In this document: positions 1 through 64,000 of the stretch, one piece after another
Position numbering within the stretch: the stretch's first letter is position 1
Layout of the letters: every line of letters starts with the position of its first letter
From: Spirochaetota bacterium
Lineage (GTDB): Bacteria; Spirochaetota; Brachyspiria; Brachyspirales; JACRPF01
Assembly: GCA_038043445.1 (NCBI GenBank)
Contig: JBBTBY010000063.1
Location: forward strand, 1-64,000
Direction of reading: 5' to 3'
DNA: 64,000 nucleotides
Made by a program: the position numbers and the translations under genes
The notes under the pieces: model-generated
The model's database searches: none
Told to the model about the DNA's origin: nothing
Seen by the model: the letters and a program-made list of their open reading frames with translations, nothing else

Positions 1-2
1 TC

Positions 3-479
3 AGGAAATATTTCCCGGGCATGGCTCATGCGGAGATCAAAGCCGTGGCCGCTGACCTCGGTGTTCGCGAAACGCGGCGCATCAACGGTGAATACCGGCT
101 CACGGTCGATGATCTTGTAACGGGAAAAGATTTCCCCGATACCATAGGGTTTTCCGCGTACGGATGGGATCTGCACCCGAGACCAGGGGAAACGGCGGTG
201 AACGGATATACTACGCCGAAACCGGAATTGACGGCCATACCGTACCGCATTATGATCCCAAAAGGCGCGTCGAACGTCATCTGCCCCGGCCGGGCAGTGA
301 GTGTTGAACGCCATGTCCTCGGACCGCTGCGTGTCATGGCTCCCGTCATGGCCATGGGTGAAGCCGCGGGGATCGCCGCCGCTCAGATCAATGACGCTGC
401 GTTCAGGGATGTATCCATAGCATCGGTACGAGATACGTTGAAACATCACGGTGCGATCATCAACAGGAGTGATGTGTAA
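3..479 (+). CDS. FAD-dependent oxidoreductase, C-terminal part (cut by left edge)
   Basis: The reading frame is open from base 3, so the gene begins outside the window; the ATG at 21 is internal. The visible 158 or so residues match the C-terminal end of the FAD_oxidored family (secreted or cytosolic flavoproteins often found with sugar-catabolism genes). The visible hallmarks are an IPYR segment, a VICPGRAVS-like stretch that closes the FAD pocket, and a VMAMGEAAGIAAA helix. The substrate is unknown. The stop codon TAA shares one base with the ATG of the next gene, which implies translational coupling and a joint role with the beta-helix protein. The family call rests on recognised C-terminal motifs only. 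Confidence 0.7.
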   Translation, partial: RKYFPGMAHAEIKAVAADLGVRETRRINGEYRLTVDDLVTGKDFPDTIGFSAYGWDLHPRPGETAVNGYTTPKPELTAIPYRIMIPKGASNVICPGRAVSVERHVLGPLRVMAPVMAMGEAAGIAAAQINDAAFRDVSIASVRDTLKHHGAIINRSDV

Positions 480-2323
480 TGAAGAAGACCAGGACATTAC
501 TTTGCATCTTCGTGTTCTCTTTCTTCCCCATCGTGTGCGGCATAGCCGAAGAAAGGGCGCATATGACGGTCGATATGCCAGGCCCCGCGGTGTCCGCGCC
601 GCCGGGGCAGAGCAAGAAGATAGTTATCGCATATCCGGAAATCGGCAGCAAGGTATCGGCCGATACGTTCAGCATGCGTACGGATGCTACTGACAATCAT
701 GAAGCGATAATGCGGGCGATCGAATATTGTCGTTCGAACGATGTACGACGACTCGATATACCGAAAGGGACATACCGCTTCAGCATGTCCAATGTCATAA
801 CACTATATGGGTTCACCAATTTCCGGATCAATGCACACGGCTCTACTTTTATCTTCACGCCGACGCCGGTGAAAAAACAATATGTTCAGATCTCAGCTTG
901 TGTTCGTTTTGCACTGGAAGACCTAGCCCTCGATTGGGATTGGAGCGTTGAGCCGATAGCAAGTATTGTTTCTGTTACCGCTGTCGATGCAGGTTCACGT
1001 TCCGTTGATCTTCTTTTTCAGGATAAGCATCCGTCGCTTGGCGATGACATAGTGCTAACTGATCTTGAACCGCTTCACCCCGAACGAATGACGCCCGACC
1101 AGCGTTTTTTCGTGATACTTCCCGGCATGGGACCGAAGGGATTCACCGAAAAAAAATGGGTGTCGCCGAACGTACTGCGCCTGACCGCATCTCCGGCGCT
1201 CGCTGAGTTTTCTCGTATACGGACGAATGCCGTATACCGTATCCGTCATTATCAGTACGGCGGCGGCGGTGTCCGTATCAATGACAGTTCAGATCTCACG
1301 ATATCGAATGTGACGGTGCACGGATGCATGGGGTTCGGCTTTCATGTGGCAGGGGATGTCCATCATTTCAGGTTCAATGGCTGTCGCGTGACCGTTCCGC
1401 CGGGGTCGAAACGCCCGATATCGAGCGCGGCCGATCATTTCCACATGACGAGCGCGCAGGGGAATTTCGTAATCGATGGATGCGAGTTCGCGTACGGCGG
1501 GGACGATATCATCAATATACACACGACCGCGGCGCTCATCACGAAGATACTCGATCCTCACACGCTTGAAGCCCGTGTGAACGGACCGACGCTCATACGC
1601 ACCGGTGATCTCATCGAATTGCGTATGCCTGATTACGCGCCAGCGGGGGCCATGCTCACGGCGGTGCACACGGAATATAATGAGGCAGGCGCTGTGCGAA
1701 GTGCAACAATACGGTTCAAGGACCCCCTGCCGGCTTTCGCTGCGGTGAACGGGATACTCTTCAATCGGCGTTATTTCACCGACAATTTCATCATACGAAA
1801 TAACTATTTTCATGACAATCGCGGCCGCGGCATACTGCTTGAGGGTTCCGGCGGTATCATCGAAAGTAATCATTTCGCGCGTCACACCGGCGCTGCTCTC
1901 AGCGTGGAAACGGTCATCACGAGCGGATGGCGGGAAGGATATGGTGTGACGAATATCATTGTTCGTAATAATAAATTCGAGGACTGCCCGTTCATCAGTT
2001 ATCGCACAGTGACTGCGGCAGGCACAGCGACACCGTATCATATATTCTCCGATCATCTCTATGAGAGCAATACGTTCGTGAACCTGCACCCGGCCCGACT
2101 TCTATTCGATATCGTTTCCGCGCAGAACATCGTGATACGCGGGAACAGCATCGAAGCGGTTCCAATACCGGGCGAGGACGCGATGCGGTCGGGAATTCGG
2201 CTGCGCTTCGTGTCGAATGTCTCCATTGTCCAGAACCATTGGAAGCAGCCGACGATACCGGCGGTAGTACCGATGGAAAAAACGGGTGGAATAGATATAC
2301 TGAGCAATTCTCATGCCCGATAA
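479..2323 (+). CDS. Secreted right-handed parallel beta-helix protein
   Basis: This 614-residue protein has an N-terminal signal peptide (MKKTR, then a hydrophobic stretch to about residue 22), so it is exported. It then shows an N-terminal region with a DNHEAIMRAIEYC-type pectate-lyase-3-like start and repeated coils rich in N, I and V between about 270 and 590 (for example segments resembling FIIRNNYFHDNRGRGILLEG and IVIRGNSIEAV). These are typical of right-handed parallel beta-helix polysaccharide-active or glycan-binding proteins. No catalytic residues can be assigned. The one-base overlap with the upstream oxidoreductase gene and the 8-base gap to the dehydrogenase gene indicate one operon, plausibly for sugar or uronate breakdown. 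A lyase or glycosidase function is inference. Confidence 0.75.
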   Translation: MKKTRTLLCIFVFSFFPIVCGIAEERAHMTVDMPGPAVSAPPGQSKKIVIAYPEIGSKVSADTFSMRTDATDNHEAIMRAIEYCRSNDVRRLDIPKGTYRFSMSNVITLYGFTNFRINAHGSTFIFTPTPVKKQYVQISACVRFALEDLALDWDWSVEPIASIVSVTAVDAGSRSVDLLFQDKHPSLGDDIVLTDLEPLHPERMTPDQRFFVILPGMGPKGFTEKKWVSPNVLRLTASPALAEFSRIRTNAVYRIRHYQYGGGGVRINDSSDLTISNVTVHGCMGFGFHVAGDVHHFRFNGCRVTVPPGSKRPISSAADHFHMTSAQGNFVIDGCEFAYGGDDIINIHTTAALITKILDPHTLEARVNGPTLIRTGDLIELRMPDYAPAGAMLTAVHTEYNEAGAVRSATIRFKDPLPAFAAVNGILFNRRYFTDNFIIRNNYFHDNRGRGILLEGSGGIIESNHFARHTGAALSVETVITSGWREGYGVTNIIVRNNKFEDCPFISYRTVTAAGTATPYHIFSDHLYESNTFVNLHPARLLFDIVSAQNIVIRGNSIEAVPIPGEDAMRSGIRLRFVSNVSIVQNHWKQPTIPAVVPMEKTGGIDILSNSHAR

Positions 2324-2331
2324 GGAATCAT

Positions 2332-3297
2332 ATGAACATCGTAATACTCGACGGACACACCGCCAATCCCGGGGATCTCTCCTGGGACGCGCTCGCATCG
2401 CTCGGCACGCTCACGGTGCATGAACGCACACCGCGCGCGAGCATCATCGAACGCGCGAAGGATGCGGAGGTGGTCATTACCAATAAGACTATACTCGACA
2501 AGAGCGTCATCGATGCGCTCCCGAAGCTCCGCTATGTAGGATTGCTTTCAACAGGCACCAATGCTGCCGACGGAAAAGCCCTCGCGGAGCGGAAGATACC
2601 GCTCTGCAATGTGCCCGCCTATGGCACGATGTCGGTCGCTCAGCAGGTGTTCGCGCTCCTCATTGAGCTTACGAACAGGACGGGGCATCACTCGGACGGC
2701 GTACACGAAGGTGTATGGACGGCGTCGAAGGATTTCTGCTATTGGGATTTCCCGCTCGTCGAATTATCGGGCCTGACGATGGGAGTCATCGGCTACGGCG
2801 CCATCGGGCAGGCGGTGGCGCGCATTGCGCATGCGTTCGGTATGAACATCATCGCGTACAACCGCTCGGAGAAACAAAGCGATGTGCCGATGCGTTTCGT
2901 ATCCCTTGATACGCTTGCCGCCGAAAGCGATTGCATTTCGCTTCATTGCCCGCTTACCGATGAGACAGAGCATCTCGTGAACGGCGGGTTCATCGCGCGT
3001 ATGAAACGGACGGCGTATCTGATAAATACCGGGCGCGGTCCGCTCGTCGATGAGAAGGCGCTTGCCGATGCGCTCAACAGCGGGAGAATCGCCGGGGCAG
3101 GGATCGATGTACTCTCGACCGAACCGCCGTCAAAGGATAATCCCCTCATCGGCGCGAAGAACGCCGTCATCACGCCGCATATCGCCTGGGCTACGAATGC
3201 CGCGCGCGGACGGCTTATCGGTGTTGTGACGGAGAACGTGCGTGCATTTCTCGCGGGGAGACCGCAGAACGTCGTGAACGGGGTCGTTCCTCAGTAG
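2332..3297 (+). CDS. D-2-hydroxyacid dehydrogenase (glycerate dehydrogenase-like)
   Basis: This 321-residue NAD-dependent enzyme would interconvert a 2-keto acid and a D-2-hydroxy acid such as hydroxypyruvate and glycerate. The NAD-binding motif GYGAIG lies at 154-159. The catalytic triad of the family is complete: R235 (INTGRGPLVD), E264 (LSTEPP) and H283 (TPHIAW). The start at 2332 is chosen because AAGGA precedes it and the protein then begins MNIVILDGH, typical of the family; an in-frame ATG at 2239 would add 31 unrelated residues inside the previous gene. It is the third gene of the left-edge operon, and its 3' end overlaps the convergent KAS III-like gene by 7 bases. Confidence 0.88.
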   Translation: MNIVILDGHTANPGDLSWDALASLGTLTVHERTPRASIIERAKDAEVVITNKTILDKSVIDALPKLRYVGLLSTGTNAADGKALAERKIPLCNVPAYGTMSVAQQVFALLIELTNRTGHHSDGVHEGVWTASKDFCYWDFPLVELSGLTMGVIGYGAIGQAVARIAHAFGMNIIAYNRSEKQSDVPMRFVSLDTLAAESDCISLHCPLTDETEHLVNGGFIARMKRTAYLINTGRGPLVDEKALADALNSGRIAGAGIDVLSTEPPSKDNPLIGAKNAVITPHIAWATNAARGRLIGVVTENVRAFLAGRPQNVVNGVVPQ

Positions 3298-4328
3298 ATC
3301 AGGTAGAGCGAGGCCAGCGTGTAGCCGCCGCCGACCGAGGTGAACAGAAGCCTGCTCCCGCGACTGACCGTCTGTCCGTCGAGTTTGCCGCGCACGAGCC
3401 TATCGAGCGTGATAGCCCCCGATGCGCCGGAGACATTGCCTATATCGGTTATGGTCTTGCAGAATTTCTCTTTGGGAAGCGCAAGATTATCGACGAGACT
3501 GTCGATGATGCGTTCGTTCGCCTGATGCGGGATGATGAAGTCTACATCGGTGCGAAACACCGCTTCGGCAGTGGAACCCTTCGCATGGGCGACCTTGGCG
3601 AGCACGGAGAGCGCCGCCTCCTTCATGGCATTGACCGCGCGTTTCAGCACGAGCGGTCCGCCGCCCATCTTTATCGTACCGCCGTCCTCAAGCGTTATGT
3701 TCGTGGGGTCATAGTTCGATCTCTGGAACGTATCGATGATGCCGGGCTCATCGCTCGCCTGAAGGATCGCCGCACCCGCACCGTCGCCGAAAAGGATCGC
3801 GGTCGTCGGGTCATTATAATTCACTTTTTTCGTGAGCGCTTCGGAGGCGACGACGAGCACCGTCCGATATTTTCCGGACTTGATATATGCATCCGCGGTT
3901 ATGAGCGCATCGACGAAGCCGCAGCAGGCGGTGTTCGTCTGAATACCCCCGGCGTTGATGCCGAGGGCTCCGGCGAGCGAACATGCGGGGTTGGGTATCT
4001 CGAAGTGCGGGGTGAAGCTCGCGAAGATGATGTAGTCGATGACGCCCGTCTGAATGCCGGCGGCAGCGATCGCTTCGCGCGATGCAACGGCTGCCATTTC
4101 CTCCGTGGATATCTTCGAGAAGTGCCGGCGCATGATGCCGCTTACGCCTTTCACCCATGTTTTGAACACATCGCTGATGGTGAATTTGCTCGCATCGGTG
4201 CCGCCTTTCGTGAGCGACGCGCGCGCTTTCTCAGAATCGAAATTCGATATTTTCCCGAGCAGTTTTTCATTCGTGACGATGTCTTCAGGGAGATACGAGC
4301 CGGTGCCGAGAATTTTTGAGTACATCAT
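3291..4328 (-). CDS. 3-oxoacyl-ACP synthase III family protein (FabH-like)
   Basis: This 345-residue protein is a thiolase-fold condensing enzyme. The catalytic triad is visible: C135 in TNTACCGF, H268 in IIPHQAN and N298 in GNVSGAS, followed by a C-terminal SVGGGYTLAS glycine loop. It could start fatty-acid synthesis from acetyl-CoA or make a specialised beta-keto product. Compared with E. coli FabH it carries an extra stretch near residues 28-62 (acidic and lysine-rich, ahead of GVSGIMRRHF), which suggests a non-housekeeping subgroup. It lies 18 bases downstream of the MnmC-like gene, probably on the same transcript. No acpP, fabD or fabG is nearby, so the exact acyl substrate cannot be inferred. 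Confidence 0.82.
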   Translation of the reverse strand: MMYSKILGTGSYLPEDIVTNEKLLGKISNFDSEKARASLTKGGTDASKFTISDVFKTWVKGVSGIMRRHFSKISTEEMAAVASREAIAAAGIQTGVIDYIIFASFTPHFEIPNPACSLAGALGINAGGIQTNTACCGFVDALITADAYIKSGKYRTVLVVASEALTKKVNYNDPTTAILFGDGAGAAILQASDEPGIIDTFQRSNYDPTNITLEDGGTIKMGGGPLVLKRAVNAMKEAALSVLAKVAHAKGSTAEAVFRTDVDFIIPHQANERIIDSLVDNLALPKEKFCKTITDIGNVSGASGAITLDRLVRGKLDGQTVSRGSRLLFTSVGGGYTLASLYLIY

Positions 4329-4346
4329 TACGCCAGTATATTCCAG

Positions 4347-5219
4347 TCAGCTTCCATCGTCAAGCCCCCCGGAGGAAAGGCGCTTTCGATATCGTTTTAT
4401 CGACGACACGCCGGATGCGATGAGCGCTTTTTTCTCCGACTCATACCGCGCTCCGATGTCCGCCGCGGATGCCGTGAGCGTCTCGTCCCGATAGCAGAGC
4501 ACCCCGGTCGTTGCCAGGCGTTCATTGTCGCGTACCGCATCGATGGGGTGGAACGCGGCATAGTCCGTGAGCGATGCAATGGTGCCCCCCGTCGTGCGCC
4601 CGACGGGCTTTGTCTGCTTTACGATGAAGCCCGCCTTCATGAACGCGCTTATGACAGGATATGCCGCGCTGTAGGTGACGATGACGCCGTGCGGCAGAAG
4701 ACGGTCCTTGAGGCGCAGGAAGAGATCGTATGTCCAGAGCTCGGTGTTCTTTTTCGTGGAGAAGGCATCGAGAAATATCGCATCATAGAGGCGGTCAAGC
4801 GTCTGCACGACGGAGCGTGCATCGCCGATATAGAGAAGCGCATCGGTGTTGTTGCCCGAATAGAAATGCGCTTCAGAGAGCGATGCGATGAGCGTTGCGG
4901 CAACAGGATCGTTCAGATGCAGCCTCTGCGCCATGGCAAGCGTTGCCGCGTCGCGCTCGATCGAATCAAGAGAGAGATGCGCGGCGGGGGCTTCGGTACG
5001 TACGGCAGTATACGCCGCGGCTGCATTGTAGCCGAGGCCGAAGCCGATGTCGAGCACGGCTATCGTCGGCCGTTTGATGATGTCGGTCGTGATAAGCGCG
5101 GGGACTGTGAATTTCTCACGCGCCTCGGTTGCCGCCCCGGAAAGCGAGTGGAAATGCTCACCGTATGCTTCCGAATAGCAGGTGATGCTTCCGTCGCCGG
5201 TCTTTATCGTTTGGTCCAT
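4347..5219 (-). CDS. MnmC/MnmD-like tRNA methyltransferase (Methyltransf_30/DUF752)
   Basis: This 290-residue protein resembles the methyltransferase half of MnmC, which completes 5-methylaminomethyl-2-thiouridine at the tRNA wobble position using SAM. It shows an EHFHSLSGAATEAREKF segment, the SAM motif LDIGFGLGYN (56-65), the family signature FLDAFSTKKNTELWT, and a late VGRTTGGT loop. The FAD oxidase half of E. coli MnmC is absent, as in stand-alone MnmD proteins. The start at 5219 is chosen because an upstream in-frame extension would run into the tRNA. There is no clear Shine-Dalgarno. It begins 25 bases after the 3' end of tRNA-Phe with no terminator between, so it is probably read from the tRNA promoter. 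Confidence 0.8.
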   Translation of the reverse strand: MDQTIKTGDGSITCYSEAYGEHFHSLSGAATEAREKFTVPALITTDIIKRPTIAVLDIGFGLGYNAAAAYTAVRTEAPAAHLSLDSIERDAATLAMAQRLHLNDPVAATLIASLSEAHFYSGNNTDALLYIGDARSVVQTLDRLYDAIFLDAFSTKKNTELWTYDLFLRLKDRLLPHGVIVTYSAAYPVISAFMKAGFIVKQTKPVGRTTGGTIASLTDYAAFHPIDAVRDNERLATTGVLCYRDETLTASAADIGARYESEKKALIASGVSSIKRYRKRLSSGGLDDGS

Positions 5220-5244
5220 TACGCTGTAGAGGCCTGCATTGTTT

Positions 5245-5317
<73 letters not shown>

Positions 5318-5332
5318 GGAACGTGAGGCGCG

Positions 5333-5360
5333 ATTATAGCATACGGCGTATCCCTGTCAA
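5333..5360 (-). promoter_or_regulatory. Sigma70 promoter of tRNA-Phe and downstream genes
   Basis: On the minus strand this reads TTGACA-N16-TATAAT, both hexamers perfect, ending 15 bases before the tRNA 5' end. It would drive tRNA-Phe and, by read-through, the MnmC-like and FabH-like genes. Confidence 0.88.
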
Positions 5361-5417
5361 GCAGATAGCTGCGAAAATTCACTGCATTTGCGGTACATTT
5401 TGCCCGGGGCGCACATT

Positions 5418-5446
5418 TTGCCATAATAAGCGATATGCCATATACT
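5418..5446 (+). promoter_or_regulatory. Probable mfd promoter
   Basis: TTGCCA-N17-TATACT lies 24 bases before the mfd start codon, with an AGGATCC ribosome site between. A direct repeat of CATTTTGCC sits across the -35 region. Confidence 0.65.
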
Positions 5447-5470
5447 CATCGGGATCAACGATAGGATCCC

Positions 5471-8400
5471 ATGCCGTCACCCGTACAAGACCTGCAACAA
5501 CGATTTTCCGCGCTCCCCGAATTCGCGGCGATAATGCCGCGAACGACTTCCATCGCGGGCGTATCGATAGCGGTGCTTCCGCTCCTCATGCATGTGCTTC
5601 ACGAGCGCGAGAAAAGAACGTCCATTGTCGTCATGGAGAGCGAAGAAGCCGCCGAAGAGATGCATCAGGCGATCTCCTATTTTCGGTCCGATGCAGAACG
5701 CTTCCCCGCATTCGATACCCTGCCGTACTCACCGGTGTCGCCCTCGCGCGATGTGGCATCGTCGCGGCTTTCCGTGCTCTGGCATCTTGCTGCCGGCACG
5801 CCGCTTATCGTTACCTCGATACGCGCTCTGATGCGCCGCACCATCGCCCGCGAGACGTTCATGCAGTATGTAACGGAGATAACGCCGGGCATGAAGATGG
5901 ACCGGGATGCGCTTCGGTTTCTCCTCACGGGTCTCGGCTATGTGTCAGTGAACGAGATAGAAGCTGAATGCGAGTTCGCGGTGCGCGGCGGCATAGTCGA
6001 TATCTATTCCCCCGCGCATCATCTCCCGGTGCGCATCGAATTCTTCGACGATGTCGTCGAAAGCGTTCGGCTCTTCTCCGCCGAGGACCAGCGGTCAGCG
6101 ACCGTGCTCGACCGTGCGTTCATCATACCCGCGCATGAGGCGATATACGATGCCGCGACGATACAGCGTGCATTCACGGAAAAAACCGTTCCCGATACGA
6201 TACGCGAACATTTCGCCCGCGACCCCTATTTCGGCGGGGCGGAGAATTATCTCCCGCTCTTCCATATGGCCGACTCCCTGTTCTCCTGGCAGAAGGATGC
6301 CCGCGTGTACTGGTACGAGGGTGAGCGATCGCTTGCCGCATCCGAGAAATATCGCAAGGAGATCGATTTTCTTTTCAAGCAGGATGCGCGATATGCGGTG
6401 ACCGGCAGCAGTGACGCGCTCTATCTTTCGGATGATGAGATCAAGGCGCGCATGCGTTCCGATGTACGACTCGCCGTGTTCGGTACAGGTAGGGACGGCG
6501 AGGTGCGCTTGTCCTTTGGCGCGGGGGCGAGCTTTAAGGCAAATATCAAAGGGTTCACCGACCATATCCGTGAGCGCATGGCTGAGGGGCAAACGGTCAA
6601 TCTCGTCACGAGCCATCGCGAGCAGGCCGACCGCTTCGTGCAGATGCTCGCCGAATTCGCCCCGCCGATACTGGGACCGGATGAAAGTACCGATAAGACA
6701 TTCTTCATTACCGTGGGAAATCTCAGCGAGGGCTTCATCTCCCGGGAGATGAACTATACGCTCATGGTCGACCGCGAGGTGTTCGGGCGGAGGAAGAAGA
6801 CATACAAGCGAACGCCGTCAGCACGCAAGAGCGTCATCGAAAGTTTCGTCGATCTGTCGCCCGGCGATTATGTCGTCCATGTCAATCACGGCATCGGACG
6901 GTATCAGGGGCTTACACGGCTCACGGCGGCGGGCAAGGAGAAGGATTATCTCCTCATCGAATACGCGAAGGATGACAAGCTCTATATACCCGTCGAGCAG
7001 ATAAACTTCATACAAAAATACATGTCGGCGGGGGCGAAGGCCGACCCTAAGCTCGATATTCTTGGCGGCAAGGCGTGGGATAAGGTGCGAGAGCGTGCGC
7101 GTAAGAGCGCGGAGAAGATAGCAGCCGAGCTCATAAAGATATACACGATACGGCATGCCCTCGAGGGCTACGGTTTCCCGAAGGACACGGCATGGCAGGA
7201 CGATTTTGAAGCGGCCTTCCCCTACCAGGAAACCCCCGATCAGCTGCGCGCGGTAGCAGATATCAAATCCGATATGGAAACACCCAAGGTCATGGACCGT
7301 CTCGTCTGCGGCGACGTGGGCTTCGGGAAGACCGAGGTAGCATTGCGCGCGGCGTTCAAGTCCATCATGGCCGGAAAGCAGGTGGCGCTTCTCTGTCCGA
7401 CGACGGTGCTCTCGCAGCAGCATTTCAGAACGGCCCGCGAGCGTTTCAGGGAATATCCGGTGCGCATCGGTCTTCTCAATCGCTTCCGCGCACCGAAGGA
7501 AACGCGCGACACGGTGCTCGCATTGAAAAAAGGAGAGGTAGATCTTCTCATCGGCACGCATCGCATTCTCGCCGAGGATGTCGTGTTCAAGGACCTTGGT
7601 CTTGTCATCGTCGATGAGGAGCAGCGATTCGGGGTGAAGCAGAAAGAGGCGCTTAAGCGCTACAAGGTGCTCGTCGATGTGCTTACGATGACGGCAACGC
7701 CGATACCGAGAACGCTCAATCTCGCGCTCACGCAGATACGCGACATCAGCGTGATAGAAACGCCGCCGCTCAATCGCCTCCCGATACAGACGTATGTCAT
7801 CGAATTCGACGAGGAGACGATGGCGAAGGCGATACGCCGCGAACTTGCACGCGGAGGCCAGGTCTTCGTCGTCTACAACCGCGTACAGTCGATAAACGAG
7901 TTCGCCGTCATGCTGGGGAAGCTCGTGCCGGAAGCCGTCATCGGCATCGGCCACGGGCAGATGGAAGGACATGAGCTTGAGGACATCATGAACTCATTCG
8001 TCGAGGGCGAATATAATGTCCTTGTGTCGACGTCGATAATCGAGAACGGCATCGATATCGCCAACTGCAACACGATAATCATCTATCGTGCGGACCTCTT
8101 CGGGCTCGCCGAGCTCTATCAGCTCCGCGGACGCGTGGGGCGTAGCGACCGCGAGGCGTACGCGTTCTTCTTCTTTCCGGGCAATCGCGTCATATCCGAG
8201 GATGCGTATAAGCGCCTTACCGCCATAGCAGAACATACCGACCTCGGGAGCGGGTTCAAGATAGCCATGCGCGACCTTGAGATACGCGGCGCGGGCAATG
8301 TACTCGGGCGCGAGCAGTCGGGTAATATCCATGCGGTGGGATACGAACTCTATACGCAGCTCCTCGAAGAGTCGGTGTCGAAGATGAAAGGCGAGATACG

Positions 8401-8857
8401 CGAGGTGACATTCGATACCGTCATCGATCTGCGTAATGATATATTCATCCCCGACACGTATGTGAACGAGCCCAAGCAGAAGATAGAGATATACAAGAAC
8501 ATTCTCCGCGTGGAGAACGAAGAGGACATCGATGCGGTGCACGCTTCGCTCGTCGACCGGTACGGGAAAGTGCCGGAGGCGATAACGCATCTCTTCGAGA
8601 TAGCGCGGCTTAAGGCGTTCCTCAAACGGTATAAGATAGTCTCGGTCATCGAGGGCGATTACAATCTCTATATCAAGTGCAATGATTACTCCCGCGTGGA
8701 CCATGGGAAGATGAAAAGGCTGTCATCGACCACCGGCAGCGGCGTATATCCTGACAAGAAGGACTTGAATCAGCTCGTCATGCCCGTGCGCGAGGACACT
8801 ATTACGTGGAAGGTCGGTGCAATACGCACGGTTGTCGGGGCTATCGCAAAGTCCTGA
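5471..8857 (+). CDS. mfd: Transcription-repair coupling factor Mfd
   Basis: This 1128-residue DNA translocase removes RNA polymerase stalled at DNA lesions and recruits UvrA; its length is normal for the family. Domains in order: UvrB-like region (about 1-330), CarD-like RNA-polymerase-interaction domain starting near residue 461 (SPGDYVVHVNHGIGRYQG), then the SF2 translocase with Walker A GDVGFGKT (614-621), DEEQ box (715-718), TMTATPIPRT, and motif VI QLRGRVGRSD (884-893), and finally the TRCF C-terminal domain with the RGAGNVLGREQSG stretch. It has its own promoter and no operon partner: the next genes are on the opposite strand. Confidence 0.98.
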   Translation: MPSPVQDLQQRFSALPEFAAIMPRTTSIAGVSIAVLPLLMHVLHEREKRTSIVVMESEEAAEEMHQAISYFRSDAERFPAFDTLPYSPVSPSRDVASSRLSVLWHLAAGTPLIVTSIRALMRRTIARETFMQYVTEITPGMKMDRDALRFLLTGLGYVSVNEIEAECEFAVRGGIVDIYSPAHHLPVRIEFFDDVVESVRLFSAEDQRSATVLDRAFIIPAHEAIYDAATIQRAFTEKTVPDTIREHFARDPYFGGAENYLPLFHMADSLFSWQKDARVYWYEGERSLAASEKYRKEIDFLFKQDARYAVTGSSDALYLSDDEIKARMRSDVRLAVFGTGRDGEVRLSFGAGASFKANIKGFTDHIRERMAEGQTVNLVTSHREQADRFVQMLAEFAPPILGPDESTDKTFFITVGNLSEGFISREMNYTLMVDREVFGRRKKTYKRTPSARKSVIESFVDLSPGDYVVHVNHGIGRYQGLTRLTAAGKEKDYLLIEYAKDDKLYIPVEQINFIQKYMSAGAKADPKLDILGGKAWDKVRERARKSAEKIAAELIKIYTIRHALEGYGFPKDTAWQDDFEAAFPYQETPDQLRAVADIKSDMETPKVMDRLVCGDVGFGKTEVALRAAFKSIMAGKQVALLCPTTVLSQQHFRTARERFREYPVRIGLLNRFRAPKETRDTVLALKKGEVDLLIGTHRILAEDVVFKDLGLVIVDEEQRFGVKQKEALKRYKVLVDVLTMTATPIPRTLNLALTQIRDISVIETPPLNRLPIQTYVIEFDEETMAKAIRRELARGGQVFVVYNRVQSINEFAVMLGKLVPEAVIGIGHGQMEGHELEDIMNSFVEGEYNVLVSTSIIENGIDIANCNTIIIYRADLFGLAELYQLRGRVGRSDREAYAFFFFPGNRVISEDAYKRLTAIAEHTDLGSGFKIAMRDLEIRGAGNVLGREQSGNIHAVGYELYTQLLEESVSKMKGEIREVTFDTVIDLRNDIFIPDTYVNEPKQKIEIYKNILRVENEEDIDAVHASLVDRYGKVPEAITHLFEIARLKAFLKRYKIVSVIEGDYNLYIKCNDYSRVDHGKMKRLSSTTGSGVYPDKKDLNQLVMPVREDTITWKVGAIRTVVGAIAKS

Positions 8858-9005
8858 CACCAGTACCTGAAATGTCAATATAGTGCACATTGCGTGCTCA
8901 AAAACGGGAATGGCTTTGGGACGACTCTGAAACGAGGGGGTTACGGAGGATGTCCCTGGGATTTTTTTGACGGGGAATGTCAAGAAAAGACAACACTACG
9001 GCAAG
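8858..9005. other. Intergenic space after mfd
   Basis: This 148-base stretch holds no gene. The only notable feature is a 15-base word (ACGACTCTGAAACGA, 8921-8935) that recurs in the non-coding stretch at 18449-18463, followed in both places by a loosely similar G-rich tail. Confidence 0.4.
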
Positions 9006-9353
9006 TCACGTGATATCGAGAACAAGCCGTATTCCATCATCGATACGATGCATCGTTTTCCGTGCGATACTGCCGATGCGTTCTGTAAGCATCGTTTTAT
9101 CAAGCGTTACGATCTGCGAAGCATTGACAACGGAATCCTTGGGGAGCCCGCTTTCGGAGCGGTCAATAAAAACATTTCCGGGGGCATCCGCAAGAGCACA
9201 ATTCGATGTTATGACGGCGCATATCACCGTTTTTATGCGGCTTTGTGTGAATGCATCCGCTTGCACTACCAATACCGGCCTGCGAAATCCCGGTGCTGAT
9301 CCTTCCGGCTCGGGTATATCCGCCCACCACAACTCACCACGCGTCACTACCAC
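9006..9353 (-). CDS. MazF/PemK-family toxin
   Basis: This roughly 115-residue protein matches the PemK/MazF fold of ribosome-independent mRNA endoribonucleases. It begins with the family hallmark RGELWWADIPEPEGS and continues with FRRPVLVVQ, then an AVITSN strand and a VVNASQIVTLDK strand. The start is GTG at 9353, overlapping the antitoxin gene by 7 bases; a second in-frame GTG at 9347 would give the more usual short N-terminus and is equally plausible. The partner antitoxin lies directly upstream in the same operon, which supports the call. The cleavage sequence cannot be predicted. Confidence 0.88.
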   Translation of the reverse strand: MVVTRGELWWADIPEPEGSAPGFRRPVLVVQADAFTQSRIKTVICAVITSNCALADAPGNVFIDRSESGLPKDSVVNASQIVTLDKTMLTERIGSIARKTMHRIDDGIRLVLDIT

Positions 9354-9583
9354 GACTCCTTTTTAAGAACACGCGACTGCATGGCGTGGATCGGTCCATC
9401 GATAGTGCTGTCATGCGATGAGAAAACAGTATTCAGGCGTTCTGTGATATCGGCGGGATTATGGGTGCCGACGAATTCCTCTATCGCTTTCGCGAAAAGA
9501 CCACTGCGCGTCATGCCAAGACGCTTTGCCGTCTTTTCCGCTTTCGCATAGAGGGCATCGGGGAGTGATACTGCAGTCTTCAT
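9347..9583 (-). CDS. MazE-like ribbon-helix-helix antitoxin
   Basis: This 78-residue protein starts MKTAVSLPDALYAKAEKTAKRLGMTRS, a ribbon-helix-helix DNA-binding module. Its C-terminal half (from about 45) is acidic and probably wraps the toxin. ATG at 9583 is the start; a TTG two codons upstream is less likely because it overlaps the transcription start region. The -10 box of a consensus promoter ends only 6 bases before the ATG, so the mRNA should be leaderless. It is expected to repress its own promoter through the palindrome that overlaps the -10 box. Confidence 0.85.
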   Translation of the reverse strand: MKTAVSLPDALYAKAEKTAKRLGMTRSGLFAKAIEEFVGTHNPADITERLNTVFSSHDSTIDGPIHAMQSRVLKKESW

Positions 9584-9589
9584 GCACAA

Positions 9590-9618
9590 AGTATAACAAT
9601 AGTTATACCAGATGTCAA
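9590..9618 (-). promoter_or_regulatory. MazEF-like promoter with overlapping operator palindrome
   Basis: On the minus strand: TTGACA-N17-TATACT. A perfect inverted repeat GTATAAC-AATA-GTTATAC (9591-9608) covers the -10 box and part of the spacer and is the likely autoregulatory operator. Transcription should begin at or within a base of the antitoxin ATG. Confidence 0.82.
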
Positions 9619-9652
9619 TAGCTTTCTATCGAAACTTACAAGGCGATCCCTG

Positions 9653-10447
9653 TCATCCTGCATTGACACGGCGATAATCGCGCGGCGACGAACCCGTGTG
9701 CTTCTTGAAAAAGCGCGAAAAATAGTGTTCATCGGAGAACCCGAGCTCGTCCGCGATTACGCGTATCGCTCCCGTTCCGAGGAGCACGCGCTTTTTCGCC
9801 GCTTCGATGAGCGCTGTCACGATATAGTGCTTGAGCGTAATGCCCGTATCGCGTTTGAACCTTTTCATGAGCGCTTCACGTGTCGTCCCGGCGATGTCCG
9901 CAAGCGTGCCGATGCCAAGCTTCGCCGAGGTATTCGTGCGCACGTATTCGACGATGCCGGCATAGCGCTCGGCAATGATCATTCTCTTCCGTATGCTGCC
10001 GCCGGTGGTATGAATGAACGGGCCGATGATGGACCCGAGCTCGGAGCGGAGCGACAGATGATCGCCGATGTTCGCCGAACGCGCTTGCGCGATGAGGCGT
10101 TGTATGTCGACGTCGATCGGGTGTCCGCGTACGACATCGCCTTCAAAGATATCGAACACACCCATAGGCAGTGTGAAATGGACATAGAATATCGATATCC
10201 CCTTTTTGCATGAAAGCGATATGGTCCGGTTGAGCGGAAGAACATACGCCCAATGCTTCCGGAAACGCGTGACGCGCCCGCTCACTGAGACGAAGGCATC
10301 GCCGCCGGTGTTTATGTAGAGGCGGTTGAAGGGGACATTCGTATCGGGGTAATGCCAGCCCGGCGAGACGGAAAATCCGCATTTCAGTATAGAAAGATCG
10401 AGCATTGCTGCGGTGCTTTCAAATCGCGGAAAGAGCAGGCGCATCAT
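9653..10447 (-). CDS. AraC-family transcriptional regulator
   Basis: This 264-residue protein has a cupin-like sensor half (about 20-140) and a C-terminal double helix-turn-helix of the AraC type (about 160-262) with the IADELGFSDEHYFSRFFKKHTGSSPRDYRR signature spread over its last helix pair. The start at 10447 is chosen because GGGGGC precedes tandem ATG codons; an in-frame ATG at 10525 would extend into the divergent control region. It faces away from the URO-D-like gene, the usual layout for an AraC activator and its target. The inducer is unknown, but a sugar or sugar sulfate would fit the sulfatase next door. Confidence 0.87.
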   Translation of the reverse strand: MMRLLFPRFESTAAMLDLSILKCGFSVSPGWHYPDTNVPFNRLYINTGGDAFVSVSGRVTRFRKHWAYVLPLNRTISLSCKKGISIFYVHFTLPMGVFDIFEGDVVRGHPIDVDIQRLIAQARSANIGDHLSLRSELGSIIGPFIHTTGGSIRKRMIIAERYAGIVEYVRTNTSAKLGIGTLADIAGTTREALMKRFKRDTGITLKHYIVTALIEAAKKRVLLGTGAIRVIADELGFSDEHYFSRFFKKHTGSSPRDYRRVNAG

Positions 10448-10615
10448 CAGCCCCCGTTCGGGACGTGTCGACGTACACATTCGCGGCAGTGCACGTTTTT
10501 GTCCGATTCGTGCATGGTCGTCCATGCCGGATGCAGGTATTCTTGTACCGAGTCCATGGCAGTGCAGTGTACCATGGATCTCGATTATAAAAAAGCATAC
10601 GCGTGGGAGGCTGTT
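10448..10615. promoter_or_regulatory. Divergent control region between araC-like and URO-D-like genes
   Basis: This 168-base region holds a TATAAA-type -10 box near 10586 with no recognisable -35, as expected for an activator-dependent promoter. It also holds an inverted repeat GCATGG-TCGT-CCATGC (10512-10527) and two CCATGG palindromes about 14 bases apart near 10554-10579. These are candidate AraC sites; which are real cannot be told from sequence alone. Confidence 0.45.
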
Positions 10616-11626
10616 ATGAGCGAATCACATCCGGAATGGCATATCGCGTTCTGCAATGTCACGTATACCGAGTATGCGGGCATGACATATCGGGAATACT
10701 ACAGGTCGCCGGAATCCATGCTCCGTGCACAGCTCGCCGCACAAGAACATGTCAGACGGCGTTTCGGCGAAGAGGCGGTCCGTTCCGTACGTATTGCGCC
10801 GGATTCGGACGGTCGTGGCGGTGCTTCACGGTTTTTCGGCATGACCATGCGGGAGACAAGTGAGGATGAGATACCCTATCTTGATACCTCTTCGCCCGTC
10901 GTGTCATCGCCGAACGACATCGACGGTCTTTCGCCCATCGACATTGCCGGAAGCGGTCTATTCCGGGAACGGCGGCGTTTCTGGGAATATTATCGTGCAC
11001 ACGGCTTCGACGCACCGTTCTGGCACAGCGGCTCGGTGATTAGCACCGCGGTGGAGATAAGCGACAGCGCGATATTCACCTGGATGGCGGAATGTCCTTC
11101 TGCGGCGCATCGCCTGCTTGCGCTCGTGACCGACGTTATGGAAGAAGCATCCCGCATCGGGGCTGCGATCGATGGAAGCACGTACACCGGACACGGCTAT
11201 ACCGGGGATGACTTTTCCGGACTGCTTTCCCCCCAGATGTACCGCGAATTCGCCGTACCGTACTATCGACGTCTCTACGCCGGGCAGAAGCATCGCTTCA
11301 TGCACAGCGAACTTCTGCGCACCGAGCATCTTCGCATTGCACGGGATGAGGTCGGCATAACCGATTTTCACGGGGCCGGATGCGTGAACCTGTCACTTGT
11401 GGAAATGAATTCCATCATGGGGCGAAATTTCTGGACGCAGCTTACGCCGCAGGAGATGAACGAGCTTACGCCCGAGCGTATCGACGACAGGATACGTGAA
11501 TTCGCCGGCAGCGGCGCCGCTCACATTCAGCTCTACCCGGGTCGCGGCACGAGCGATAGGAACATGGATGCGGCGATGAACGCCTGCGTGAGGGAATGTT
11601 CTGCAGGGATGACAACAACGGCATGA
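10616..11626 (+). CDS. URO-D superfamily protein (uroporphyrinogen decarboxylase-like)
   Basis: This 336-residue protein resembles the uroporphyrinogen decarboxylase/methyltransferase superfamily. It has an alpha/beta-barrel pattern with segments such as MEEASRIGAAIDGSTYTGHGYTGDD, LLSPQMYREFAVPYYRRL, and MHSELLRTEHLRIARDEVGITDFHG. It lacks the N-terminal arginine cluster of true HemE, and no heme genes are nearby, so a corrinoid- or thiol-linked methyl transfer role is more likely than heme synthesis. The start at 10616 is supported by GGGAGG seven bases upstream. It is probably controlled by the divergent AraC protein and linked to the sulfatase that follows. Confidence 0.72.
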   Translation: MSESHPEWHIAFCNVTYTEYAGMTYREYYRSPESMLRAQLAAQEHVRRRFGEEAVRSVRIAPDSDGRGGASRFFGMTMRETSEDEIPYLDTSSPVVSSPNDIDGLSPIDIAGSGLFRERRRFWEYYRAHGFDAPFWHSGSVISTAVEISDSAIFTWMAECPSAAHRLLALVTDVMEEASRIGAAIDGSTYTGHGYTGDDFSGLLSPQMYREFAVPYYRRLYAGQKHRFMHSELLRTEHLRIARDEVGITDFHGAGCVNLSLVEMNSIMGRNFWTQLTPQEMNELTPERIDDRIREFAGSGAAHIQLYPGRGTSDRNMDAAMNACVRECSAGMTTTA

Positions 11627-11730
11627 TACGATGCTGCGCGCAGCGACAGCAATTATCTCCATACCGTTCAATCCATTCCATGTACATCGTGTCCTTCACT
11701 AAGTATATTTGATATGGATAAGGAGTACCT

Positions 11731-13077
11731 ATGGATCGCCCGAACGTAATCTGGATAGTTACCGATCAGCTGAGAGCCGTAGCGCTTTCCTGTAACGGTG
11801 ACCCCAATGTGAACACGCCGAACATCGATATGCTTGCAGCTACCGGCGTCAATTTCACCAATGCTGTCGGCGGATTCCCGCTCTGCTGTCCGTTCCGCGG
11901 CTCGATGCTTACCGGCATGTACCCGCACAAATGCGTTGTGGGCCACGAGTATCCGCTGCCTGCCGGCCAGAAGACGCTCGCGCATGTGTTCAATGACGCA
12001 GGCTACGACACCGCGTATTTCGGCAAATGGCATCTGGACGGTTTCCACGAGCGCGAGGGACGCGCGACCATGCATCATATCGATAAAGAACGCCGCGGCG
12101 GATTCCATACGTGGATCGGTTATGAGAACAATAACAGCCAATGGGATACCTGGGTACACGGCCATCGAGGCGATGCGAATATCGACCTCTATCGCCTCCC
12201 CGGCTATGAGACCGATGTGCTCACCGATATGCTCATCGAACACATCGATGAACGTGCGGAGGCGGGTGCGCTGGAGCGATCGAAGCCGTTCTTCGCCGTG
12301 CTTTCGGTGCAGCCGCCGCATGACCCGTATATCGCACCCCCGGAATACATGGCGCGGCATAATCCGGCGACGATAACGATGCGGCCGAACGTTCCTGCCA
12401 TACCGGGCATCATCGAGACGGCGCGGCGTGATCTTGCCGGCGCGTACGGTATGATAGAGAACATCGACGCGAATGTCGGCAGGGTGATATCGGCGCTTCG
12501 GCGTGCGGGCATCGATAAGGAAACACATATCATCTTCTTCAGCGATCACGGGGATATGCACGGCTCGCACGGCATGTTCAGGAAGACCAATCCGTACGAG
12601 GAATCGATACGCATACCGTTCATCGTGAGCGGCGAATCGCCCATGCGGTACGATAACCACGGCGCGGGGAACGTTCCGGGAATGATGAACCATGTCGACA
12701 TCGCGCCGACGACGCTCGGCCTCTGCGGCATAGCGAAACCGGCGTGGATGCAGGGCTGCGATATGTCGCATTATCGCCTGCGTGAGAACGCCGCTTCGCC
12801 TGATGAACCTGACAGCGCATTTATACAATCGGTGACAGCTACCGGGCACGGGCATTCCATCGACAAACCGTGGCGCGGCGTCATAACACGCGACGGCTGG
12901 AAATACGTCTGTTTCGAGGGTCTATCGTGGCTGCTTTTCGATCTTACGATCGATCCCTACGAGCAGATGAATATTGCGCATAACAAAGCATACGAGAAAC
13001 GGCGAAAGGAGCTTCTCGCACGACTTGAGCGCTGGATACGGGAGACAGGGGACTCGTTCACATTGCCGAAAGAATGA
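11731..13077 (+). CDS. Sulfatase, alkaline phosphatase superfamily
   Basis: This 448-residue type I sulfatase would hydrolyse sulfate esters. The formylglycine signature CxPxR is present as C52-C53-P54-F55-R56 followed by GSMLTG, with C52 the residue to be oxidised. Other metal and substrate positions are visible: D12-Q13, the FGKWHLDG segment and SDHGDMHGSHG (D272, H273). It has no signal peptide, so it would act in the cytoplasm on imported sulfated sugars, as in many anaerobes. No formylglycine-generating enzyme or anSME is encoded in the window. AAGGAG lies six bases before the ATG. The 104-base gap upstream has no clear terminator, so it may share the URO-D-like transcript. Confidence 0.9.
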   Translation: MDRPNVIWIVTDQLRAVALSCNGDPNVNTPNIDMLAATGVNFTNAVGGFPLCCPFRGSMLTGMYPHKCVVGHEYPLPAGQKTLAHVFNDAGYDTAYFGKWHLDGFHEREGRATMHHIDKERRGGFHTWIGYENNNSQWDTWVHGHRGDANIDLYRLPGYETDVLTDMLIEHIDERAEAGALERSKPFFAVLSVQPPHDPYIAPPEYMARHNPATITMRPNVPAIPGIIETARRDLAGAYGMIENIDANVGRVISALRRAGIDKETHIIFFSDHGDMHGSHGMFRKTNPYEESIRIPFIVSGESPMRYDNHGAGNVPGMMNHVDIAPTTLGLCGIAKPAWMQGCDMSHYRLRENAASPDEPDSAFIQSVTATGHGHSIDKPWRGVITRDGWKYVCFEGLSWLLFDLTIDPYEQMNIAHNKAYEKRRKELLARLERWIRETGDSFTLPKE

Positions 13078-13092
13078 CTTAAAACCCCCACC

Positions 13093-13206
13093 GACTGTCG
13101 CGAAAATGCTATTCGACCATAACGAAGAATAATAAGCGCCAAATTTTTATCAGGATCGATGAGAACAGCGGGTTGCAACCCGCTGTTCTCTATTTTCGCG
13201 ACGGTC
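13093..13206. repeat. Nested inverted-repeat element with strong terminator-like palindrome
   Basis: The outer arms GACTGTCGCGAAAAT (13093-13107) and ATTTTCGCGACGGTC (13192-13206) are complementary over 14 of 15 positions. Inside, 13161-13190 is a perfect 30-base palindrome (12-base arms around TTGCAA) followed by TATTTTC, which would act as a terminator for the sulfatase operon. The nesting looks more like a small structured RNA or a miniature repeat than a plain terminator. Confidence 0.7.
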
Positions 13207-13218
13207 TCGTGCTTGATA

Positions 13219-13246
13219 TTGATATTGCATCGCGTCGCTGTATAAT
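13219..13246 (+). promoter_or_regulatory. Promoter of the Lrp/AsnC-aminotransferase operon
   Basis: TTGATA-N16-TATAAT, ending 47 bases before the start codon of the Lrp-type gene. Confidence 0.75.
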
Positions 13247-13293
13247 CCTTACACTGTGTGCATCCATGGCATGCCGCGGTGCAAGGAGAACCC

Positions 13294-13785
13294 ATGAACG
13301 ACCGGTATCTCAGCGTACTTCAGATACTCGCGCAGAACGCGCATGCGACGCACGACTACATCGCAACACTTCTCAACATCAAGGCGGATGAAGTGAGCGT
13401 CATTGTGCGTGAGCTCGAACATACGAAGATGATACTTGGCTACAAGGCCATCATTAATAAAGAAAAAGTGTTCGAGGACAAGGTGTTCGCCGTCATCGAG
13501 GTGCGCATGTCGCCTGAGCGCGAGGGCGGTTTCGACCGCATCAGCAAGCGCATCTATCAATTTCCCGAAGTACGATCGCTCTATCTCATGTCGGGGAATT
13601 ATGACCTCCTCATCTTCGTCGAGGGGAAGAACCTGAAGGAGATAGCGAGCTTCGTATCGACAAAGCTTTCCACGATAGACCGCATCCTCCATACGGCAAC
13701 GCACTTTGTGCTGAAGACGTACAAAGAGGATGGGATACTCCTCGATGAGGCTGAGACCGTGGAACGCCTCAAGGTATCGCCCTGA
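13294..13785 (+). CDS. Lrp/AsnC-family transcriptional regulator
   Basis: This 163-residue protein has an N-terminal winged-helix DNA-binding domain (about 1-55, ILAQNAHATHDYIATLLNIKADEVSVIVRELE) and a C-terminal RAM effector domain (about 65-145) with the KVFAVIEVRMSPE strand and LYLMSGNYDLLIFVEG. The start at 13294 follows AAGGAG. It is 22 bases upstream of an aminotransferase gene, a frequent pairing in which the regulator senses an amino acid and controls its own operon. The effector is unknown. Confidence 0.88.
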   Translation: MNDRYLSVLQILAQNAHATHDYIATLLNIKADEVSVIVRELEHTKMILGYKAIINKEKVFEDKVFAVIEVRMSPEREGGFDRISKRIYQFPEVRSLYLMSGNYDLLIFVEGKNLKEIASFVSTKLSTIDRILHTATHFVLKTYKEDGILLDEAETVERLKVSP

Positions 13786-13807
13786 AGCGGAGGATAAGGA
13801 ATAATCG

Positions 13808-14956
13808 ATGAAACGTCTTGCACCGCATATCGTCGAGCTCCCGCGCTCGGGCATACGCGATTTTTTCGAACTTGTCATTGGACGCGACGATGTGGTATCG
13901 CTCGGCGTGGGCGAACCGGATTTCGTGACGCCCTGGCATATACGCGAGGCGAGCATATTCGCGATCGAACGCGGGAAGACGATGTATACATCGAACTTCG
14001 GCCTCCTTTCCCTCCGCGAGGAGATATCGACCTATCTTGCGCCGCGCATAGGGCACACGTATGCGCCGTCCAACGAGGTGCTCGTCACCGTCGGTGTGAG
14101 CGAGGCCTTCGATCTTGCGCTCCGCGCGCTCATAGAACCGGGCGATGAAGTGATATACCATTCGCCGGCATTCGTCTCGTATGGGAACATCGTGCGCATG
14201 TGCCACGGCGTACCGAAGGCGGTGCCGACATACCTCGCCAACAATTTCGATCTCCTTGCGGACGATCTCGCCAAGGCGATAACGCCGAAGACGAAGGCCA
14301 TCATCATCTGCTTCCCGAACAATCCCACCGGCGCCACCGGCAACATCGATGAGCTCAAACGCATCGCTGAGCTTGCCGCAAAGCACGGCATCTATGTCAT
14401 CGTCGATGAGATATACAGCGAGCTCATCTACGATACATTCGAATCGATAGCGAGGCATCTGCCCAAAGAGAACCTCATCTATCTCAACGGCTTCTCGAAA
14501 TCGTATGCGATGACCGGCTATCGGCTCGGCTATGCCTGCGGGACACCGCCCGTGATAGAATCGATGATGAAGATACATCAGTACACGATGATGTGCGCAT
14601 CGGTGATCGCACAGGAAGCGGCTATCGAGGCGCTCAGGAACGGCGGCGAAGAGCGCGAGAAGATGCGCCGTGAATATGAACAGCGCAGGAATTTCATCTA
14701 CGCGGGCCTTAAGGACATCGGTCTCGATTGCTTCCTGCCCAAAGGCGCGTTTTACGTTTTTCCGTCGGTGAAAAAGACAGGTCTCTCCGGTAAGGAATTT
14801 GCACTAAAGCTTCTCAACGAGGAGAATATCGCCGTCGTTCCGGGCGAAGCCTTCGGTGTAGAAGGCAAGGACAATATACGCTGCTGCTACGCCGTATCGC
14901 TCACGGATATCGAATTTGCGATCAACGGCATGAAAAAAATGATCAAAAGGCTTTGA
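13808..14956 (+). CDS. PLP-dependent aminotransferase, class I/II
   Basis: This 382-residue fold-type I aminotransferase has the PLP lysine K231 in LNGFSKSYAMTGYRLG, the cofactor asparagine in CFPNNPTGA (near 172), and D200-x-x-Y203 in IVDEIYSELIYD. It resembles aspartate or aromatic aminotransferases of the Aro8/PatA type. The Lrp-type regulator directly upstream suggests amino-acid-responsive control. The specific amino donor cannot be told from sequence. It is followed after 7 bases by the MoxR-like gene. Confidence 0.9.
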   Translation: MKRLAPHIVELPRSGIRDFFELVIGRDDVVSLGVGEPDFVTPWHIREASIFAIERGKTMYTSNFGLLSLREEISTYLAPRIGHTYAPSNEVLVTVGVSEAFDLALRALIEPGDEVIYHSPAFVSYGNIVRMCHGVPKAVPTYLANNFDLLADDLAKAITPKTKAIIICFPNNPTGATGNIDELKRIAELAAKHGIYVIVDEIYSELIYDTFESIARHLPKENLIYLNGFSKSYAMTGYRLGYACGTPPVIESMMKIHQYTMMCASVIAQEAAIEALRNGGEEREKMRREYEQRRNFIYAGLKDIGLDCFLPKGAFYVFPSVKKTGLSGKEFALKLLNEENIAVVPGEAFGVEGKDNIRCCYAVSLTDIEFAINGMKKMIKRL

Positions 14957-14963
14957 GCGCACA

Positions 14964-15842
14964 ATGGAAAAAATAACTATCGACGGAGTAGAGCTTACCT
15001 TGTCCCCCGTGGACGAGATAGCCGTGCAATGGGTGGGCGGTGTGGACCTTTTGCGTCAGATCACCGCTGCGTGGATAACGGTGGCGAAGGACGATAAACC
15101 GCTCAATCCGCGGCTTGTCGGCAAACCCGGCACCGGGAAGACGACGCTCGCGTATCATGCGGCGAAAAATATATTGAAACGCCCCGTGTACATCATGCAG
15201 TGCACCATGGACATGCGACCGGAAGACCTCATCATAACGCCGGTCATCGGGGATAATAATCGCATCACCTATCACGCTTCCCCGCTCGCGACAGCGATGA
15301 TACAGGGCGGTGTTGCGATACTCGATGAGGGCAATCGCATGAACGAGAAGGCGTGGGCGTCCCTGGCGCCGCTCCTTGATGACCGCAAATATGTAGAAAG
15401 CATCATCGCCGGGATAAAGATAAAGGCGCATGAAGATTTCCGCATCGCGGTGACGATGAACGATGATGCGAGCACGTATGAGATACCCGAGTACATCCAT
15501 TCGCGGCTGCAGCCGACGATAGAGATAGGCTTCCCCGGCGCGGAAGAGGAATTCGAGATATTGAAGATAAACATCCCGTTCGCCACCGACGACATACTCA
15601 ATCTCACCGTGGGCTTTCTGCAGAAGGGCCATCGACACGGCTCGGCGTATTCCGTACGCGACGGCGTGAACATAGCCCGCTATGCGATAAAGGTGATGCA
15701 TGAGAAGTATCACGAACCCATCAACGATGCGTTCCGTTTCTCCCTGGCGCGTGTTCTCGGACAGAAAGCGCTTGCCTTCTACCTTGCGAGCGAGAGCGAG
15801 CTTGAGGACCCGGGCGATGTGTCGTGGGGGATAAGCAATTAA
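14964..15842 (+). CDS. MoxR-like AAA+ ATPase
   Basis: This 292-residue ATPase has Walker A GKPGTGKT (53-60), Walker B VAILDE (117-122), and a sensor-1 asparagine in AVTMND (about 167-172), with the MoxR-type insert MRPEDLIITPVIGDNNRITYH between them. MoxR proteins usually work as chaperones with a VWA-domain partner, but no VWA gene is adjacent here. It sits 7 bases after the aminotransferase gene and is followed by a toxin-antitoxin promoter. Its target is therefore unknown; the partner may be encoded elsewhere. Confidence 0.82.
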   Translation: MEKITIDGVELTLSPVDEIAVQWVGGVDLLRQITAAWITVAKDDKPLNPRLVGKPGTGKTTLAYHAAKNILKRPVYIMQCTMDMRPEDLIITPVIGDNNRITYHASPLATAMIQGGVAILDEGNRMNEKAWASLAPLLDDRKYVESIIAGIKIKAHEDFRIAVTMNDDASTYEIPEYIHSRLQPTIEIGFPGAEEEFEILKINIPFATDDILNLTVGFLQKGHRHGSAYSVRDGVNIARYAIKVMHEKYHEPINDAFRFSLARVLGQKALAFYLASESELEDPGDVSWGISN

Positions 15843-15899
15843 GTGTCTTCGGGGCCGATCTCGGGGTGTTACTCAAGGGCGATATTGACGTCTCATTGA

Positions 15900-15928
15900 T
15901 TGACAGTACATCGGCAAACGGGTATAGT
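15900..15928 (+). promoter_or_regulatory. Promoter of AbiE-type pair, predicted leaderless
   Basis: TTGACA-N17-TATAGT ends 6 bases before the ATG at 15935, so transcription should start at the A of the start codon. No Shine-Dalgarno is present. Confidence 0.82.
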
Positions 15929-15934
15929 ACTGAT

Positions 15935-16216
15935 ATGACAAGGGAAGAACTGCTCAAAAAGACCGTCTGGGATTACGACATCAGCGCGGATGATCTTTAT
16001 AACGCCCTGACGGGAAAAACCTCCGGCTGGCCTACCCATGAATGGGCACTTATCCGTGCGATAGAACGACTCAGCTATTATGAGCTTCTATCGATCGTCC
16101 CATTGCCATTGCTTGCGGAGGAATGGCCGAAGGTGCGCGAGCGCATACATATACGCGCAATACGTGAAGGACTCGATTATGCAGTACGAAAATACGCTCT
16201 ATCCGCTGCAAAATAA
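15935..16216 (+). CDS. Probable antitoxin-side partner of AbiEii-type toxin
   Basis: This 93-residue protein begins MTREELLKKTVWDYDIS and ends in a helical KVRERIHIRAIREGLDYAVRKY segment. Small proteins of this shape (a W-D-x-D/E-x-S start and a tryptophan-rich middle) commonly precede AbiEii nucleotidyltransferase toxins. The ATG at 15935 is chosen because the consensus promoter lies immediately upstream; earlier in-frame codons would lie before the transcription start. It overlaps the toxin frame by 38 bases, which supports coupling. Antitoxin function is inferred from position, not from a known motif. Confidence 0.6.
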   Translation: MTREELLKKTVWDYDISADDLYNALTGKTSGWPTHEWALIRAIERLSYYELLSIVPLPLLAEEWPKVRERIHIRAIREGLDYAVRKYALSAAK

Positions 16217-16446
16217 GGTATGCCGTCTCGTTGAGGAGAGCGGTACGCCGTTCTACCTGACCGGCGGTACCGCGCTTTCCCGCTGTTACTATCATCACCG
16301 GTATTCTGACGACCTTGACTCGCCTTGAATCGTTTCCCCGCGAGTGGCTTGCTCAGATACGATGGGCCGAAGGGAAGATAATGTCCGCAGAGGACGCTGA
16401 TCGGTCATTGGCGCGTATCATTCGTGAAATGGTAAAAGTCCCGTAG
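16179..16446 (+). pseudogene. AbiEii/AbiGii nucleotidyltransferase toxin, internally deleted
   Basis: The first 48 codons encode the start of an AbiEii toxin, including the nucleotidyltransferase motif FYLTGGTALSR and the metal-binding HHRYSDDLD. The frame then ends at a TGA (16326-16328). From about 16320 in another frame, a C-terminal AbiEii-like tail is readable (RLESFPREWLAQIRWAEGK, ending MVKVP and a TAG at 16444-16446). The middle of the protein, normally well over 100 residues, is missing. An out-of-frame internal deletion is the simplest reading. The toxin should be inactive while its partner gene and promoter remain intact. Confidence 0.8.
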
Positions 16447-16495
16447 CCGCTTTTCAGGGATTCATGACGATCGCGACTTCTTATGGCAATCCTCT

Positions 16496-16520
16496 AAAAA
16501 CTCGCCGCAGGCGAGTTTTT
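16496..16520. terminator. Bidirectional rho-independent terminator
   Basis: AAAAACTCGCC-GCA-GGCGAGTTTTT: a perfect 11-base-pair stem with A and T tails, placed between the AbiE remnant and the convergent epimerase gene so that it can end transcription from both sides. Confidence 0.88.
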
Positions 16521-16578
16521 AATCTTTACTCGGCCACAAGGACGCCAGAAAACGATAGAAAATCGTATTTACCCGAAG

Positions 16579-17550
16579 CTATTTGGTACGCGAAAGTGAG
16601 TTTCTGGAGGCGCCCTTATACCAGTCAATAAATCGCCCGAGGCCTTCGTCGATGGATGTCGTCGGTCTGTATCCGAGCAGTTTCTGCGCTTTTGAAATAT
16701 CGGCGTAAGTGATGTCGACATCGCCCGGCTGCACGGGCTTTTCCTGTATGACGGCTTTCTTCCCGAGATGGCGCTCTATCGTCGCGATGAAGTCGTTGAG
16801 CGCTACGGGGCTGTTGTTGCCGAGATTCATTATCTCATACGGCAGTGCCGTATCGATAGCCGCAAGTATCCCTTGTACGATGTCATCGACATAGGTGTAA
16901 TCGCGCTTGCTCGTGCCGTCGCCGAAGCGCGTTATCGTGCGGCCATTGGCGATGGCGTCGGTGAAGAGATACGGCGCCATGTCGGGGCGCCCCGAGGGGC
17001 CGTATACGGTGAAGAACCTGAGCGCGGTGATGGGCAGGCCGTAGAGATGATGGTAGGTGTATGCAATGATCTCGGTCGCGCGTTTCGTCGCTGCGTACGG
17101 ACTTATTGGTTTATCGACATTATCCGTTTCGGAGAACGGTATTTTCTGACTATTACCGTAAACAGATGACGATGATGCAAAGACGAAATTCTTCACATCG
17201 TATTGACGGGCACGATCAAGCAGTGTCAAAGTCCCTTCGATATTCGTTCGCTGATATATGAATGGATCGGCAATGCTCGGGCGCACACCGGCGCGTGCGG
17301 CGAGATGGCATACTGCATCGAATTTATACTGCTTGAAGAGCGCTGTCATGAATTCACGATCGCAGATGTCGGCGCGGTGCAGGGAGAACGATGCGTTCCC
17401 GGCGAATGAGGCGGTATTAGCCTCTTTGATCCGGACATCGTAGTAATCGTTGAAATTATCGATACAAACGACGCGTTCCCCGCGCGCAAGGAGGGCGCGT
17501 ACGGTATGAGAACCGATGAAACCGGCGCCGCCGGTGACGAGTATGGTCAT
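16579..17550 (-). CDS. UDP-glucuronate 4-epimerase-like NAD-dependent epimerase
   Basis: This 323-residue short-chain dehydrogenase has the NAD motif GGAGFIG (7-13), catalytic S-Y-K (SSSSVYG near 127-132, Y152 and K156 in SPYAATKRA) and an early DNFNDYYDVRIK segment characteristic of UDP-glucuronate 4-epimerases. It would supply UDP-galacturonate, or a related epimer, for surface glycans. The start at 17550 follows GGGAG with 7-base spacing. It is on the opposite strand to the polysaccharide locus and separated from it by vapBC, so it may be an outlying member of that pathway. Confidence 0.85.
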   Translation of the reverse strand: MTILVTGGAGFIGSHTVRALLARGERVVCIDNFNDYYDVRIKEANTASFAGNASFSLHRADICDREFMTALFKQYKFDAVCHLAARAGVRPSIADPFIYQRTNIEGTLTLLDRARQYDVKNFVFASSSSVYGNSQKIPFSETDNVDKPISPYAATKRATEIIAYTYHHLYGLPITALRFFTVYGPSGRPDMAPYLFTDAIANGRTITRFGDGTSKRDYTYVDDIVQGILAAIDTALPYEIMNLGNNSPVALNDFIATIERHLGKKAVIQEKPVQPGDVDITYADISKAQKLLGYRPTTSIDEGLGRFIDWYKGASRNSLSRTK

Positions 17551-17617
17551 GCAGGCACTCCCGAGATTATGGTATATCATGATACGGAAAATATGTGAAT
17601 GGATGCCGTCGCTACGC

Positions 17618-17645
17618 TTGACATGCTATCAAATCATGATATCAT
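17618..17645 (+). promoter_or_regulatory. vapBC promoter with overlapping palindrome
   Basis: TTGACA-N16-TATCAT. The -10 box lies in the perfect palindrome ATGATATCAT (17636-17645), and a second TATCAT follows at 17651-17656. This is a likely VapBC autoregulatory operator. Confidence 0.65.
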
Positions 17646-17672
17646 TGTTGTATCATAAATATTGGGTATTGT

Positions 17673-17924
17673 ATGCATGCAATAAGTCTCAGGAACATCG
17701 AGCCGCAGCTTGAAAAAGCGCTTAAAAAGAAGGCGCTGAGCGATAAAACCAGCGTAAATAAGGTCATCATTGAAAGTCTTAGAAAAGAACTGCTTCCATC
17801 GGGGAAAGAACGCCGGTATGACGATCTGAGCGCTTTGGCGGGGACATGGAGCGATGAGGATCTTGAGGAATTCAAGAGCGCTACAGCGGATCTTAATGCG
17901 ATCGACAAGGATCTTTGGAAATGA
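17673..17924 (+). CDS. VapB-type antitoxin
   Basis: This 83-residue protein starts with MHAISLRNIEPQLEKALKKKALSDKTSVNKVIIESL, a ribbon-helix-helix (FitA-like) DNA-binding domain. The C-terminal half is acidic (WSDEDLEEFKSATADL), the usual toxin-neutralising tail. Its TGA overlaps the ATG of the VapC gene. The palindrome over the upstream promoter supports autoregulation. Confidence 0.86.
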   Translation: MHAISLRNIEPQLEKALKKKALSDKTSVNKVIIESLRKELLPSGKERRYDDLSALAGTWSDEDLEEFKSATADLNAIDKDLWK

Positions 17925-18310
17925 AGATCGTATGCGATACATCCGCATACTCTGAGTTCAAAAGGGGCGATGAGCGTATCGTGGACATGATCGCCCGCGC
18001 CTCAGCGATATTCATCCCCTCGATAGTGCTTGGCGAACTCAAAGCAGGGTTCAAGGGCGGACGCCGGGAGCGTACTAATATACACGAGCTTGATCAGTTC
18101 CTGTCCTCACCACGAGTGAATGTTGCTATTGTTTCGGAAGATACCGCGGATTTCTACGCCCGGATATATCATCAATTGAAGAAGGCGGGCTCGCCTATTC
18201 CAGCGAACGACCTTTGGATAGCCGCGATAACGTTCGAATGCGGGGCGATGCTGTTGTCTACCGATGCACATTTTCAAGCCGTCCCCGGTTTGGTCATTCT
18301 TCCAGAATAA
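17921..18310 (+). CDS. VapC-type PIN-domain toxin
   Basis: This 129-residue PIN-domain ribonuclease has all four acidic active-site positions: D6 (VCDTSAY), E39 (LGELKAGF), D97 (ANDLWIAAI) and D115 (LLSTDAHF). The start at 17921 gives the standard ATGA overlap with the antitoxin; a TTG two codons earlier is less likely. It would cleave tRNA or other RNA when the antitoxin is lost. Confidence 0.9.
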   Translation: MKIVCDTSAYSEFKRGDERIVDMIARASAIFIPSIVLGELKAGFKGGRRERTNIHELDQFLSSPRVNVAIVSEDTADFYARIYHQLKKAGSPIPANDLWIAAITFECGAMLLSTDAHFQAVPGLVILPE

Positions 18311-18581
18311 ATGAGTGATATCAGTGCATGGAAACGCTCTGGTCCATGATTCGCACCATGGTGCAGCATGATCTCAAAGCGCGAACCCCCTCCCGCTTGA
18401 ACGGTATACTCAAAAGCGATGTGTGGACGACTTCCAAACGGTTCCAAAACGACTCTGAAACGAAGGTGATACGGACGTGGTATGGATCCGGGATGTATCT
18501 AATGCGTTCCCATGAGGATCCCATCCCCGGTATAAAGGCGGACGGGGGCCGCTTCCCGCTTCTGCCGGTGTATATTCACGC
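18311..18581. other. Intergenic stretch after vapC with no convincing gene
   Basis: An open frame runs rightward from 18328 but has no family resemblance and crosses the hairpins downstream. The stretch contains the second copy of the 15-base word shared with the post-mfd spacer (18449-18463). It appears to be non-coding or decayed DNA at the border of the polysaccharide locus. Confidence 0.4.
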
Positions 18582-18788
18582 TCAGGAACAGGGGGCCTCG
18601 AAAAACCCGTTTTTCTCGACCACCCTTTGCGCACATTTTGATGACAATACTCGAATTTGCTTGCCGCAAATTCGAGTATTTCGAGGTGCGCACAGATTAT
18701 ACCCGGACATCGGAAGGTCACGGGCGGCATCGTTCCAGGTGCGCAATTCTGCCTCATCGATGATCGCAGTCAGTTTAACGAGTGCCAT
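18582..18788 (-). CDS. Small ORF, possible UPF0158-like remnant
   Basis: This is a 68-codon frame on the minus strand. It begins MALVKLTAIIDE, which resembles the start of UPF0158 proteins, and then diverges. A run of G ahead of the ATG could serve as a ribosome site, and TTGCAT-N16-TATCAT lies upstream on the same strand (about 18813-18840). The second half runs through a perfect hairpin and ends in a basic, non-family sequence. It may be a gene cut by recombination, with only the promoter and first codons surviving. Function unknown. Confidence 0.35.
   Translation of the reverse strand: MALVKLTAIIDEAELRTWNDAARDLPMSGYNLCAPRNTRICGKQIRVLSSKCAQRVVEKNGFFEAPCS
18646..18680. repeat. Perfect 15-bp hairpin
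   Basis: AATACTCGAATTTGC and GCAAATTCGAGTATT form a perfect 15-base-pair stem around TTGCC. A second imperfect hairpin (arms near TCGAAAAAC/GTTTTTCTCGA) lies just before it at about 18596-18621. Neither has a U-tract typical of a terminator, so a mobile-element end or recombination site is possible. Confidence 0.7.
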
Positions 18789-18882
18789 GAGCCCCCCTTC
18801 GTTTTCGGGAGGGATGATAGTTGAAATCCAGGAAAATGCAATTTGATGATGCAGCAATCCGCTATACGAAGTGGTGAGCGGT

Positions 18883-18911
18883 TTGACAATTCCATGGATG
18901 CGAAATATGAT
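18883..18911 (+). promoter_or_regulatory. Promoter at head of polysaccharide locus
   Basis: TTGACA-N17-TATGAT, 49 bases before the Wzm start codon. It is the first strong promoter of the locus. Confidence 0.8.
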
Positions 18912-18960
18912 ATTCGCGAGCACCGATAAGGAGTTCCGTACGAACAAGCGAACTGACGGC

Positions 18961-19800
18961 ATGATCATCTATGAACCGAATTCGCGCTCGCGGCTCGGTC
19001 TGTTCGGTGTATGGCGCACCATGGCGGCCGATATCTATACCTCGCGCGACCTCATTGCCCAGATGTTCAAGCGGGATTTTTTCGGCGTATACAAGAAATC
19101 GTTCCTCGGCATTGCCTGGGTATTCATCACACCGCTCCTGGCTATTGTCTCCTGGCTCATCATGAACGCTACCGGCATACTGAAACCCGGTGACGTCGGT
19201 ATTCCCTACCCTGCGTATGTGCTTCTGAGCTCGACCATTTACGGCATGTTCATGGGATTTTATATGGCAGCGCTCGGTACGCTCGATGCCGGGGCTGGGT
19301 TCATCATGCAGGTGAAATATCCGCATGAGGCATTCCTCATTAAACAGGTGGCGCAGTATCTGGCGAATTTCATCATGTCATTCGCCGTTGCCATCGCAGC
19401 GCTTCTCATCTTCCGCATCATACCGCATTGGCAGATAATATTCTTCCCGCTGTTCATGCTGCCGTTCTTCCTGCTCGGTTCGGCGATCGGGCTTGTCATG
19501 ACGGTGGTGAACGTGGTGGCCGTTGAGGCGACGCGTGTGATGAACATAGTGCTCGGGCTTATCATCTACATAACACCGGTCATCTATGCGCCGTCGGTCG
19601 AGAACCCGGTATTGCAAAAGATCATTGCCTATAATCCGCTCACGTATTTCGTCGGTTTTGCACGCGATATGATCGTGTACGGCAAAGCGGAGCATTTTGA
19701 CCGATATCTCATAGCATCACTCGCTTCACTTGTCCTTTTTCTCGCAGCGTGGAACCTCTTCTACGTTTCCGAGGATAAAGTGATAGAGAAAATGATCTGA
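18961..19800 (+). CDS. ABC-2 type polysaccharide exporter permease (Wzm-like)
   Basis: This 279-residue inner-membrane protein has about six transmembrane segments and the ABC-2 permease N-terminal pattern SRDLIAQMFKRDFFGVYKKSFLGIAWVFITPLL. With the following ATPase it would export a lipid-linked polysaccharide across the inner membrane (O-antigen or capsule). ATG at 18961 is the first start downstream of the promoter; longer in-frame extensions would overlap the promoter. AAGGAG at about 18929 is too far away to serve it, so initiation is not certain. It is followed after 22 bases by the ATPase gene. Confidence 0.88.
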   Translation: MIIYEPNSRSRLGLFGVWRTMAADIYTSRDLIAQMFKRDFFGVYKKSFLGIAWVFITPLLAIVSWLIMNATGILKPGDVGIPYPAYVLLSSTIYGMFMGFYMAALGTLDAGAGFIMQVKYPHEAFLIKQVAQYLANFIMSFAVAIAALLIFRIIPHWQIIFFPLFMLPFFLLGSAIGLVMTVVNVVAVEATRVMNIVLGLIIYITPVIYAPSVENPVLQKIIAYNPLTYFVGFARDMIVYGKAEHFDRYLIASLASLVLFLAAWNLFYVSEDKVIEKMI

Positions 19801-19822
19801 CGGGCCACAGGCAAGAGACAGC

Positions 19823-21076
19823 ATGGATACCGATACTGTAATTGAAGTCGAGGGGCTTTCAAAGAAGTTCTGCCGCAGCGTAAAACGCAGTATGTTCTAC
19901 GGTGCGCTCGATATCGGGAGAAGCATGGTCGGTATTCCCTATTCCCGGGAGAAGCTTCGTCCGGGGGAATTCTGGGCGCTTGACAATGTGAGCTTCTCGC
20001 TCAAACGCGGGGAGACGCTCGGGCTCATCGGCGCCAACGGCTCGGGGAAATCGACGCTCCTGCGCCTGCTTACGGGTATTTTTCCTCCCGACAAGGGACG
20101 TATCAGCATTCGCGGACGCATCGGCGCGCTTATTGCCGTCGGTGCGGGGTTCCATCCGCATATGACGGGACGTGAGAATATCTATCTCAACGGGACCATT
20201 CTCGGTATGACGCGGCAGGAAGTGAATGCGCAATTCGATAATATCGTATCATTTGCCGATATCGGTGAATTCATCGATGCTCCGGTATCCACGTATTCAT
20301 CGGGGATGACGGTACGGCTAGGTTTTTCCATTGCTATTCATTCACATCCGAGCATTCTACTGGCCGATGAAGTGCTTGCGGTCGGTGATCTTGAGTTCGC
20401 GCTGCGGTGCTTTCGCAAGATCGCCGAGTTCCAGAAGAACGGCGGTACCATAATCCTTGTCAGTCATTCGATGCAGCTGGTCAAGAATTCATGTCAGCGC
20501 GCTCTCTGGGTACAGCACGGGGCGGTTGCGCTTGATGGCACTGCTGTTGACGTATGCGGACGTTATGAGACAAAGGTCTTCACGAATCAAGGAAGCAGGG
20601 AGGCAGTTGGCACGCGCGTAAATAATGATCCAATGGCACGGATAGTTTCTGTCGATATCGTCGGCAGCGATGGCGTTCACCGCAGCACGACAGTGCACGG
20701 AGAGCCATTCCGATGTAGGATCCGCTATGCGTGTACACGGATCGTACGTGACCCGGTCGTAACAATGAGTATTACTACTGAGAATGGCGCGATGCTCATC
20801 TCGAATTATACGAATTTTGACGGGAGTAAACGGAGATCGATCGATGGTGAGGGCTATATCGACTTTATCATTGAGCGCCTGCCGCTGGCCCCCGGAAAAT
20901 ATTCCGTCACCATCACCTTCACCGAGAACGGGCAGATCTCAGATGTCCTTGACTGGCTTGAGAACTGCTTCACCTTTTCAGTATCGCCGGCAGGATCGAC
21001 ATCATACGGGCTGATAAATCCATTTCCCCGATGGGAATGGAGCCCTGCATTATCGATCGCTGAACGAGTGCGATGA
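19823..21076 (+). CDS. ABC polysaccharide exporter ATPase with C-terminal glycan-binding domain (Wzt-like)
   Basis: This 417-residue protein has an ABC ATPase domain (1-245) with Walker A GANGSGKST (70-78), signature YSSGM (158-162) and Walker B ILLADE (178-183). An extra C-terminal domain of about 165 residues, predicted beta-rich, follows and matches the Wzt_C arrangement. In known O-antigen systems this domain recognises the capped non-reducing end of the glycan before export. The many methyltransferases downstream could supply such a cap. Export of a terminally modified polymer is therefore inferred. Confidence 0.9.
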   Translation: MDTDTVIEVEGLSKKFCRSVKRSMFYGALDIGRSMVGIPYSREKLRPGEFWALDNVSFSLKRGETLGLIGANGSGKSTLLRLLTGIFPPDKGRISIRGRIGALIAVGAGFHPHMTGRENIYLNGTILGMTRQEVNAQFDNIVSFADIGEFIDAPVSTYSSGMTVRLGFSIAIHSHPSILLADEVLAVGDLEFALRCFRKIAEFQKNGGTIILVSHSMQLVKNSCQRALWVQHGAVALDGTAVDVCGRYETKVFTNQGSREAVGTRVNNDPMARIVSVDIVGSDGVHRSTTVHGEPFRCRIRYACTRIVRDPVVTMSITTENGAMLISNYTNFDGSKRRSIDGEGYIDFIIERLPLAPGKYSVTITFTENGQISDVLDWLENCFTFSVSPAGSTSYGLINPFPRWEWSPALSIAERVR

Positions 21077-21086
21077 AGGAGCGCGC

Positions 21087-21758
21087 GTGTTTTTTCCAGA
21101 GCGAATCAAAAATATCCGTCCGGGTGACCGGGTACTTGAGATAGGCCCCGGCGGCTCTCCGCATCCTCGTGCAGACGCGTTCTTGGAAAGGCGGTTTACA
21201 AGCAGAAAAGAAGCGCGATGGCAGCGCGGCAGTGCGAAACCGGTAAAGTACGATAAGCCAGTATTCTTTTATGGGGGAAGTACCTTTCCGTTCAAAGACA
21301 ATGAATTCGATTATATTATCTGCTCGCATGTCATTGAGCATGTCCCTGCGGAGGAATTACCGCTTTTCCTGAGCGAGATGCAGCGGGTTGGGAAACGCGG
21401 ATACCTTGAAGCTCCCAGCTGTTTCTATGAATTCCTTTTTAATATACCGGTGCATCATTGGCTGCTTCATTACCGGAATAATTCCTGGGTGATGCTCAAT
21501 AAAAAAAGTATTTCATACTATCCTATGCAGGATGTTTTTTTTCTGCTGTTGGAGCATGCATACGGCAGGAATAGACAGACTTTGATCGCGGACTTCGCAG
21601 ATTTTTTCATTACCGGACATGAATGGAAGAATTGCATACGATACAACATCGTCAACGACGTGAATGAGTTGCTAACAAAAGCAGATATCCGATATTATAC
21701 GGTATATTTCAAAAGATTTGTCGTCAAACGAGCGCTTGATAATTCAATACTGAAATGA
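21087..21758 (+). CDS. SAM-dependent methyltransferase
   Basis: This 223-residue protein has the SAM motif RVLEIGPGGS (15-24) and a post-I DYIICSHVIEHVP segment of class I methyltransferases. It starts with GTG at 21087, six bases after GAAGGAG. Directly downstream of the Wzt-like gene, it may make the terminal methyl mark recognised by the Wzt C-terminal domain; this is inference from position. The acceptor sugar is unknown. Confidence 0.8.
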   Translation: MFFPERIKNIRPGDRVLEIGPGGSPHPRADAFLERRFTSRKEARWQRGSAKPVKYDKPVFFYGGSTFPFKDNEFDYIICSHVIEHVPAEELPLFLSEMQRVGKRGYLEAPSCFYEFLFNIPVHHWLLHYRNNSWVMLNKKSISYYPMQDVFFLLLEHAYGRNRQTLIADFADFFITGHEWKNCIRYNIVNDVNELLTKADIRYYTVYFKRFVVKRALDNSILK

Positions 21759-21828
21759 TACCATCACTGCAGTATATTTCTGACCATGCAATACAAGACA
21801 ATTCAGGTTGTTATTTAGGAATGGCTTC

Positions 21829-22746
21829 ATGATGGAACTACTGTGCACTTTCCGGAAAGCGCTGGCAGGTTTAGCGTCCCGCCTTTGTATCTCAAAAAAA
21901 GCGATCGCTGAGATCAAGCAGCAGTACGCAGCACTTCCGATGGCAACGGCAGCGACTGGTTCGTGGAAAAAATATTCAGATCGACTAAAACATCTTGTCG
22001 CAAATGATGATGTCAGGAATTTTCTCCAATGGGATGTCATTAAAAGCACAATGTTCATTGAAACGATGGCTTGGACGGAAATTGAGCTGGCGTTCCTTAA
22101 GCGGAGCGAATGGGCGCGATGGGGACGGGTGCTGCGCGAACATTACACTGGAAATCCCGCCAGGTATGCTGCATACTCACGGAGCAGTGCAAATTTGATA
22201 CACCATGTATATCATTTGGCGCGATTTGAAGAGTGCCTCGGTATTGCTCTGCCGAAAACCGGGGCAGTGTTTGAGTTCGGCGGCGGGTATGGTTCACTGT
22301 GCCGTGTATTTCATGCAGTCGGTTATCACGGATATTATTCGATATTTGATCTGCCGGAGCTTGTGTATCTTCAGAATTTTTATCTTCGTTCCCTCGGTAT
22401 TCCTACCGGTGTTCCACTCGGCGGTACACAGCCCGGTGTTCACTCATTTTTTGATGCGACACAGCTCGCCCCCGTATTGACCGAGGTGCACAATGCATCT
22501 CCGTCAATATTCGTTGCAACGTGGTCATTGAGCGAAGCGACCGATGATCTGCGGCAGATGTTCTCATCCGTGATCGGGCGATTCGATCATGTCCTTATCG
22601 CTTATCAGGATGCTTTTGACGGGCGGGACAACACAAGTTATTTCAGGGACATGCAGAAAAACGCACCGAATATACGCTGGGTCAATTGTGAAATAGAACA
22701 TATTCCGGGGAATTTCTATCTTTTCGGGACAAAAAAACAGCAATAA
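21829..22746 (+). CDS. Putative sugar O-methyltransferase
   Basis: This 305-residue protein has a core GAVFEFGGGYGSLCRVFHAVGYHGYYSIFDLPEL that fits the putative sugar O-methyltransferase family seen in glycan clusters. The remaining features are a WDVIKSTMFIETMAW region ahead and a FLFGTKK ending. Tandem ATG codons at 21829 follow AGGA with correct spacing; an upstream TTG is rejected. It follows a small methyltransferase and precedes a two-domain glycosyltransferase, as expected for an enzyme acting on a nascent glycan. Confidence 0.72.
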   Translation: MMELLCTFRKALAGLASRLCISKKAIAEIKQQYAALPMATAATGSWKKYSDRLKHLVANDDVRNFLQWDVIKSTMFIETMAWTEIELAFLKRSEWARWGRVLREHYTGNPARYAAYSRSSANLIHHVYHLARFEECLGIALPKTGAVFEFGGGYGSLCRVFHAVGYHGYYSIFDLPELVYLQNFYLRSLGIPTGVPLGGTQPGVHSFFDATQLAPVLTEVHNASPSIFVATWSLSEATDDLRQMFSSVIGRFDHVLIAYQDAFDGRDNTSYFRDMQKNAPNIRWVNCEIEHIPGNFYLFGTKKQQ

Positions 22747-22758
22747 CACTGGGATTGT

Positions 22759-24798
22759 ATGCCGTACGTATCCGTTATTATTCCAACTTGGAACCGGGCA
22801 CTTACTATCGGGAATGCCGTGCGCAGCGTACTTTGTCAGACATTCACAGACCTGGAAGTGCTCGTGTGTGATGACGGATCGACCGACACCACGATGGATA
22901 TTGTACGCGGCATCAATGATGTTCGTGTTCGTTTCATCCAGGGGCCACGCGGCGGTCGGCCCGCTATCCCCCGCAATCGCGGTATCGCGCTCGCTCGCGG
23001 AGAGTGGATAGCATTCCTCGACAGCGATGACGAGTGGATGCCGGATAAGCTGGAAAAGCAGCTTTCCGCACTCAAGGGATGCAATGAGAAGGCATGCTCG
23101 ACAAACGCCATTCGCATTCTCCCGGATAAAAGCGAGGCCGGGAATTTGCTTGACTGGCAGCGTTCGCCCATCACCTTTGATGTTTTGAATGAGAGGATAA
23201 ATCCAATAATCTGCAGTTCGATCATAGTGCATCGATCATTGTTCGACATTATCGAAGGTTTTCCGGAAGAAGAATATTGCACTGCAGAAGACTATTCGCT
23301 TTGGATGAGGCTTTCGACACAGACAAATGTCATATTCCTTTCTGAGCCGCTTGTTCGTTATTCAGATGATGCCGCACATTCTGTACGCACCACGCGCCCG
23401 GCCGTCTCTGTTCAAAAGCAGTGGCGTGAGTTGGTGAGAACATTTCTCCCGTGGGCGCTAAAACAGTCCGGATCAGAAGCATTCATCGAGCGGATACAGA
23501 AGCTTCGTATATTACACACACTGGAGAATTATCATTCGAGCATGGGCGGTATGTATGAGGTGGTAAAGAGACTTTCTGAGGGTTTGGTGGATCTCGGCCA
23601 CCGTGTGACCGTTGCAACAAATACTCACCCGGATCGCCATGAGAGAAAGATCAATGGTGTGAACATCGTGGAATTCAATGTTCGCGGGAATGCCGCTCAA
23701 GGGATGGAAGGTGATATTGCTTCGTACCAAGATTTCCTTCAGCATTCGAATTTCGACGTGGTAACGAATTTTGCCGCACAGCAATGGGCTACCGATGCAA
23801 TGCTCCCAATCTTGAGAAAGATAACAGCGAAAAAGGTATTTGTGCCGACCGGGTTCTCAGGGCTGCACTGGCCGGAATACCGCGACTACTTTGAAAAGAT
23901 GAAGTCGTGGATGAAAGAATATGACGCCACTGTATTCCTTTCGGATGATTACCGCGATGTGAATTTCGCCCGTGAGAACGGCATTGAAAAGCGCGTACTT
24001 ATACCGAACGGCGCGAGCGAAGAGGAGTTCACAGCGAAGCCGAACATCGATATCCGGAAGAAGCTGAAGATCGGCAAAGATACATTCCTTATCCTTCATG
24101 TCGGTTCTCATACCGGCGTGAAAGGGCATAAGGAATGTTATGAGATGTTCGATGCTGCGGATATTCACAATGGGGTACTCCTTATGGTCGGAAATTTTAT
24201 CGGTGAAGGTCCTGCCGGGACGATATCGTTGAAGCGCCGTATTAAAAACATGATCAAGGCTGTGCTATCGATCTTTGGCCTATATCCGCGTCCGGTACGA
24301 CAGCATGTTGGATGTGCGGAACTCTGTTCGTCTGCTGAAAAACGGTATAGAACTAAATGGAAGCGCGAGCGATGCGGGAAACGGCTAATCGTTCGAAGTC
24401 TTACCCGTGAGGAAACGGTAGCAGCCTATCTTGCGGCCGATCTTTTTCTGTTTCCATCGAATATTGAATGTTCTCCGATAGTGCTGTTCGAGTGCATGGC
24501 TTCACGTACGCCGTTCATTGCTGCAGATGTCGGCAATGCTGACGAGATAGCATCGTGGTCGAATGCGGGGATCGTGCTCCCAACGGAGAAAGACGATAAT
24601 GGGTTTTCGCATGTCGATGTATCCGCCGCCGCCCGGGCACTTGTATCGCTCTATAAAGACGATGATATGCGTCGCAGAATGCAGGATGCAGGATATGCCG
24701 CATGGAAGGCGCGTTTCACTTGGGAAAGCATCACAAAGGAATATGAAAGATTATATTGTGGCCTTGTTGATGAACGTGGAGTCTCGGACAGACGTTGA
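22759..24798 (+). CDS. Two-domain glycosyltransferase (GT2-GT4 fusion)
   Basis: This 679-residue protein joins an N-terminal GT-A domain of family 2 (1 to about 245: VSVIIPTWNR, VCDDGSTD, FLDSDDEW) to a C-terminal GT-B domain of family 4 (about 248-670: SSMGGMYEVVKRLSEGL, IPNGASEEEF, ECMASRTPFIAAD). It would add two sugars in sequence on the cytoplasmic face. The last half of the GT4 domain carries a basic insert (about 495-540). The donors are unknown. It is in a tight series with the methyltransferase before it. Confidence 0.85.
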   Translation: MPYVSVIIPTWNRALTIGNAVRSVLCQTFTDLEVLVCDDGSTDTTMDIVRGINDVRVRFIQGPRGGRPAIPRNRGIALARGEWIAFLDSDDEWMPDKLEKQLSALKGCNEKACSTNAIRILPDKSEAGNLLDWQRSPITFDVLNERINPIICSSIIVHRSLFDIIEGFPEEEYCTAEDYSLWMRLSTQTNVIFLSEPLVRYSDDAAHSVRTTRPAVSVQKQWRELVRTFLPWALKQSGSEAFIERIQKLRILHTLENYHSSMGGMYEVVKRLSEGLVDLGHRVTVATNTHPDRHERKINGVNIVEFNVRGNAAQGMEGDIASYQDFLQHSNFDVVTNFAAQQWATDAMLPILRKITAKKVFVPTGFSGLHWPEYRDYFEKMKSWMKEYDATVFLSDDYRDVNFARENGIEKRVLIPNGASEEEFTAKPNIDIRKKLKIGKDTFLILHVGSHTGVKGHKECYEMFDAADIHNGVLLMVGNFIGEGPAGTISLKRRIKNMIKAVLSIFGLYPRPVRQHVGCAELCSSAEKRYRTKWKRERCGKRLIVRSLTREETVAAYLAADLFLFPSNIECSPIVLFECMASRTPFIAADVGNADEIASWSNAGIVLPTEKDDNGFSHVDVSAAARALVSLYKDDDMRRRMQDAGYAAWKARFTWESITKEYERLYCGLVDERGVSDRR

Positions 24799-24844
24799 GG
24801 AAGTGCACGTATATTTATTGCTTTCCTGATAAGCCTATGATATT

Positions 24845-26821
24845 ATGGCTACAAGAAACACTATGCGAGAAAAAGAGATCGTTCGTTCGTTGAGTGCAGA
24901 TAGCCGTTCGCTCATCGTATATTTGGCGATCATGGCTGCTTGTGCTGCGACTATGATCGTACTGGCAGCGATGAGTATTCGTGTGCCAATGAACTTCGGC
25001 CATGATCTTAAACCGATGATATTCATGGACCTGAGTTCCGATATAGCCCGCCACGGTGATCCTGCTCACGCTCATACCCGTTATGGATTTGCAAGGAAAA
25101 GTGGAAATGACGGCTCACCCCAAAATACAGTCGATGAATTTGTCTATCTTGAAGATTATAATCCTCGTGCGAAATCTACAGACGGGCTGCACACATATGG
25201 GCACGAGCGGAATATATTTACCGGATATGAATCGCCGATCAATGCGCTCATGGCGGCAGTTCTATACCGAATAACAGGGGTGTCGGGGTTTGAAGCGAGA
25301 TCGATCGCTGCACGATGGTATTCATTCATGCATTATCTTGCCGCTTATATACTGCTCTCGATCTTTGTTTTTCTACGGATACGTAAGAGTATGACGGAAT
25401 ATCTCCTATTCTCTCTTTTTTATATATTTTCGTTCTTCGCATTATTCCATTCCACTCGCCCATTCGCCGAATCATTTTCCGTACTGTATCAGGCGGTGTT
25501 CCTCGTCTCGCTTATTCATCTCGCAGCAATTGAGGGCAGAGCGGTACTGAAAAGCGTTCTTGTCATCGGTCTTTCATTGCTCCTCTGTATCGCCGGGAAA
25601 ATGAATTACTTTTTTATTGCAGCTCCTGCCGTGGTGCTGTATCCATTCATTGACGGATCAATGAGGGCGGCCGGCAGTAAAATCAAATACTATCTGACCG
25701 CATTGATAGCACTTGTCGTGCCGGTCGCTGTATTGGCATGCATGAAATTCGATTTCCTGTTTTTTATCAATTTCATGGTAACGGGGGATCATAACTACTA
25801 CGGGCCAATGAAGGTCATCGGGAGTTTATTCGGTACATTCCATCCGAAGAATATGATATTCATCATCAACCGTACGATCGGCGATTTCGGTCTTCTACTG
25901 TTCACCGGCGGCGTCGTCGGATTCATGGTGCTTGCACGCAGATTTATTCGAATACTATCGAATGGCGGAGCCGGGGCAGAAGGGAATGACCGGTATAACG
26001 CTGCACTTTTCATTCTCATGGCAGGACATTGCGTTAACTATTTTTTCTTAAAAAATATCTATGCCGCGCATAATTATTACTTGTTCTCAGTTTTTCCGCT
26101 GTTTATTCTCGCCGCGGTCATCGCGGTAAAAGCCGGATGGGAAGCACTTCGGAATAATGCAAGTAAAAAGGTCTATATTTTTGCGCTTGCGTCATGTCTA
26201 TCTGTGACAGCGCTTTACCCGCTGTTGTCGGAGGCAAGGTCGTTCTTTTCACTTCAGCTGATACGAGGCGCAGCTGTATCGGCAGCTATCGATGGGCGAA
26301 CGAATTTCGGACACTGGATACTTCACACCATATCTTCACTCGATGCGTTCTCAACAAAAGCCGGATATCCGCTGCTCGCGGCACTTACTGCATTCAGTAT
26401 CGGCGTTCTTTTCGGCATCGCTGTACTTATCAATCGCATTCTTCGACGGCGGAACGGTTCGGCATCGGCGAATGTTCCGTTCCTTCTCTGTGTCGCAGTG
26501 ATCGGCTTCTTGTTCATCAGCACTGCGTTCAAGAATGCGTACGATATGTACTGGTATCACAGTTATTTCGGGAAAGTTTTCCCGCCTATGGTGGAGACAG
26601 CGAAAAAGCTAACGAAGCTTACCGCACCAGGAGAGGTCGTGATGAGCCGAGGGACGTTCATAGTTTTCTATACTGATCGGCTGTATTGCACTCCCCCGGA
26701 GAACGAGAAGGACGTGGCGCTTTACCGTCAGAAGGAGATACGATACCTTCTCGGCGAACCGGCACAGACAATGAAACGGTATTTTGAGAAAGTGGACGAG
26801 GGTATTTACAAATTGCGCTGA
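24845..26821 (+). CDS. Polytopic GT-C-like membrane protein
   Basis: This 658-residue protein has an N-terminal membrane anchor, a roughly 100-residue extracytoplasmic segment rich in D, H, R and Y (with NFGHDLKPMIFMDLSSDIARHG), and about ten further membrane segments, ending in a soluble tail. This is the layout of GT-C enzymes that use lipid-phosphate sugars on the outer face of the inner membrane. The acidic pair in the first loop is compatible with a catalytic role, but no close family motif is recognised, so an alternative such as a polymerase or ligase cannot be ruled out. Confidence 0.55.
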   Translation: MATRNTMREKEIVRSLSADSRSLIVYLAIMAACAATMIVLAAMSIRVPMNFGHDLKPMIFMDLSSDIARHGDPAHAHTRYGFARKSGNDGSPQNTVDEFVYLEDYNPRAKSTDGLHTYGHERNIFTGYESPINALMAAVLYRITGVSGFEARSIAARWYSFMHYLAAYILLSIFVFLRIRKSMTEYLLFSLFYIFSFFALFHSTRPFAESFSVLYQAVFLVSLIHLAAIEGRAVLKSVLVIGLSLLLCIAGKMNYFFIAAPAVVLYPFIDGSMRAAGSKIKYYLTALIALVVPVAVLACMKFDFLFFINFMVTGDHNYYGPMKVIGSLFGTFHPKNMIFIINRTIGDFGLLLFTGGVVGFMVLARRFIRILSNGGAGAEGNDRYNAALFILMAGHCVNYFFLKNIYAAHNYYLFSVFPLFILAAVIAVKAGWEALRNNASKKVYIFALASCLSVTALYPLLSEARSFFSLQLIRGAAVSAAIDGRTNFGHWILHTISSLDAFSTKAGYPLLAALTAFSIGVLFGIAVLINRILRRRNGSASANVPFLLCVAVIGFLFISTAFKNAYDMYWYHSYFGKVFPPMVETAKKLTKLTAPGEVVMSRGTFIVFYTDRLYCTPPENEKDVALYRQKEIRYLLGEPAQTMKRYFEKVDEGIYKLR

Positions 26822-26917
26822 AACGTTTATAGTGTACGGCACTGCGTCTACCCGGATCGTTATGTCCAAAGGAATATTCTTTCCGAGTTCAGGTATACGA
26901 CAGGCGAGGAATTGATC

Positions 26918-28063
26918 ATGGGTAAAAAAATACAGCTTTTTCTGCCGACATACAGCATTGACGAATGCCTTGCGGAGATACGCGAATGCCTCGAGGTCGG
27001 CTGGACAGGCATCGGGTTCAAAACAGCAAAATTCGAAGAGGCGTGGAAAGCATATTCCGGTTTCCCGAACGCCCATTTTCTCAATTCGAATACCGCGGGG
27101 CTTGCCCTTGCCATGTCGCTCTATAAACAGGAGCGGGGATGGAAGGACGGCGACGAGGTCATATCAACACCGCTGACATTCGTTTCCACGAATCATGCCA
27201 TCATGTATGAACGGCTGAAACCGGTGTTCGCCGATGTCGATGACACCCTGTGCCTCGACCCGGATTCCGTAGATTCAAAGATCTCAAAAAAAACACGCGC
27301 GGTAATGTATGTCGGGTTCGGCGGGAATGCCGGGCGCTTGAACGATATTGCGGCGCTCTGCAAAAAGAAAGGCCTTGAGCTCATCATCGATGCGGCGCAT
27401 ATGTCGGGGACGAAATACAACGGGAAGCAGGCGGGGCTCGGACTTGACTGCTCGGTCTTCTCGTATCAGGCGGTAAAGAACCTTCCGACCGCCGATTCCG
27501 GGATGATATGCTTCAATGACCCGGAGCTCGATAAAAAGGCGCGCCAGTGGAGCTGGCTCGGCATCAATCAGGATACGTACGCGCGTTCCTCCCTGAAAGG
27601 CGGGAATTATAAGTGGCTGTACGATGTAGACTATGTAGGGTACAAAGCGCACGGTAATTCGGTCATTGCAGCCATTGCGCTCGTGCAGCTCAAATATCTC
27701 GATGAGCACAATGTGCACCGACGGAAGCTTTCTTTGCTGTATCAGGAATGTCTTTCTAAAAGCAGTGCGGTGCGGTTCGTGAAACAGCTTGACGACTGCA
27801 TTTCGTCCCGGCATTTATTCCAGGTGATGGTGCCGGAGGAGAAGCGCAATGAGGCGATAGTACACCTGAACACGAACGATGTTTTCCCCGGCGTCCATTA
27901 TCGCGTGAACACTGAATACAAGATGTATCGCTACGGTCTGGGAAGCTGTCCTCGGGCGGAGAAGGCATCGCGCGAGATAATAAGCCTTCCGCTTCACATG
28001 CGCATGACCGAGGACGACGTCCGGCATGTTTCAAATACACTCCTCGCATTCCTCGAGCACTGA
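26918..28063 (+). CDS. DegT/DnrJ/EryC1/StrS-family sugar aminotransferase
   Basis: This 381-residue PLP enzyme would convert a nucleotide keto-sugar to an amino sugar. The PLP lysine is K187 in FSYQAVKNLPTADSGM, with a cofactor-binding DAAHMSGT stretch at 158-165. ATG at 26918 follows GAGGA; an in-frame TTG two codons earlier is less likely. It is one of four DegT-type enzymes in the locus. Its SYQAVKNLPT loop differs from the SF(H/Y/Q)..K pattern of the other three, suggesting a different keto-sugar substrate. Confidence 0.86.
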   Translation: MGKKIQLFLPTYSIDECLAEIRECLEVGWTGIGFKTAKFEEAWKAYSGFPNAHFLNSNTAGLALAMSLYKQERGWKDGDEVISTPLTFVSTNHAIMYERLKPVFADVDDTLCLDPDSVDSKISKKTRAVMYVGFGGNAGRLNDIAALCKKKGLELIIDAAHMSGTKYNGKQAGLGLDCSVFSYQAVKNLPTADSGMICFNDPELDKKARQWSWLGINQDTYARSSLKGGNYKWLYDVDYVGYKAHGNSVIAAIALVQLKYLDEHNVHRRKLSLLYQECLSKSSAVRFVKQLDDCISSRHLFQVMVPEEKRNEAIVHLNTNDVFPGVHYRVNTEYKMYRYGLGSCPRAEKASREIISLPLHMRMTEDDVRHVSNTLLAFLEH

Positions 28064-28073
28064 CAGAGAACGC

Positions 28074-29231
28074 ATGAAGATACTCATGATCGCTCCGACG
28101 CCTTTTTTTGCGGACCGCGGCTGTCATACACAGATATACGAGGAGATCAAGGCGCTGCAGAAGCTAGGGCATTCAATCGTTCTCTGCACATACGGCCTCG
28201 GACGCGACGTGCCGGGCGTGAAGATCGTACGAACATTGAACCCTCCCTGGTATAAAAAAATAGCAGCAGGGCCGTCCTATACGAAGATACTGCTGCTCCC
28301 ATTCCTTACGATAACCGCATTCGCAACCGCGCTCAGCTTCCGCCCAGACATCATCCATGGACATCTGCATGAGGGCGCTCTTATCGCGCGTGCGCTGCAA
28401 TTCTTCTTCCGCAAGAAGAAATATCTTTTCGACATGCAAGGTTCGCTTACCGGGGAATCCATCGCGCACGGTTTTGTGAACCGCAACAGCTTGCGTCATA
28501 AACTGCTTTCTTTCATTGAGCGGCGAATAGCGAACTACTTCCATGTCATTACACAGTCCGACAGCATGATGAAAGAACTTTCATCGTTCGGTGTACCGGA
28601 AACGCGACGTACGAATGTCCATGACGGCGTTGATACAGGGATATTCAGGCCGATGCGAATGAATAATGAACTTGCATTACGATATGGAATAGAAAAGAAG
28701 AGGCCGCGCGTACTTTTTATGGGATTATTGGTGACGTATCAGGGTGCAGATGTCATGATCGAAGCTTTTGCAAAGGCCGCAAAAAAGATGCATGATATTC
28801 AGTTCATCGTCATCGGTTTTCCGAACATTGAGAAGTATCAGGCATTGTGTGATTCCAAGGGCATCGGGGGACAGGTGAAATTCCTCGGGCGTATCGATTA
28901 TCTCGATCTTCCCCGCTATCTTTCTCTCGCTGATATCGCGGTTGCGCCGAAAATATCACCGACCGAGGGTGACGGCAAGATATATAACTACATGGCGATG
29001 GGCATGGCGACGGTGGCTTTCGACCGAAGCGTATCGCGGGAGATCCTCGGCGATACCGGTATCTACGCGAAATTCAATGATGCCGCCGATCTCGCTGAGA
29101 AAATACTATGGGCGATACAACACCCCTCAGCCTGTAAAAAATTGGGCGCGCGGGCGCGTACACGTGCCGTGGCGAACCTTTCGTGGGATGCTGTGGGCAA
29201 GCGTATCGACGAGGTTTATCGACGATTATGA
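28074..29231 (+). CDS. Glycosyltransferase, family 4
   Basis: This 385-residue GT-B enzyme has the N-terminal acceptor-side MKILMIAPTPFFADRGCHTQIYEEI pattern and the C-terminal donor-side motifs VHDGVDTGIFRP, FLGRIDYLDLPRYLSLADIAVAPK and GDGKIYNYMAMG. It would transfer a nucleotide sugar on the cytoplasmic face. Its TGA overlaps the ATG of the next methyltransferase gene, implying tight coupling of sugar transfer and methylation. Confidence 0.9.
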   Translation: MKILMIAPTPFFADRGCHTQIYEEIKALQKLGHSIVLCTYGLGRDVPGVKIVRTLNPPWYKKIAAGPSYTKILLLPFLTITAFATALSFRPDIIHGHLHEGALIARALQFFFRKKKYLFDMQGSLTGESIAHGFVNRNSLRHKLLSFIERRIANYFHVITQSDSMMKELSSFGVPETRRTNVHDGVDTGIFRPMRMNNELALRYGIEKKRPRVLFMGLLVTYQGADVMIEAFAKAAKKMHDIQFIVIGFPNIEKYQALCDSKGIGGQVKFLGRIDYLDLPRYLSLADIAVAPKISPTEGDGKIYNYMAMGMATVAFDRSVSREILGDTGIYAKFNDAADLAEKILWAIQHPSACKKLGARARTRAVANLSWDAVGKRIDEVYRRL

Positions 29232-30163
29232 AAAAGAGAAAACCAGCGATGCGAAAACACCGTTGCCCGGTCTGTCATGGGGCTGTAAAACCCCTGTTTT
29301 CAGACGGGAAGGACTATTTTATTCTGCAAGGGAAGTCTCCTGACTTCGGCATCGATCTCTGCGATGCATGCGGTCTCGGTTTTACGTTCCCGCCGATGAC
29401 CGATGAAGAACTTTCACATTACTACCCTGATGACTATGAAGCATATGTTCCCAAACGATCGTTCTCCGCTATGCTTCAGACTTGGAAATACGCATCTGAT
29501 ATCAGCATGATAAAAAAACATGTCCGCGGCGGTCGAATGCTCGAAATCGGCTGCGGACGAGGCGAATTCCTATTCGAAGCGCAGAAACACGGCTTTTCCG
29601 TCGAGGGGATTGAGCCTTCCGCAAGCGGCAGAAAATTCGCACAGGACCATTTTGGGATCAGCGTTCGGAAAGGATTCGCGGAGAATGCTCATTTTTCAGG
29701 AAGATATGACGTGATCGTCATGCGTCATGTCCTTGAGCATGTCAACGATTTTCAGCAGTGCTTAAAAAATATCGCTCGGAACGGCTTGCTGCCGAACGGG
29801 ATCCTCTTCCTGAAGCTGCCGCGTATGGACTCATGGGAAGCCCGGTACTATCGGAAATTCTGGAGCGGATATGATACCCCGAGGCATCGGGTCCATTTTT
29901 CCTTACGAGGGATCGTGAGCACCCTTCACGATCTCGGTTTCAGTACGGAGTCTGCACAGCAGGAGATAGTCCCTGCTGATCTTATTCGCAGCATTGGCTA
30001 CCGTTACCATTCCAAGGGGCCATCGATCCGGAACATATTCGGCCTGCTTTTTACCCATATGCCGTCGGCATTCAAATTGGTATTTGCGCAGATCGTGTGT
30101 ATTTTACTTTCTCCGCTCAAGGCTGGACGGATGATAGTGACAGCCCGCACGGATCCGAAGTGA
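29228..30163 (+). CDS. SAM methyltransferase with N-terminal zinc ribbon
   Basis: This 311-residue protein carries four cysteines (C13, C16, C45, C48) in a probable zinc ribbon, then a class I methyltransferase core with LEIGCGRGEF (105-114) and MRHVLEHV. The C-terminal part has a basic, hydrophobic segment that may touch the membrane. The start overlaps the preceding stop (ATGA). It probably methylates a glycan; the precise acceptor is unknown. Confidence 0.85.
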   Translation: MKKRKPAMRKHRCPVCHGAVKPLFSDGKDYFILQGKSPDFGIDLCDACGLGFTFPPMTDEELSHYYPDDYEAYVPKRSFSAMLQTWKYASDISMIKKHVRGGRMLEIGCGRGEFLFEAQKHGFSVEGIEPSASGRKFAQDHFGISVRKGFAENAHFSGRYDVIVMRHVLEHVNDFQQCLKNIARNGLLPNGILFLKLPRMDSWEARYYRKFWSGYDTPRHRVHFSLRGIVSTLHDLGFSTESAQQEIVPADLIRSIGYRYHSKGPSIRNIFGLLFTHMPSAFKLVFAQIVCILLSPLKAGRMIVTARTDPK

Positions 30164-30176
30164 GAAAGACAACGGT

Positions 30177-31688
30177 ATGAAAAAGAACGTAGTTGTTTTG
30201 TTCTATCCATCACCATGGGATGGCGAACAGCGGGGAAGGATACCATACGCATTGCTCTATCTCGAACGTATGCTCCGCGACCTTGCTGTTGAAGTCGTTC
30301 TTATCGATGAACAGGTACAACGGGAGTATCGTTCGATCATTGAGCCGATACAAGATCGGATACTGCTTGCCGGCATAAGCGCTATGACCGGGCATCAGAT
30401 CATCGGCGGAATAGCATTCTCAAAATATATAAAATCTTTGCACGATATACCGGTGGTATGGGGCGGCTGGCAGGCAACACTTCTGCCCGAGCAAGTCCTT
30501 GCTGAGGCATATATCGACATGATAATCATGGGGCAAGGTGAGATCCCCTTCCAAAAACTAGTAGATGGGATGCTACAGGGAAGCGATATCACTCAAATAA
30601 AGGGTTTGGGGTTTAAGAAAGACGGGAGCATAGTAGTAAATCCCATTGAAAAGTTCGTCGATATGAATAATTTCCCGCGAGTCGATTACCGGTTGATCGA
30701 TATCAATAACTATGTCTATAAAAGCGCTTATGCGGAACGATGTATTGGTTATTTCACCAGCCATGGATGTCCATATAATTGCGCATTCTGCTGTGTAGCC
30801 GAAGTCTATGGGCGACGATGGTACCATAAATCGATCGACACCATTATTGAAGACATCGCCTATTTTAAAAAAGCAGCCGGGGTCGACAGCGTTTCATTCG
30901 ATGACGATAACTTTTTTGTGAATAAGGGTTTTACCATCGAGCTCTGCCGCACATTCGTTCAGTCTGATGTCCGTGTACTATGGGATACAAGCGCACATGC
31001 GGGTCTGTTTTTGCGGTTGTTCTCGGACAATGAAGTCGGGCTTTTTCATCAAGCCGGATGCAGACAGATCTATATCGGTGCTGAATCCGGGGACCAAGCG
31101 GTACTCGATCGAGTAGCAAAAGATGCAACAGTCGATGACAATTATAAATTCGTCGAGGTGCTGAATCGGCACCATATAACACCATTGTTCTCAACGATGA
31201 TCTGTCTGCCGATGGACCCGGGAAAGGACATGCAATTAACACTTGATATGATACGAAAGGCGAAACTGATCGATCGTTCGCTTCGCTCGCGGATATTTTT
31301 TTACACTCCATATCCCGGAACGGAACTATATGATGAAGCTGTGAAGAAGGGATTTTTGCCGCCTGGAAGACTGGAAGATTGGGCTACCCACACATTGCGG
31401 AAATTCCATGCGCCCTGGTGGACCCGTGATTATCGCTGGCAGCTTGAGATATTCGCCAATTTCTATTTGCCATTGGTCAATCCGAATTATTACAGAATGG
31501 CCCCGAAAAGCGTGCGCCCGATCGCGTATCTTGTAAATAAATTGTTTGGGCCCATCGCCTATCTTCGATTTAAGTTCAATTTATTAATGTTCCCTATTGA
31601 AGCGATATTGTTTTTACTCTCATTGCGGTTTTTTAACAGGATATTTCACACGCACTTTTGTCTCGGTTTCGAAAGTTATCTTGATTGA
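30177..31688 (+). CDS. B12-binding-type radical SAM protein
   Basis: This 503-residue protein combines an N-terminal Rossmann-like region of the cobalamin-binding kind (1-150: LFYPSPWD, GISAMTG, VVWGGWQATLLPE, MGQGE) with a radical SAM barrel whose cluster motif is C198-x3-C202-x2-C205 (GCPYNCAFC). The canonical DxHxxG cobalamin motif is not seen. Such proteins methylate or rearrange unreactive carbons. In this locus it may C-methylate a sugar or lipid carrier. The C-terminal region ends with a hydrophobic, membrane-associated part. Confidence 0.82.
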   Translation: MKKNVVVLFYPSPWDGEQRGRIPYALLYLERMLRDLAVEVVLIDEQVQREYRSIIEPIQDRILLAGISAMTGHQIIGGIAFSKYIKSLHDIPVVWGGWQATLLPEQVLAEAYIDMIIMGQGEIPFQKLVDGMLQGSDITQIKGLGFKKDGSIVVNPIEKFVDMNNFPRVDYRLIDINNYVYKSAYAERCIGYFTSHGCPYNCAFCCVAEVYGRRWYHKSIDTIIEDIAYFKKAAGVDSVSFDDDNFFVNKGFTIELCRTFVQSDVRVLWDTSAHAGLFLRLFSDNEVGLFHQAGCRQIYIGAESGDQAVLDRVAKDATVDDNYKFVEVLNRHHITPLFSTMICLPMDPGKDMQLTLDMIRKAKLIDRSLRSRIFFYTPYPGTELYDEAVKKGFLPPGRLEDWATHTLRKFHAPWWTRDYRWQLEIFANFYLPLVNPNYYRMAPKSVRPIAYLVNKLFGPIAYLRFKFNLLMFPIEAILFLLSLRFFNRIFHTHFCLGFESYLD

Positions 31689-31747
31689 TTTTATGGCGGT
31701 ACGATAGTGTTGAAAACGGCAGCATAAGAACAAGAAAGGAATAAGAC

Positions 31748-32527
31748 ATGGATAGTAATACGGTCAAGGAAAAATATGATAGTACCGCGCAGCAATACAT
31801 ACAGCTCGAGGAAAGTCATTATCAAATGACATGCCATTCTGCCGCAGCATCGAAATATTTGAAATCGCATGCAGTCGATGTTGTGATAGACGTTGGCTGC
31901 GGCTCAGGGGCGGTAATACGGCGTCTTGCTGCTGAATATCCGAACGTGAAATTTGTTGGGATAGACATCAGTCCAGAACTGGTCAAAATAGGGAAAGTAA
32001 AATACTGCTCTAAGAACATAGAATTTGTTGTCGCTGATTTTTCCATTGACCACCAAAAGATCATTGACAAGTACAAGTTAAAGTCGAAACATGTCCTTTT
32101 TTTGGTATTGGGACCAATGGAGCATTACCATAGCGATGATAAATTTACACAAGCAGTCGCAAATACATGGGGAATGATAAAGGATGGTGGTTTTGTCAAC
32201 CTCTTTTTGAACCAAGATGTTATCGGCAGGCGATTTGTGATGGGGAAAGGAAAAAAATACTGGACCGCCCGAGACGCGTTGCATACATATAGTGGAGAGA
32301 AAGATCGCGTGCACTTAAAATACTACTCATTTTTTCTACTAGATGTTATTCGTGCCCGCACCACAATTGGCGATATGATCCTCGTTCTAATCGATCGATT
32401 ATTGATGAATGCACCTGCATCGCTCGCTAAGAAGATCGCTGTTGCATTTGAGATATTGATCGAGCGGGGGGGACAGGTGGAGATCCTGCACGAAAAAAAA
32501 CGTTCCCCCGATATGTCGGGATGTTAA
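31748..32527 (+). CDS. SAM-dependent methyltransferase
   Basis: This 259-residue class I methyltransferase has the motif VIDVGCGSGAV (46-56), then FVGIDISPELVKIGK and a VLFLVLGPMEHY segment. AAGAAAGGA precedes the start. It shares its last 7 bases with the next gene, suggesting coupled translation with the AglD-type membrane protein. It and its neighbour are visibly richer in A and T than the upstream housekeeping genes, a possible sign of transfer. The substrate is unknown. Confidence 0.8.
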   Translation: MDSNTVKEKYDSTAQQYIQLEESHYQMTCHSAAASKYLKSHAVDVVIDVGCGSGAVIRRLAAEYPNVKFVGIDISPELVKIGKVKYCSKNIEFVVADFSIDHQKIIDKYKLKSKHVLFLVLGPMEHYHSDDKFTQAVANTWGMIKDGGFVNLFLNQDVIGRRFVMGKGKKYWTARDALHTYSGEKDRVHLKYYSFFLLDVIRARTTIGDMILVLIDRLLMNAPASLAKKIAVAFEILIERGGQVEILHEKKRSPDMSGC

Positions 32528-33507
32528 AAAAAATCGGATCACTGGCAGCTCGGTACAGCACGGCAATTAAGATATGCATTGCGGTCTGCCTTCTTGTTTG
32601 GTTCATCGTACATTCCGATATGCGGAAGATACTGGGAGCCTTCCATTCACTTTCGTTCCGCACATGCTTGTTCGTCATCGTAATTGACATGGCTGCCATT
32701 ACTGTGAGCGCAATGAAGTGGAACCTATTACTGCCGCGATATTCTCTCGCCGTGCTCATAAACCTCGGCATGATCGGCAGATTCTATTCTCTTGTATTGC
32801 CGGGTCAAATTGCCGGCGAGGTGGTAAAATCGTTTCGCCTTGCACAAGGCAAAAAAAATGGCAGCCAAATCGCGTTATCAGTCATCGTTGATCGAATTAC
32901 CGGTACCATCGGTATTTTTATTGTCGGTGTCGCGGGGCTATTTTTGTCAAACAAGCGAATACCATGGTTCGTTCCAGTGATTGTATTGCTATTAATTTTT
33001 TTCGGTGTATGTGTACTGTTCAGCATCATGATCCCCTTTCTATATCGTGCGGTAATGAATATAATAAATGCAGCGGCAAAAAAACATTCACTTATACGGA
33101 AAAATATCCGGCAGCTCGTTACATTTATAGAGGCATGGCGAACATATGGGAAAAGATGGGAAATAATCATTTTCAATATACTATTAGGAGTAGTATTTCA
33201 ATGTCTGGGGATATGCATGGTAATGCTGTTTGCATCGGACTTCGGTATCGTGTTGTCATGCTTCGACTGGTGTCTGGTCCTTTCGGGGGTTACGATCGTC
33301 CTTCTTCTTCCGATAACAATTGGAGGGATTGGGGTTCGTGAAGCGAGCATTGTCGGATTTCTAGCATGGTTTGGGGTCCAAAACGAATATGCATTGGCTT
33401 TATCGTTCGCCATCTTCGGATTACAGATTCTTGATGCGGCCGCAGGAGGAATCATTGATGTTGTTATTCATGGCGCCCGCATAAAGCTTGCAGAAAAAGG
33501 CAGATGA
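32521..33507 (+). CDS. AglD/LPG-synthase transmembrane-region-like protein (UPF0104)
   Basis: This 328-residue integral membrane protein has about eight transmembrane segments and the family signature FYSLVLPGQIAGEVVKSFRLAQ with a conserved VDRITG segment. Relatives include the membrane half of lysylphosphatidylglycerol synthase and AglD-type proteins that have been linked to lipid-linked sugars. It may move or modify a lipid-linked intermediate. It has no soluble catalytic domain. Confidence 0.82.
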   Translation: MLKKIGSLAARYSTAIKICIAVCLLVWFIVHSDMRKILGAFHSLSFRTCLFVIVIDMAAITVSAMKWNLLLPRYSLAVLINLGMIGRFYSLVLPGQIAGEVVKSFRLAQGKKNGSQIALSVIVDRITGTIGIFIVGVAGLFLSNKRIPWFVPVIVLLLIFFGVCVLFSIMIPFLYRAVMNIINAAAKKHSLIRKNIRQLVTFIEAWRTYGKRWEIIIFNILLGVVFQCLGICMVMLFASDFGIVLSCFDWCLVLSGVTIVLLLPITIGGIGVREASIVGFLAWFGVQNEYALALSFAIFGLQILDAAAGGIIDVVIHGARIKLAEKGR

Positions 33508-33607
33508 TATAGTATCGAATGCGAATAGTGTGCAAATATAAAACAACGAGTGGAGCACTTCAATGTGTCCAACATCCATGAAAAAGAAACAGGTGATGTG
33601 ATTCACA

Positions 33608-35470
33608 ATGTGTGGACTTGCTGGTTTCGTCGGTAAAGGCGATAAAAACGATCTTATCAGGATGACCCGAGTCCTGACGCATCGCGGACCGGACAACGAA
33701 GGGTATTATAACGATGAGAAAAAGCATGTAAACCTCGGCCATCGTCGGTTGTCGATCATCGATATCGCGGGCGGCCGGCAGCCTATGTCCACTGCGGATG
33801 AAAAGCTATGGATAGTGTTCAACGGCGAGATCTATAATTTCCGTGAGCTTCGCGCCGAGCTTGAGCAGAAGGGGCATATATTTCGCTCCCACCATTCGGA
33901 CACAGAAGTCCTTCTGTACGCGTACCGTGAATGGGGTAATGACTTTGTCAATCGGCTCAACGGCATGTGGGCATTCGTCATCTATGATATTGAAAAACAG
34001 GTCATTTTCTGCAGTCGGGACAGATTCGGTAAAAAGCCGTTCTTTTATTCGCTTCAGAACGGCAATTTCGTGTTCGGGTCCGAGTTGTCCGCGCTTCGCT
34101 GTCACCCATCGCTGCAGTTCGATATTTCATCCATAGCGCTTCAAAAGTACTTCGCATACGGATATATCCCCGGACCGCATACCATCTACAACGCCGTTGC
34201 AAAATTGAAAGGCGGGCATTCGCTGGTATTTTCCATTCCGGACGGGACGATACGCATTCATGAGTATTGGAAGTTCCGCATCGAGCCGAACATCCAAAGC
34301 CGCCGTACCGACGAGGATTACGCAGAGGAATTGCGCAGCCTGCTCGATCGCGCGGTACGACGCCGGCTCATCTCCGATGTTCCGCTCGGGGTGTTCTTAA
34401 GCGGCGGCATCGATTCATCCCTTATCGCCGCATTCGCCACTCGTGCCCTCGGCGATACCGAGTTGAAGACGTTCTGCATCGGTTTCGCTGAAAGTTCATT
34501 CGATGAAAGGCATTTTGCAAGCATGATCGCCGATATTTTTCATACCCGTCATTTCACCTACGAATTCGATCTGGATGAAAGTCTCAGGAACATTCATGAT
34601 ATCATCGAAAAACTTGATGAACCGATGGGTGACAGTTCCCTGCTGCCCACATACATGCTTTGCAAGCAGACAAGACGGGAAGTGACGGTCGCGTTGAGCG
34701 GCGACGGCGGTGATGAGATCTTCGCCGGGTATGATCCCTACAAAGCGCTGGCATATGCACAATGGTATCAGCGGCTTGTGCCGCGGCCGTTACATACTGC
34801 GATACGGCTCATTGCATCCAGATTGCCGGTTTCATTCGGGAACATCAGCACGGATTTTAAGATCAAGAAAACCCTTCAGGGGCTTTCCTATTCGTCGCGG
34901 CTTTGGCTTCCCGTATGGATGGGCACGATAGAGCCTAAGGAATTCCCTGAATGTTTTGACAAGGCATTCAGTGAAGAAGAGATATATTCGGAGGCTATCG
35001 ATCTTTGGGATGGCTCGAAGGGGAAGCATGTATGCGATCGGACGCTTGAGTTTTTTACAAACCTATATCTTCAGGATGATATTCTCGTCAAGGTTGACCG
35101 AGCCGGGATGATGAATTCTCTCGAGGTGCGTTCGCCGCTCCTCGATGTTGAGATCGCCGAATTCGCCCGTTCGCTCCCCCATACGCTCAAATTCAGGAAC
35201 GGCAGAACAAAATATATCCTGAAAAAAGCGCTTGAACCGTGTCTGCCGGAGGAAATAATATACAGGAAAAAGAAGGGGTTCGGCATTCCGATCGCTGACT
35301 GGTTCTATCGAAATCAAAAAGCGATCGATCCAGCAATAATGCCAGCCCCAATGAAGCAAGCATTCGTACAGGAAAAAATGAAGCTGCATTCCGAAAAACG
35401 TGGCGATAATCGGCTGTTCCTATGGAACACCTATCTGCTTTCACAGTGGCTTCAAGGGAGAAGTGCATGA
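33608..35470 (+). CDS. asnB: Asparagine synthetase (glutamine-hydrolysing)-like amidotransferase
   Basis: This 620-residue protein has an N-terminal glutaminase domain with nucleophile C2 (MCGLAGFVG) and a C-terminal ATP-dependent synthetase domain with PP-loop SGGIDSS (265-271) and ALSGDGGDEIFAGYD. Within a polysaccharide locus, homologues are known to amidate uronic acids rather than aspartate (WbpS is one such case). The WbpBDE-like genes a few kilobases on supply a plausible uronic acid. Both functions fit the sequence. Its TGA overlaps the next start. Confidence 0.92.
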   Translation: MCGLAGFVGKGDKNDLIRMTRVLTHRGPDNEGYYNDEKKHVNLGHRRLSIIDIAGGRQPMSTADEKLWIVFNGEIYNFRELRAELEQKGHIFRSHHSDTEVLLYAYREWGNDFVNRLNGMWAFVIYDIEKQVIFCSRDRFGKKPFFYSLQNGNFVFGSELSALRCHPSLQFDISSIALQKYFAYGYIPGPHTIYNAVAKLKGGHSLVFSIPDGTIRIHEYWKFRIEPNIQSRRTDEDYAEELRSLLDRAVRRRLISDVPLGVFLSGGIDSSLIAAFATRALGDTELKTFCIGFAESSFDERHFASMIADIFHTRHFTYEFDLDESLRNIHDIIEKLDEPMGDSSLLPTYMLCKQTRREVTVALSGDGGDEIFAGYDPYKALAYAQWYQRLVPRPLHTAIRLIASRLPVSFGNISTDFKIKKTLQGLSYSSRLWLPVWMGTIEPKEFPECFDKAFSEEEIYSEAIDLWDGSKGKHVCDRTLEFFTNLYLQDDILVKVDRAGMMNSLEVRSPLLDVEIAEFARSLPHTLKFRNGRTKYILKKALEPCLPEEIIYRKKKGFGIPIADWFYRNQKAIDPAIMPAPMKQAFVQEKMKLHSEKRGDNRLFLWNTYLLSQWLQGRSA

Positions 35471-36036
35471 AGTACAAAAATCTGAATCTTGGATGCGGCG
35501 AGTTCAAAAAAGAGGGCTATGTCAACGTGGATTATTACTCGGTTTCAAAGCCCGATGTGAAACACAATCTCAATGCAGTACCATATCCATTTAAAAATGA
35601 TTCATTCGAGCTTATAGAAGCGGACCATGTGCTTGAACATCTGGAAAATCCGTTCGCGGTGATGAAAGAGCTTTACCGGATCGCTGCCGACAACTGCAGG
35701 ATACTTATCAAAGTCCCCCATTTTTCGCGCGGCTTCACCCACCCAGAGCACAAACGCGGATTTGATATCACTTTTCCCTACTATTTTAAACCGGATTTCC
35801 CCGGCGGATATCAGGGAGTACCGCTTATGATCAGGAAAGTGAAACTCACCTGGTTCGCCCAGCCGTACCTCAAGAAACAGGTGCTTCCGTTCCCGGTGTA
35901 TCTTATCTCAGCGGCACTCGGGGGCATATTTTCGTTCTTGGCAAATTGTTCCCCTGTGCTATGTTCTCGGCTGTGGTGTTTCTGGGTTGGCGGTTTTGAG
36001 GAGATAGAATTCAATTTTATTGTGAAAAAGGGTTGA
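35467..36036 (+). CDS. Small SAM-dependent methyltransferase
   Basis: This 189-residue protein starts MKYKNLNLGCGEFKKEGYVNVD, the compact methyltransferase pattern common in glycan loci, and has EADHVLEHLENP as its post-I motif. The start overlaps the asnB-like stop (ATGA). It probably modifies the same sugar or glycan as that enzyme. A hydrophobic stretch near 140-170 suggests membrane association. Confidence 0.82.
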   Translation: MKYKNLNLGCGEFKKEGYVNVDYYSVSKPDVKHNLNAVPYPFKNDSFELIEADHVLEHLENPFAVMKELYRIAADNCRILIKVPHFSRGFTHPEHKRGFDITFPYYFKPDFPGGYQGVPLMIRKVKLTWFAQPYLKKQVLPFPVYLISAALGGIFSFLANCSPVLCSRLWCFWVGGFEEIEFNFIVKKG

Positions 36037-36063
36037 ATAATTCTTCGCAACAGCGAGTGACCT

Positions 36064-37770
36064 ATGGATAGAAGTTCAATTCAATACAATCTGATCAGGC
36101 TGTTCCCGATATTTTTAGTTACTCTCGGCATATTGCTCGTATATCAATGTGCGGTTGGATTTTTTTATAATTCCCTTCACACTTTCGGCATACGAGTGCT
36201 CGCTTCTCTGATAGTTGCGGCCTTCTGTGCTCCGATATTGCGTTCTTTGCCCCATGCAGTCAGCGTATCACTCGGTGTAACTTCAATACGAACAGAGTGG
36301 AATAAAAGCCCTGTGCTCTTGCAGTGCATCATCGTTGCTGTCATTGGCGCCATATCGATCATTAACGCGCTTGTATTCCATGAGATGATCCCCGTAAATC
36401 AGTATGGATGGGACGGGGAATTATATGGAAATCTTGCGCAAAACTTTCAGCGCGTATTTTCCGGCGGCGGGATCACTGACTACAGCATTCAGAAGATACT
36501 TCCCAGCGCGATCATACATTATACTCTGGTTTACTTGCAGTTGCCATTGACACCCCACATGGTCAAAGGAGCATTCGAGATATATAATCTTCTGTTGATC
36601 GTTACCGCAGTGCTGCTTTGGGGCGTGATCATAAAAGAAATGAAGATCGGTCATTTCGGGAAATGGGCAGGCTTTTTCGGGTTATTCATGAATTTCGCGA
36701 TGATGAAGTGGAGTTTTTACTACCCCGTTCTGACAGATACAAGTGCGTTCTTCCTCGGCATTCTCTTTTTTTACTTTTACATAAAACGGAACACCGCAGG
36801 AATGTTCGTCTGCATGCTGCTCGCCAGTGTAACATGGGCAAGTTTTATTTTCATGTTCATGCCATTATTCATGTTCCCGGTACGGAAAGACGGAGAGAAG
36901 CCTGCCCCCGCATACTTCAAGTATATTGTTGTGATCACAGGGGTTATAGCATATGCAGCCATTGCATCGTACACTGCCATTGTGAAGCATATCGATTACC
37001 TTGGTGTTCCATCGATGCGTGCAGTTCTGCCGATCAGTATTTTACTGGCATGCGCCTATTTGTTCTTTTCTTTTCGGGAGCTGCTGAACGATGGCAGATT
37101 ATTTCGTCTGCGATCGTGGCTGGATGCACTATCGATCCGTAATCTGCTTTTAGGAATAATGCTGTTCATAATCGTAAAAGCAGGTTTCGCGGCGACACTG
37201 GCCGCGCTTCCCGGCAGCCATATTTCACAGAGTGCCGATTCTACCCGGCTTGTGCTCCAGTCTCTGTTCATCGCCGGGAACAGGATGCCATTGCTTTTCA
37301 TGGTTTCTGCAATTGTTTTTTTCGGACCAGTACTGCTTATGACCATTATATTCTGGAAGCAATTTTTCCAACAAGTGAGATCATACGGATTGGGGATGAT
37401 ACTATTTATCTCATTCGGTGCGATATTCCTTTTTAACAGTGAATCACGGCATTCAGCTCATTTTTACCCCGTTCTCATTTTTTTCACGGCGAAGGTGCTC
37501 GGTGAAAAACGTGTTGCCAACTGGATGATCGTTCTGCTCGGGTGCTTGTCGTTTTTTTATTCGAAAGTATGGCTGTTCATTAACTCATCTCTATTGCATA
37601 CGAATACCGTGCTGAGCGGCAGTTTTCTTGAATTTCCCTGGCAAAAATATTTTATGAACATGGGGATATACATGTCGAACCAGATGTACATCATCCAGAC
37701 GGTATGTATCGCAGCGACAATGATCATTTTCTGGTTCCTATTCCATACATTCGGCAAAGAAAGGCACTGA
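36064..37770 (+). CDS. Polytopic GT-C-like membrane protein
   Basis: This 568-residue protein has about twelve hydrophobic segments. Its first large extracytoplasmic loop contains QYGWDGELYGNLAQ, an acidic W-D-G-x-x-Y pattern common in GT-C enzymes and dolichol- or undecaprenol-dependent transferases. It lacks a soluble domain. It is the last gene before a terminator, so it closes the first section of the locus. Function as a transferase is inferred. Confidence 0.55.
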   Translation: MDRSSIQYNLIRLFPIFLVTLGILLVYQCAVGFFYNSLHTFGIRVLASLIVAAFCAPILRSLPHAVSVSLGVTSIRTEWNKSPVLLQCIIVAVIGAISIINALVFHEMIPVNQYGWDGELYGNLAQNFQRVFSGGGITDYSIQKILPSAIIHYTLVYLQLPLTPHMVKGAFEIYNLLLIVTAVLLWGVIIKEMKIGHFGKWAGFFGLFMNFAMMKWSFYYPVLTDTSAFFLGILFFYFYIKRNTAGMFVCMLLASVTWASFIFMFMPLFMFPVRKDGEKPAPAYFKYIVVITGVIAYAAIASYTAIVKHIDYLGVPSMRAVLPISILLACAYLFFSFRELLNDGRLFRLRSWLDALSIRNLLLGIMLFIIVKAGFAATLAALPGSHISQSADSTRLVLQSLFIAGNRMPLLFMVSAIVFFGPVLLMTIIFWKQFFQQVRSYGLGMILFISFGAIFLFNSESRHSAHFYPVLIFFTAKVLGEKRVANWMIVLLGCLSFFYSKVWLFINSSLLHTNTVLSGSFLEFPWQKYFMNMGIYMSNQMYIIQTVCIAATMIIFWFLFHTFGKERH

Positions 37771-37835
37771 GGATCGACCATATCGAATGCGGCCCTGATG
37801 AAGTGTATGCAGGTTCAGCGGCTGCAATTTGATGG

Positions 37836-37865
37836 AAAGGCGGCAGAGCATGCCGCCCCTTTTCT
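37836..37865 (+). terminator. Rho-independent terminator
   Basis: GGCGGCA-GAGCA-TGCCGCC followed by CCTTTTCTT: a 7-base-pair GC-rich stem with a T-rich tail, 66 bases after the preceding stop. It separates the first section of the locus from the WbpBDE-like section. Confidence 0.82.
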
Positions 37866-37893
37866 TGCAATATATGCTCAGCCGCGGTAAAAT
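37865..37893 (+). promoter_or_regulatory. Promoter of the WbpBDE-like section
   Basis: TTGCAA-N17-TAAAAT begins in the tail of the terminator and lies 33 bases before the start of the dehydrogenase gene. Confidence 0.65.
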
Positions 37894-37926
37894 GCATTTG
37901 TTCCAGCAGAGAAATGATCACTTGGA

Positions 37927-38937
37927 ATGACTATGATACATGCAGCTGTTATCGGATTTGGCTACTGGGGCCCGAACCTTGTTCGGAACTTCTCTCGTGT
38001 CGAGGGATGCACCGTAAAGACGGTCGTCGATGCGAATGAAACGCGGCGTGCGAACGTGAAGCGGCTGTATCCGCAGATGAACGTGATCGCGTCCGCGGAC
38101 GAGGTCCTTGCCGATGCGTCGATCGATGCGGTAGTGATCGCCACACCGGTGTCAACCCATTTTGAGCTTGCACAGAAGGCGCTCATGAGCGGCAAGCATG
38201 TACTCGTTGAGAAGCCGATGACGAGCTCCGCGTCCCATGCAAGAAAGCTCATCGATCTGGCAAAAGAGCAAAAAAGAACGCTCATGGTCGATCATACATT
38301 CCTGTATACTGGCGCAGTGCGGAAGATGAAGGAACTTATTGCAAAAGGAGATATCGGCGATATACAGTATTTCGATTCAGTACGCATCAATCTTGGGCTT
38401 TTCCAGCATGATGTCAATGTAATATGGGACCTCGCGCCGCATGATCTTTCCATATTGCACTATCTCATCGGCGAAGAACCAGAAAAGGTATCGGCACGCG
38501 GCATGTCACATCTTAATAACGGCATCGAGAACATCGCGTATCTCTATCTTTCATTCCCGTCAAGGAAAATAGCACATTTCAATTGTTCATGGACGTCGCC
38601 GGTCAAGATACGCCGCATACTCATCGGCGGCACGAAAAAGATGATCGAATTTGATGACCTTGCGCCGACGGAGAAGGTCAAGATATACGATACGGGGTAT
38701 CGTGTCGTTTCAAAGGAAGATGAGAGCCGAGTGCTCGTGGATTATCGGGTCGGGGATATTTACATCCCAAAAATAGACCAGAGCGAAGCGCTTTTCGGCG
38801 TGGCCACGGATTTCGTCAATGCGATACGCAATGGATCGACGCCGGTTGCCGACGGGGAAAGCGGATTCTTTGTAGCGCGTATTCTCGAGGCGGCGGAAAA
38901 GTCGATCAAGAACAACGGGATGGAGGTCGTTCTGTGA
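37927..38937 (+). CDS. Gfo/Idh/MocA oxidoreductase (WbpB-like)
   Basis: This 336-residue enzyme has the NAD motif GFGYWG (10-15) and the catalytic EKP (95-97) of the family. It resembles WbpB/WlbA, which oxidises the 3-hydroxyl of UDP-N-acetylglucosaminuronate. It is followed by an acetyltransferase (one-base overlap) and a DegT aminotransferase, the exact order of a WbpB-WbpD-WbpE set for UDP-2,3-diacetamido-glucuronate. ATG codons at 37927 and 37933 are both possible. WbpA and WbpI homologues are not in the window. Confidence 0.85.
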   Translation: MTMIHAAVIGFGYWGPNLVRNFSRVEGCTVKTVVDANETRRANVKRLYPQMNVIASADEVLADASIDAVVIATPVSTHFELAQKALMSGKHVLVEKPMTSSASHARKLIDLAKEQKRTLMVDHTFLYTGAVRKMKELIAKGDIGDIQYFDSVRINLGLFQHDVNVIWDLAPHDLSILHYLIGEEPEKVSARGMSHLNNGIENIAYLYLSFPSRKIAHFNCSWTSPVKIRRILIGGTKKMIEFDDLAPTEKVKIYDTGYRVVSKEDESRVLVDYRVGDIYIPKIDQSEALFGVATDFVNAIRNGSTPVADGESGFFVARILEAAEKSIKNNGMEVVL

Positions 38938-39422
38938 TGAAAACGCTCAATGTCGACAGCGACCGGCAAGTACTTAAGAATGTAATGGTCGGCGAGAATG
39001 TGAAAATATTCAACTTCGTGAACGCCTACGGCTGTACCATCGACGACGGAACGAAGGTCGGTTCGTTCGTTGAGATACAGAAGAACGCTATTATCGGAAA
39101 GAACTGCAAGATATCGAGCCATACGTTCATCTGTGAAGGCGTTCGGATCAAGGATAATGTGTTCATCGGGCACAACGTCACGTTCATCAACGATAAATAC
39201 CCGAAAGCGGTCAATCCCGACGGTACGATGCAGTCCGAGAGTGACTGGAAAGTCATTGAAACGGTCATCGAGGAAGGTGCATCCGTCGGTTCGAGCGCAA
39301 CGATATTGTGCGGGATCACTGTCGGTACAAAGGCGGTCATAGGCGCCGGATCGGTGGTGACGAAGGATGTGCCGCCGGGTGCTGTTGTCGCAGGGAATCC
39401 GGCAAAACCTATAAAAAAATAG
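38937..39422 (+). CDS. Left-handed beta-helix acetyltransferase (WbpD-like)
   Basis: This 161-residue hexapeptide-repeat protein has successive coils from KNVMVGENVKIFNF to GAVVAGNPAKPIKK, with a loop around FINDKYPKAV. It matches WbpD-type N-acetyltransferases that acetylate the 3-amino group made by WbpE-type enzymes, with trimers acting in the cytoplasm. TGATG overlap with the WbpB-like gene implies coupling. The donor is expected to be acetyl-CoA. Confidence 0.85.
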   Translation: MKTLNVDSDRQVLKNVMVGENVKIFNFVNAYGCTIDDGTKVGSFVEIQKNAIIGKNCKISSHTFICEGVRIKDNVFIGHNVTFINDKYPKAVNPDGTMQSESDWKVIETVIEEGASVGSSATILCGITVGTKAVIGAGSVVTKDVPPGAVVAGNPAKPIKK

Positions 39423-39472
39423 GGGCGGATCTGACGGCGGACGTGTCCTGGTCTCACTGCCCGCATGCGAAT

Positions 39473-39499
39473 TTGCATTTTACGATGTTTTGATATAAT
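39473..39499 (+). promoter_or_regulatory. Internal promoter before the WbpE-like gene, possibly leaderless
   Basis: TTGCAT-N15-TATAAT. The -10 box is perfect but the spacer is short. It ends 8 bases before the ATG at 39508, and no Shine-Dalgarno is seen, so the transcript from it would have almost no leader. Confidence 0.55.
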
Positions 39500-39507
39500 A
39501 ATGCTCC

Positions 39508-40608
39508 ATGCATAACCCCATCCCATTTTTTGACCTAAAACGGCAGCAGGCATCGCTCGCCGATGAGATAGAGCCGGCATTTCGGGCAGTATGCGAGCAG
39601 ACCGCGTTTGCCGGCGGCCCGTTCGTCGAAGCGTTCGAAAAGGCTTTCGCTCAGTATTGCGGCACGCGCTTCTGCGCCGGATTGAACAGCGGCACCGTAG
39701 CGCTTCATTTCGCCATGAACGCTCTCGGTATCGGTCCGGGGGATGAGGTTATAGTCCCCGCCAATACGTTCATTGCGACGGCGTGGGGCGTTACGCATTC
39801 AGGCGCGACCCCTGTATTTGTCGACTGCGATGCGGATACGTGGACCATTGATCCTGCAGGCATACAGGCAAAGGTGACGAAAAAGACGAAAGCGATAATA
39901 GGGGTACATCTCTACGGTCAGCCATGTGATGTGGATGCAATTGCAGAGATAGCCGAAAAGAACGAATTGTTCTTCGTCGAGGATTGCGCACAGGCTCACG
40001 GCGCCACGTTCCGCGGCAAGCGTGTCGGCGGATTCGGCGCGATGGGCTGCTTCAGCTTCTACCCCGGCAAGAATCTCGGAGCATACGGGGAAGCCGGTGC
40101 TGTTACTGCGGATAATCCCGCATACGTCGAGCATATAGCCATGATGCGGAATCAAGGGTCGAAGGTGCGTTACTACCATGAGGTCATCGGGTACAATGAG
40201 CGGATGGATGGCGTGCAGGCGGCAATACTGGGTGTGAAGCTGAAACATCTTGACGGATGGAACAAGCGCCGCCGCGCGATCGCCGGGATGTATCGGAAAG
40301 GGATAACGAACAAGAAAATTCGCATGCAGCGTGAGCCTTCGGACAGGGAATCGGTGTATCACCTATTTGTAATAATGGTCGATGGGCATGAGGCTCTGTT
40401 ACGGCACTTGAACACGCACAACATTTTTCCGGGGCAGCATTATCCTGTACCGTGTCATCTGCAGAAGGCTTACCGCCATCTCGGCCATACGTCCGGAGAT
40501 CTTCCGAATGCTGAACGTCTCGCAGCATCATGTCTGTCACTGCCGATGTATCCGGAGCTGACCGACGAAGAAGTGTCCCGTGTTATTGATACGGTGAATA
40601 CGTTCTAA
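39508..40608 (+). CDS. DegT-family aminotransferase (WbpE-like)
   Basis: This 366-residue PLP enzyme has the internal aldimine lysine K188 in CFSFYPGKNLGAYGEAG and EDCAQAHGA (158-166), both typical of WbpE/WlbC-type transaminases that aminate the 3-keto group of the uronic-acid nucleotide. Its place after WbpB- and WbpD-like genes strengthens this. Start ATG at 39508 has no Shine-Dalgarno and sits just after a TATAAT box. Confidence 0.9.
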   Translation: MHNPIPFFDLKRQQASLADEIEPAFRAVCEQTAFAGGPFVEAFEKAFAQYCGTRFCAGLNSGTVALHFAMNALGIGPGDEVIVPANTFIATAWGVTHSGATPVFVDCDADTWTIDPAGIQAKVTKKTKAIIGVHLYGQPCDVDAIAEIAEKNELFFVEDCAQAHGATFRGKRVGGFGAMGCFSFYPGKNLGAYGEAGAVTADNPAYVEHIAMMRNQGSKVRYYHEVIGYNERMDGVQAAILGVKLKHLDGWNKRRRAIAGMYRKGITNKKIRMQREPSDRESVYHLFVIMVDGHEALLRHLNTHNIFPGQHYPVPCHLQKAYRHLGHTSGDLPNAERLAASCLSLPMYPELTDEEVSRVIDTVNTF

Positions 40609-40618
40609 AACGATACCG

Positions 40619-41248
40619 ATGCAAAAACTCATCATATTCCCCTATAACGGTAATGGGAGAGAGGCGCTGGACTGCATCTCAGCGGAATTTGAATGCATCG
40701 GTTTTGCCGATGATGCGATAGAAAAGCAAGGAAAGACAGATTCGGGACACGAAGTGTTCTCACGAGATATTTTTGATCGATATCCTGAGGCGAAGGTGCT
40801 TGCCGTCCCCGGCAGTCCTGTTACTTTCCGGGGGAGACGTGCTGTACTTGAGGGGCTTTCGATCGCGCATGACAGATTCGCGACCATTATACATACACGT
40901 GCGAATGTATCTTCAAAAGCTGTTATCGGTCGGAATGTTCTCATCATGGCCGGAGTGGTCCTAACGAGCAATGCTCGCGTAGGCGACCATGTATGCATCC
41001 TTCCCAATTCAGTGGTCCATCATGACAGCCGCGTCGGTGACTTTACTCTGGTAGGTTCGAATGTGACCGTTGCAGGCGGCACTACTATCGGAATGAACTG
41101 CTATATCGGCAGCGGAACGAGCATGATCAACGGTATTACCGTCGGTGATGGGACGCTCATCGGCATGGGTGCCGTCGTTCTGCGTGACGTTGCGCCCGGC
41201 ACGAAAATGGCGGGTGTTCCCGCAAGAAGCATAGGCGGTCCGGCATGA
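40619..41248 (+). CDS. NeuD/PglD-family sugar acetyltransferase
   Basis: This 209-residue protein has a short N-terminal Rossmann-like domain (1-75, LIIFPYNGNGREALD) and a C-terminal left-handed beta-helix (90-205) with the family histidine pair in NSVVHHDSRVGD. Homologues acetylate UDP-4-amino sugars (PglD) or sialic acid (NeuD). It shares four bases (ATGA) with the ArnC-like gene. It would act on an amino sugar made by one of the DegT enzymes nearby. Confidence 0.85.
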   Translation: MQKLIIFPYNGNGREALDCISAEFECIGFADDAIEKQGKTDSGHEVFSRDIFDRYPEAKVLAVPGSPVTFRGRRAVLEGLSIAHDRFATIIHTRANVSSKAVIGRNVLIMAGVVLTSNARVGDHVCILPNSVVHHDSRVGDFTLVGSNVTVAGGTTIGMNCYIGSGTSMINGITVGDGTLIGMGAVVLRDVAPGTKMAGVPARSIGGPA

Positions 41249-42183
41249 AGATCGATCTAACCGTCATTATCCCATTCCTGAATGAAAAGGAAAATATCGG
41301 CCGGCTTGTCGATGCATTGCACAAGTACTTCTCGGGATTTCGCGGCAAGCGGATCGAGGTGTTGTTCGTGGATGATGGATCCACTGACGGTTCTTCAGAT
41401 ACTCTTGAAGGGATCTCACATTCCGGATATACGGCACGTATCGTACGGCTGTCCAGGAATTTCGGATCACATGCTGCGCTCAGGGCAGGCATTCAGCATG
41501 CACAGGGCGCATATATTACGTTCATGTATGCTGATCTCCAGGATCCATTGATACTCATTGAGCAAATGTATGAAAAAGCACGCCGGGGATTCGATATTGT
41601 CTGGGCGCAGCGGCGGTTTCAACGGCCATCCAGCGGGATATTTTCCAGCATGTATGCAGCGCTCATGCGGCGATTCGCAGTGAAAGATTTCCCGGAACAG
41701 GGGTTCGATATCGTACTTTTCGGCGGAAAGGTCAAGCGCGAACTCAATGAGAACATAGAATCAAACTCTTCTCTATTCCTTCAAATAATGACCATGGGTT
41801 TTCGGCAGACATCCCTTTCCTATGAAAAATCACCCCGGGTCCGCGGACGATCGAAATGGACGTTTTCAAAAAAAATAAAACTTTTCATCGATTCATTCGT
41901 CGCTTTCTCATACTTTCCAATCCGACTTGTCAGTATCATGGGAGTACTGTTGTCAATAGCCGGTTTCATCTGGGCTCTTACTATCGTGCTCCGCGCTATC
42001 CTGCTCAGGGACCTCTCTCAGGGCTGGCCGACGCTCATCGCGGTGCTCATGCTTGGTTTCGGCGTTACAAACATTTCGCTCGGGATCATCGCGGAATATC
42101 TTTGGAGGACATTTGATTCTGCCCGCGGCAGGAAAACGTTCATCATAGACCGCGTATACGACCTTTCGGGGAAAGCGAAGTGA
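41245..42183 (+). CDS. ArnC/DPM-like polyprenyl-phosphate glycosyltransferase
   Basis: This 312-residue enzyme has a GT2 domain (LTVIIPFLNEKENI, DDGSTDGS 43-50, YADLQDP) with the R-x-R-G-R-SKW segment typical of polyprenyl-phosphate sugar synthases, and two C-terminal membrane spans. It would load a sugar onto undecaprenyl phosphate at the inner face. Four-base overlaps with both neighbours place it in a coupled set with the PglD-like and SMR-like genes. Confidence 0.86.
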   Translation: MKIDLTVIIPFLNEKENIGRLVDALHKYFSGFRGKRIEVLFVDDGSTDGSSDTLEGISHSGYTARIVRLSRNFGSHAALRAGIQHAQGAYITFMYADLQDPLILIEQMYEKARRGFDIVWAQRRFQRPSSGIFSSMYAALMRRFAVKDFPEQGFDIVLFGGKVKRELNENIESNSSLFLQIMTMGFRQTSLSYEKSPRVRGRSKWTFSKKIKLFIDSFVAFSYFPIRLVSIMGVLLSIAGFIWALTIVLRAILLRDLSQGWPTLIAVLMLGFGVTNISLGIIAEYLWRTFDSARGRKTFIIDRVYDLSGKAK

Positions 42184-42551
42184 TCACCATAGTGCGCATT
42201 ATCATCTTCTGTACGCTCTATGCGGTGTTCAATGTGAGCGGAGCGGTGCTGATAAAAATGGAATTGAAGAACAGAACGCTTGACGGCGTGCGTGAATACA
42301 TGCAGTTCCTGTTCACCGGGAGAGTGATCAGCGGGTTCCTGCTCATCGGTGTTTCAGCGCTCATCATTTTCAAGGGGCTTTCATCCGGAAGATTTTCCTA
42401 TGTAATGCCGGTAGCGGTCGGGATAAATTTCATACTTACGGTCGCAGCCGGGGCAATACTGTTCGGGGACCGCCTTTCACTTCTTTCTTTTCTCGGGATC
42501 TCGTTAATACTGTTAGGGATAGTATTCATGAGCATGCAGCCGGCAGCATGA
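42180..42551 (+). CDS. Small four-span membrane protein (ArnE/ArnF- or SMR/EamA-like)
   Basis: This 123-residue protein has four predicted membrane segments and the SMR-like pattern SGRFSYVMPVAVGINFILTVAAGAILFGDRLS. ArnE/F proteins flip Und-P-aminoarabinose. Starting with GTG in a GTGA overlap with the ArnC-like gene, it is a strong candidate to flip the lipid-linked sugar made by that enzyme. Small multidrug transporter relatives are the alternative, less likely here. Confidence 0.75.
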   Translation: MITIVRIIIFCTLYAVFNVSGAVLIKMELKNRTLDGVREYMQFLFTGRVISGFLLIGVSALIIFKGLSSGRFSYVMPVAVGINFILTVAAGAILFGDRLSLLSFLGISLILLGIVFMSMQPAA

Positions 42552-42585
42552 CGCGCGTCTCAAAGCGGAATATGAGGATGATGCA

Positions 42586-43581
42586 ATGAGCAAGAGGATA
42601 TTGGTCACGGGCGGGGCTGGATTCATCGGCTCCCATCTTGTTGATGAGCTGCTTGCCCGGGGGAATTCCGTCATTGCCCTCGACAATCTGGCAAACGGCT
42701 CACTCGATAATTTGGCAGCCGCTCGAAAGTCGACACGTTTTACGTTCCTCAAAGGCGACGTCCTTAATCCCCACCATTGTAAAAAAGCAGTGCAGGGTAT
42801 TGATGCGATATTTCACCTCGCCTGTCTTGGTGTCCGCCATTCACTGCACAGCCCTTTTGAAAACCACCGAGTGAATGCCGAGGGGACATTACGGGTGCTG
42901 GAGGCCGCGCGGCAGTACGCCGTGGAAAAGTTTTTCTATATTTCGACATCCGAGATATACGGGGGCGTGCAGTCATTCCCGATCACTGAACATGCCCTGC
43001 CGCAGCCGTTCACCGTTTATGGCGCAAGCAAACTTGCCGGCGAACATTACGCCAATGCGTTTCGCGTATGTTTCGGACTCGAAACGACAGTGCTGAGGAT
43101 CTTCAACAATTTCGGTCCGCGTGCGCATTATGAAGGCGATGCCGGGGAAATAATCCCGAGAAGCATCATAGCAGCGCTTGCCGGGAAGCAGCCGGTCATA
43201 TTCGGCGACGGAAAGATAACACGCGACTTTTTTTATGTCAAAGATACCGCTCGCGCACTTGCGTCTCTGTTGGATATAGACGGGATATCCGGCGTTACGA
43301 TGAATATCGGTACCGGCGTCGAGATAACCATGAAGACACTGATTGAAACCATGCTTTCGCTCATGGGGCGTACGGCGATCGGCATACGACATGAGGATGA
43401 TAGGCCTGCCGATGTCCCTCGGCTATGGGTGGATGCAGGGAAATTCAAGGCATTGACGCAATTTAAATCACAGTTTTCATTTGAAGATGGACTTCGCGAA
43501 ACGATAGCATATTACGAGGCGCTTACGAATCGGAAAGAGCTGTATTCGTCGATCCCACTGAAGAATTGGGAGCGGGAATAG
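42586..43581 (+). CDS. NAD-dependent nucleotide-sugar epimerase/dehydratase
   Basis: This 331-residue short-chain dehydrogenase has GGAGFIG (9-15) and the catalytic STSEIYG and Y145-x3-K149 (VYGASK). It resembles UDP-glucose 4-epimerase and dTDP-glucose 4,6-dehydratase relatives. It lies 35 bases after the flippase-like gene and 3 bases before a DegT-type gene, so it probably makes the keto-sugar that the DegT enzyme uses. Which reaction occurs cannot be fixed from sequence. Confidence 0.85.
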   Translation: MSKRILVTGGAGFIGSHLVDELLARGNSVIALDNLANGSLDNLAAARKSTRFTFLKGDVLNPHHCKKAVQGIDAIFHLACLGVRHSLHSPFENHRVNAEGTLRVLEAARQYAVEKFFYISTSEIYGGVQSFPITEHALPQPFTVYGASKLAGEHYANAFRVCFGLETTVLRIFNNFGPRAHYEGDAGEIIPRSIIAALAGKQPVIFGDGKITRDFFYVKDTARALASLLDIDGISGVTMNIGTGVEITMKTLIETMLSLMGRTAIGIRHEDDRPADVPRLWVDAGKFKALTQFKSQFSFEDGLRETIAYYEALTNRKELYSSIPLKNWERE

Positions 43582-43584
43582 ACC

Positions 43585-44709
43585 ATGAAAATCCCAGTAG
43601 CGAAACCATATCTCATCGAGGAAGATGCGCAGGCCGCGCATGATGTCATTCTTTCGGGTTGGGTGACGCAAGGCCCAAAGGTGGAGACGTTTGAGAATGA
43701 ATTCGCCATGTATATCGGTGCATCAAATGCGGTCGCGGTTTCCAGTTGTACGACCGCATTACATCTCGCTTTAGTCGTTGCGGGCGTGGGTCCCGGCGAT
43801 GAAGTCATCTGCCCATCGATGAGCTTCATCGCGACCGCGAACGCTATCGTGCATGCCGGCGCGATAGCGGTTTTTGCCGAGGTCGGTGATGATTACAATC
43901 TTGATGTTGCGCATGTTTCGACGGTCATTACGAAAAGAACGAAGGCGGTCCTCCTCGTTCACCAGCTCGGAATGCCTGCCGACATCGATGCATTCCGGGA
44001 ATTGTGCGACCGGCGTAAAATTCTGCTCATCGAGGATGCGGCATGCGCTGCAGGGTCTGAATATAAAGGCCAAAAGGTCGGCTCACACTCGGACTTTGTG
44101 TGCTTTTCGTTCCATCCACGCAAGGTCATTACAACCGGCGATGGCGGTATGATAACGGTCAAAGACAGTGAGCACGCACGAAGGCTGCGGCTTCTTCGTC
44201 AGCACGGCATGTCGGTAAACGATCGGGAGCGGCATGCATCTGCAAAGATCGTTTTCGAGGAGTATCTCGAAGTCGGTTATAATTTCAGGATGACTGACAT
44301 ACAGGCTGCAGTGGGCATAACTCAGCTGAAAAAGCTTGATCGGATAATTGAAGAACGAAGGAAGATCGCATTACGGTATCATGATGCGTTTAGGAATATC
44401 GAATGTCTGCGGCTTCCTCTTGAGCGGGATGGATATCGATCGAATTATCAAACGTACAGTGTATATCTGAATGAGAATGCGCCGATAGGTCGTGATGAGC
44501 TTATGCAGAAATTGCTTGATGAGGGCATATCGACCCGTCGCGGTGTTATGACAGCACATCGTGAAAAAGCATATGCAGGACGACCATGCGCACCTCTGCC
44601 GCGAAGCGAGGACCTTGCTGATCGCAGTATTGTTTTGCCGTTGTATGTACCAATGAATGACAGCGAACAGTTATTTGTAATAAACACGGTCCGCAGAATG
44701 CTGCAATAG
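43585..44709 (+). CDS. DegT-family aminotransferase
   Basis: This 374-residue PLP enzyme has K180 in CFSFHPRKVITTGDGGM and the EDAACAAGSEY segment, typical of perosamine- and 4-amino-sugar synthases. Separated by three bases from the epimerase-like gene. The PglD-like acetyltransferase upstream could act on its amino product, giving an N-acetylated 4-amino sugar. Confidence 0.9.
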   Translation: MKIPVAKPYLIEEDAQAAHDVILSGWVTQGPKVETFENEFAMYIGASNAVAVSSCTTALHLALVVAGVGPGDEVICPSMSFIATANAIVHAGAIAVFAEVGDDYNLDVAHVSTVITKRTKAVLLVHQLGMPADIDAFRELCDRRKILLIEDAACAAGSEYKGQKVGSHSDFVCFSFHPRKVITTGDGGMITVKDSEHARRLRLLRQHGMSVNDRERHASAKIVFEEYLEVGYNFRMTDIQAAVGITQLKKLDRIIEERRKIALRYHDAFRNIECLRLPLERDGYRSNYQTYSVYLNENAPIGRDELMQKLLDEGISTRRGVMTAHREKAYAGRPCAPLPRSEDLADRSIVLPLYVPMNDSEQLFVINTVRRMLQ

Positions 44710-44734
44710 ATTCCTAAACCAAAGGGACAGAATA

Positions 44735-46471
44735 ATGGCTGAGAAGAAGAGCGCATGGGCACATGTAGTAGAAAAGATCGACCGGAAAGCGGCCATTTTC
44801 GCAGCAATTGTGCTCGGGGTATTCTTTCTTTATACGCGAGTCAATGAACTTGCTCAATTTGCTCCAGTATCTGATGAGCTATCAAACATCGTTACTGTAA
44901 AATATCTCGATAAGAACATTATCCCGCTCTACGCTCCCGGGACGTATAGTCCTAATTACAAGAAGCTTCCTATGAAGCCGTATGTATACTGGGAATATTC
45001 GGCAGAATTGTACCTGTTCCGTTACCCGGTATACTTTTTCTTCTCGAAAATTCTCGGACAAAATGATCCTATGGGCTGGAACTGGTCGGTAGCATCGAAT
45101 CTGGTCCCGGTATTCATGCTGCTCATTGCGCTCATCATATATTACGCACGTTCCCGAAGCATGAGTTTGTCCCCGCTTTCTGTGGGCTTTCTTATCTGTA
45201 TAGTATTCCTCTGGCGCTGGTCAGGGCAGTCGTTCCACTATATCCGACACTACTCTTTTACTGTCATCAGCATTGTTGTATGTCATTTTTATGCAAACTA
45301 CATCATGACGCATTCAAAGGCGAGTGATACAAAAAAGGACATATTGATCATCCTTGTCGCGGCCATCCCGTTACTGTTTAACTTATTGAACGCAACCTAT
45401 CTGGTTTTTTGGATAATATTCATCTCACTGCGCCGGTTACGGGCAGCATATCAACAGAATGGCATACAGGCATTGTTAAAAGGGATCGCCATTGCAGCAG
45501 GCGCAACATTGCTTACTGCAGGTGCCGGATTCCTGATCCTTAAATTTGTAATAGGAAAAAATATTCTTGGCGGACATTTGTACATCAACATCAATAATAT
45601 GAAGGTCATCCCTCATTTCTTTCAATGGAGCATAAATAACGGCGTAAAAAGCCTCATAGCCGTTGCTTTACTCATTGCTGCCGCTGTATTTCGAGCTAAG
45701 AGGATGGATCCGTATGAAAGGGGACTGCTTCTGACTGCGGTCGGCTTTGTGACTACTGCACTTGCCGTACTGTCGATAAGCGGTGGAGAAACCACGCTTT
45801 CACATCCCACGAGGTATACGTTTTTCTTCCATGTAGGCTGGCTTATTATCGCGGCAGTTCTGCTCTCGAATTTTGTACAATTCCTATCTGAGCGGCTGCC
45901 AACGATCCCATTGAAAAAAACGGGTTTATTTTTTGCGGCGCTCGTAGCTTTTTCCTATTGCTATCGCGAAAAGATCGATCAAATCCCGGGCTTTCTGTAT
46001 CTTCAGCCGAAAAAGGAAATACAGGGACAGATCGATAAACTTGCACGGGTGATAGATCGTGATACGGTCGTTATATCAGCAGATCCGATCATAATCTGGC
46101 TGAATTTCCCTCGGACGAAGTACTACTTTTTCAGGCCCATCGAACTTCCATCAAAAACTGACATGATGAACCTTGGGCGTTATGGAGTTGATAAGCACGG
46201 ATTCATCGTCGATTGGTATGGAGACACCTATGTCGGCAATATGTGGTCGTTCGTAAAGATGCTGAAAGAAAACGAGTCCAAGGTGATCGTATTTGATGGC
46301 GTACGACCGACGGATGATGCATTATGGGGATTCCTAAAAAGGAACGGTTTCAATGTCGATCATACCCCGATCGCCGTAAAGAAGATTCTTGAGCGGCTGC
46401 CAAAAGGGAATTCATTCGATCCTCCAGCCGAGGTAACGGCGGCCATGCGGAAAAAACCGTCGTTGCGTTGA
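44735..46471 (+). CDS. Polytopic GT-C-like membrane glycosyltransferase
   Basis: This 578-residue protein has about ten membrane segments and an N-terminal extracytoplasmic loop with QFAPVSDELSNIVTVKYL. The D-E pair matches the catalytic position of PMT/ArnT-type enzymes, which take a sugar from a polyprenyl phosphate at the outer face of the inner membrane. AGGGACAG precedes the ATG. It follows the ArnC- and ArnE/F-like genes and begins a run of three large membrane proteins. The acceptor is unknown. Confidence 0.65.
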   Translation: MAEKKSAWAHVVEKIDRKAAIFAAIVLGVFFLYTRVNELAQFAPVSDELSNIVTVKYLDKNIIPLYAPGTYSPNYKKLPMKPYVYWEYSAELYLFRYPVYFFFSKILGQNDPMGWNWSVASNLVPVFMLLIALIIYYARSRSMSLSPLSVGFLICIVFLWRWSGQSFHYIRHYSFTVISIVVCHFYANYIMTHSKASDTKKDILIILVAAIPLLFNLLNATYLVFWIIFISLRRLRAAYQQNGIQALLKGIAIAAGATLLTAGAGFLILKFVIGKNILGGHLYININNMKVIPHFFQWSINNGVKSLIAVALLIAAAVFRAKRMDPYERGLLLTAVGFVTTALAVLSISGGETTLSHPTRYTFFFHVGWLIIAAVLLSNFVQFLSERLPTIPLKKTGLFFAALVAFSYCYREKIDQIPGFLYLQPKKEIQGQIDKLARVIDRDTVVISADPIIIWLNFPRTKYYFFRPIELPSKTDMMNLGRYGVDKHGFIVDWYGDTYVGNMWSFVKMLKENESKVIVFDGVRPTDDALWGFLKRNGFNVDHTPIAVKKILERLPKGNSFDPPAEVTAAMRKKPSLR

Positions 46472-46494
46472 AAATATATTGACCGCACTATACA

Positions 46495-48627
46495 ATGATA
46501 TTCCAGCAGATGGATAAAACGATCAAGACGATCATCTCAAAGTTCGCTCTCGTTGCAGCGAAAATCACGCAAGACCATGTATTCGGCGTATTTGTGTTCA
46601 TCGCGTTACTTGTTGCGTATGCATGGGATTTCGGCTCCCTCGGGTTTTACAGTGATGATGTCGCGTTCCTGTATCAGAACCAGACACTTCCTCAGATCAT
46701 TTCATCCGCCCTGCGTTATGTACCCGGCAGGAATCTGCATATCATCTGGCAGCAATTGCTGTTCTTCATCTGCGGCGGGAGCACACCTGAACATATTGCC
46801 AGTCTTCATCTCATCCAATCGATCCTCGATGCGCTGAATGTAACTCTGGTCTTTATTATCATGCGTTCGCTGAAAGTGCCGCTTCTCTGGGCATTCATTG
46901 CAGCAATGCTGTTCGGGGCGTTCCCGAACCATGCCGAGACGCATTTTTGGCTCTCATCGGCGCCGATGAACATCATATCGACGATGTTCCTGCTCATATT
47001 CATGCTGCTGGCTGTCGTTGCAATTAAGAACAGTACGCGTATAACAGGGGCGCGTTCGACCATACTTTTCTTTGCTTCGCAATTTCTGTGCTTTCTCGGT
47101 GCATTGTTCACCTATGATCAGACATTTTTTATCCTATTCCTTGTACTTGCACTGCAGCTGTACATTCTGTTCCGAAATGGCTTTCCGCTGAAAAAATGTG
47201 TTCTCGCGGTTGTGCCGTTCCTGATCATCGGTCTTGCATACGCATTCATGAAATTGGCCCTTGCCCGCGGCGGGTCCGCCGGCGGTCCATCCGCCATTTT
47301 TTCATCAAAGAATATCGCTATACAATTCTTAAATTCATTGCAGTACATGCTGAATCCATTCACCGATGCTTATAGTGCTTTTTTTTCAGGGACATTGTTT
47401 GTTCCTGGTATCGACCATGCGGTGTCGGTCATCGCCGCAAGTCTCGTGTGCTGCGGCAGCATAGCATCGCTTGTGTATTCCGCCTTCAATTCCCGTAAGG
47501 AAGAAACGACCGGCGACTTGGCTTTTCATGGTTGGCGCAGATCGATACTGCTCGTTCTTGTTTCTCTTTTCCTATGCTTTTCAGGATATCTGCCGAATTA
47601 TCTTTGGGGGCTGGCGCCTCGGCATAATTATCTTCCATCGGTCGGGTTATTCCTATTCTTTGCTGCGCTCATGTCGATCCCGTATGCCATTATACATTCA
47701 AAGCGGCGCATGCTCTTCATAGTGACGAATGGCGCACTTTTGATACTTGTATTCCCCGTGATAGTATTCTTTTTCATGAGAACGAATGAGCAGAAACAGG
47801 AGTGGATAGAAGCGTATCAGCTGAAAAAAAATCTTTATACCGATATAGCGACGAATTACACTATCAGCGCAGTACGATTCGCCGCCATTCACAATTTCCC
47901 CCGGGGCTATAAGCACGTTCCGTTCTTTGATTATGAAAACGGTAATGCAATAAACTATTTGATGCAGACGAATATACTCCCCGACGGATTTGAGACTTGT
48001 TCACTCGATACACCGGAGGGGCACTTTTTCTGCATATCGCAATGGAAAGACGGGCTTGGACGGATCCGCTATCTACCGAGGGGTTCGGTGCTCAAGCTCT
48101 TTTTTACCGGATACAAGGACCGGTTCCATTTCTCATATTACCGAGTGACGAACTTTTCAGAGCCGCAGAACTTCTATTCGGGACATTATTATACGGTGCT
48201 TTCCATCGCTGCAGGAGAACGAACTGCTTCGATGACCAATAGACATATTCTGCAGAGCTCCGTTCATCATGCCCGCGGCGGCATGGAATTACGGTTATCC
48301 GTCGACGTGAACAGCATACGCATGCGACCTGGTGAAGTGCTGGGGATGATATTATGGGACTATGATACACCGAACGGATATGGTACTGTTCATTCGGCTG
48401 ATGTTCCCCTGAGGACAAATGATATCGGGATATACGCAGAGATCGATAGAAAGGCTATCCTTCCGATACAATTGCCACCGTTAGCGACCAGCCCAGTCAT
48501 TCATTATTCATTGATAGTGAAAGATCGTACTCAGATGAAGAAATACAGATTATCTCTTTATCGATTCGGCCCCGATCCACCGGTATTGCTCGATGATCGT
48601 GTTTTTGTGATGGGAACACAGCAGTAA
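46495..48627 (+). CDS. Large GT-C-like membrane protein, first of a tandem pair
   Basis: This 710-residue protein has about twelve membrane segments in the first 435 residues, then a roughly 270-residue soluble domain. The first extracytoplasmic loop has GFYSDDVAFLYQ, an acidic pair at the GT-C active-site position. The C-terminal domain contains YTDIATNYTI and FETCSLDTPEGHF. Its closest match is the next gene along the whole length, so the two arose by duplication. Start ATG at 46495 is used; ATG at 46510 is an alternative. Function as a transferase of lipid-linked sugar is inferred. Confidence 0.6.
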   Translation: MIFQQMDKTIKTIISKFALVAAKITQDHVFGVFVFIALLVAYAWDFGSLGFYSDDVAFLYQNQTLPQIISSALRYVPGRNLHIIWQQLLFFICGGSTPEHIASLHLIQSILDALNVTLVFIIMRSLKVPLLWAFIAAMLFGAFPNHAETHFWLSSAPMNIISTMFLLIFMLLAVVAIKNSTRITGARSTILFFASQFLCFLGALFTYDQTFFILFLVLALQLYILFRNGFPLKKCVLAVVPFLIIGLAYAFMKLALARGGSAGGPSAIFSSKNIAIQFLNSLQYMLNPFTDAYSAFFSGTLFVPGIDHAVSVIAASLVCCGSIASLVYSAFNSRKEETTGDLAFHGWRRSILLVLVSLFLCFSGYLPNYLWGLAPRHNYLPSVGLFLFFAALMSIPYAIIHSKRRMLFIVTNGALLILVFPVIVFFFMRTNEQKQEWIEAYQLKKNLYTDIATNYTISAVRFAAIHNFPRGYKHVPFFDYENGNAINYLMQTNILPDGFETCSLDTPEGHFFCISQWKDGLGRIRYLPRGSVLKLFFTGYKDRFHFSYYRVTNFSEPQNFYSGHYYTVLSIAAGERTASMTNRHILQSSVHHARGGMELRLSVDVNSIRMRPGEVLGMILWDYDTPNGYGTVHSADVPLRTNDIGIYAEIDRKAILPIQLPPLATSPVIHYSLIVKDRTQMKKYRLSLYRFGPDPPVLLDDRVFVMGTQQ

Positions 48628-48636
48628 TGCGTTGTC

Positions 48637-48665
48637 TTGACAAAGCACTACTGCTCCTGTAGTAT
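48637..48665 (+). promoter_or_regulatory. Promoter between the two tandem paralogues
   Basis: TTGACA-N17-TAGTAT begins 10 bases after the stop of the first copy and ends 28 bases before the chosen ATG of the second, giving the second copy independent expression. Confidence 0.7.
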
Positions 48666-48693
48666 GAATGCATATCCATTGAGAGAAACAAGA

Positions 48694-50781
48694 ATGAGAT
48701 CTGTTCCTGTTCTTTTTTCTGCGCTTAGAAAAAGAACAACAATCGACCATGGCTTAGGAATTTTCATGTTTCTCTCCGTGCTGCTGGTCTTTTCATGGGG
48801 CAGCAGATCCCTAGGGTTTTACAGTGATGACGTAGCGTTCCTGCAAGGCAGCTATAGCATCCCTCAAATGGTCGAAAAGGCATTTTCTTATGTTCCGGGG
48901 AGGAATCTCCATATCGTCTGGCAGCAGCTCGTTTTTTTCATCTGCGGGGGGAGCGAGCCGCGAGCCTTAGGGAATATCCATTTCCTTCAGGCCATAGTCG
49001 ATGCTATGAACGTAGTCCTCGTCTTCGGGGTGCTGCGCACAGCAAGCATTCCGCGGCTTTGGTCGGTATTGCTGTCATTTGTTTTTGCTTTTTTCCCGAA
49101 TCACATGGAGACACATTTCTGGATCTCGTCGCTGCCAATGAACCTTGTTTCGACCATGTTCTTCCTCGCTTTCCTGCTGCTCAGCATGAAAATAATCTCA
49201 GCGGGGAACATGGTGAAGAACAACGCAGCGTTCCGGGTGCTGCTTGGTATTCAATTCGTACTGTTCTTCTGCGCGCTTTTTACTTATGAACAGATGTTCT
49301 TCCTTATTTTTTCCATCTGTATCCTTCAATTTGCGCTGCTTCGCGTCAACACCCCCCGAGGAACGCTCATTATCGCTGCAGTACCGTATTCATTCGTTGC
49401 CGCCGGTTATGTATTCTTAAAAATGAACGTCTCGGCCATGGCTGTGGTCACGGGGCCGTCGATACAATTCAGTTTTCATACCGTGCGGACAAATCTGTTC
49501 GTTGCGCTCAACAATATGTTCCAGCCATTTACCGAAGCCAATGCGCGTTTATTCCGGGCAGATTTCTGGGCGGACCCGAAGCATGTGCTCGCCGCCTGTA
49601 CTATTCTTGCTGCGTCAGTGGTCCTGTCCATTGTTATGATGCTGCTTCAAAAGAACGATGGTCCTGTGCCGAGTGAACGCAGCAAGAACACCGTCCTTCG
49701 CTTTGTCTTCATTGCTGCGCTGGGGGCGTGTATATGCATTCTGGCCTATCTGCCGAATTTGTTCTGGTCCATAGCACCCCGCCATAATTACTTACCATCA
49801 CTCGGCATTACGATCATTCTCGCATCGATCGCCGCTTTGATACACCATGCCGCAAGATCTGTCGGGCACATTGCCTATTATGCAGCACAATATGGGCTTA
49901 CGGTCATTCTATCGTTACTGATGTCCTACTTTTTCATTCAGACATATACGCATAAGAATGAATGGATTGAGGCATATCAGCTGAAAAAGAATTTATACAC
50001 CGATATAGCATCGCATTATGACCTTGCCCATATCGATTTCCTGGCACTCCATAATTTTCCGCGGGTGCATAAGAACGTCCCGCTCTTTGATTATGAGAAC
50101 GGTGATGCCATACGCTATTTTACGGGACGGGATATACTTCCCTTGGGATTTGAGACCTGTTCACTTGACACCAAGACCGGGCATTATGCATTCATCTCCG
50201 AGTGGAAACACGGCATCAGCGGGATACGCTATTTTGAAAAGGGCAAAGTACTGAAATTGATCTTTGCCGGATACAAGGACCGATATCATTTCAGCTATTT
50301 TCCATTGACCGATGCTGCTGCATCATATAATTTCTATGCCGATAATTACTATGCCGTCAGCGAAACAGGCACGGGACCCCGAGACTCTTCCGCAAGGAAT
50401 ACCCGCCTGCATGCTGGCAGTTTCTCCACAGTGAACACCCTGCCCGTTCTTCACATTTCGATCGATACAACAGGGTGCATAAGCAATAAGGGCGAGCAAC
50501 TGGGTATTCTGTTATGTGAATCGCATGATAAAGGAGCGAGCTTTCGGGTCTTTTCAGCACCGGTGCCTTTTCGGACGAATGATATCAATGTCTATTCTCT
50601 CATCGATAGGACCGCGATCGTACCGATCAGTCTGCCCCATCGTGACAGCGGGGCGGTAACGACGTATTCGATCATATTAAAGAAGGTACTGCCGGCGGAT
50701 GCGTATAAGGTGTCATTGTACCGCTTCAGCACGGCACCGCCGGTACTGCTCGATGAACGTATCTATAGCAATAAGAATTGA
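48694..50781 (+). CDS. Large GT-C-like membrane protein, second of a tandem pair
   Basis: This 695-residue paralogue of the preceding gene keeps the same order: about twelve membrane segments, an acidic GFYSDDVAFLQG loop, and a C-terminal soluble domain with YTDIASHYDL and LGFETCSLDTKTGHY. ATG at 48694 (MRSVPVLF) is the first good start after the promoter; ATG at 48664 overlaps the -10 box and is less likely. Divergence between copies is clear in the soluble domain. It may act on a different sugar or linkage. Confidence 0.6.
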   Translation: MRSVPVLFSALRKRTTIDHGLGIFMFLSVLLVFSWGSRSLGFYSDDVAFLQGSYSIPQMVEKAFSYVPGRNLHIVWQQLVFFICGGSEPRALGNIHFLQAIVDAMNVVLVFGVLRTASIPRLWSVLLSFVFAFFPNHMETHFWISSLPMNLVSTMFFLAFLLLSMKIISAGNMVKNNAAFRVLLGIQFVLFFCALFTYEQMFFLIFSICILQFALLRVNTPRGTLIIAAVPYSFVAAGYVFLKMNVSAMAVVTGPSIQFSFHTVRTNLFVALNNMFQPFTEANARLFRADFWADPKHVLAACTILAASVVLSIVMMLLQKNDGPVPSERSKNTVLRFVFIAALGACICILAYLPNLFWSIAPRHNYLPSLGITIILASIAALIHHAARSVGHIAYYAAQYGLTVILSLLMSYFFIQTYTHKNEWIEAYQLKKNLYTDIASHYDLAHIDFLALHNFPRVHKNVPLFDYENGDAIRYFTGRDILPLGFETCSLDTKTGHYAFISEWKHGISGIRYFEKGKVLKLIFAGYKDRYHFSYFPLTDAAASYNFYADNYYAVSETGTGPRDSSARNTRLHAGSFSTVNTLPVLHISIDTTGCISNKGEQLGILLCESHDKGASFRVFSAPVPFRTNDINVYSLIDRTAIVPISLPHRDSGAVTTYSIILKKVLPADAYKVSLYRFSTAPPVLLDERIYSNKN

Positions 50782-50792
50782 GATGGTGTGAT

Positions 50793-52319
50793 GTGAAGAC
50801 GAAGAGATCTACGATTATCGCCCCGGACAATGCCGCTATCGAGAAAGCTGCGGCATTGCTTTTGAAAAAAAAGATCGCGGTCTTCATCGTGATGTACAAT
50901 GCCGAGAAGTATATCGCACGGGTCCTGGCACGGATACCCGATGCCCTCAGGAATAAATTCGCTGAAATATATATCATCGATGATTCTTCGCGTGATACCA
51001 GCTTTCAGGAAGCCATGCGTGCCGGAACGGAACTGGGGTATAAAAATCTGCGTGTTATGCGCACCCCGTTCAATCGCGGATACGGCGGGAATCAGAAGCT
51101 TGGTTATCTGTATGCCGTGAGAAAAAAATTCGATGCGGTAATACTGCTCCATGGCGACGGGCAGTATGCGCCTGAACATCTGCCTCATATGGTGAACGCA
51201 TTCGCCGATACGAGCGTTTCGGTCGTGCTGGGGTCTCGGATGCTGGTGAAAACAAACGCCCTCAAGGGCGGTATGCCGTTGTATAAATGGGTGGGAAATC
51301 AGGTGTTGACCGCTTTTGAGAATGCGATACTTAAGACACGGCTGTCGGAATTCCACACCGGATACCGCGGGTATGCAGTACAATTCCTGCGGTCCGTTCC
51401 CTTTGAATTGAACAGCGATGACTTTCATTTTGACACGGAGATATTGATACAGGCGATCGCGACGAAACAGCATATGAAGGAGATAGCCATTCCGACGTTC
51501 TACGGGGACGAAACCTGTCATGTGAACGGCGTGCAGTATGCCATGAACTGTACGAAGTCAGTGATAAAGTACCGGCTCACGCAATGGGGGCTTTTTTACG
51601 AACCGAATTTCGATTTCAAGCTTTTCGAGACATCCGCGTATAATTTTAAGAAAGCTCACAATTCGCTCCATCAGTATATTCTGCGGGAAAAACTCCCAAA
51701 GCATGCATCGTTGGCGGATCTCGGCGCGAATGACGGCGTATTGAGCGCCGCACTTGCAGAAAAGGTCGGCCACGTGACCGCTGTGGATATTCACATGCCG
51801 AAGCATGCCGGCAGGGCGAAGGCGAAAGCGCTTGATCTCGACGGCCCATTTGATGCTGCATTGAAGAGAGAAGCATTCGATCTTGTGCTGGCACTCGATG
51901 TGATAGAACATCTGAAATCCCCTGAAAGCGGCATAAAGAAAATATTCACCATAGTGAAGCCGGGGGGCTATCTCTATGCAAGTACGGCGAATATCGGATA
52001 TTTTGTGAACAGATTCTCGCACATGGCCGGCATGTTCAATTATGGGAAACGCGGCATTCTGGATATGACGCATAAGCGTTTGTTCACTCGATATTCATTC
52101 TGTAAATTATTGACCCAAAATGGATTCATCATAAAGCGAAAGGCGCATTTTGGACCGCCGATCGTCGACATGATAGGGGGGAACTGGATATTATCCATTA
52201 TCGACTCTCTCAGTTCATTCCTTGCTGCGATATGGCCGACATTATTCTCGTATAATTTCCTGATCGTAGCCCAGCGCAAGGACGACATTGAAGATATTTA
52301 TAAACGAACGGTATTGTGA
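50793..52319 (+). CDS. Fused DPM-like glycosyltransferase and SAM methyltransferase
   Basis: This 508-residue protein joins a GT2 domain (about 1-290: VFIVMYNAEKYI, IIDDSSRDTS, LLHGDGQYAPE, SRMLV) to a class I methyltransferase (about 300-450: LADLGANDGVLS, ALDVIEHLKSPESG). It would transfer a sugar and methylate it in one chain. The start is uncertain: GTG at 50793 is used, with an in-frame TTG at 50778 as an alternative; neither has a strong ribosome site. Confidence 0.82.
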   Translation: MKTKRSTIIAPDNAAIEKAAALLLKKKIAVFIVMYNAEKYIARVLARIPDALRNKFAEIYIIDDSSRDTSFQEAMRAGTELGYKNLRVMRTPFNRGYGGNQKLGYLYAVRKKFDAVILLHGDGQYAPEHLPHMVNAFADTSVSVVLGSRMLVKTNALKGGMPLYKWVGNQVLTAFENAILKTRLSEFHTGYRGYAVQFLRSVPFELNSDDFHFDTEILIQAIATKQHMKEIAIPTFYGDETCHVNGVQYAMNCTKSVIKYRLTQWGLFYEPNFDFKLFETSAYNFKKAHNSLHQYILREKLPKHASLADLGANDGVLSAALAEKVGHVTAVDIHMPKHAGRAKAKALDLDGPFDAALKREAFDLVLALDVIEHLKSPESGIKKIFTIVKPGGYLYASTANIGYFVNRFSHMAGMFNYGKRGILDMTHKRLFTRYSFCKLLTQNGFIIKRKAHFGPPIVDMIGGNWILSIIDSLSSFLAAIWPTLFSYNFLIVAQRKDDIEDIYKRTVL

Positions 52320-52349
52320 AGAAAGAACATGCCTGATGGAGGTATTGCC

Positions 52350-53303
52350 ATGGATACGATCTCTATTGTACTGCCGGTATACAATGAGGAGGAATCGCTC
52401 CCCGTACTGAACGAAAGCATAGTGCGCGTGCTGAAAAAGCATAACTATCACTATGAGGTGATCTATATCGATGACGGTTCAAGTGATGGGTCGGCAAAGG
52501 TGATAACATCGCTTGCGGAAAAGAACAAGCATGTAAAAGGCGTTTTCCTGCGCAGGAATTTCGGGCAGAGCGCAGCGACAGCTGCAGGGATCGACAGGGC
52601 GTTGGGCGACATCATCGTTATCATGGACAGCGATCTGCAGAACGATCCGAACGATATCCCAAAGCTCATTGGGAAGATACAGGATGGCGCCGATGTGGTG
52701 AGCGGCTGGCGGAAGCAAAGGAAGGATAATGCCATCGTGCGTAATCTCCCCTCCTGGGTGGCCAATCGTCTCATCAAGAAGGTTTCTGGCCTTAAGATAC
52801 ATGATCTCGGCTGTTCACTGAAGGCGTACCGCCGTGATGTGATAAAGAGCGTACGTCTCTACGGGGAGATGCACCGGTTCATCGCCATCTATGCCAGTAT
52901 GATCGGAGGGCGCGTCGATGAGGTGGAGGTGACGCATCATGCCCGAAAATACGGCGTGTCGAAGTACGGGCTGAACCGGATATTCAAGGTGCTTCTTGAC
53001 CTGATAACATTGAAATATCTGCTCGATTATGCGACGAAGCCGATATACTTCTTCGGCAAACTGGCAACCGCATTCTTTGTGCTCGGAACATGCTCGTTCG
53101 CGGGACTTCTCGTACACAAATTCTATTTCGATGCGTCGTTCGTCCGTTCACCGCTCCTCCTGCTCACCGCGATAATATTCGTGATCGGTTTCCAGACGCT
53201 CCTCACCGGACTCCTCGCGGAGATACTCATGCGAATCTATCATGAGTCGCAGGAAAAGCCCATCTACTATGTACGCGGCACGGCCGGTACCGGGAAAAAG
53301 TAA
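52350..53303 (+). CDS. GT2 polyprenyl-phosphate glycosyltransferase with two membrane spans
   Basis: This 317-residue enzyme has the GT2 motifs TISIVLPVYNEEES, DDGSSDGS (41-48), MDSDLQNDP and R-K-Y-G-VSKY, followed by two membrane spans, the arrangement of undecaprenyl-phosphate sugar synthases. The start at 52350 follows GGAGG; an in-frame ATG at 52329 is less likely. It is the second such enzyme in the locus, the first being at 41245. Confidence 0.86.
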   Translation: MDTISIVLPVYNEEESLPVLNESIVRVLKKHNYHYEVIYIDDGSSDGSAKVITSLAEKNKHVKGVFLRRNFGQSAATAAGIDRALGDIIVIMDSDLQNDPNDIPKLIGKIQDGADVVSGWRKQRKDNAIVRNLPSWVANRLIKKVSGLKIHDLGCSLKAYRRDVIKSVRLYGEMHRFIAIYASMIGGRVDEVEVTHHARKYGVSKYGLNRIFKVLLDLITLKYLLDYATKPIYFFGKLATAFFVLGTCSFAGLLVHKFYFDASFVRSPLLLLTAIIFVIGFQTLLTGLLAEILMRIYHESQEKPIYYVRGTAGTGKK

Positions 53304-53328
53304 TGACGAGCGAGCACAGGCAGCCTGC

Positions 53329-56300
53329 ATGAGGATATTCTACGCCTCCGATACGACCGCTATTCCCGGCATAGCGTCGAACGTCTGGCGGAACAATCTC
53401 TATCTTCCGCTCGTGGATCTCGGGCATGATGTGATCGAGTTCGCCTATGATCTCACAGCGACGTTCGCGCATCTTGACACCGCGCATCATCTGCAAAAGG
53501 CGTTCATCGAAAAGAATCGTCCAGTGCTGTCGGCAGAACTTCTGCGGCAGATCCGGGCAGCTCATTCGGCAAAGCCGCTTGATATGTTCTTCAGCTATTT
53601 CTACGATGCGTGCATAACGCCTGAAGTCGTAGATGAGATAAAATCCATGGGCATAGTGACCGTGAACTGGTTCTGCAACAGTTCGTACCAGCTCCGGCTC
53701 GTCCGGGAGATAGCGCCGCATTATGACTGGTTCCTGTTCCCGGAGAAATTCCGCATTAAAGACTATATAGCCATCGGGGCTAATCCCCTCTATTGTCAGG
53801 AAGCGGCAAACCCCGCCATCTATAAACCTTATAATGCCGCGAAGGACTTGGACGTTTCCTTCGTTGGTCAGGCATACGGCGATCGCCCTTCGATAATTCA
53901 AACGATGAGGTCGGCAGGGGTCAACGTAACGGTATTCGGTCCAGGATGGAACCATCATTCGAACATCATCCCGGCATCCGCTTATGGCGGCGTGCTCTCT
54001 GATGAAGATATGGTAAAAGTATACAGCCGTTCAAAGGTGAACGTCGGTTTCTCAACCTGCGGGGAGACGCAGAGCCTTCCACAGCGCATTCTGCAGATAC
54101 GGCTCAGGGATTTTGAGATACCGATGAGCGGCGGGTTCTACATGGTGGAATACATGGAGGACCTGGAGGAATTCTTTAAGATCGGCACAGAGATCGTCTG
54201 CTACCGCGGAACCGACGATCTTATTGAAAAAGTGAAATACTACCTCGCCCATGAAAGCGAGCGAGAGCGGATCCGGAAGGCCGGATACGAACGCGCGCAG
54301 AGCGACCATACATGGCAGAAGCGTCTTGCCGCTGCCTTCGCCGTCATCGCCCAGAACGACAGGCTGGCAGCGCGGTTAACAATGGATGATTACAAGCGGT
54401 GGTTCTTCGCCATGGGGCAGGAATTGCCGATCGATTGGGAATTGTATGAACAGACAAGCCGGCTGTTCCATTCAACGTATGCCGATGCACAGGCAATGGC
54501 GAAAGAGATCGCGGCGATACATGCATCACCATACTGGAAGCTCGCGAACGTGATCAAGAAAATGGCAGGCGTGCTGGCGCCGCAGGGGAGTCTGCGGTAT
54601 GCGATCGCAGAAAACATCTGGAATGCGATGCGATCGGTACGAAAGAACGATGCCGCGAACCGTTCCAGCGCCCACCCGCTGATGCGCTTGGGCAAATCGC
54701 TCTTCCCACGAGGCACTGCACGCCGCGTCGTGGTGCTGCGGGGGTTGAAACAGTTCAATAAGGCGATCAAAGCAATAACCTTACAAGAAACAGAGAGCGA
54801 GCCTTGGGACAGAACGCATCCATTGATGAGCGTTATCATCCCCTGCTTCAACTACGGCAAGTACATCGAGGAGGCGGTCGATTCCGTTCTCGCCCAGACG
54901 TGGATGGATCTTGAGATCATTATCGTCGACGACGGTTCGACCGATGCGCATACCCGTGATGTGCTCTCGCGGTTGGACCGTCCGAAAACAAGGATCATCT
55001 ATCAGCAGAATAAAAAACTGCCGGCGGCCCGGAATAACGGAATAAAAACTGCTGCCGGAAAATATATCTGCTGCCTTGACGCAGATGACATCCTTGCGCC
55101 GAGTTATCTTGAAAAATGCATCGTGAAGATGGAGTACGAACATCTTGATGTATGCTATTCGAACCTCAAAATGTTCGGCGACGATGATGCCGTCTGGCGG
55201 ACAAGCGACCGTTTCCTGGTAAAGACCCTCATGCGTGCGAATGCGGCGACCGTTGCATCGGTATTTCGCCGCAGCGTATGGGAGGCGGTCGGCGGGTATA
55301 ATGAGCATATGGTCATGGGGTATGAGGATTGGGACTTCTGGCTGAAGTTATGCGAAGCAGGTGCACGGGGGGCGAAGATCGACGAGGACCTTTTTCTCTA
55401 CCGCAAGCACGGCGTATCGATGATCGATGAATCCCAGAAAAAGCACGATATCGTTTTCGGCATGCTCAAGGAGAATCATGGGATGCTTTTCAGCGACCGT
55501 TCCTTGGCAAATGCGATACAGAGGAAGCAGCGCGCGCAGTACCGAGTGCATAATCCCAATATGAATATCACGGCGGCGAATAAGCCGCCGAGCACCGGCA
55601 CACGGGGAATATTGTTCGCGCTTCCCTACTGCGTCAAAGGCGGTGCAGATACCGTTCTCCATACGATCGCAGAGCATCTTTCGTCGAACGGGTTTGGGCT
55701 TACTATCATCACCACTCAACCGATCGAACCCGGCTGTACCGATACGAGCGGTTCTTACAAGACGATAACCCGCGCGATCTATGACCTTCATACACTGCTT
55801 GCGCACGAGGAGATGTGGCGGGATTTCGTGCTGTACCTCCTTGAGACACGGCAGATCAAAGTGATCTATATCGTTGGGTGCGAGTTCATGTATCATATCC
55901 TTCCCGAGATCAGAACGCGCTTCCCCGATATCGCCATTGTCGACCAGCTCTACAATGACTACGGACATATAACGAACAACCGGAAATACTCTCATCTGAT
56001 CGATATAAACATCGTTGAGAACAGGACGATAGAGCGAACGCTCCTTGAACGGTATCATGAGACCAAAGAGAAGGTGCTCCTTATTCCCAATGGCGTTGAT
56101 GCCGATTCGTTTTCCCCGGCTTTGTTCGATCGAGCGAATGTCATCGCAACGAAGTTCCCCTACCTGAAGGATAAATTCGTCATCTCATTCTTAGGGCGAT
56201 TTTCAGAAGAGAAAGCCCCTGATCAATTCGTCACGATCGCGCGGAGCCTTTCGAAAGAAGCGGAATACGCATTCCTCATGGGCGGCGAAGGCCCGCTCGC

Positions 56301-56721
56301 AGATCATATCGCAGCGCTGAGAGAGAAATATGGCCTGCATAATCGGCTGCATCTGCCCGGGTTCATCGATGTAAAAAGCGCACTTGCAGTCACCGATATA
56401 TTGGTGCTTCCATCGCGTATAGACGGCAGACCGAATATCGTGCTTGAAGCGCTCTCCATGGGGGTTCCCGTCGTCGCATCGCGCATTGGCGGTGTACCGG
56501 AAATGATCCATGACGGTGAGAACGGCATTCTCTGCGATGCAGAAGACACAAATGGTTTCATCAATGCGATACGCTCCATCATGAACGATGCGGATCGGCG
56601 CACTTTGATGCGTGCATGCGCAAGAGCGCTGGCGGTATCCGAGCTTGATGTCCGCACCATGCTTTCCTCGTACAGGGCAGTATTCGAACGGATCATCACA
56701 TCAAAATCCCGTTCCAATTGA
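53329..56721 (+). CDS. Three-domain glycosyltransferase (CgeB-like, GT2, GT4)
   Basis: This 1130-residue protein has three catalytic-looking domains: an N-terminal CgeB-like GT (1 to about 370: MRIFYASDTTA, DVSFVGQAYGDRP, VGFSTCGETQS), a GT2 domain (about 499-735: MSVIIPCFNYGKYI, VDDGSTD, CLDADDILAPS) and a GT4 domain (about 756-1125: ALPYCVKGGADTV, IPNGVDADSF, GFIDVKSALAVTDILVLPSR). A helical linker with HASPYWKLANVIKKM lies between the first two. It could build a three-sugar segment in one polypeptide. ATG at 53329 is used; an in-frame ATG at 53242 would lie inside the upstream gene. Confidence 0.85.
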   Translation: MRIFYASDTTAIPGIASNVWRNNLYLPLVDLGHDVIEFAYDLTATFAHLDTAHHLQKAFIEKNRPVLSAELLRQIRAAHSAKPLDMFFSYFYDACITPEVVDEIKSMGIVTVNWFCNSSYQLRLVREIAPHYDWFLFPEKFRIKDYIAIGANPLYCQEAANPAIYKPYNAAKDLDVSFVGQAYGDRPSIIQTMRSAGVNVTVFGPGWNHHSNIIPASAYGGVLSDEDMVKVYSRSKVNVGFSTCGETQSLPQRILQIRLRDFEIPMSGGFYMVEYMEDLEEFFKIGTEIVCYRGTDDLIEKVKYYLAHESERERIRKAGYERAQSDHTWQKRLAAAFAVIAQNDRLAARLTMDDYKRWFFAMGQELPIDWELYEQTSRLFHSTYADAQAMAKEIAAIHASPYWKLANVIKKMAGVLAPQGSLRYAIAENIWNAMRSVRKNDAANRSSAHPLMRLGKSLFPRGTARRVVVLRGLKQFNKAIKAITLQETESEPWDRTHPLMSVIIPCFNYGKYIEEAVDSVLAQTWMDLEIIIVDDGSTDAHTRDVLSRLDRPKTRIIYQQNKKLPAARNNGIKTAAGKYICCLDADDILAPSYLEKCIVKMEYEHLDVCYSNLKMFGDDDAVWRTSDRFLVKTLMRANAATVASVFRRSVWEAVGGYNEHMVMGYEDWDFWLKLCEAGARGAKIDEDLFLYRKHGVSMIDESQKKHDIVFGMLKENHGMLFSDRSLANAIQRKQRAQYRVHNPNMNITAANKPPSTGTRGILFALPYCVKGGADTVLHTIAEHLSSNGFGLTIITTQPIEPGCTDTSGSYKTITRAIYDLHTLLAHEEMWRDFVLYLLETRQIKVIYIVGCEFMYHILPEIRTRFPDIAIVDQLYNDYGHITNNRKYSHLIDINIVENRTIERTLLERYHETKEKVLLIPNGVDADSFSPALFDRANVIATKFPYLKDKFVISFLGRFSEEKAPDQFVTIARSLSKEAEYAFLMGGEGPLADHIAALREKYGLHNRLHLPGFIDVKSALAVTDILVLPSRIDGRPNIVLEALSMGVPVVASRIGGVPEMIHDGENGILCDAEDTNGFINAIRSIMNDADRRTLMRACARALAVSELDVRTMLSSYRAVFERIITSKSRSN

Positions 56722-56746
56722 CACAGTACACATTTACTTATAATAT
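56718..56746 (+). promoter_or_regulatory. Promoter of the gmd section
   Basis: TTGACA-N17-TAATAT (or N15-TATAAT, overlapping). The -35 box contains the stop codon of the preceding gene. GAAGGAG and the gmd ATG follow at 56752-56767. Confidence 0.75.
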
Positions 56747-56764
56747 GATGCCGAAGGAGCTGCA

Positions 56765-57790
56765 ATGAAGAAAGCACTTATAACCGGAATAACGGGGCAG
56801 GACGGCTCATATCTCGCGGAACTTCTCATCGAAAAGGGCTATGAGGTTCACGGCATAGTCCGCCGTGCATCGGTATTCAACACTGAACGGATAGAGCATC
56901 TGTACCGGGACCCGCATAATAAGAATGTAGTGATGAAGCTTCATTACGGAGACCTGACCGATTCGAGCAATTTGAACCGGATCATAGAGAAGGTCGAGCC
57001 AAATGAGATATATAATCTCGGCGCACAGTCCCATGTGCAGGTTTCCTTCGAAGTGCCTGAATACACGGCCGAGGTCGATGCTGTCGGGACATTACGGCTT
57101 CTGGACGCGATAAAAGAGGTCGGCATAAAGACGAAATTCTATCAGGCATCCACATCCGAGCTTTACGGCAAGGTGCAGGAAACTCCGCAGAAAGAGACGA
57201 CACCGTTCTATCCCCGTTCTCCGTATGCGGTGGCAAAGCTTTATGCCTACTGGGTAACGGTGAATTACCGCGAGGCATACAATATGTACGCCTGTAACGG
57301 CATACTGTTCAATCACGAATCCCCCCGGCGCGGTAAGACGTTCGTTACGAGGAAAATAACGACCGCGGTCGCACGTATCAAGAAGGGTAAACAAGATAAG
57401 ATATTCCTCGGCAATCTCGATGCAAAGCGGGACTGGGGCTATGCGAAAGATTTCATCGAAGGTATGTGGCTTATGCTGCAGCAGGATACCCCCGACGACT
57501 TTGTCCTTGCAACCGGGGAAACACACACCGTGCGCGAGTTCTGCGAGAAGGCGTTCCGCGCAGCAGGGATGGAGATCGCGTGGAGAGGCGACGGAGTGAA
57601 TGAGAAAGCGATCGATACGAATTCCGGGAAGCCGGTCATCGAAATAGACCCGAGATATTTCCGGCCTACCGAGGTGGATCTCCTTCTCGGCGATCCGGCA
57701 AAGGCGAAACAGAAGCTCGGATGGGTCCCGAAGGTCACATTCGAGGAATTGGTCAGCATGATGGTACAGTACGACCTGGAGCATGAGTAG
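56765..57790 (+). CDS. gmd: GDP-mannose 4,6-dehydratase
   Basis: This 341-residue enzyme converts GDP-mannose to GDP-4-keto-6-deoxymannose. It has the NADP motif [10 protein letters not shown] (8-17), the long DPHNKN loop, catalytic T130-S131-E132 and Y154-x3-K158 ([10 protein letters not shown]), and the FNHESPRRG segment that marks Gmd specifically. It has a strong own promoter and GAAGGAG. The keto-sugar could feed the DegT enzyme at 60537 for perosamine-type amination, or the C-methyltransferase that follows. Confidence 0.97.
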
Positions 57791-57935
57791 ATCCGGTGAC
57801 GGCATTCACTGTCATTGCCCGCTGCTTGAAACACCATGGATATCGTCGAATGGGTCGTGGTTGATAATTCAATCAATTGATATATTATATGGCTTCAGTG
57901 ATTGACTTATTTCAGGCTAAGGCGATGAATTTGAT
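57791..57935. other. Spacer after gmd with promoter
   Basis: This 145-base AT-rich gap has no gene. It contains TTGATA-N16-TATTAT at 57861-57888, a likely start point for the next operon, and no clear terminator for gmd. Confidence 0.55.
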
Positions 57936-59183
57936 ATGATCTATAAAGCCATCACACAATGCAGGATCTGCGGGAATGAAGCACTGATCCCCGTCGTGGA
58001 TCTCGGAGAGCAATACCTCACCGGGGTATTCCCGAAACAGGGGGAGTCGGTCGAGCGCGGGCCGCTTGCCATCGTCAAGTGCGACGAACAAAAGAACGGC
58101 GCATGCGGGCTCCTTCAGCTAAAGCATAATTATCAGCTTGATAAACTGTACGGCCAGAATTACGGGTATCGCTCGGGGCTTAATCGGTCGATGGTCGATC
58201 ATCTGCACGCGAAGGTCAAAAAGATACTGTCCATCGTTCCCGTCTACCCGGGGGACCTTGTCGTCGATGTGGGGAGCAATGACAGCACGCTCCTTCAAGC
58301 GTATCCGAAGGGAGGGGCCGATCTCGTCGGCGTTGACCCCACGGGCGCAAAGTTCAAAGATCATTATCCGGCGCATATCAAGCTCATACCCGATTTTTTT
58401 CCTTCGCCGCGGTTCAAAGACGCGTATCATGGGCGCAAGGCGAAGATCATCACATCCATCTCGATGTTCTATGATCTTGAATCGCCCCTTGTCTTCGTAG
58501 AAAGCATCCGTGACAATCTTGCGGATGACGGTGTGTGGTTATTCGAGCAGAGCTATATGCCCACAATGCTCGACACGAATTCATACGATACCATCTGCCA
58601 TGAACACTTGGAATATTATGCACTGAAGCAGATACAATGGATGGCGGCAAAGGCCGGCATGAAGATACTCGATGTCGAATTCAATGCGGTGAACGGCGGA
58701 AGTTTTTCGGTAATGGCGGCAAAAAAGAACTCGCCGCACCGTGAGAATGCAACAGCGATCGCCGCCGTTGAAGCGGATGAAAAGAAGCGCGGGCTTTCCA
58801 CGTGCACCCCGTATGACGCGTTCTGCGCACGGATAGTGCAGCACCGAGAGGACATGCGCGTGTTCCTTGATGGCGTGAAGAAAAGTGGCAAGAAGATATT
58901 CGGATACGGGGCATCGACGAAAGGGAATGTCATGCTTCAGTATTGTAACATCAATGCAAGCGATCTAGCCTGCATCGCCGAGGTCAATGAGGATAAATTC
59001 GGTACATTCACACCCGGGACCGCGATCCCCATCATCTCTGAGAAAGAAGCCCGAGCCATGAAGCCGGAATATTTCATGGTGCTGCCATGGCATTTTCGCG
59101 ACCATATACTCGCCAAGGAATCAGCATACCGCGCAGCAGGCGGTAAATTCGTATTTCCGCTTCCGCGCATTGAAGTGGTGTGA
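57936..59183 (+). CDS. Zinc-containing sugar C-methyltransferase (TylCIII/NovU type)
   Basis: This 415-residue protein has the full layout of deoxysugar 3-C-methyltransferases: four zinc-binding cysteines (C9, C12, C49, C57), a SAM core VVDVGSNDSTLLQ (about 108-120), EHLEYYALKQ, and the C-terminal FGYGASTKGNVML motif. Enzymes of this family add a branch methyl to a 4-keto sugar. Downstream of gmd, the likely substrate is GDP-4-keto-6-deoxymannose or a derivative. Confidence 0.87.
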   Translation: MIYKAITQCRICGNEALIPVVDLGEQYLTGVFPKQGESVERGPLAIVKCDEQKNGACGLLQLKHNYQLDKLYGQNYGYRSGLNRSMVDHLHAKVKKILSIVPVYPGDLVVDVGSNDSTLLQAYPKGGADLVGVDPTGAKFKDHYPAHIKLIPDFFPSPRFKDAYHGRKAKIITSISMFYDLESPLVFVESIRDNLADDGVWLFEQSYMPTMLDTNSYDTICHEHLEYYALKQIQWMAAKAGMKILDVEFNAVNGGSFSVMAAKKNSPHRENATAIAAVEADEKKRGLSTCTPYDAFCARIVQHREDMRVFLDGVKKSGKKIFGYGASTKGNVMLQYCNINASDLACIAEVNEDKFGTFTPGTAIPIISEKEARAMKPEYFMVLPWHFRDHILAKESAYRAAGGKFVFPLPRIEVV

Positions 59184-59189
59184 GGCGGA

Positions 59190-59900
59190 ATGAAGAACAC
59201 ATTCGTCTCAGTGATAGTACCCTGCTATAATGAACGAGGGAACATCCTCCCCCTGATCTCGGCGATCCACCATGAGCTCTCGTTCTGCCGGCACGAGATC
59301 ATCGTGGTCGATGATAATAGTCCTGATGGGACCTACGCCCTTGTGACAAGTAAACGGCTGCCGTATGTGAAGGCCATCTGCCGTCCGCGCGACCCGAGCC
59401 TGGCAAGATCCATTCGGACCGGGCTTGAAGCCGCACGCGGGAATATCTTCATCGCAATGGACAGCGATTTCAATCATGATCCCGGATACATACCGCATAT
59501 GGTGATGAACCTCGAGCATTATGACTGCGTTTCCGCCTCGCGGTTCGTCTACGGCGGAAAGATGGAGAGCCGTTTCCGGCATGTCGCGAGCTGGTTTTTC
59601 AATATTTTTGTACGTCTTGTTACGAGAAAATTCGTTACCGACAGCTTATACGGGTACTGGGCGATCAAAAAGAAGGTGATCGAACGTATTCCGTATGGGC
59701 GCGTTTTTTGGGGATACGGGGATTACTGCATACGTCTCATGTATTATCTGCAGGAAGAGGGCGCGAGCATACTTCAATTCCCTGCGGTCAATGGAAGGAG
59801 AAAATCCGGCACCGGGAACAGCAGATTCCTGAAAACGCTCATCCAGTACACCGCTGAAACATTGAAGCTTGCATTCGGGATATTTCCCCGCGAACAATGA
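59190..59900 (+). CDS. DPM1-like GT2 glycosyltransferase, no membrane anchor
   Basis: This 236-residue enzyme has the GT2 motifs TFVSVIVPCYNERGNI, DDNSPDGT (41-48), MDSDFNHDP and YWAIKKKVIERIPYG, close to dolichol-phosphate mannose synthase catalytic chains without the usual C-terminal spans. It could load a GDP-sugar made by this section onto a lipid carrier. It follows the C-methyltransferase by 6 bases. Confidence 0.86.
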   Translation: MKNTFVSVIVPCYNERGNILPLISAIHHELSFCRHEIIVVDDNSPDGTYALVTSKRLPYVKAICRPRDPSLARSIRTGLEAARGNIFIAMDSDFNHDPGYIPHMVMNLEHYDCVSASRFVYGGKMESRFRHVASWFFNIFVRLVTRKFVTDSLYGYWAIKKKVIERIPYGRVFWGYGDYCIRLMYYLQEEGASILQFPAVNGRRKSGTGNSRFLKTLIQYTAETLKLAFGIFPREQ

Positions 59901-59929
59901 ATCCGCTGTACCGAAAGGCAGAATGACCT

Positions 59930-60535
59930 ATGGAATATGAAATCATATACGACACCGCAAGCGGGTTCGTAGCACAGTCGGCGAAGCTGCACTATGACGC
60001 GCTGTCATATCGGAGTTTCATTACGTTCTTCGGGAAAGGATTTCTGCGCGAACTGTATACGGCATTGCTTAAGGACGGGAATGCGTTCATTGCTGCGGCG
60101 CATGAGGGAACGACGCTTGCTGGTTTCCTTCTCGGATGTTTTGACAGTACGAAAATGATCCCGACGATCGTGCGGCGATGGTATCGGTTCCTGCCGCATA
60201 TCCTTCTTGGTGTAGTACGAAATCCTTCGGTCATCGGAAAACTTGTGGAAACGCTTTTCTATTCGGAAAAAGAGGGCGAGGAGATAAAGCCCGAGCTCGT
60301 GGTGATCGCGGTCGACGGAGCGATACGTTCGAAAGGCATAGGCGCCGGGCTGGTATCGGTGATGGACGAGGAGTTCAAGCGCCGGGGCGTTGCGACCTAT
60401 AAGGTGACCGTGCATAACGAGATGGAGCGATCGAACCATTTTTACCGCAAGCTCGGCATGACGCTTGCGAAGTCGTTCACGCTGTACGGTGTCGTGTGGA
60501 ACGTGTATACGAACACTATCGGCAGGAGAGCATAG
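59930..60535 (+). CDS. GNAT-family N-acetyltransferase
   Basis: This 201-residue protein has the acetyl-CoA motif RSKGIGAGL (133-141) and the C-terminal NHFYRKLGM of GNAT enzymes. It lies two bases before a DegT aminotransferase, so it probably acylates the amino group that enzyme introduces, as PerB-, PseH- and related enzymes do. The acyl group is unknown. Confidence 0.85.
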   Translation: MEYEIIYDTASGFVAQSAKLHYDALSYRSFITFFGKGFLRELYTALLKDGNAFIAAAHEGTTLAGFLLGCFDSTKMIPTIVRRWYRFLPHILLGVVRNPSVIGKLVETLFYSEKEGEEIKPELVVIAVDGAIRSKGIGAGLVSVMDEEFKRRGVATYKVTVHNEMERSNHFYRKLGMTLAKSFTLYGVVWNVYTNTIGRRA

Positions 60536-60536
60536 C

Positions 60537-61631
60537 ATGAGCATGATCCCATGGGCAAAACCGCTTTTTTTCGAAAAGGAAAAAAAGTACCTTGCACAAG
60601 CGCTCGATTCGACGTGGATATCCCATGGCCCGTTCGTTGAGCAATTCGAAAATGAATTCCTTACCTGGCACGGTGCTTCGTACGGCATTACTACATCGAA
60701 CGGTACAACGGCGCTTCAGCTTGCACTGCTCGGTGCCGGTGTCGGGCCGGGAGACGAGGTCATTGTTCCGGGATTTACTTTCGTAGCCGCGGGGAATATG
60801 GCCATTGCCGTCGGGGCGAAACCGCTATTCGTCGAGGTTGATCCTGAGACTTGGTGCATCGATCCTACACGGATAGAGCGTGCGATCACACCGCGGACTA
60901 AGGCGATAATCCCTGTTCACCTGTACGGCAATGTGTGTGATATGGATGCGATAATGGAAATCGCAGCGAAGCACAAGCTTTTTGTCATCGAAGACAATGC
61001 TGAAGCGGCATTCTCGAAATACAAAGGGCGTTATGCCGGAACGATCGGGGATATCGGCTGTTTCAGCTTTCAGGCGACGAAAACGATCACCATGGGCGAG
61101 GGCGGTTTCGTGATCTCACGGGACAAAGCGGTCCATGAACGTATGCGGGTGATACGTGACCATGGGATGCGCAAGGGCAAACGCTACTGGCATGATGTCG
61201 TCGGTTTCAATTTCCGGGTGACGAACATGCAGGCGGCGGTAGGCTGCGGGCAGCTCGCGCGGGCAAAGACCATTATAGAGAAAAAGAAACAGATGTATGA
61301 GTGGTACCGCGAACGGCTTACGAACCAGTCCGGCATTATTCTGCAGGCGATCCGGGACGATGTTGATCCGGTCATATGGGCTGTCGCGCTCAGGGTCAAT
61401 GAGGCAGTATTCCAGCGGACACGTGACGAGATAATCGAGGCGCTGCTTGCGGCCGACATTGAAACGAGACCAGGATTCTATCCGTTCAGCGTGTTACCGC
61501 TTTATCAAGCGCAACCTATGCCGATATGCGAGGAGATCGGAGCGCATGTATTGAGCCTTCCGTCATTTCCGCAGCTGACGGAAAAAGAGATCGGTCATAT
61601 CTGCGATGTACTTATCGGCCTGAGGAAATAG
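60537..61631 (+). CDS. DegT-family aminotransferase (perosamine synthase-like)
   Basis: This 364-residue PLP enzyme has K182 in CFSFQATKTITMGEGGF, and EDNAEAAFSKYKG, features typical of GDP-perosamine synthases (Per/RfbE). With gmd upstream, it would aminate GDP-4-keto-6-deoxymannose to GDP-perosamine, and the GNAT enzyme would acylate it. AGGAG precedes the ATG at 60537; a longer in-frame start overlaps the acetyltransferase gene and is less likely. Confidence 0.9.
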   Translation: MSMIPWAKPLFFEKEKKYLAQALDSTWISHGPFVEQFENEFLTWHGASYGITTSNGTTALQLALLGAGVGPGDEVIVPGFTFVAAGNMAIAVGAKPLFVEVDPETWCIDPTRIERAITPRTKAIIPVHLYGNVCDMDAIMEIAAKHKLFVIEDNAEAAFSKYKGRYAGTIGDIGCFSFQATKTITMGEGGFVISRDKAVHERMRVIRDHGMRKGKRYWHDVVGFNFRVTNMQAAVGCGQLARAKTIIEKKKQMYEWYRERLTNQSGIILQAIRDDVDPVIWAVALRVNEAVFQRTRDEIIEALLAADIETRPGFYPFSVLPLYQAQPMPICEEIGAHVLSLPSFPQLTEKEIGHICDVLIGLRK

Positions 61632-61632
61632 C

Positions 61633-62451
61633 ATGGTATTCAAGAACAAGCAGCGGCTATTCTATCGCTACCTCTGCGAGGCTCCATTGCCGCTTGTCAT
61701 TGAGCGTTCGTTCGAGTGTGCCATTCTCAGAGAGAAGGATTTTTCCCGGCCAATACTTGATATCGGCTGCGGCGACGGGATATTCTCGCATATTCTTTTC
61801 GACGAGACGATCGATGTCGGCATCGATCCGAATGCCGTGGAACTTGCACGGGCAAAGCGTTTCGGCACCTATCGCGAATATATACATTGTTTTGGGAATA
61901 AAGTACCGAAACCAAAAGGGTATTTCAAGACCATCTTCACGAACAGTGTTCTCGAACATATTCCCGATCTCGATGGGGTGCTGAAGGAATGCAATCGACT
62001 GCTCGCCCCGGGGGGACGGATGTATATCACCGTGCCGACGGACATGTTCGATCGTTACAGCATGGTATATGTCTTGCTTTCAGCACTGCGGCTGCGCGGA
62101 CTTGCCGAGAAGTATCGCCGCTTTTTCAATCGTTTCTGGCAGCATCATCACTTTTATAACGCTGCCGGATGGGAAAAGCTTTTCAAACGGAACGGCTTTA
62201 AAGTCGCCGACACACGGGAATATAATTCGAAAGCGATATGTCTGCTCAATGACATGCTTGCGCCGCTCAGTATCTGTTCATTTCTTTCGAGGAGGATATT
62301 CAAACGATGGTTCTTCGTTCCAGTGCTGCGGCGGCTTACGGCGGTGCCGCTTACATGGCTTTTCAAACGGACGGCTGAAAATGATATGCGCCGGCATGAC
62401 TGCGATTGCGGTCTCATCTTTTTTGAGATCCGAAAAGCAAAGGCGAAATAA
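61633..62451 (+). CDS. SAM-dependent methyltransferase
   Basis: This 272-residue class I methyltransferase has ILDIGCGDGIF (41-51), DVGIDPNAVELAR and FTNSVLEHIPD. GAGGAAATAGC precedes the start. It is tightly spaced between the perosamine-synthase-like gene and the GT87-like gene, so a terminal O-methylation of the same sugar is possible, though unproven. Confidence 0.85.
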   Translation: MVFKNKQRLFYRYLCEAPLPLVIERSFECAILREKDFSRPILDIGCGDGIFSHILFDETIDVGIDPNAVELARAKRFGTYREYIHCFGNKVPKPKGYFKTIFTNSVLEHIPDLDGVLKECNRLLAPGGRMYITVPTDMFDRYSMVYVLLSALRLRGLAEKYRRFFNRFWQHHHFYNAAGWEKLFKRNGFKVADTREYNSKAICLLNDMLAPLSICSFLSRRIFKRWFFVPVLRRLTAVPLTWLFKRTAENDMRRHDCDCGLIFFEIRKAKAK

Positions 62452-62453
62452 CG

Positions 62454-64000
62454 ATGAGCACCCTCCTTGCCGGAGCGATACGGACCATACGGGAAAATGG
62501 GAAGATGCGTGCATCCCTTATCTTCTTCGCGGCGATCTTCATCATAGCACTTCTGTTCCCGCTCGCGTTCTCGCCGTTCGTCGGAAAGGCATATAGATCG
62601 CTCGACTGGTTCCCCATGAGCACCCCCGGCGGTGATTATCAGGTGACCTATGATTATCTGCACCGCTACCTTTCAGGGACAACGATATACGACAAGGCGT
62701 TCACAAAGATATATTCCGAGGGGCATCTTTCCTATCCGCCGCTCCATGCGCTCATCTTCGTGCCGATCGTCATGCCGTTCACGTTCTCATCGAGCTATGC
62801 AGCATGGCGGGTGATCATCGTCCTCCTCACGGTCCTTTCCCTGTGGTTCGCATCACGCATCGTCGCCCATCGCTGGCTGGCGTTCGTATTCCTCGTTTTT
62901 CTTTATCTATCATCGACGTTCATGCAATTCACCCTTGAACGCGGGCAGACAGATGTGCTCATCCTGTTCCTGACATCGGTGTTCCTCTACTGCTATCTGG
63001 TACGCAAGAACACGATACTCACGGCCCTGTTCTTTACGCTCGCGGCATGTGTAAAACTTTTCCCGGCGGTGTTCATCGTTTTCTTTCTTGTCCGAAAGGA
63101 TATAAAAGTCATTCTGTGGTCTGCACTCTTTTTCTTCATTATCGTATTCGCCACCGGCTGGCAGAATTGGGTCGCATGGGGAACAAGCCTCATTTCATTC
63201 ACGAGCGGCATTCAGATCGGCCATGAGGTCGATCATTCATTCACCTATCTCATGAACGGTCTTTTGAGCAGCGCTCCCGGCCTTGCAGGGCTTGCCGCAA
63301 AAGGCATACCCCTCCTGCTTTTCGCGGTCATTATAGCCCTTACTGCCCTGAAAAAGGACAAGCGGGCGACTGCACTCCTGGAGATAGCCGTCATCTCGGT
63401 CATCGTCGATATGATGCCGCCATGGGCTGCAAATTATAAATTGATAACGCTTGCCTTTCTTTTCCTGCTCCCGTTCCATGTCTTACAGACCGAGGATATC
63501 GGTGAGCGCTCGAGCAAATATCACTATGGATTCCTCTTTCTCTGTTTTCTGCTCATCACCCCATTGTACAACGAGACATACGCACGTCTCCCCTATTCGT
63601 TCATCGCCCTTATCACGCCGCTGCAGTTCATGCTGCCGAACCCGCTGCAGACCATCGTTGAGCGCCGCGTTGCGATCGTTCTTGTGCTTCTCGTTCTCTA
63701 TATGATCGTGCTAGCCGGCGCATCGCTCCTGCGCGAACGCGGTCTTGGTGCGTGGATAGAACGATTGAAGCGGCCTGCACTGATCTCCGGCATCGCTATA
63801 TTTGCGTGTGCTATCGTTGCCGGTGCTGTGCACTTCGCTCTCCGATATAAAGATGAAGCACAGCGGTACCGAACGGCAATAGCCGCTTTCGGTGTCGAAA
63901 AGAGCATTGCGGATGGTGTTGCTGTATGCGGATATACCGTGCAGCGCATGCATGGCATCAATTATGAATTTGAGATCATCTATCGATTAACAAGACCGAT
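62454..64000 (+). CDS. GT87-like polyprenol-phosphate glycosyltransferase (cut by right edge)
   Basis: The frame is open from ATG 62454 to the end of the window (515 residues seen). It has about eleven membrane segments and the GT87/DUF2029 hallmarks GGDYQVTYDYLHRYLSG, SYPPLHALIF, ERGQTDVLILF and KLFPAVFIVFF. GT87 enzymes (PimE and relatives) transfer mannose-type sugars from a lipid phosphate on the outer face. The polyprenyl-phosphate synthases of the locus could supply the donor. The gene overlaps no neighbour; a 2-base gap follows the methyltransferase. Confidence 0.8.
   Translation, partial: MSTLLAGAIRTIRENGKMRASLIFFAAIFIIALLFPLAFSPFVGKAYRSLDWFPMSTPGGDYQVTYDYLHRYLSGTTIYDKAFTKIYSEGHLSYPPLHALIFVPIVMPFTFSSSYAAWRVIIVLLTVLSLWFASRIVAHRWLAFVFLVFLYLSSTFMQFTLERGQTDVLILFLTSVFLYCYLVRKNTILTALFFTLAACVKLFPAVFIVFFLVRKDIKVILWSALFFFIIVFATGWQNWVAWGTSLISFTSGIQIGHEVDHSFTYLMNGLLSSAPGLAGLAAKGIPLLLFAVIIALTALKKDKRATALLEIAVISVIVDMMPPWAANYKLITLAFLFLLPFHVLQTEDIGERSSKYHYGFLFLCFLLITPLYNETYARLPYSFIALITPLQFMLPNPLQTIVERRVAIVLVLLVLYMIVLAGASLLRERGLGAWIERLKRPALISGIAIFACAIVAGAVHFALRYKDEAQRYRTAIAAFGVEKSIADGVAVCGYTVQRMHGINYEFEIIYRLTRP

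Follow-up and report, generated by a model that had tools for sequence, protein, structure and literature searches.

Why would one bacterial polysaccharide locus carry, side by side, two large membrane proteins of the same build, each ending in a sizeable soluble tail? We address this question for a pair of genes in a 64,000-nucleotide stretch of DNA from a Spirochaetota bacterium (hereafter the window). An original prediction, made from the letters of the window, had read the pair as duplicated GT-C proteins and had suggested that the second copy, having its own promoter, might be expressed under other conditions than the first, which could allow a switch of antigen or linkage. Herein, we ask what kind of enzymes these are, what their tails and neighbors suggest about their task, and why there are two.

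A Tandem Pair of Paralogues

Both genes lie on the forward strand. ORF A (46495..48627) encodes 710 amino acids, with ATG 46510 as a possible alternative start, and ORF B (48694..50781) encodes 695, counted from ATG 48694. Two other start candidates for B, the rule-based TTG 48637 and ATG 48664, are less likely than ATG 48694, since TTG 48637 makes up the opening triplet of a −35 box (TTGACA) and the protein begun at ATG 48694 aligns with A from the N-terminus on. The two proteins align end to end across 700 residues with 40% identity and 60% positives (E = 0.0), which bears out the claim of tandem, adjacent paralogues of about 700 residues, both found where they had been placed. The SDD loop and the common blocks YTDIA, GFETCSLDT, and GYKDR.HFSY are indeed identical in A and B. 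The membrane spans are paralogous and in the same order, as had been claimed, but their number is lower than the proposed twelve or so: hydropathy gives 10 to 11, within the GT-C range of 7 to 14 helices. The soluble tail, put at roughly 270 residues, is present and measures about 280 (residues ~430–710).

Identity between A and B varies along the protein, from 62.5% at residues 431–550 and 37% at 551–710 to 13–23% in the later spans, thus placing the first part of the tail among the best-kept regions of the protein. Third codon positions are randomized (35% identity) and second positions are kept (66%); judged by these values, the duplication is old, and selection has acted on both copies. 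No third copy was found in the whole genome, with a search by family profile included.

The Membrane Half and GT-C Identity

Shortly after the first span, A carries the loop S53-D54-D55 (46651..46659, + strand), matched in sequence by B (48823..48831, +), and its DD is invariant in all six N-terminal-complete family members of the family alignment. A DD or DxD motif shortly after span 1 is a recognized catalytic feature of GT-C enzymes (PMC6801728), and we propose these residues as the catalytic acidic pair. A late loop, R376-H-N-Y-L-P-S in A (47620..47640, +) and likewise RHNYLPS in B (49780..49800, +), is conserved in the family alignment as well.

Curated models (Pfam, NCBIfam), scanned protein by protein over the whole of A and B, missed the family altogether; an Anthrone_oxy match (E 0.029) was set aside, as it is below the cut-off and falls in membrane spans. 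Profile-profile comparison (hhalign), on the other hand, joins the membrane half to TMTC-like proteins bearing TPR repeats over about 355 columns, with 98% probability and an E value of 3e-13. It pairs the DD loops, PNH.ETHFW with HPVHAESVAW, and RHNYLPS.G with R..YL.S.G. The proteins compared were recognized by motif and TPR tail rather than by a curated GT-C model; proteins of the same kind make up most of the weaker matches when the family profile is run against Elusimicrobiota genomes. On the strength of this profile kinship the GT-C reading stands, and the identification of the membrane half as GT-C is supported. Structure does not yet demonstrate the fold, since the full-length AF2 model, built on a three-row alignment, reached a pLDDT of 38 and is unusable. 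Searches of the PDB by sequence or profile gave no meaningful match (the best named being MlnD, E 1.8), and no TPR family was detected in A, B, or their tails.

The Soluble Tail

The tail occupies residues 430–710 in A (47782..48624, +) and 49942..50778 (+) in B. It had been described as no recognized carbohydrate domain, and this holds: searched alone, it matched nothing in Pfam, NCBIfam, or the PDB, CBM families included. Structural prediction, which had been suggested as a check, was informative for the tail and not for the full-length protein. Modeled by itself, the tail shows a low-confidence beta-sandwich at its C-terminal part (residues 566–707 of A; 48190..48615, +), with pLDDT of about 60–77 and residues ~625–656 below 50, the remainder of the tail being unreliable. 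Foldseek returned no significant match for the full-length or the tail model; the top ones were unrelated and mostly beta-rich (E > 0.001), those for the tail being mostly Ig-like or other beta-rich domains.

A beta-sandwich is the usual shape of the carbohydrate-binding tails of other GT-C enzymes (PMC11127046). At low confidence, the predicted fold resembles the tails of GT136 ORF12, EmbC, and AftD.

The Surrounding Locus

A run of closely spaced genes, almost all of them on the + strand, extends from 18.9 to at least 62 kb (all positions in this section are on that strand). Domain searches place an ABC-2 membrane protein of the Wzm type (18871..19800) and an ABC ATPase with a Wzt_C carbohydrate-binding domain (19823..21076) at its start. 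Closer to the pair, families and hydropathy identify two ArnC-like GT2 proteins with two C-terminal spans each, at 41245..42183 (ArnC/PgfS-like, scoring best with PgfS in NCBIfam, and a probable polyprenyl-phosphate-sugar synthase) and at 52329..53303; the matches of both are below the equivalog cut-offs. Directly beside the former, 42180..42551 encodes a small four-span SMR/ArnE-like protein, a possible flippase for lipid-linked sugar that has weak matches only (best E 3e-4). The locus also holds nucleotide-sugar epimerases, aminotransferases, many GT2/GT4 transferases, and several uncatalogued multi-span proteins. A GtrA family protein is absent from the genome, a Wzy_C ligase candidate is encoded elsewhere in it, and no surface-protein gene was recognized beside A and B. 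Taken together, the gene content is nearly what one would expect for an ABC-dependent O-polysaccharide that is decorated in the periplasm.

Some neighbors deserve mention in their own right. Three multi-span proteins (24845–26821, 36064–37770, and 44735–46471; 658, 568, and 578 aa) have no Pfam match and are probably GT-C-like, the last one lacking significant similarity to A. Directly 3' of ORF B, 50793–52319 encodes a fusion of GT2 and methyltransferase domains, and 53242–56721 a chain of 1159 aa with three glycosyltransferase domains (Glyco_trans_1_2, GT2, and GT4-type). A B12-binding radical SAM protein (30177–31688) also lies within the polysaccharide cluster.

Relatives and Family Distribution

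Within its own phylum, the family was found in 1 of 393 sampled genomes, namely, the source genome. A first scan of the genome collection gave one relative, in an Elusimicrobia MAG, and a three-sequence profile run against 295 Elusimicrobiota genomes added four more (L003, L010, L012, and L013) and a fragment at a contig edge (L011). At the search level used, each full-length Elusimicrobiota relative is a single copy in an O-antigen-type locus. All five relatives lie among polysaccharide genes, and their neighbors include genes for Wzy_C ligases/polymerases, priming sugar transferases, GT2 proteins, and flippases. Shorter GT-C relatives of about 500 aa (L006, L020, and L016, also from Elusimicrobiota) share the N-terminal DD loop and lack the large tail. 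Viral, plasmid, and phage collections yielded no relatives, and a literature search on O-antigen TPR glycosyltransferases of Elusimicrobia found nothing. Within the set of relatives sampled, the tree groups A with B as sisters (100/100 support), so that separate acquisition of each copy is not favored.

Promoter-Like Sites and Transcription

The site proposed as B's own promoter, TTGACA-N17-TAGTAT (48637..48665, +), is present exactly as described, and in 1.3% of shuffles the gap before B contains a site as good. An equally good one, TTGAAA-N17-TACAAT (46468..46496, +), precedes A and overlaps its ATG. The total number of such sites between 40 and 58 kb is at chance level (22 vs. 24.5 by shuffling), but their placement is not: among the 11 coding-strand sites from 18 to 62 kb that reach 10 or more matches out of 12, 6 have their −10 box in or adjoining a short intergenic gap (26805, 39472, 46468, 48637, 56718, and 57861, within 18328–62451), where 0.26 to 0.37 would be expected by chance, and 1000 shuffles never reached six. 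As the threshold and the gap list were picked after the data had been seen, this enrichment is suggestive and not proof. No promoter-like sites lie in gaps on the opposite strand of the same region. Such placement suggests internal promoters along the cluster, and the promoter before B may be real; it fails to single out B, since sites of the same rank precede A and four other genes.

Between A and B there is no terminator-like site, which makes read-through from A into B likely. The S. mutans pgf operon, where a putative promoter and terminator precede pgfM2, the second GT-C gene, is still cotranscribed (PMC5856776). Neither a tandem-repeat tract nor a convincing invertible repeat was found in the stretch between the copies or on either side of them, and the domains found at the locus include no recombinase. 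A 17-base inverted pair (47551–47567/48682–48698) and others were rejected as switch elements because they look like chance.

Comparison with Known Systems

A close counterpart, likened here by architecture, is ORF12 (CAZy GT136) of Citrobacter youngae O1, a GT-C protein that combines about 11 spans with a beta-rich domain at its C-terminus (PMC11127046). Its locus also has an ABC exporter, a Wzt with a carbohydrate-binding C-terminus, and post-polymerization addition in the periplasm (a step that we propose for our locus). The donor there is undP-pentofuranose, made available by a polyprenyl-phosphoribose synthase and a MATE flippase, whereas our locus has ArnC-like GT2 proteins and an SMR-like protein, so the sugar is probably of another kind. 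The Ig-like C-terminal domain of ORF12, assayed for binding as residues 503–652, binds O-polysaccharide and was dispensable for catalysis in the assay used (PMC11127046).

Other systems share parts of this plan. TMTC (GT105) and bacterial TMTC-like TPR proteins resemble the membrane half by profile in the first-loop acidic motif and the two further loops given above, but A and B lack TPR repeats, their tail is a different, beta-rich domain, and the kinship is invisible to a single-sequence family search. The likely logic of GtrA-GtrB-Gtr(type) O-antigen glucosylation is also similar (undP-sugar synthase, small flippase, and GT-C transferase), although here GtrA is missing, the polymer is ABC-dependent, and there are two large-tailed transferases. 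PgfS-PgfM1-PgfE-PgfM2 of Streptococcus mutans combines a PgfS-like GT2, two GT-C-type paralogues, and an epimerase in one operon (PMC5856776), but with a protein acceptor, a gram-positive host, and no such tail reported. EmbA/B/C and AftD are GT-C enzymes whose extracytoplasmic carbohydrate-binding domains contact the acceptor (PMC11127046); unlike A and B, they are mycobacterial arabinan enzymes using a decaprenyl donor, and the PDB search gave no sequence match to them.

What the Two Copies May Do

We consider A and B most probably to be duplicated GT-C transferases that decorate an ABC-exported O-polysaccharide in the periplasm after its polymerization, with a probability of about 0.62. One or both of the ArnC-like GT2 proteins (41245 and/or 52329) would put a sugar on undecaprenyl phosphate at the cytoplasmic side, the small SMR-like protein (42180) would carry the lipid-linked sugar across the membrane, and A and B, through the DD loop that follows span 1, would pass it on to the exported polysaccharide. 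The tail, with its predicted beta-sandwich, may hold the acceptor glycan. The two copies could then modify separate sites on one polymer or use two donors; such a division is probable because two donor synthases are present. This reading draws on the TMTC-like profile match and the invariant DD, on the ArnC/PgfS-like GT2 proteins and the SMR-like protein encoded in one run of genes with the pair, and on the Wzm/Wzt_C exporter, the relatives' polysaccharide loci, and the beta-sandwich. It has an experimental precedent in C. youngae O1, where the set of components is very similar (PMC11127046), and a general one in multicomponent decoration systems (PMC8035078). Weighing against it are the pLDDT of 38, the lack of a significant Foldseek match for either model, the weak SMR match, the absence of GtrA, and the dependence of the profile match on TPR proteins that have no assigned substrate.

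The acceptor could also be a protein instead of a glycan. TMTC1–4 are protein O-glycosyltransferases, and PgfM1 and PgfM2 are thought to be so as well. With TMTC-like proteins as the nearest detectable relatives, PgfS as the best NCBIfam score of the GT2 at 41245, and two GT-C paralogues proposed for early and late steps in pgf (PMC5856776), A and B might be protein O-glycosyltransferases whose tails bind exported protein substrates. We regard this as unlikely, though worth keeping in view: no neighboring surface-protein gene was recognized, the relatives all have polysaccharide genes around them, Wzy_C or priming transferases among these, and the locus has its own O-polysaccharide ABC exporter.

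Rather less probable is that catalysis falls to one copy, with the other as an accessory partner. Yeast Pmt1 and Pmt2 work as a heterodimer, and the adjacency and equal length of the genes would suit such a pair, with the strongly conserved juxtamembrane tail as a potential interface; both copies, however, keep the DD, RHN, and other invariant loops, and the relatives are single copy. That A and B act as a switch, with B separately regulated to alter linkage or antigen, seems very improbable. The promoter-like sites ahead of both genes are gap-placed above chance, but B is matched in this by A and other genes, the run is tightly packed on one strand, and the terminator, repeat tract, invertible element, and recombinase searched for did not appear. 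Neither switching nor differential expression of the copies, as originally predicted, thus finds support here.

Returning to decoration of the exported O-polysaccharide, a bolder version can be put forward tentatively, and we would not bet on it: A and B would represent a new GT-C family whose tail (residues 431–707) is a new acceptor-binding domain, and the pair would make two successive or alternative decorations on one ABC-exported O-polysaccharide from two polyprenyl-phosphate sugars.

Perspective

Judging from the databases searched, the sequence family and its tail are uncatalogued; the kind of enzyme and the type of system are already known. The general picture of how such decoration systems work is left unchanged by A and B. 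If our reading is true, an uncatalogued GT-C family and its tail would be added to an expanding group of enzymes that diversify O-polysaccharides once polymerization is complete, and the pair would offer natural material for testing whether acceptor specificity lies with the tail.
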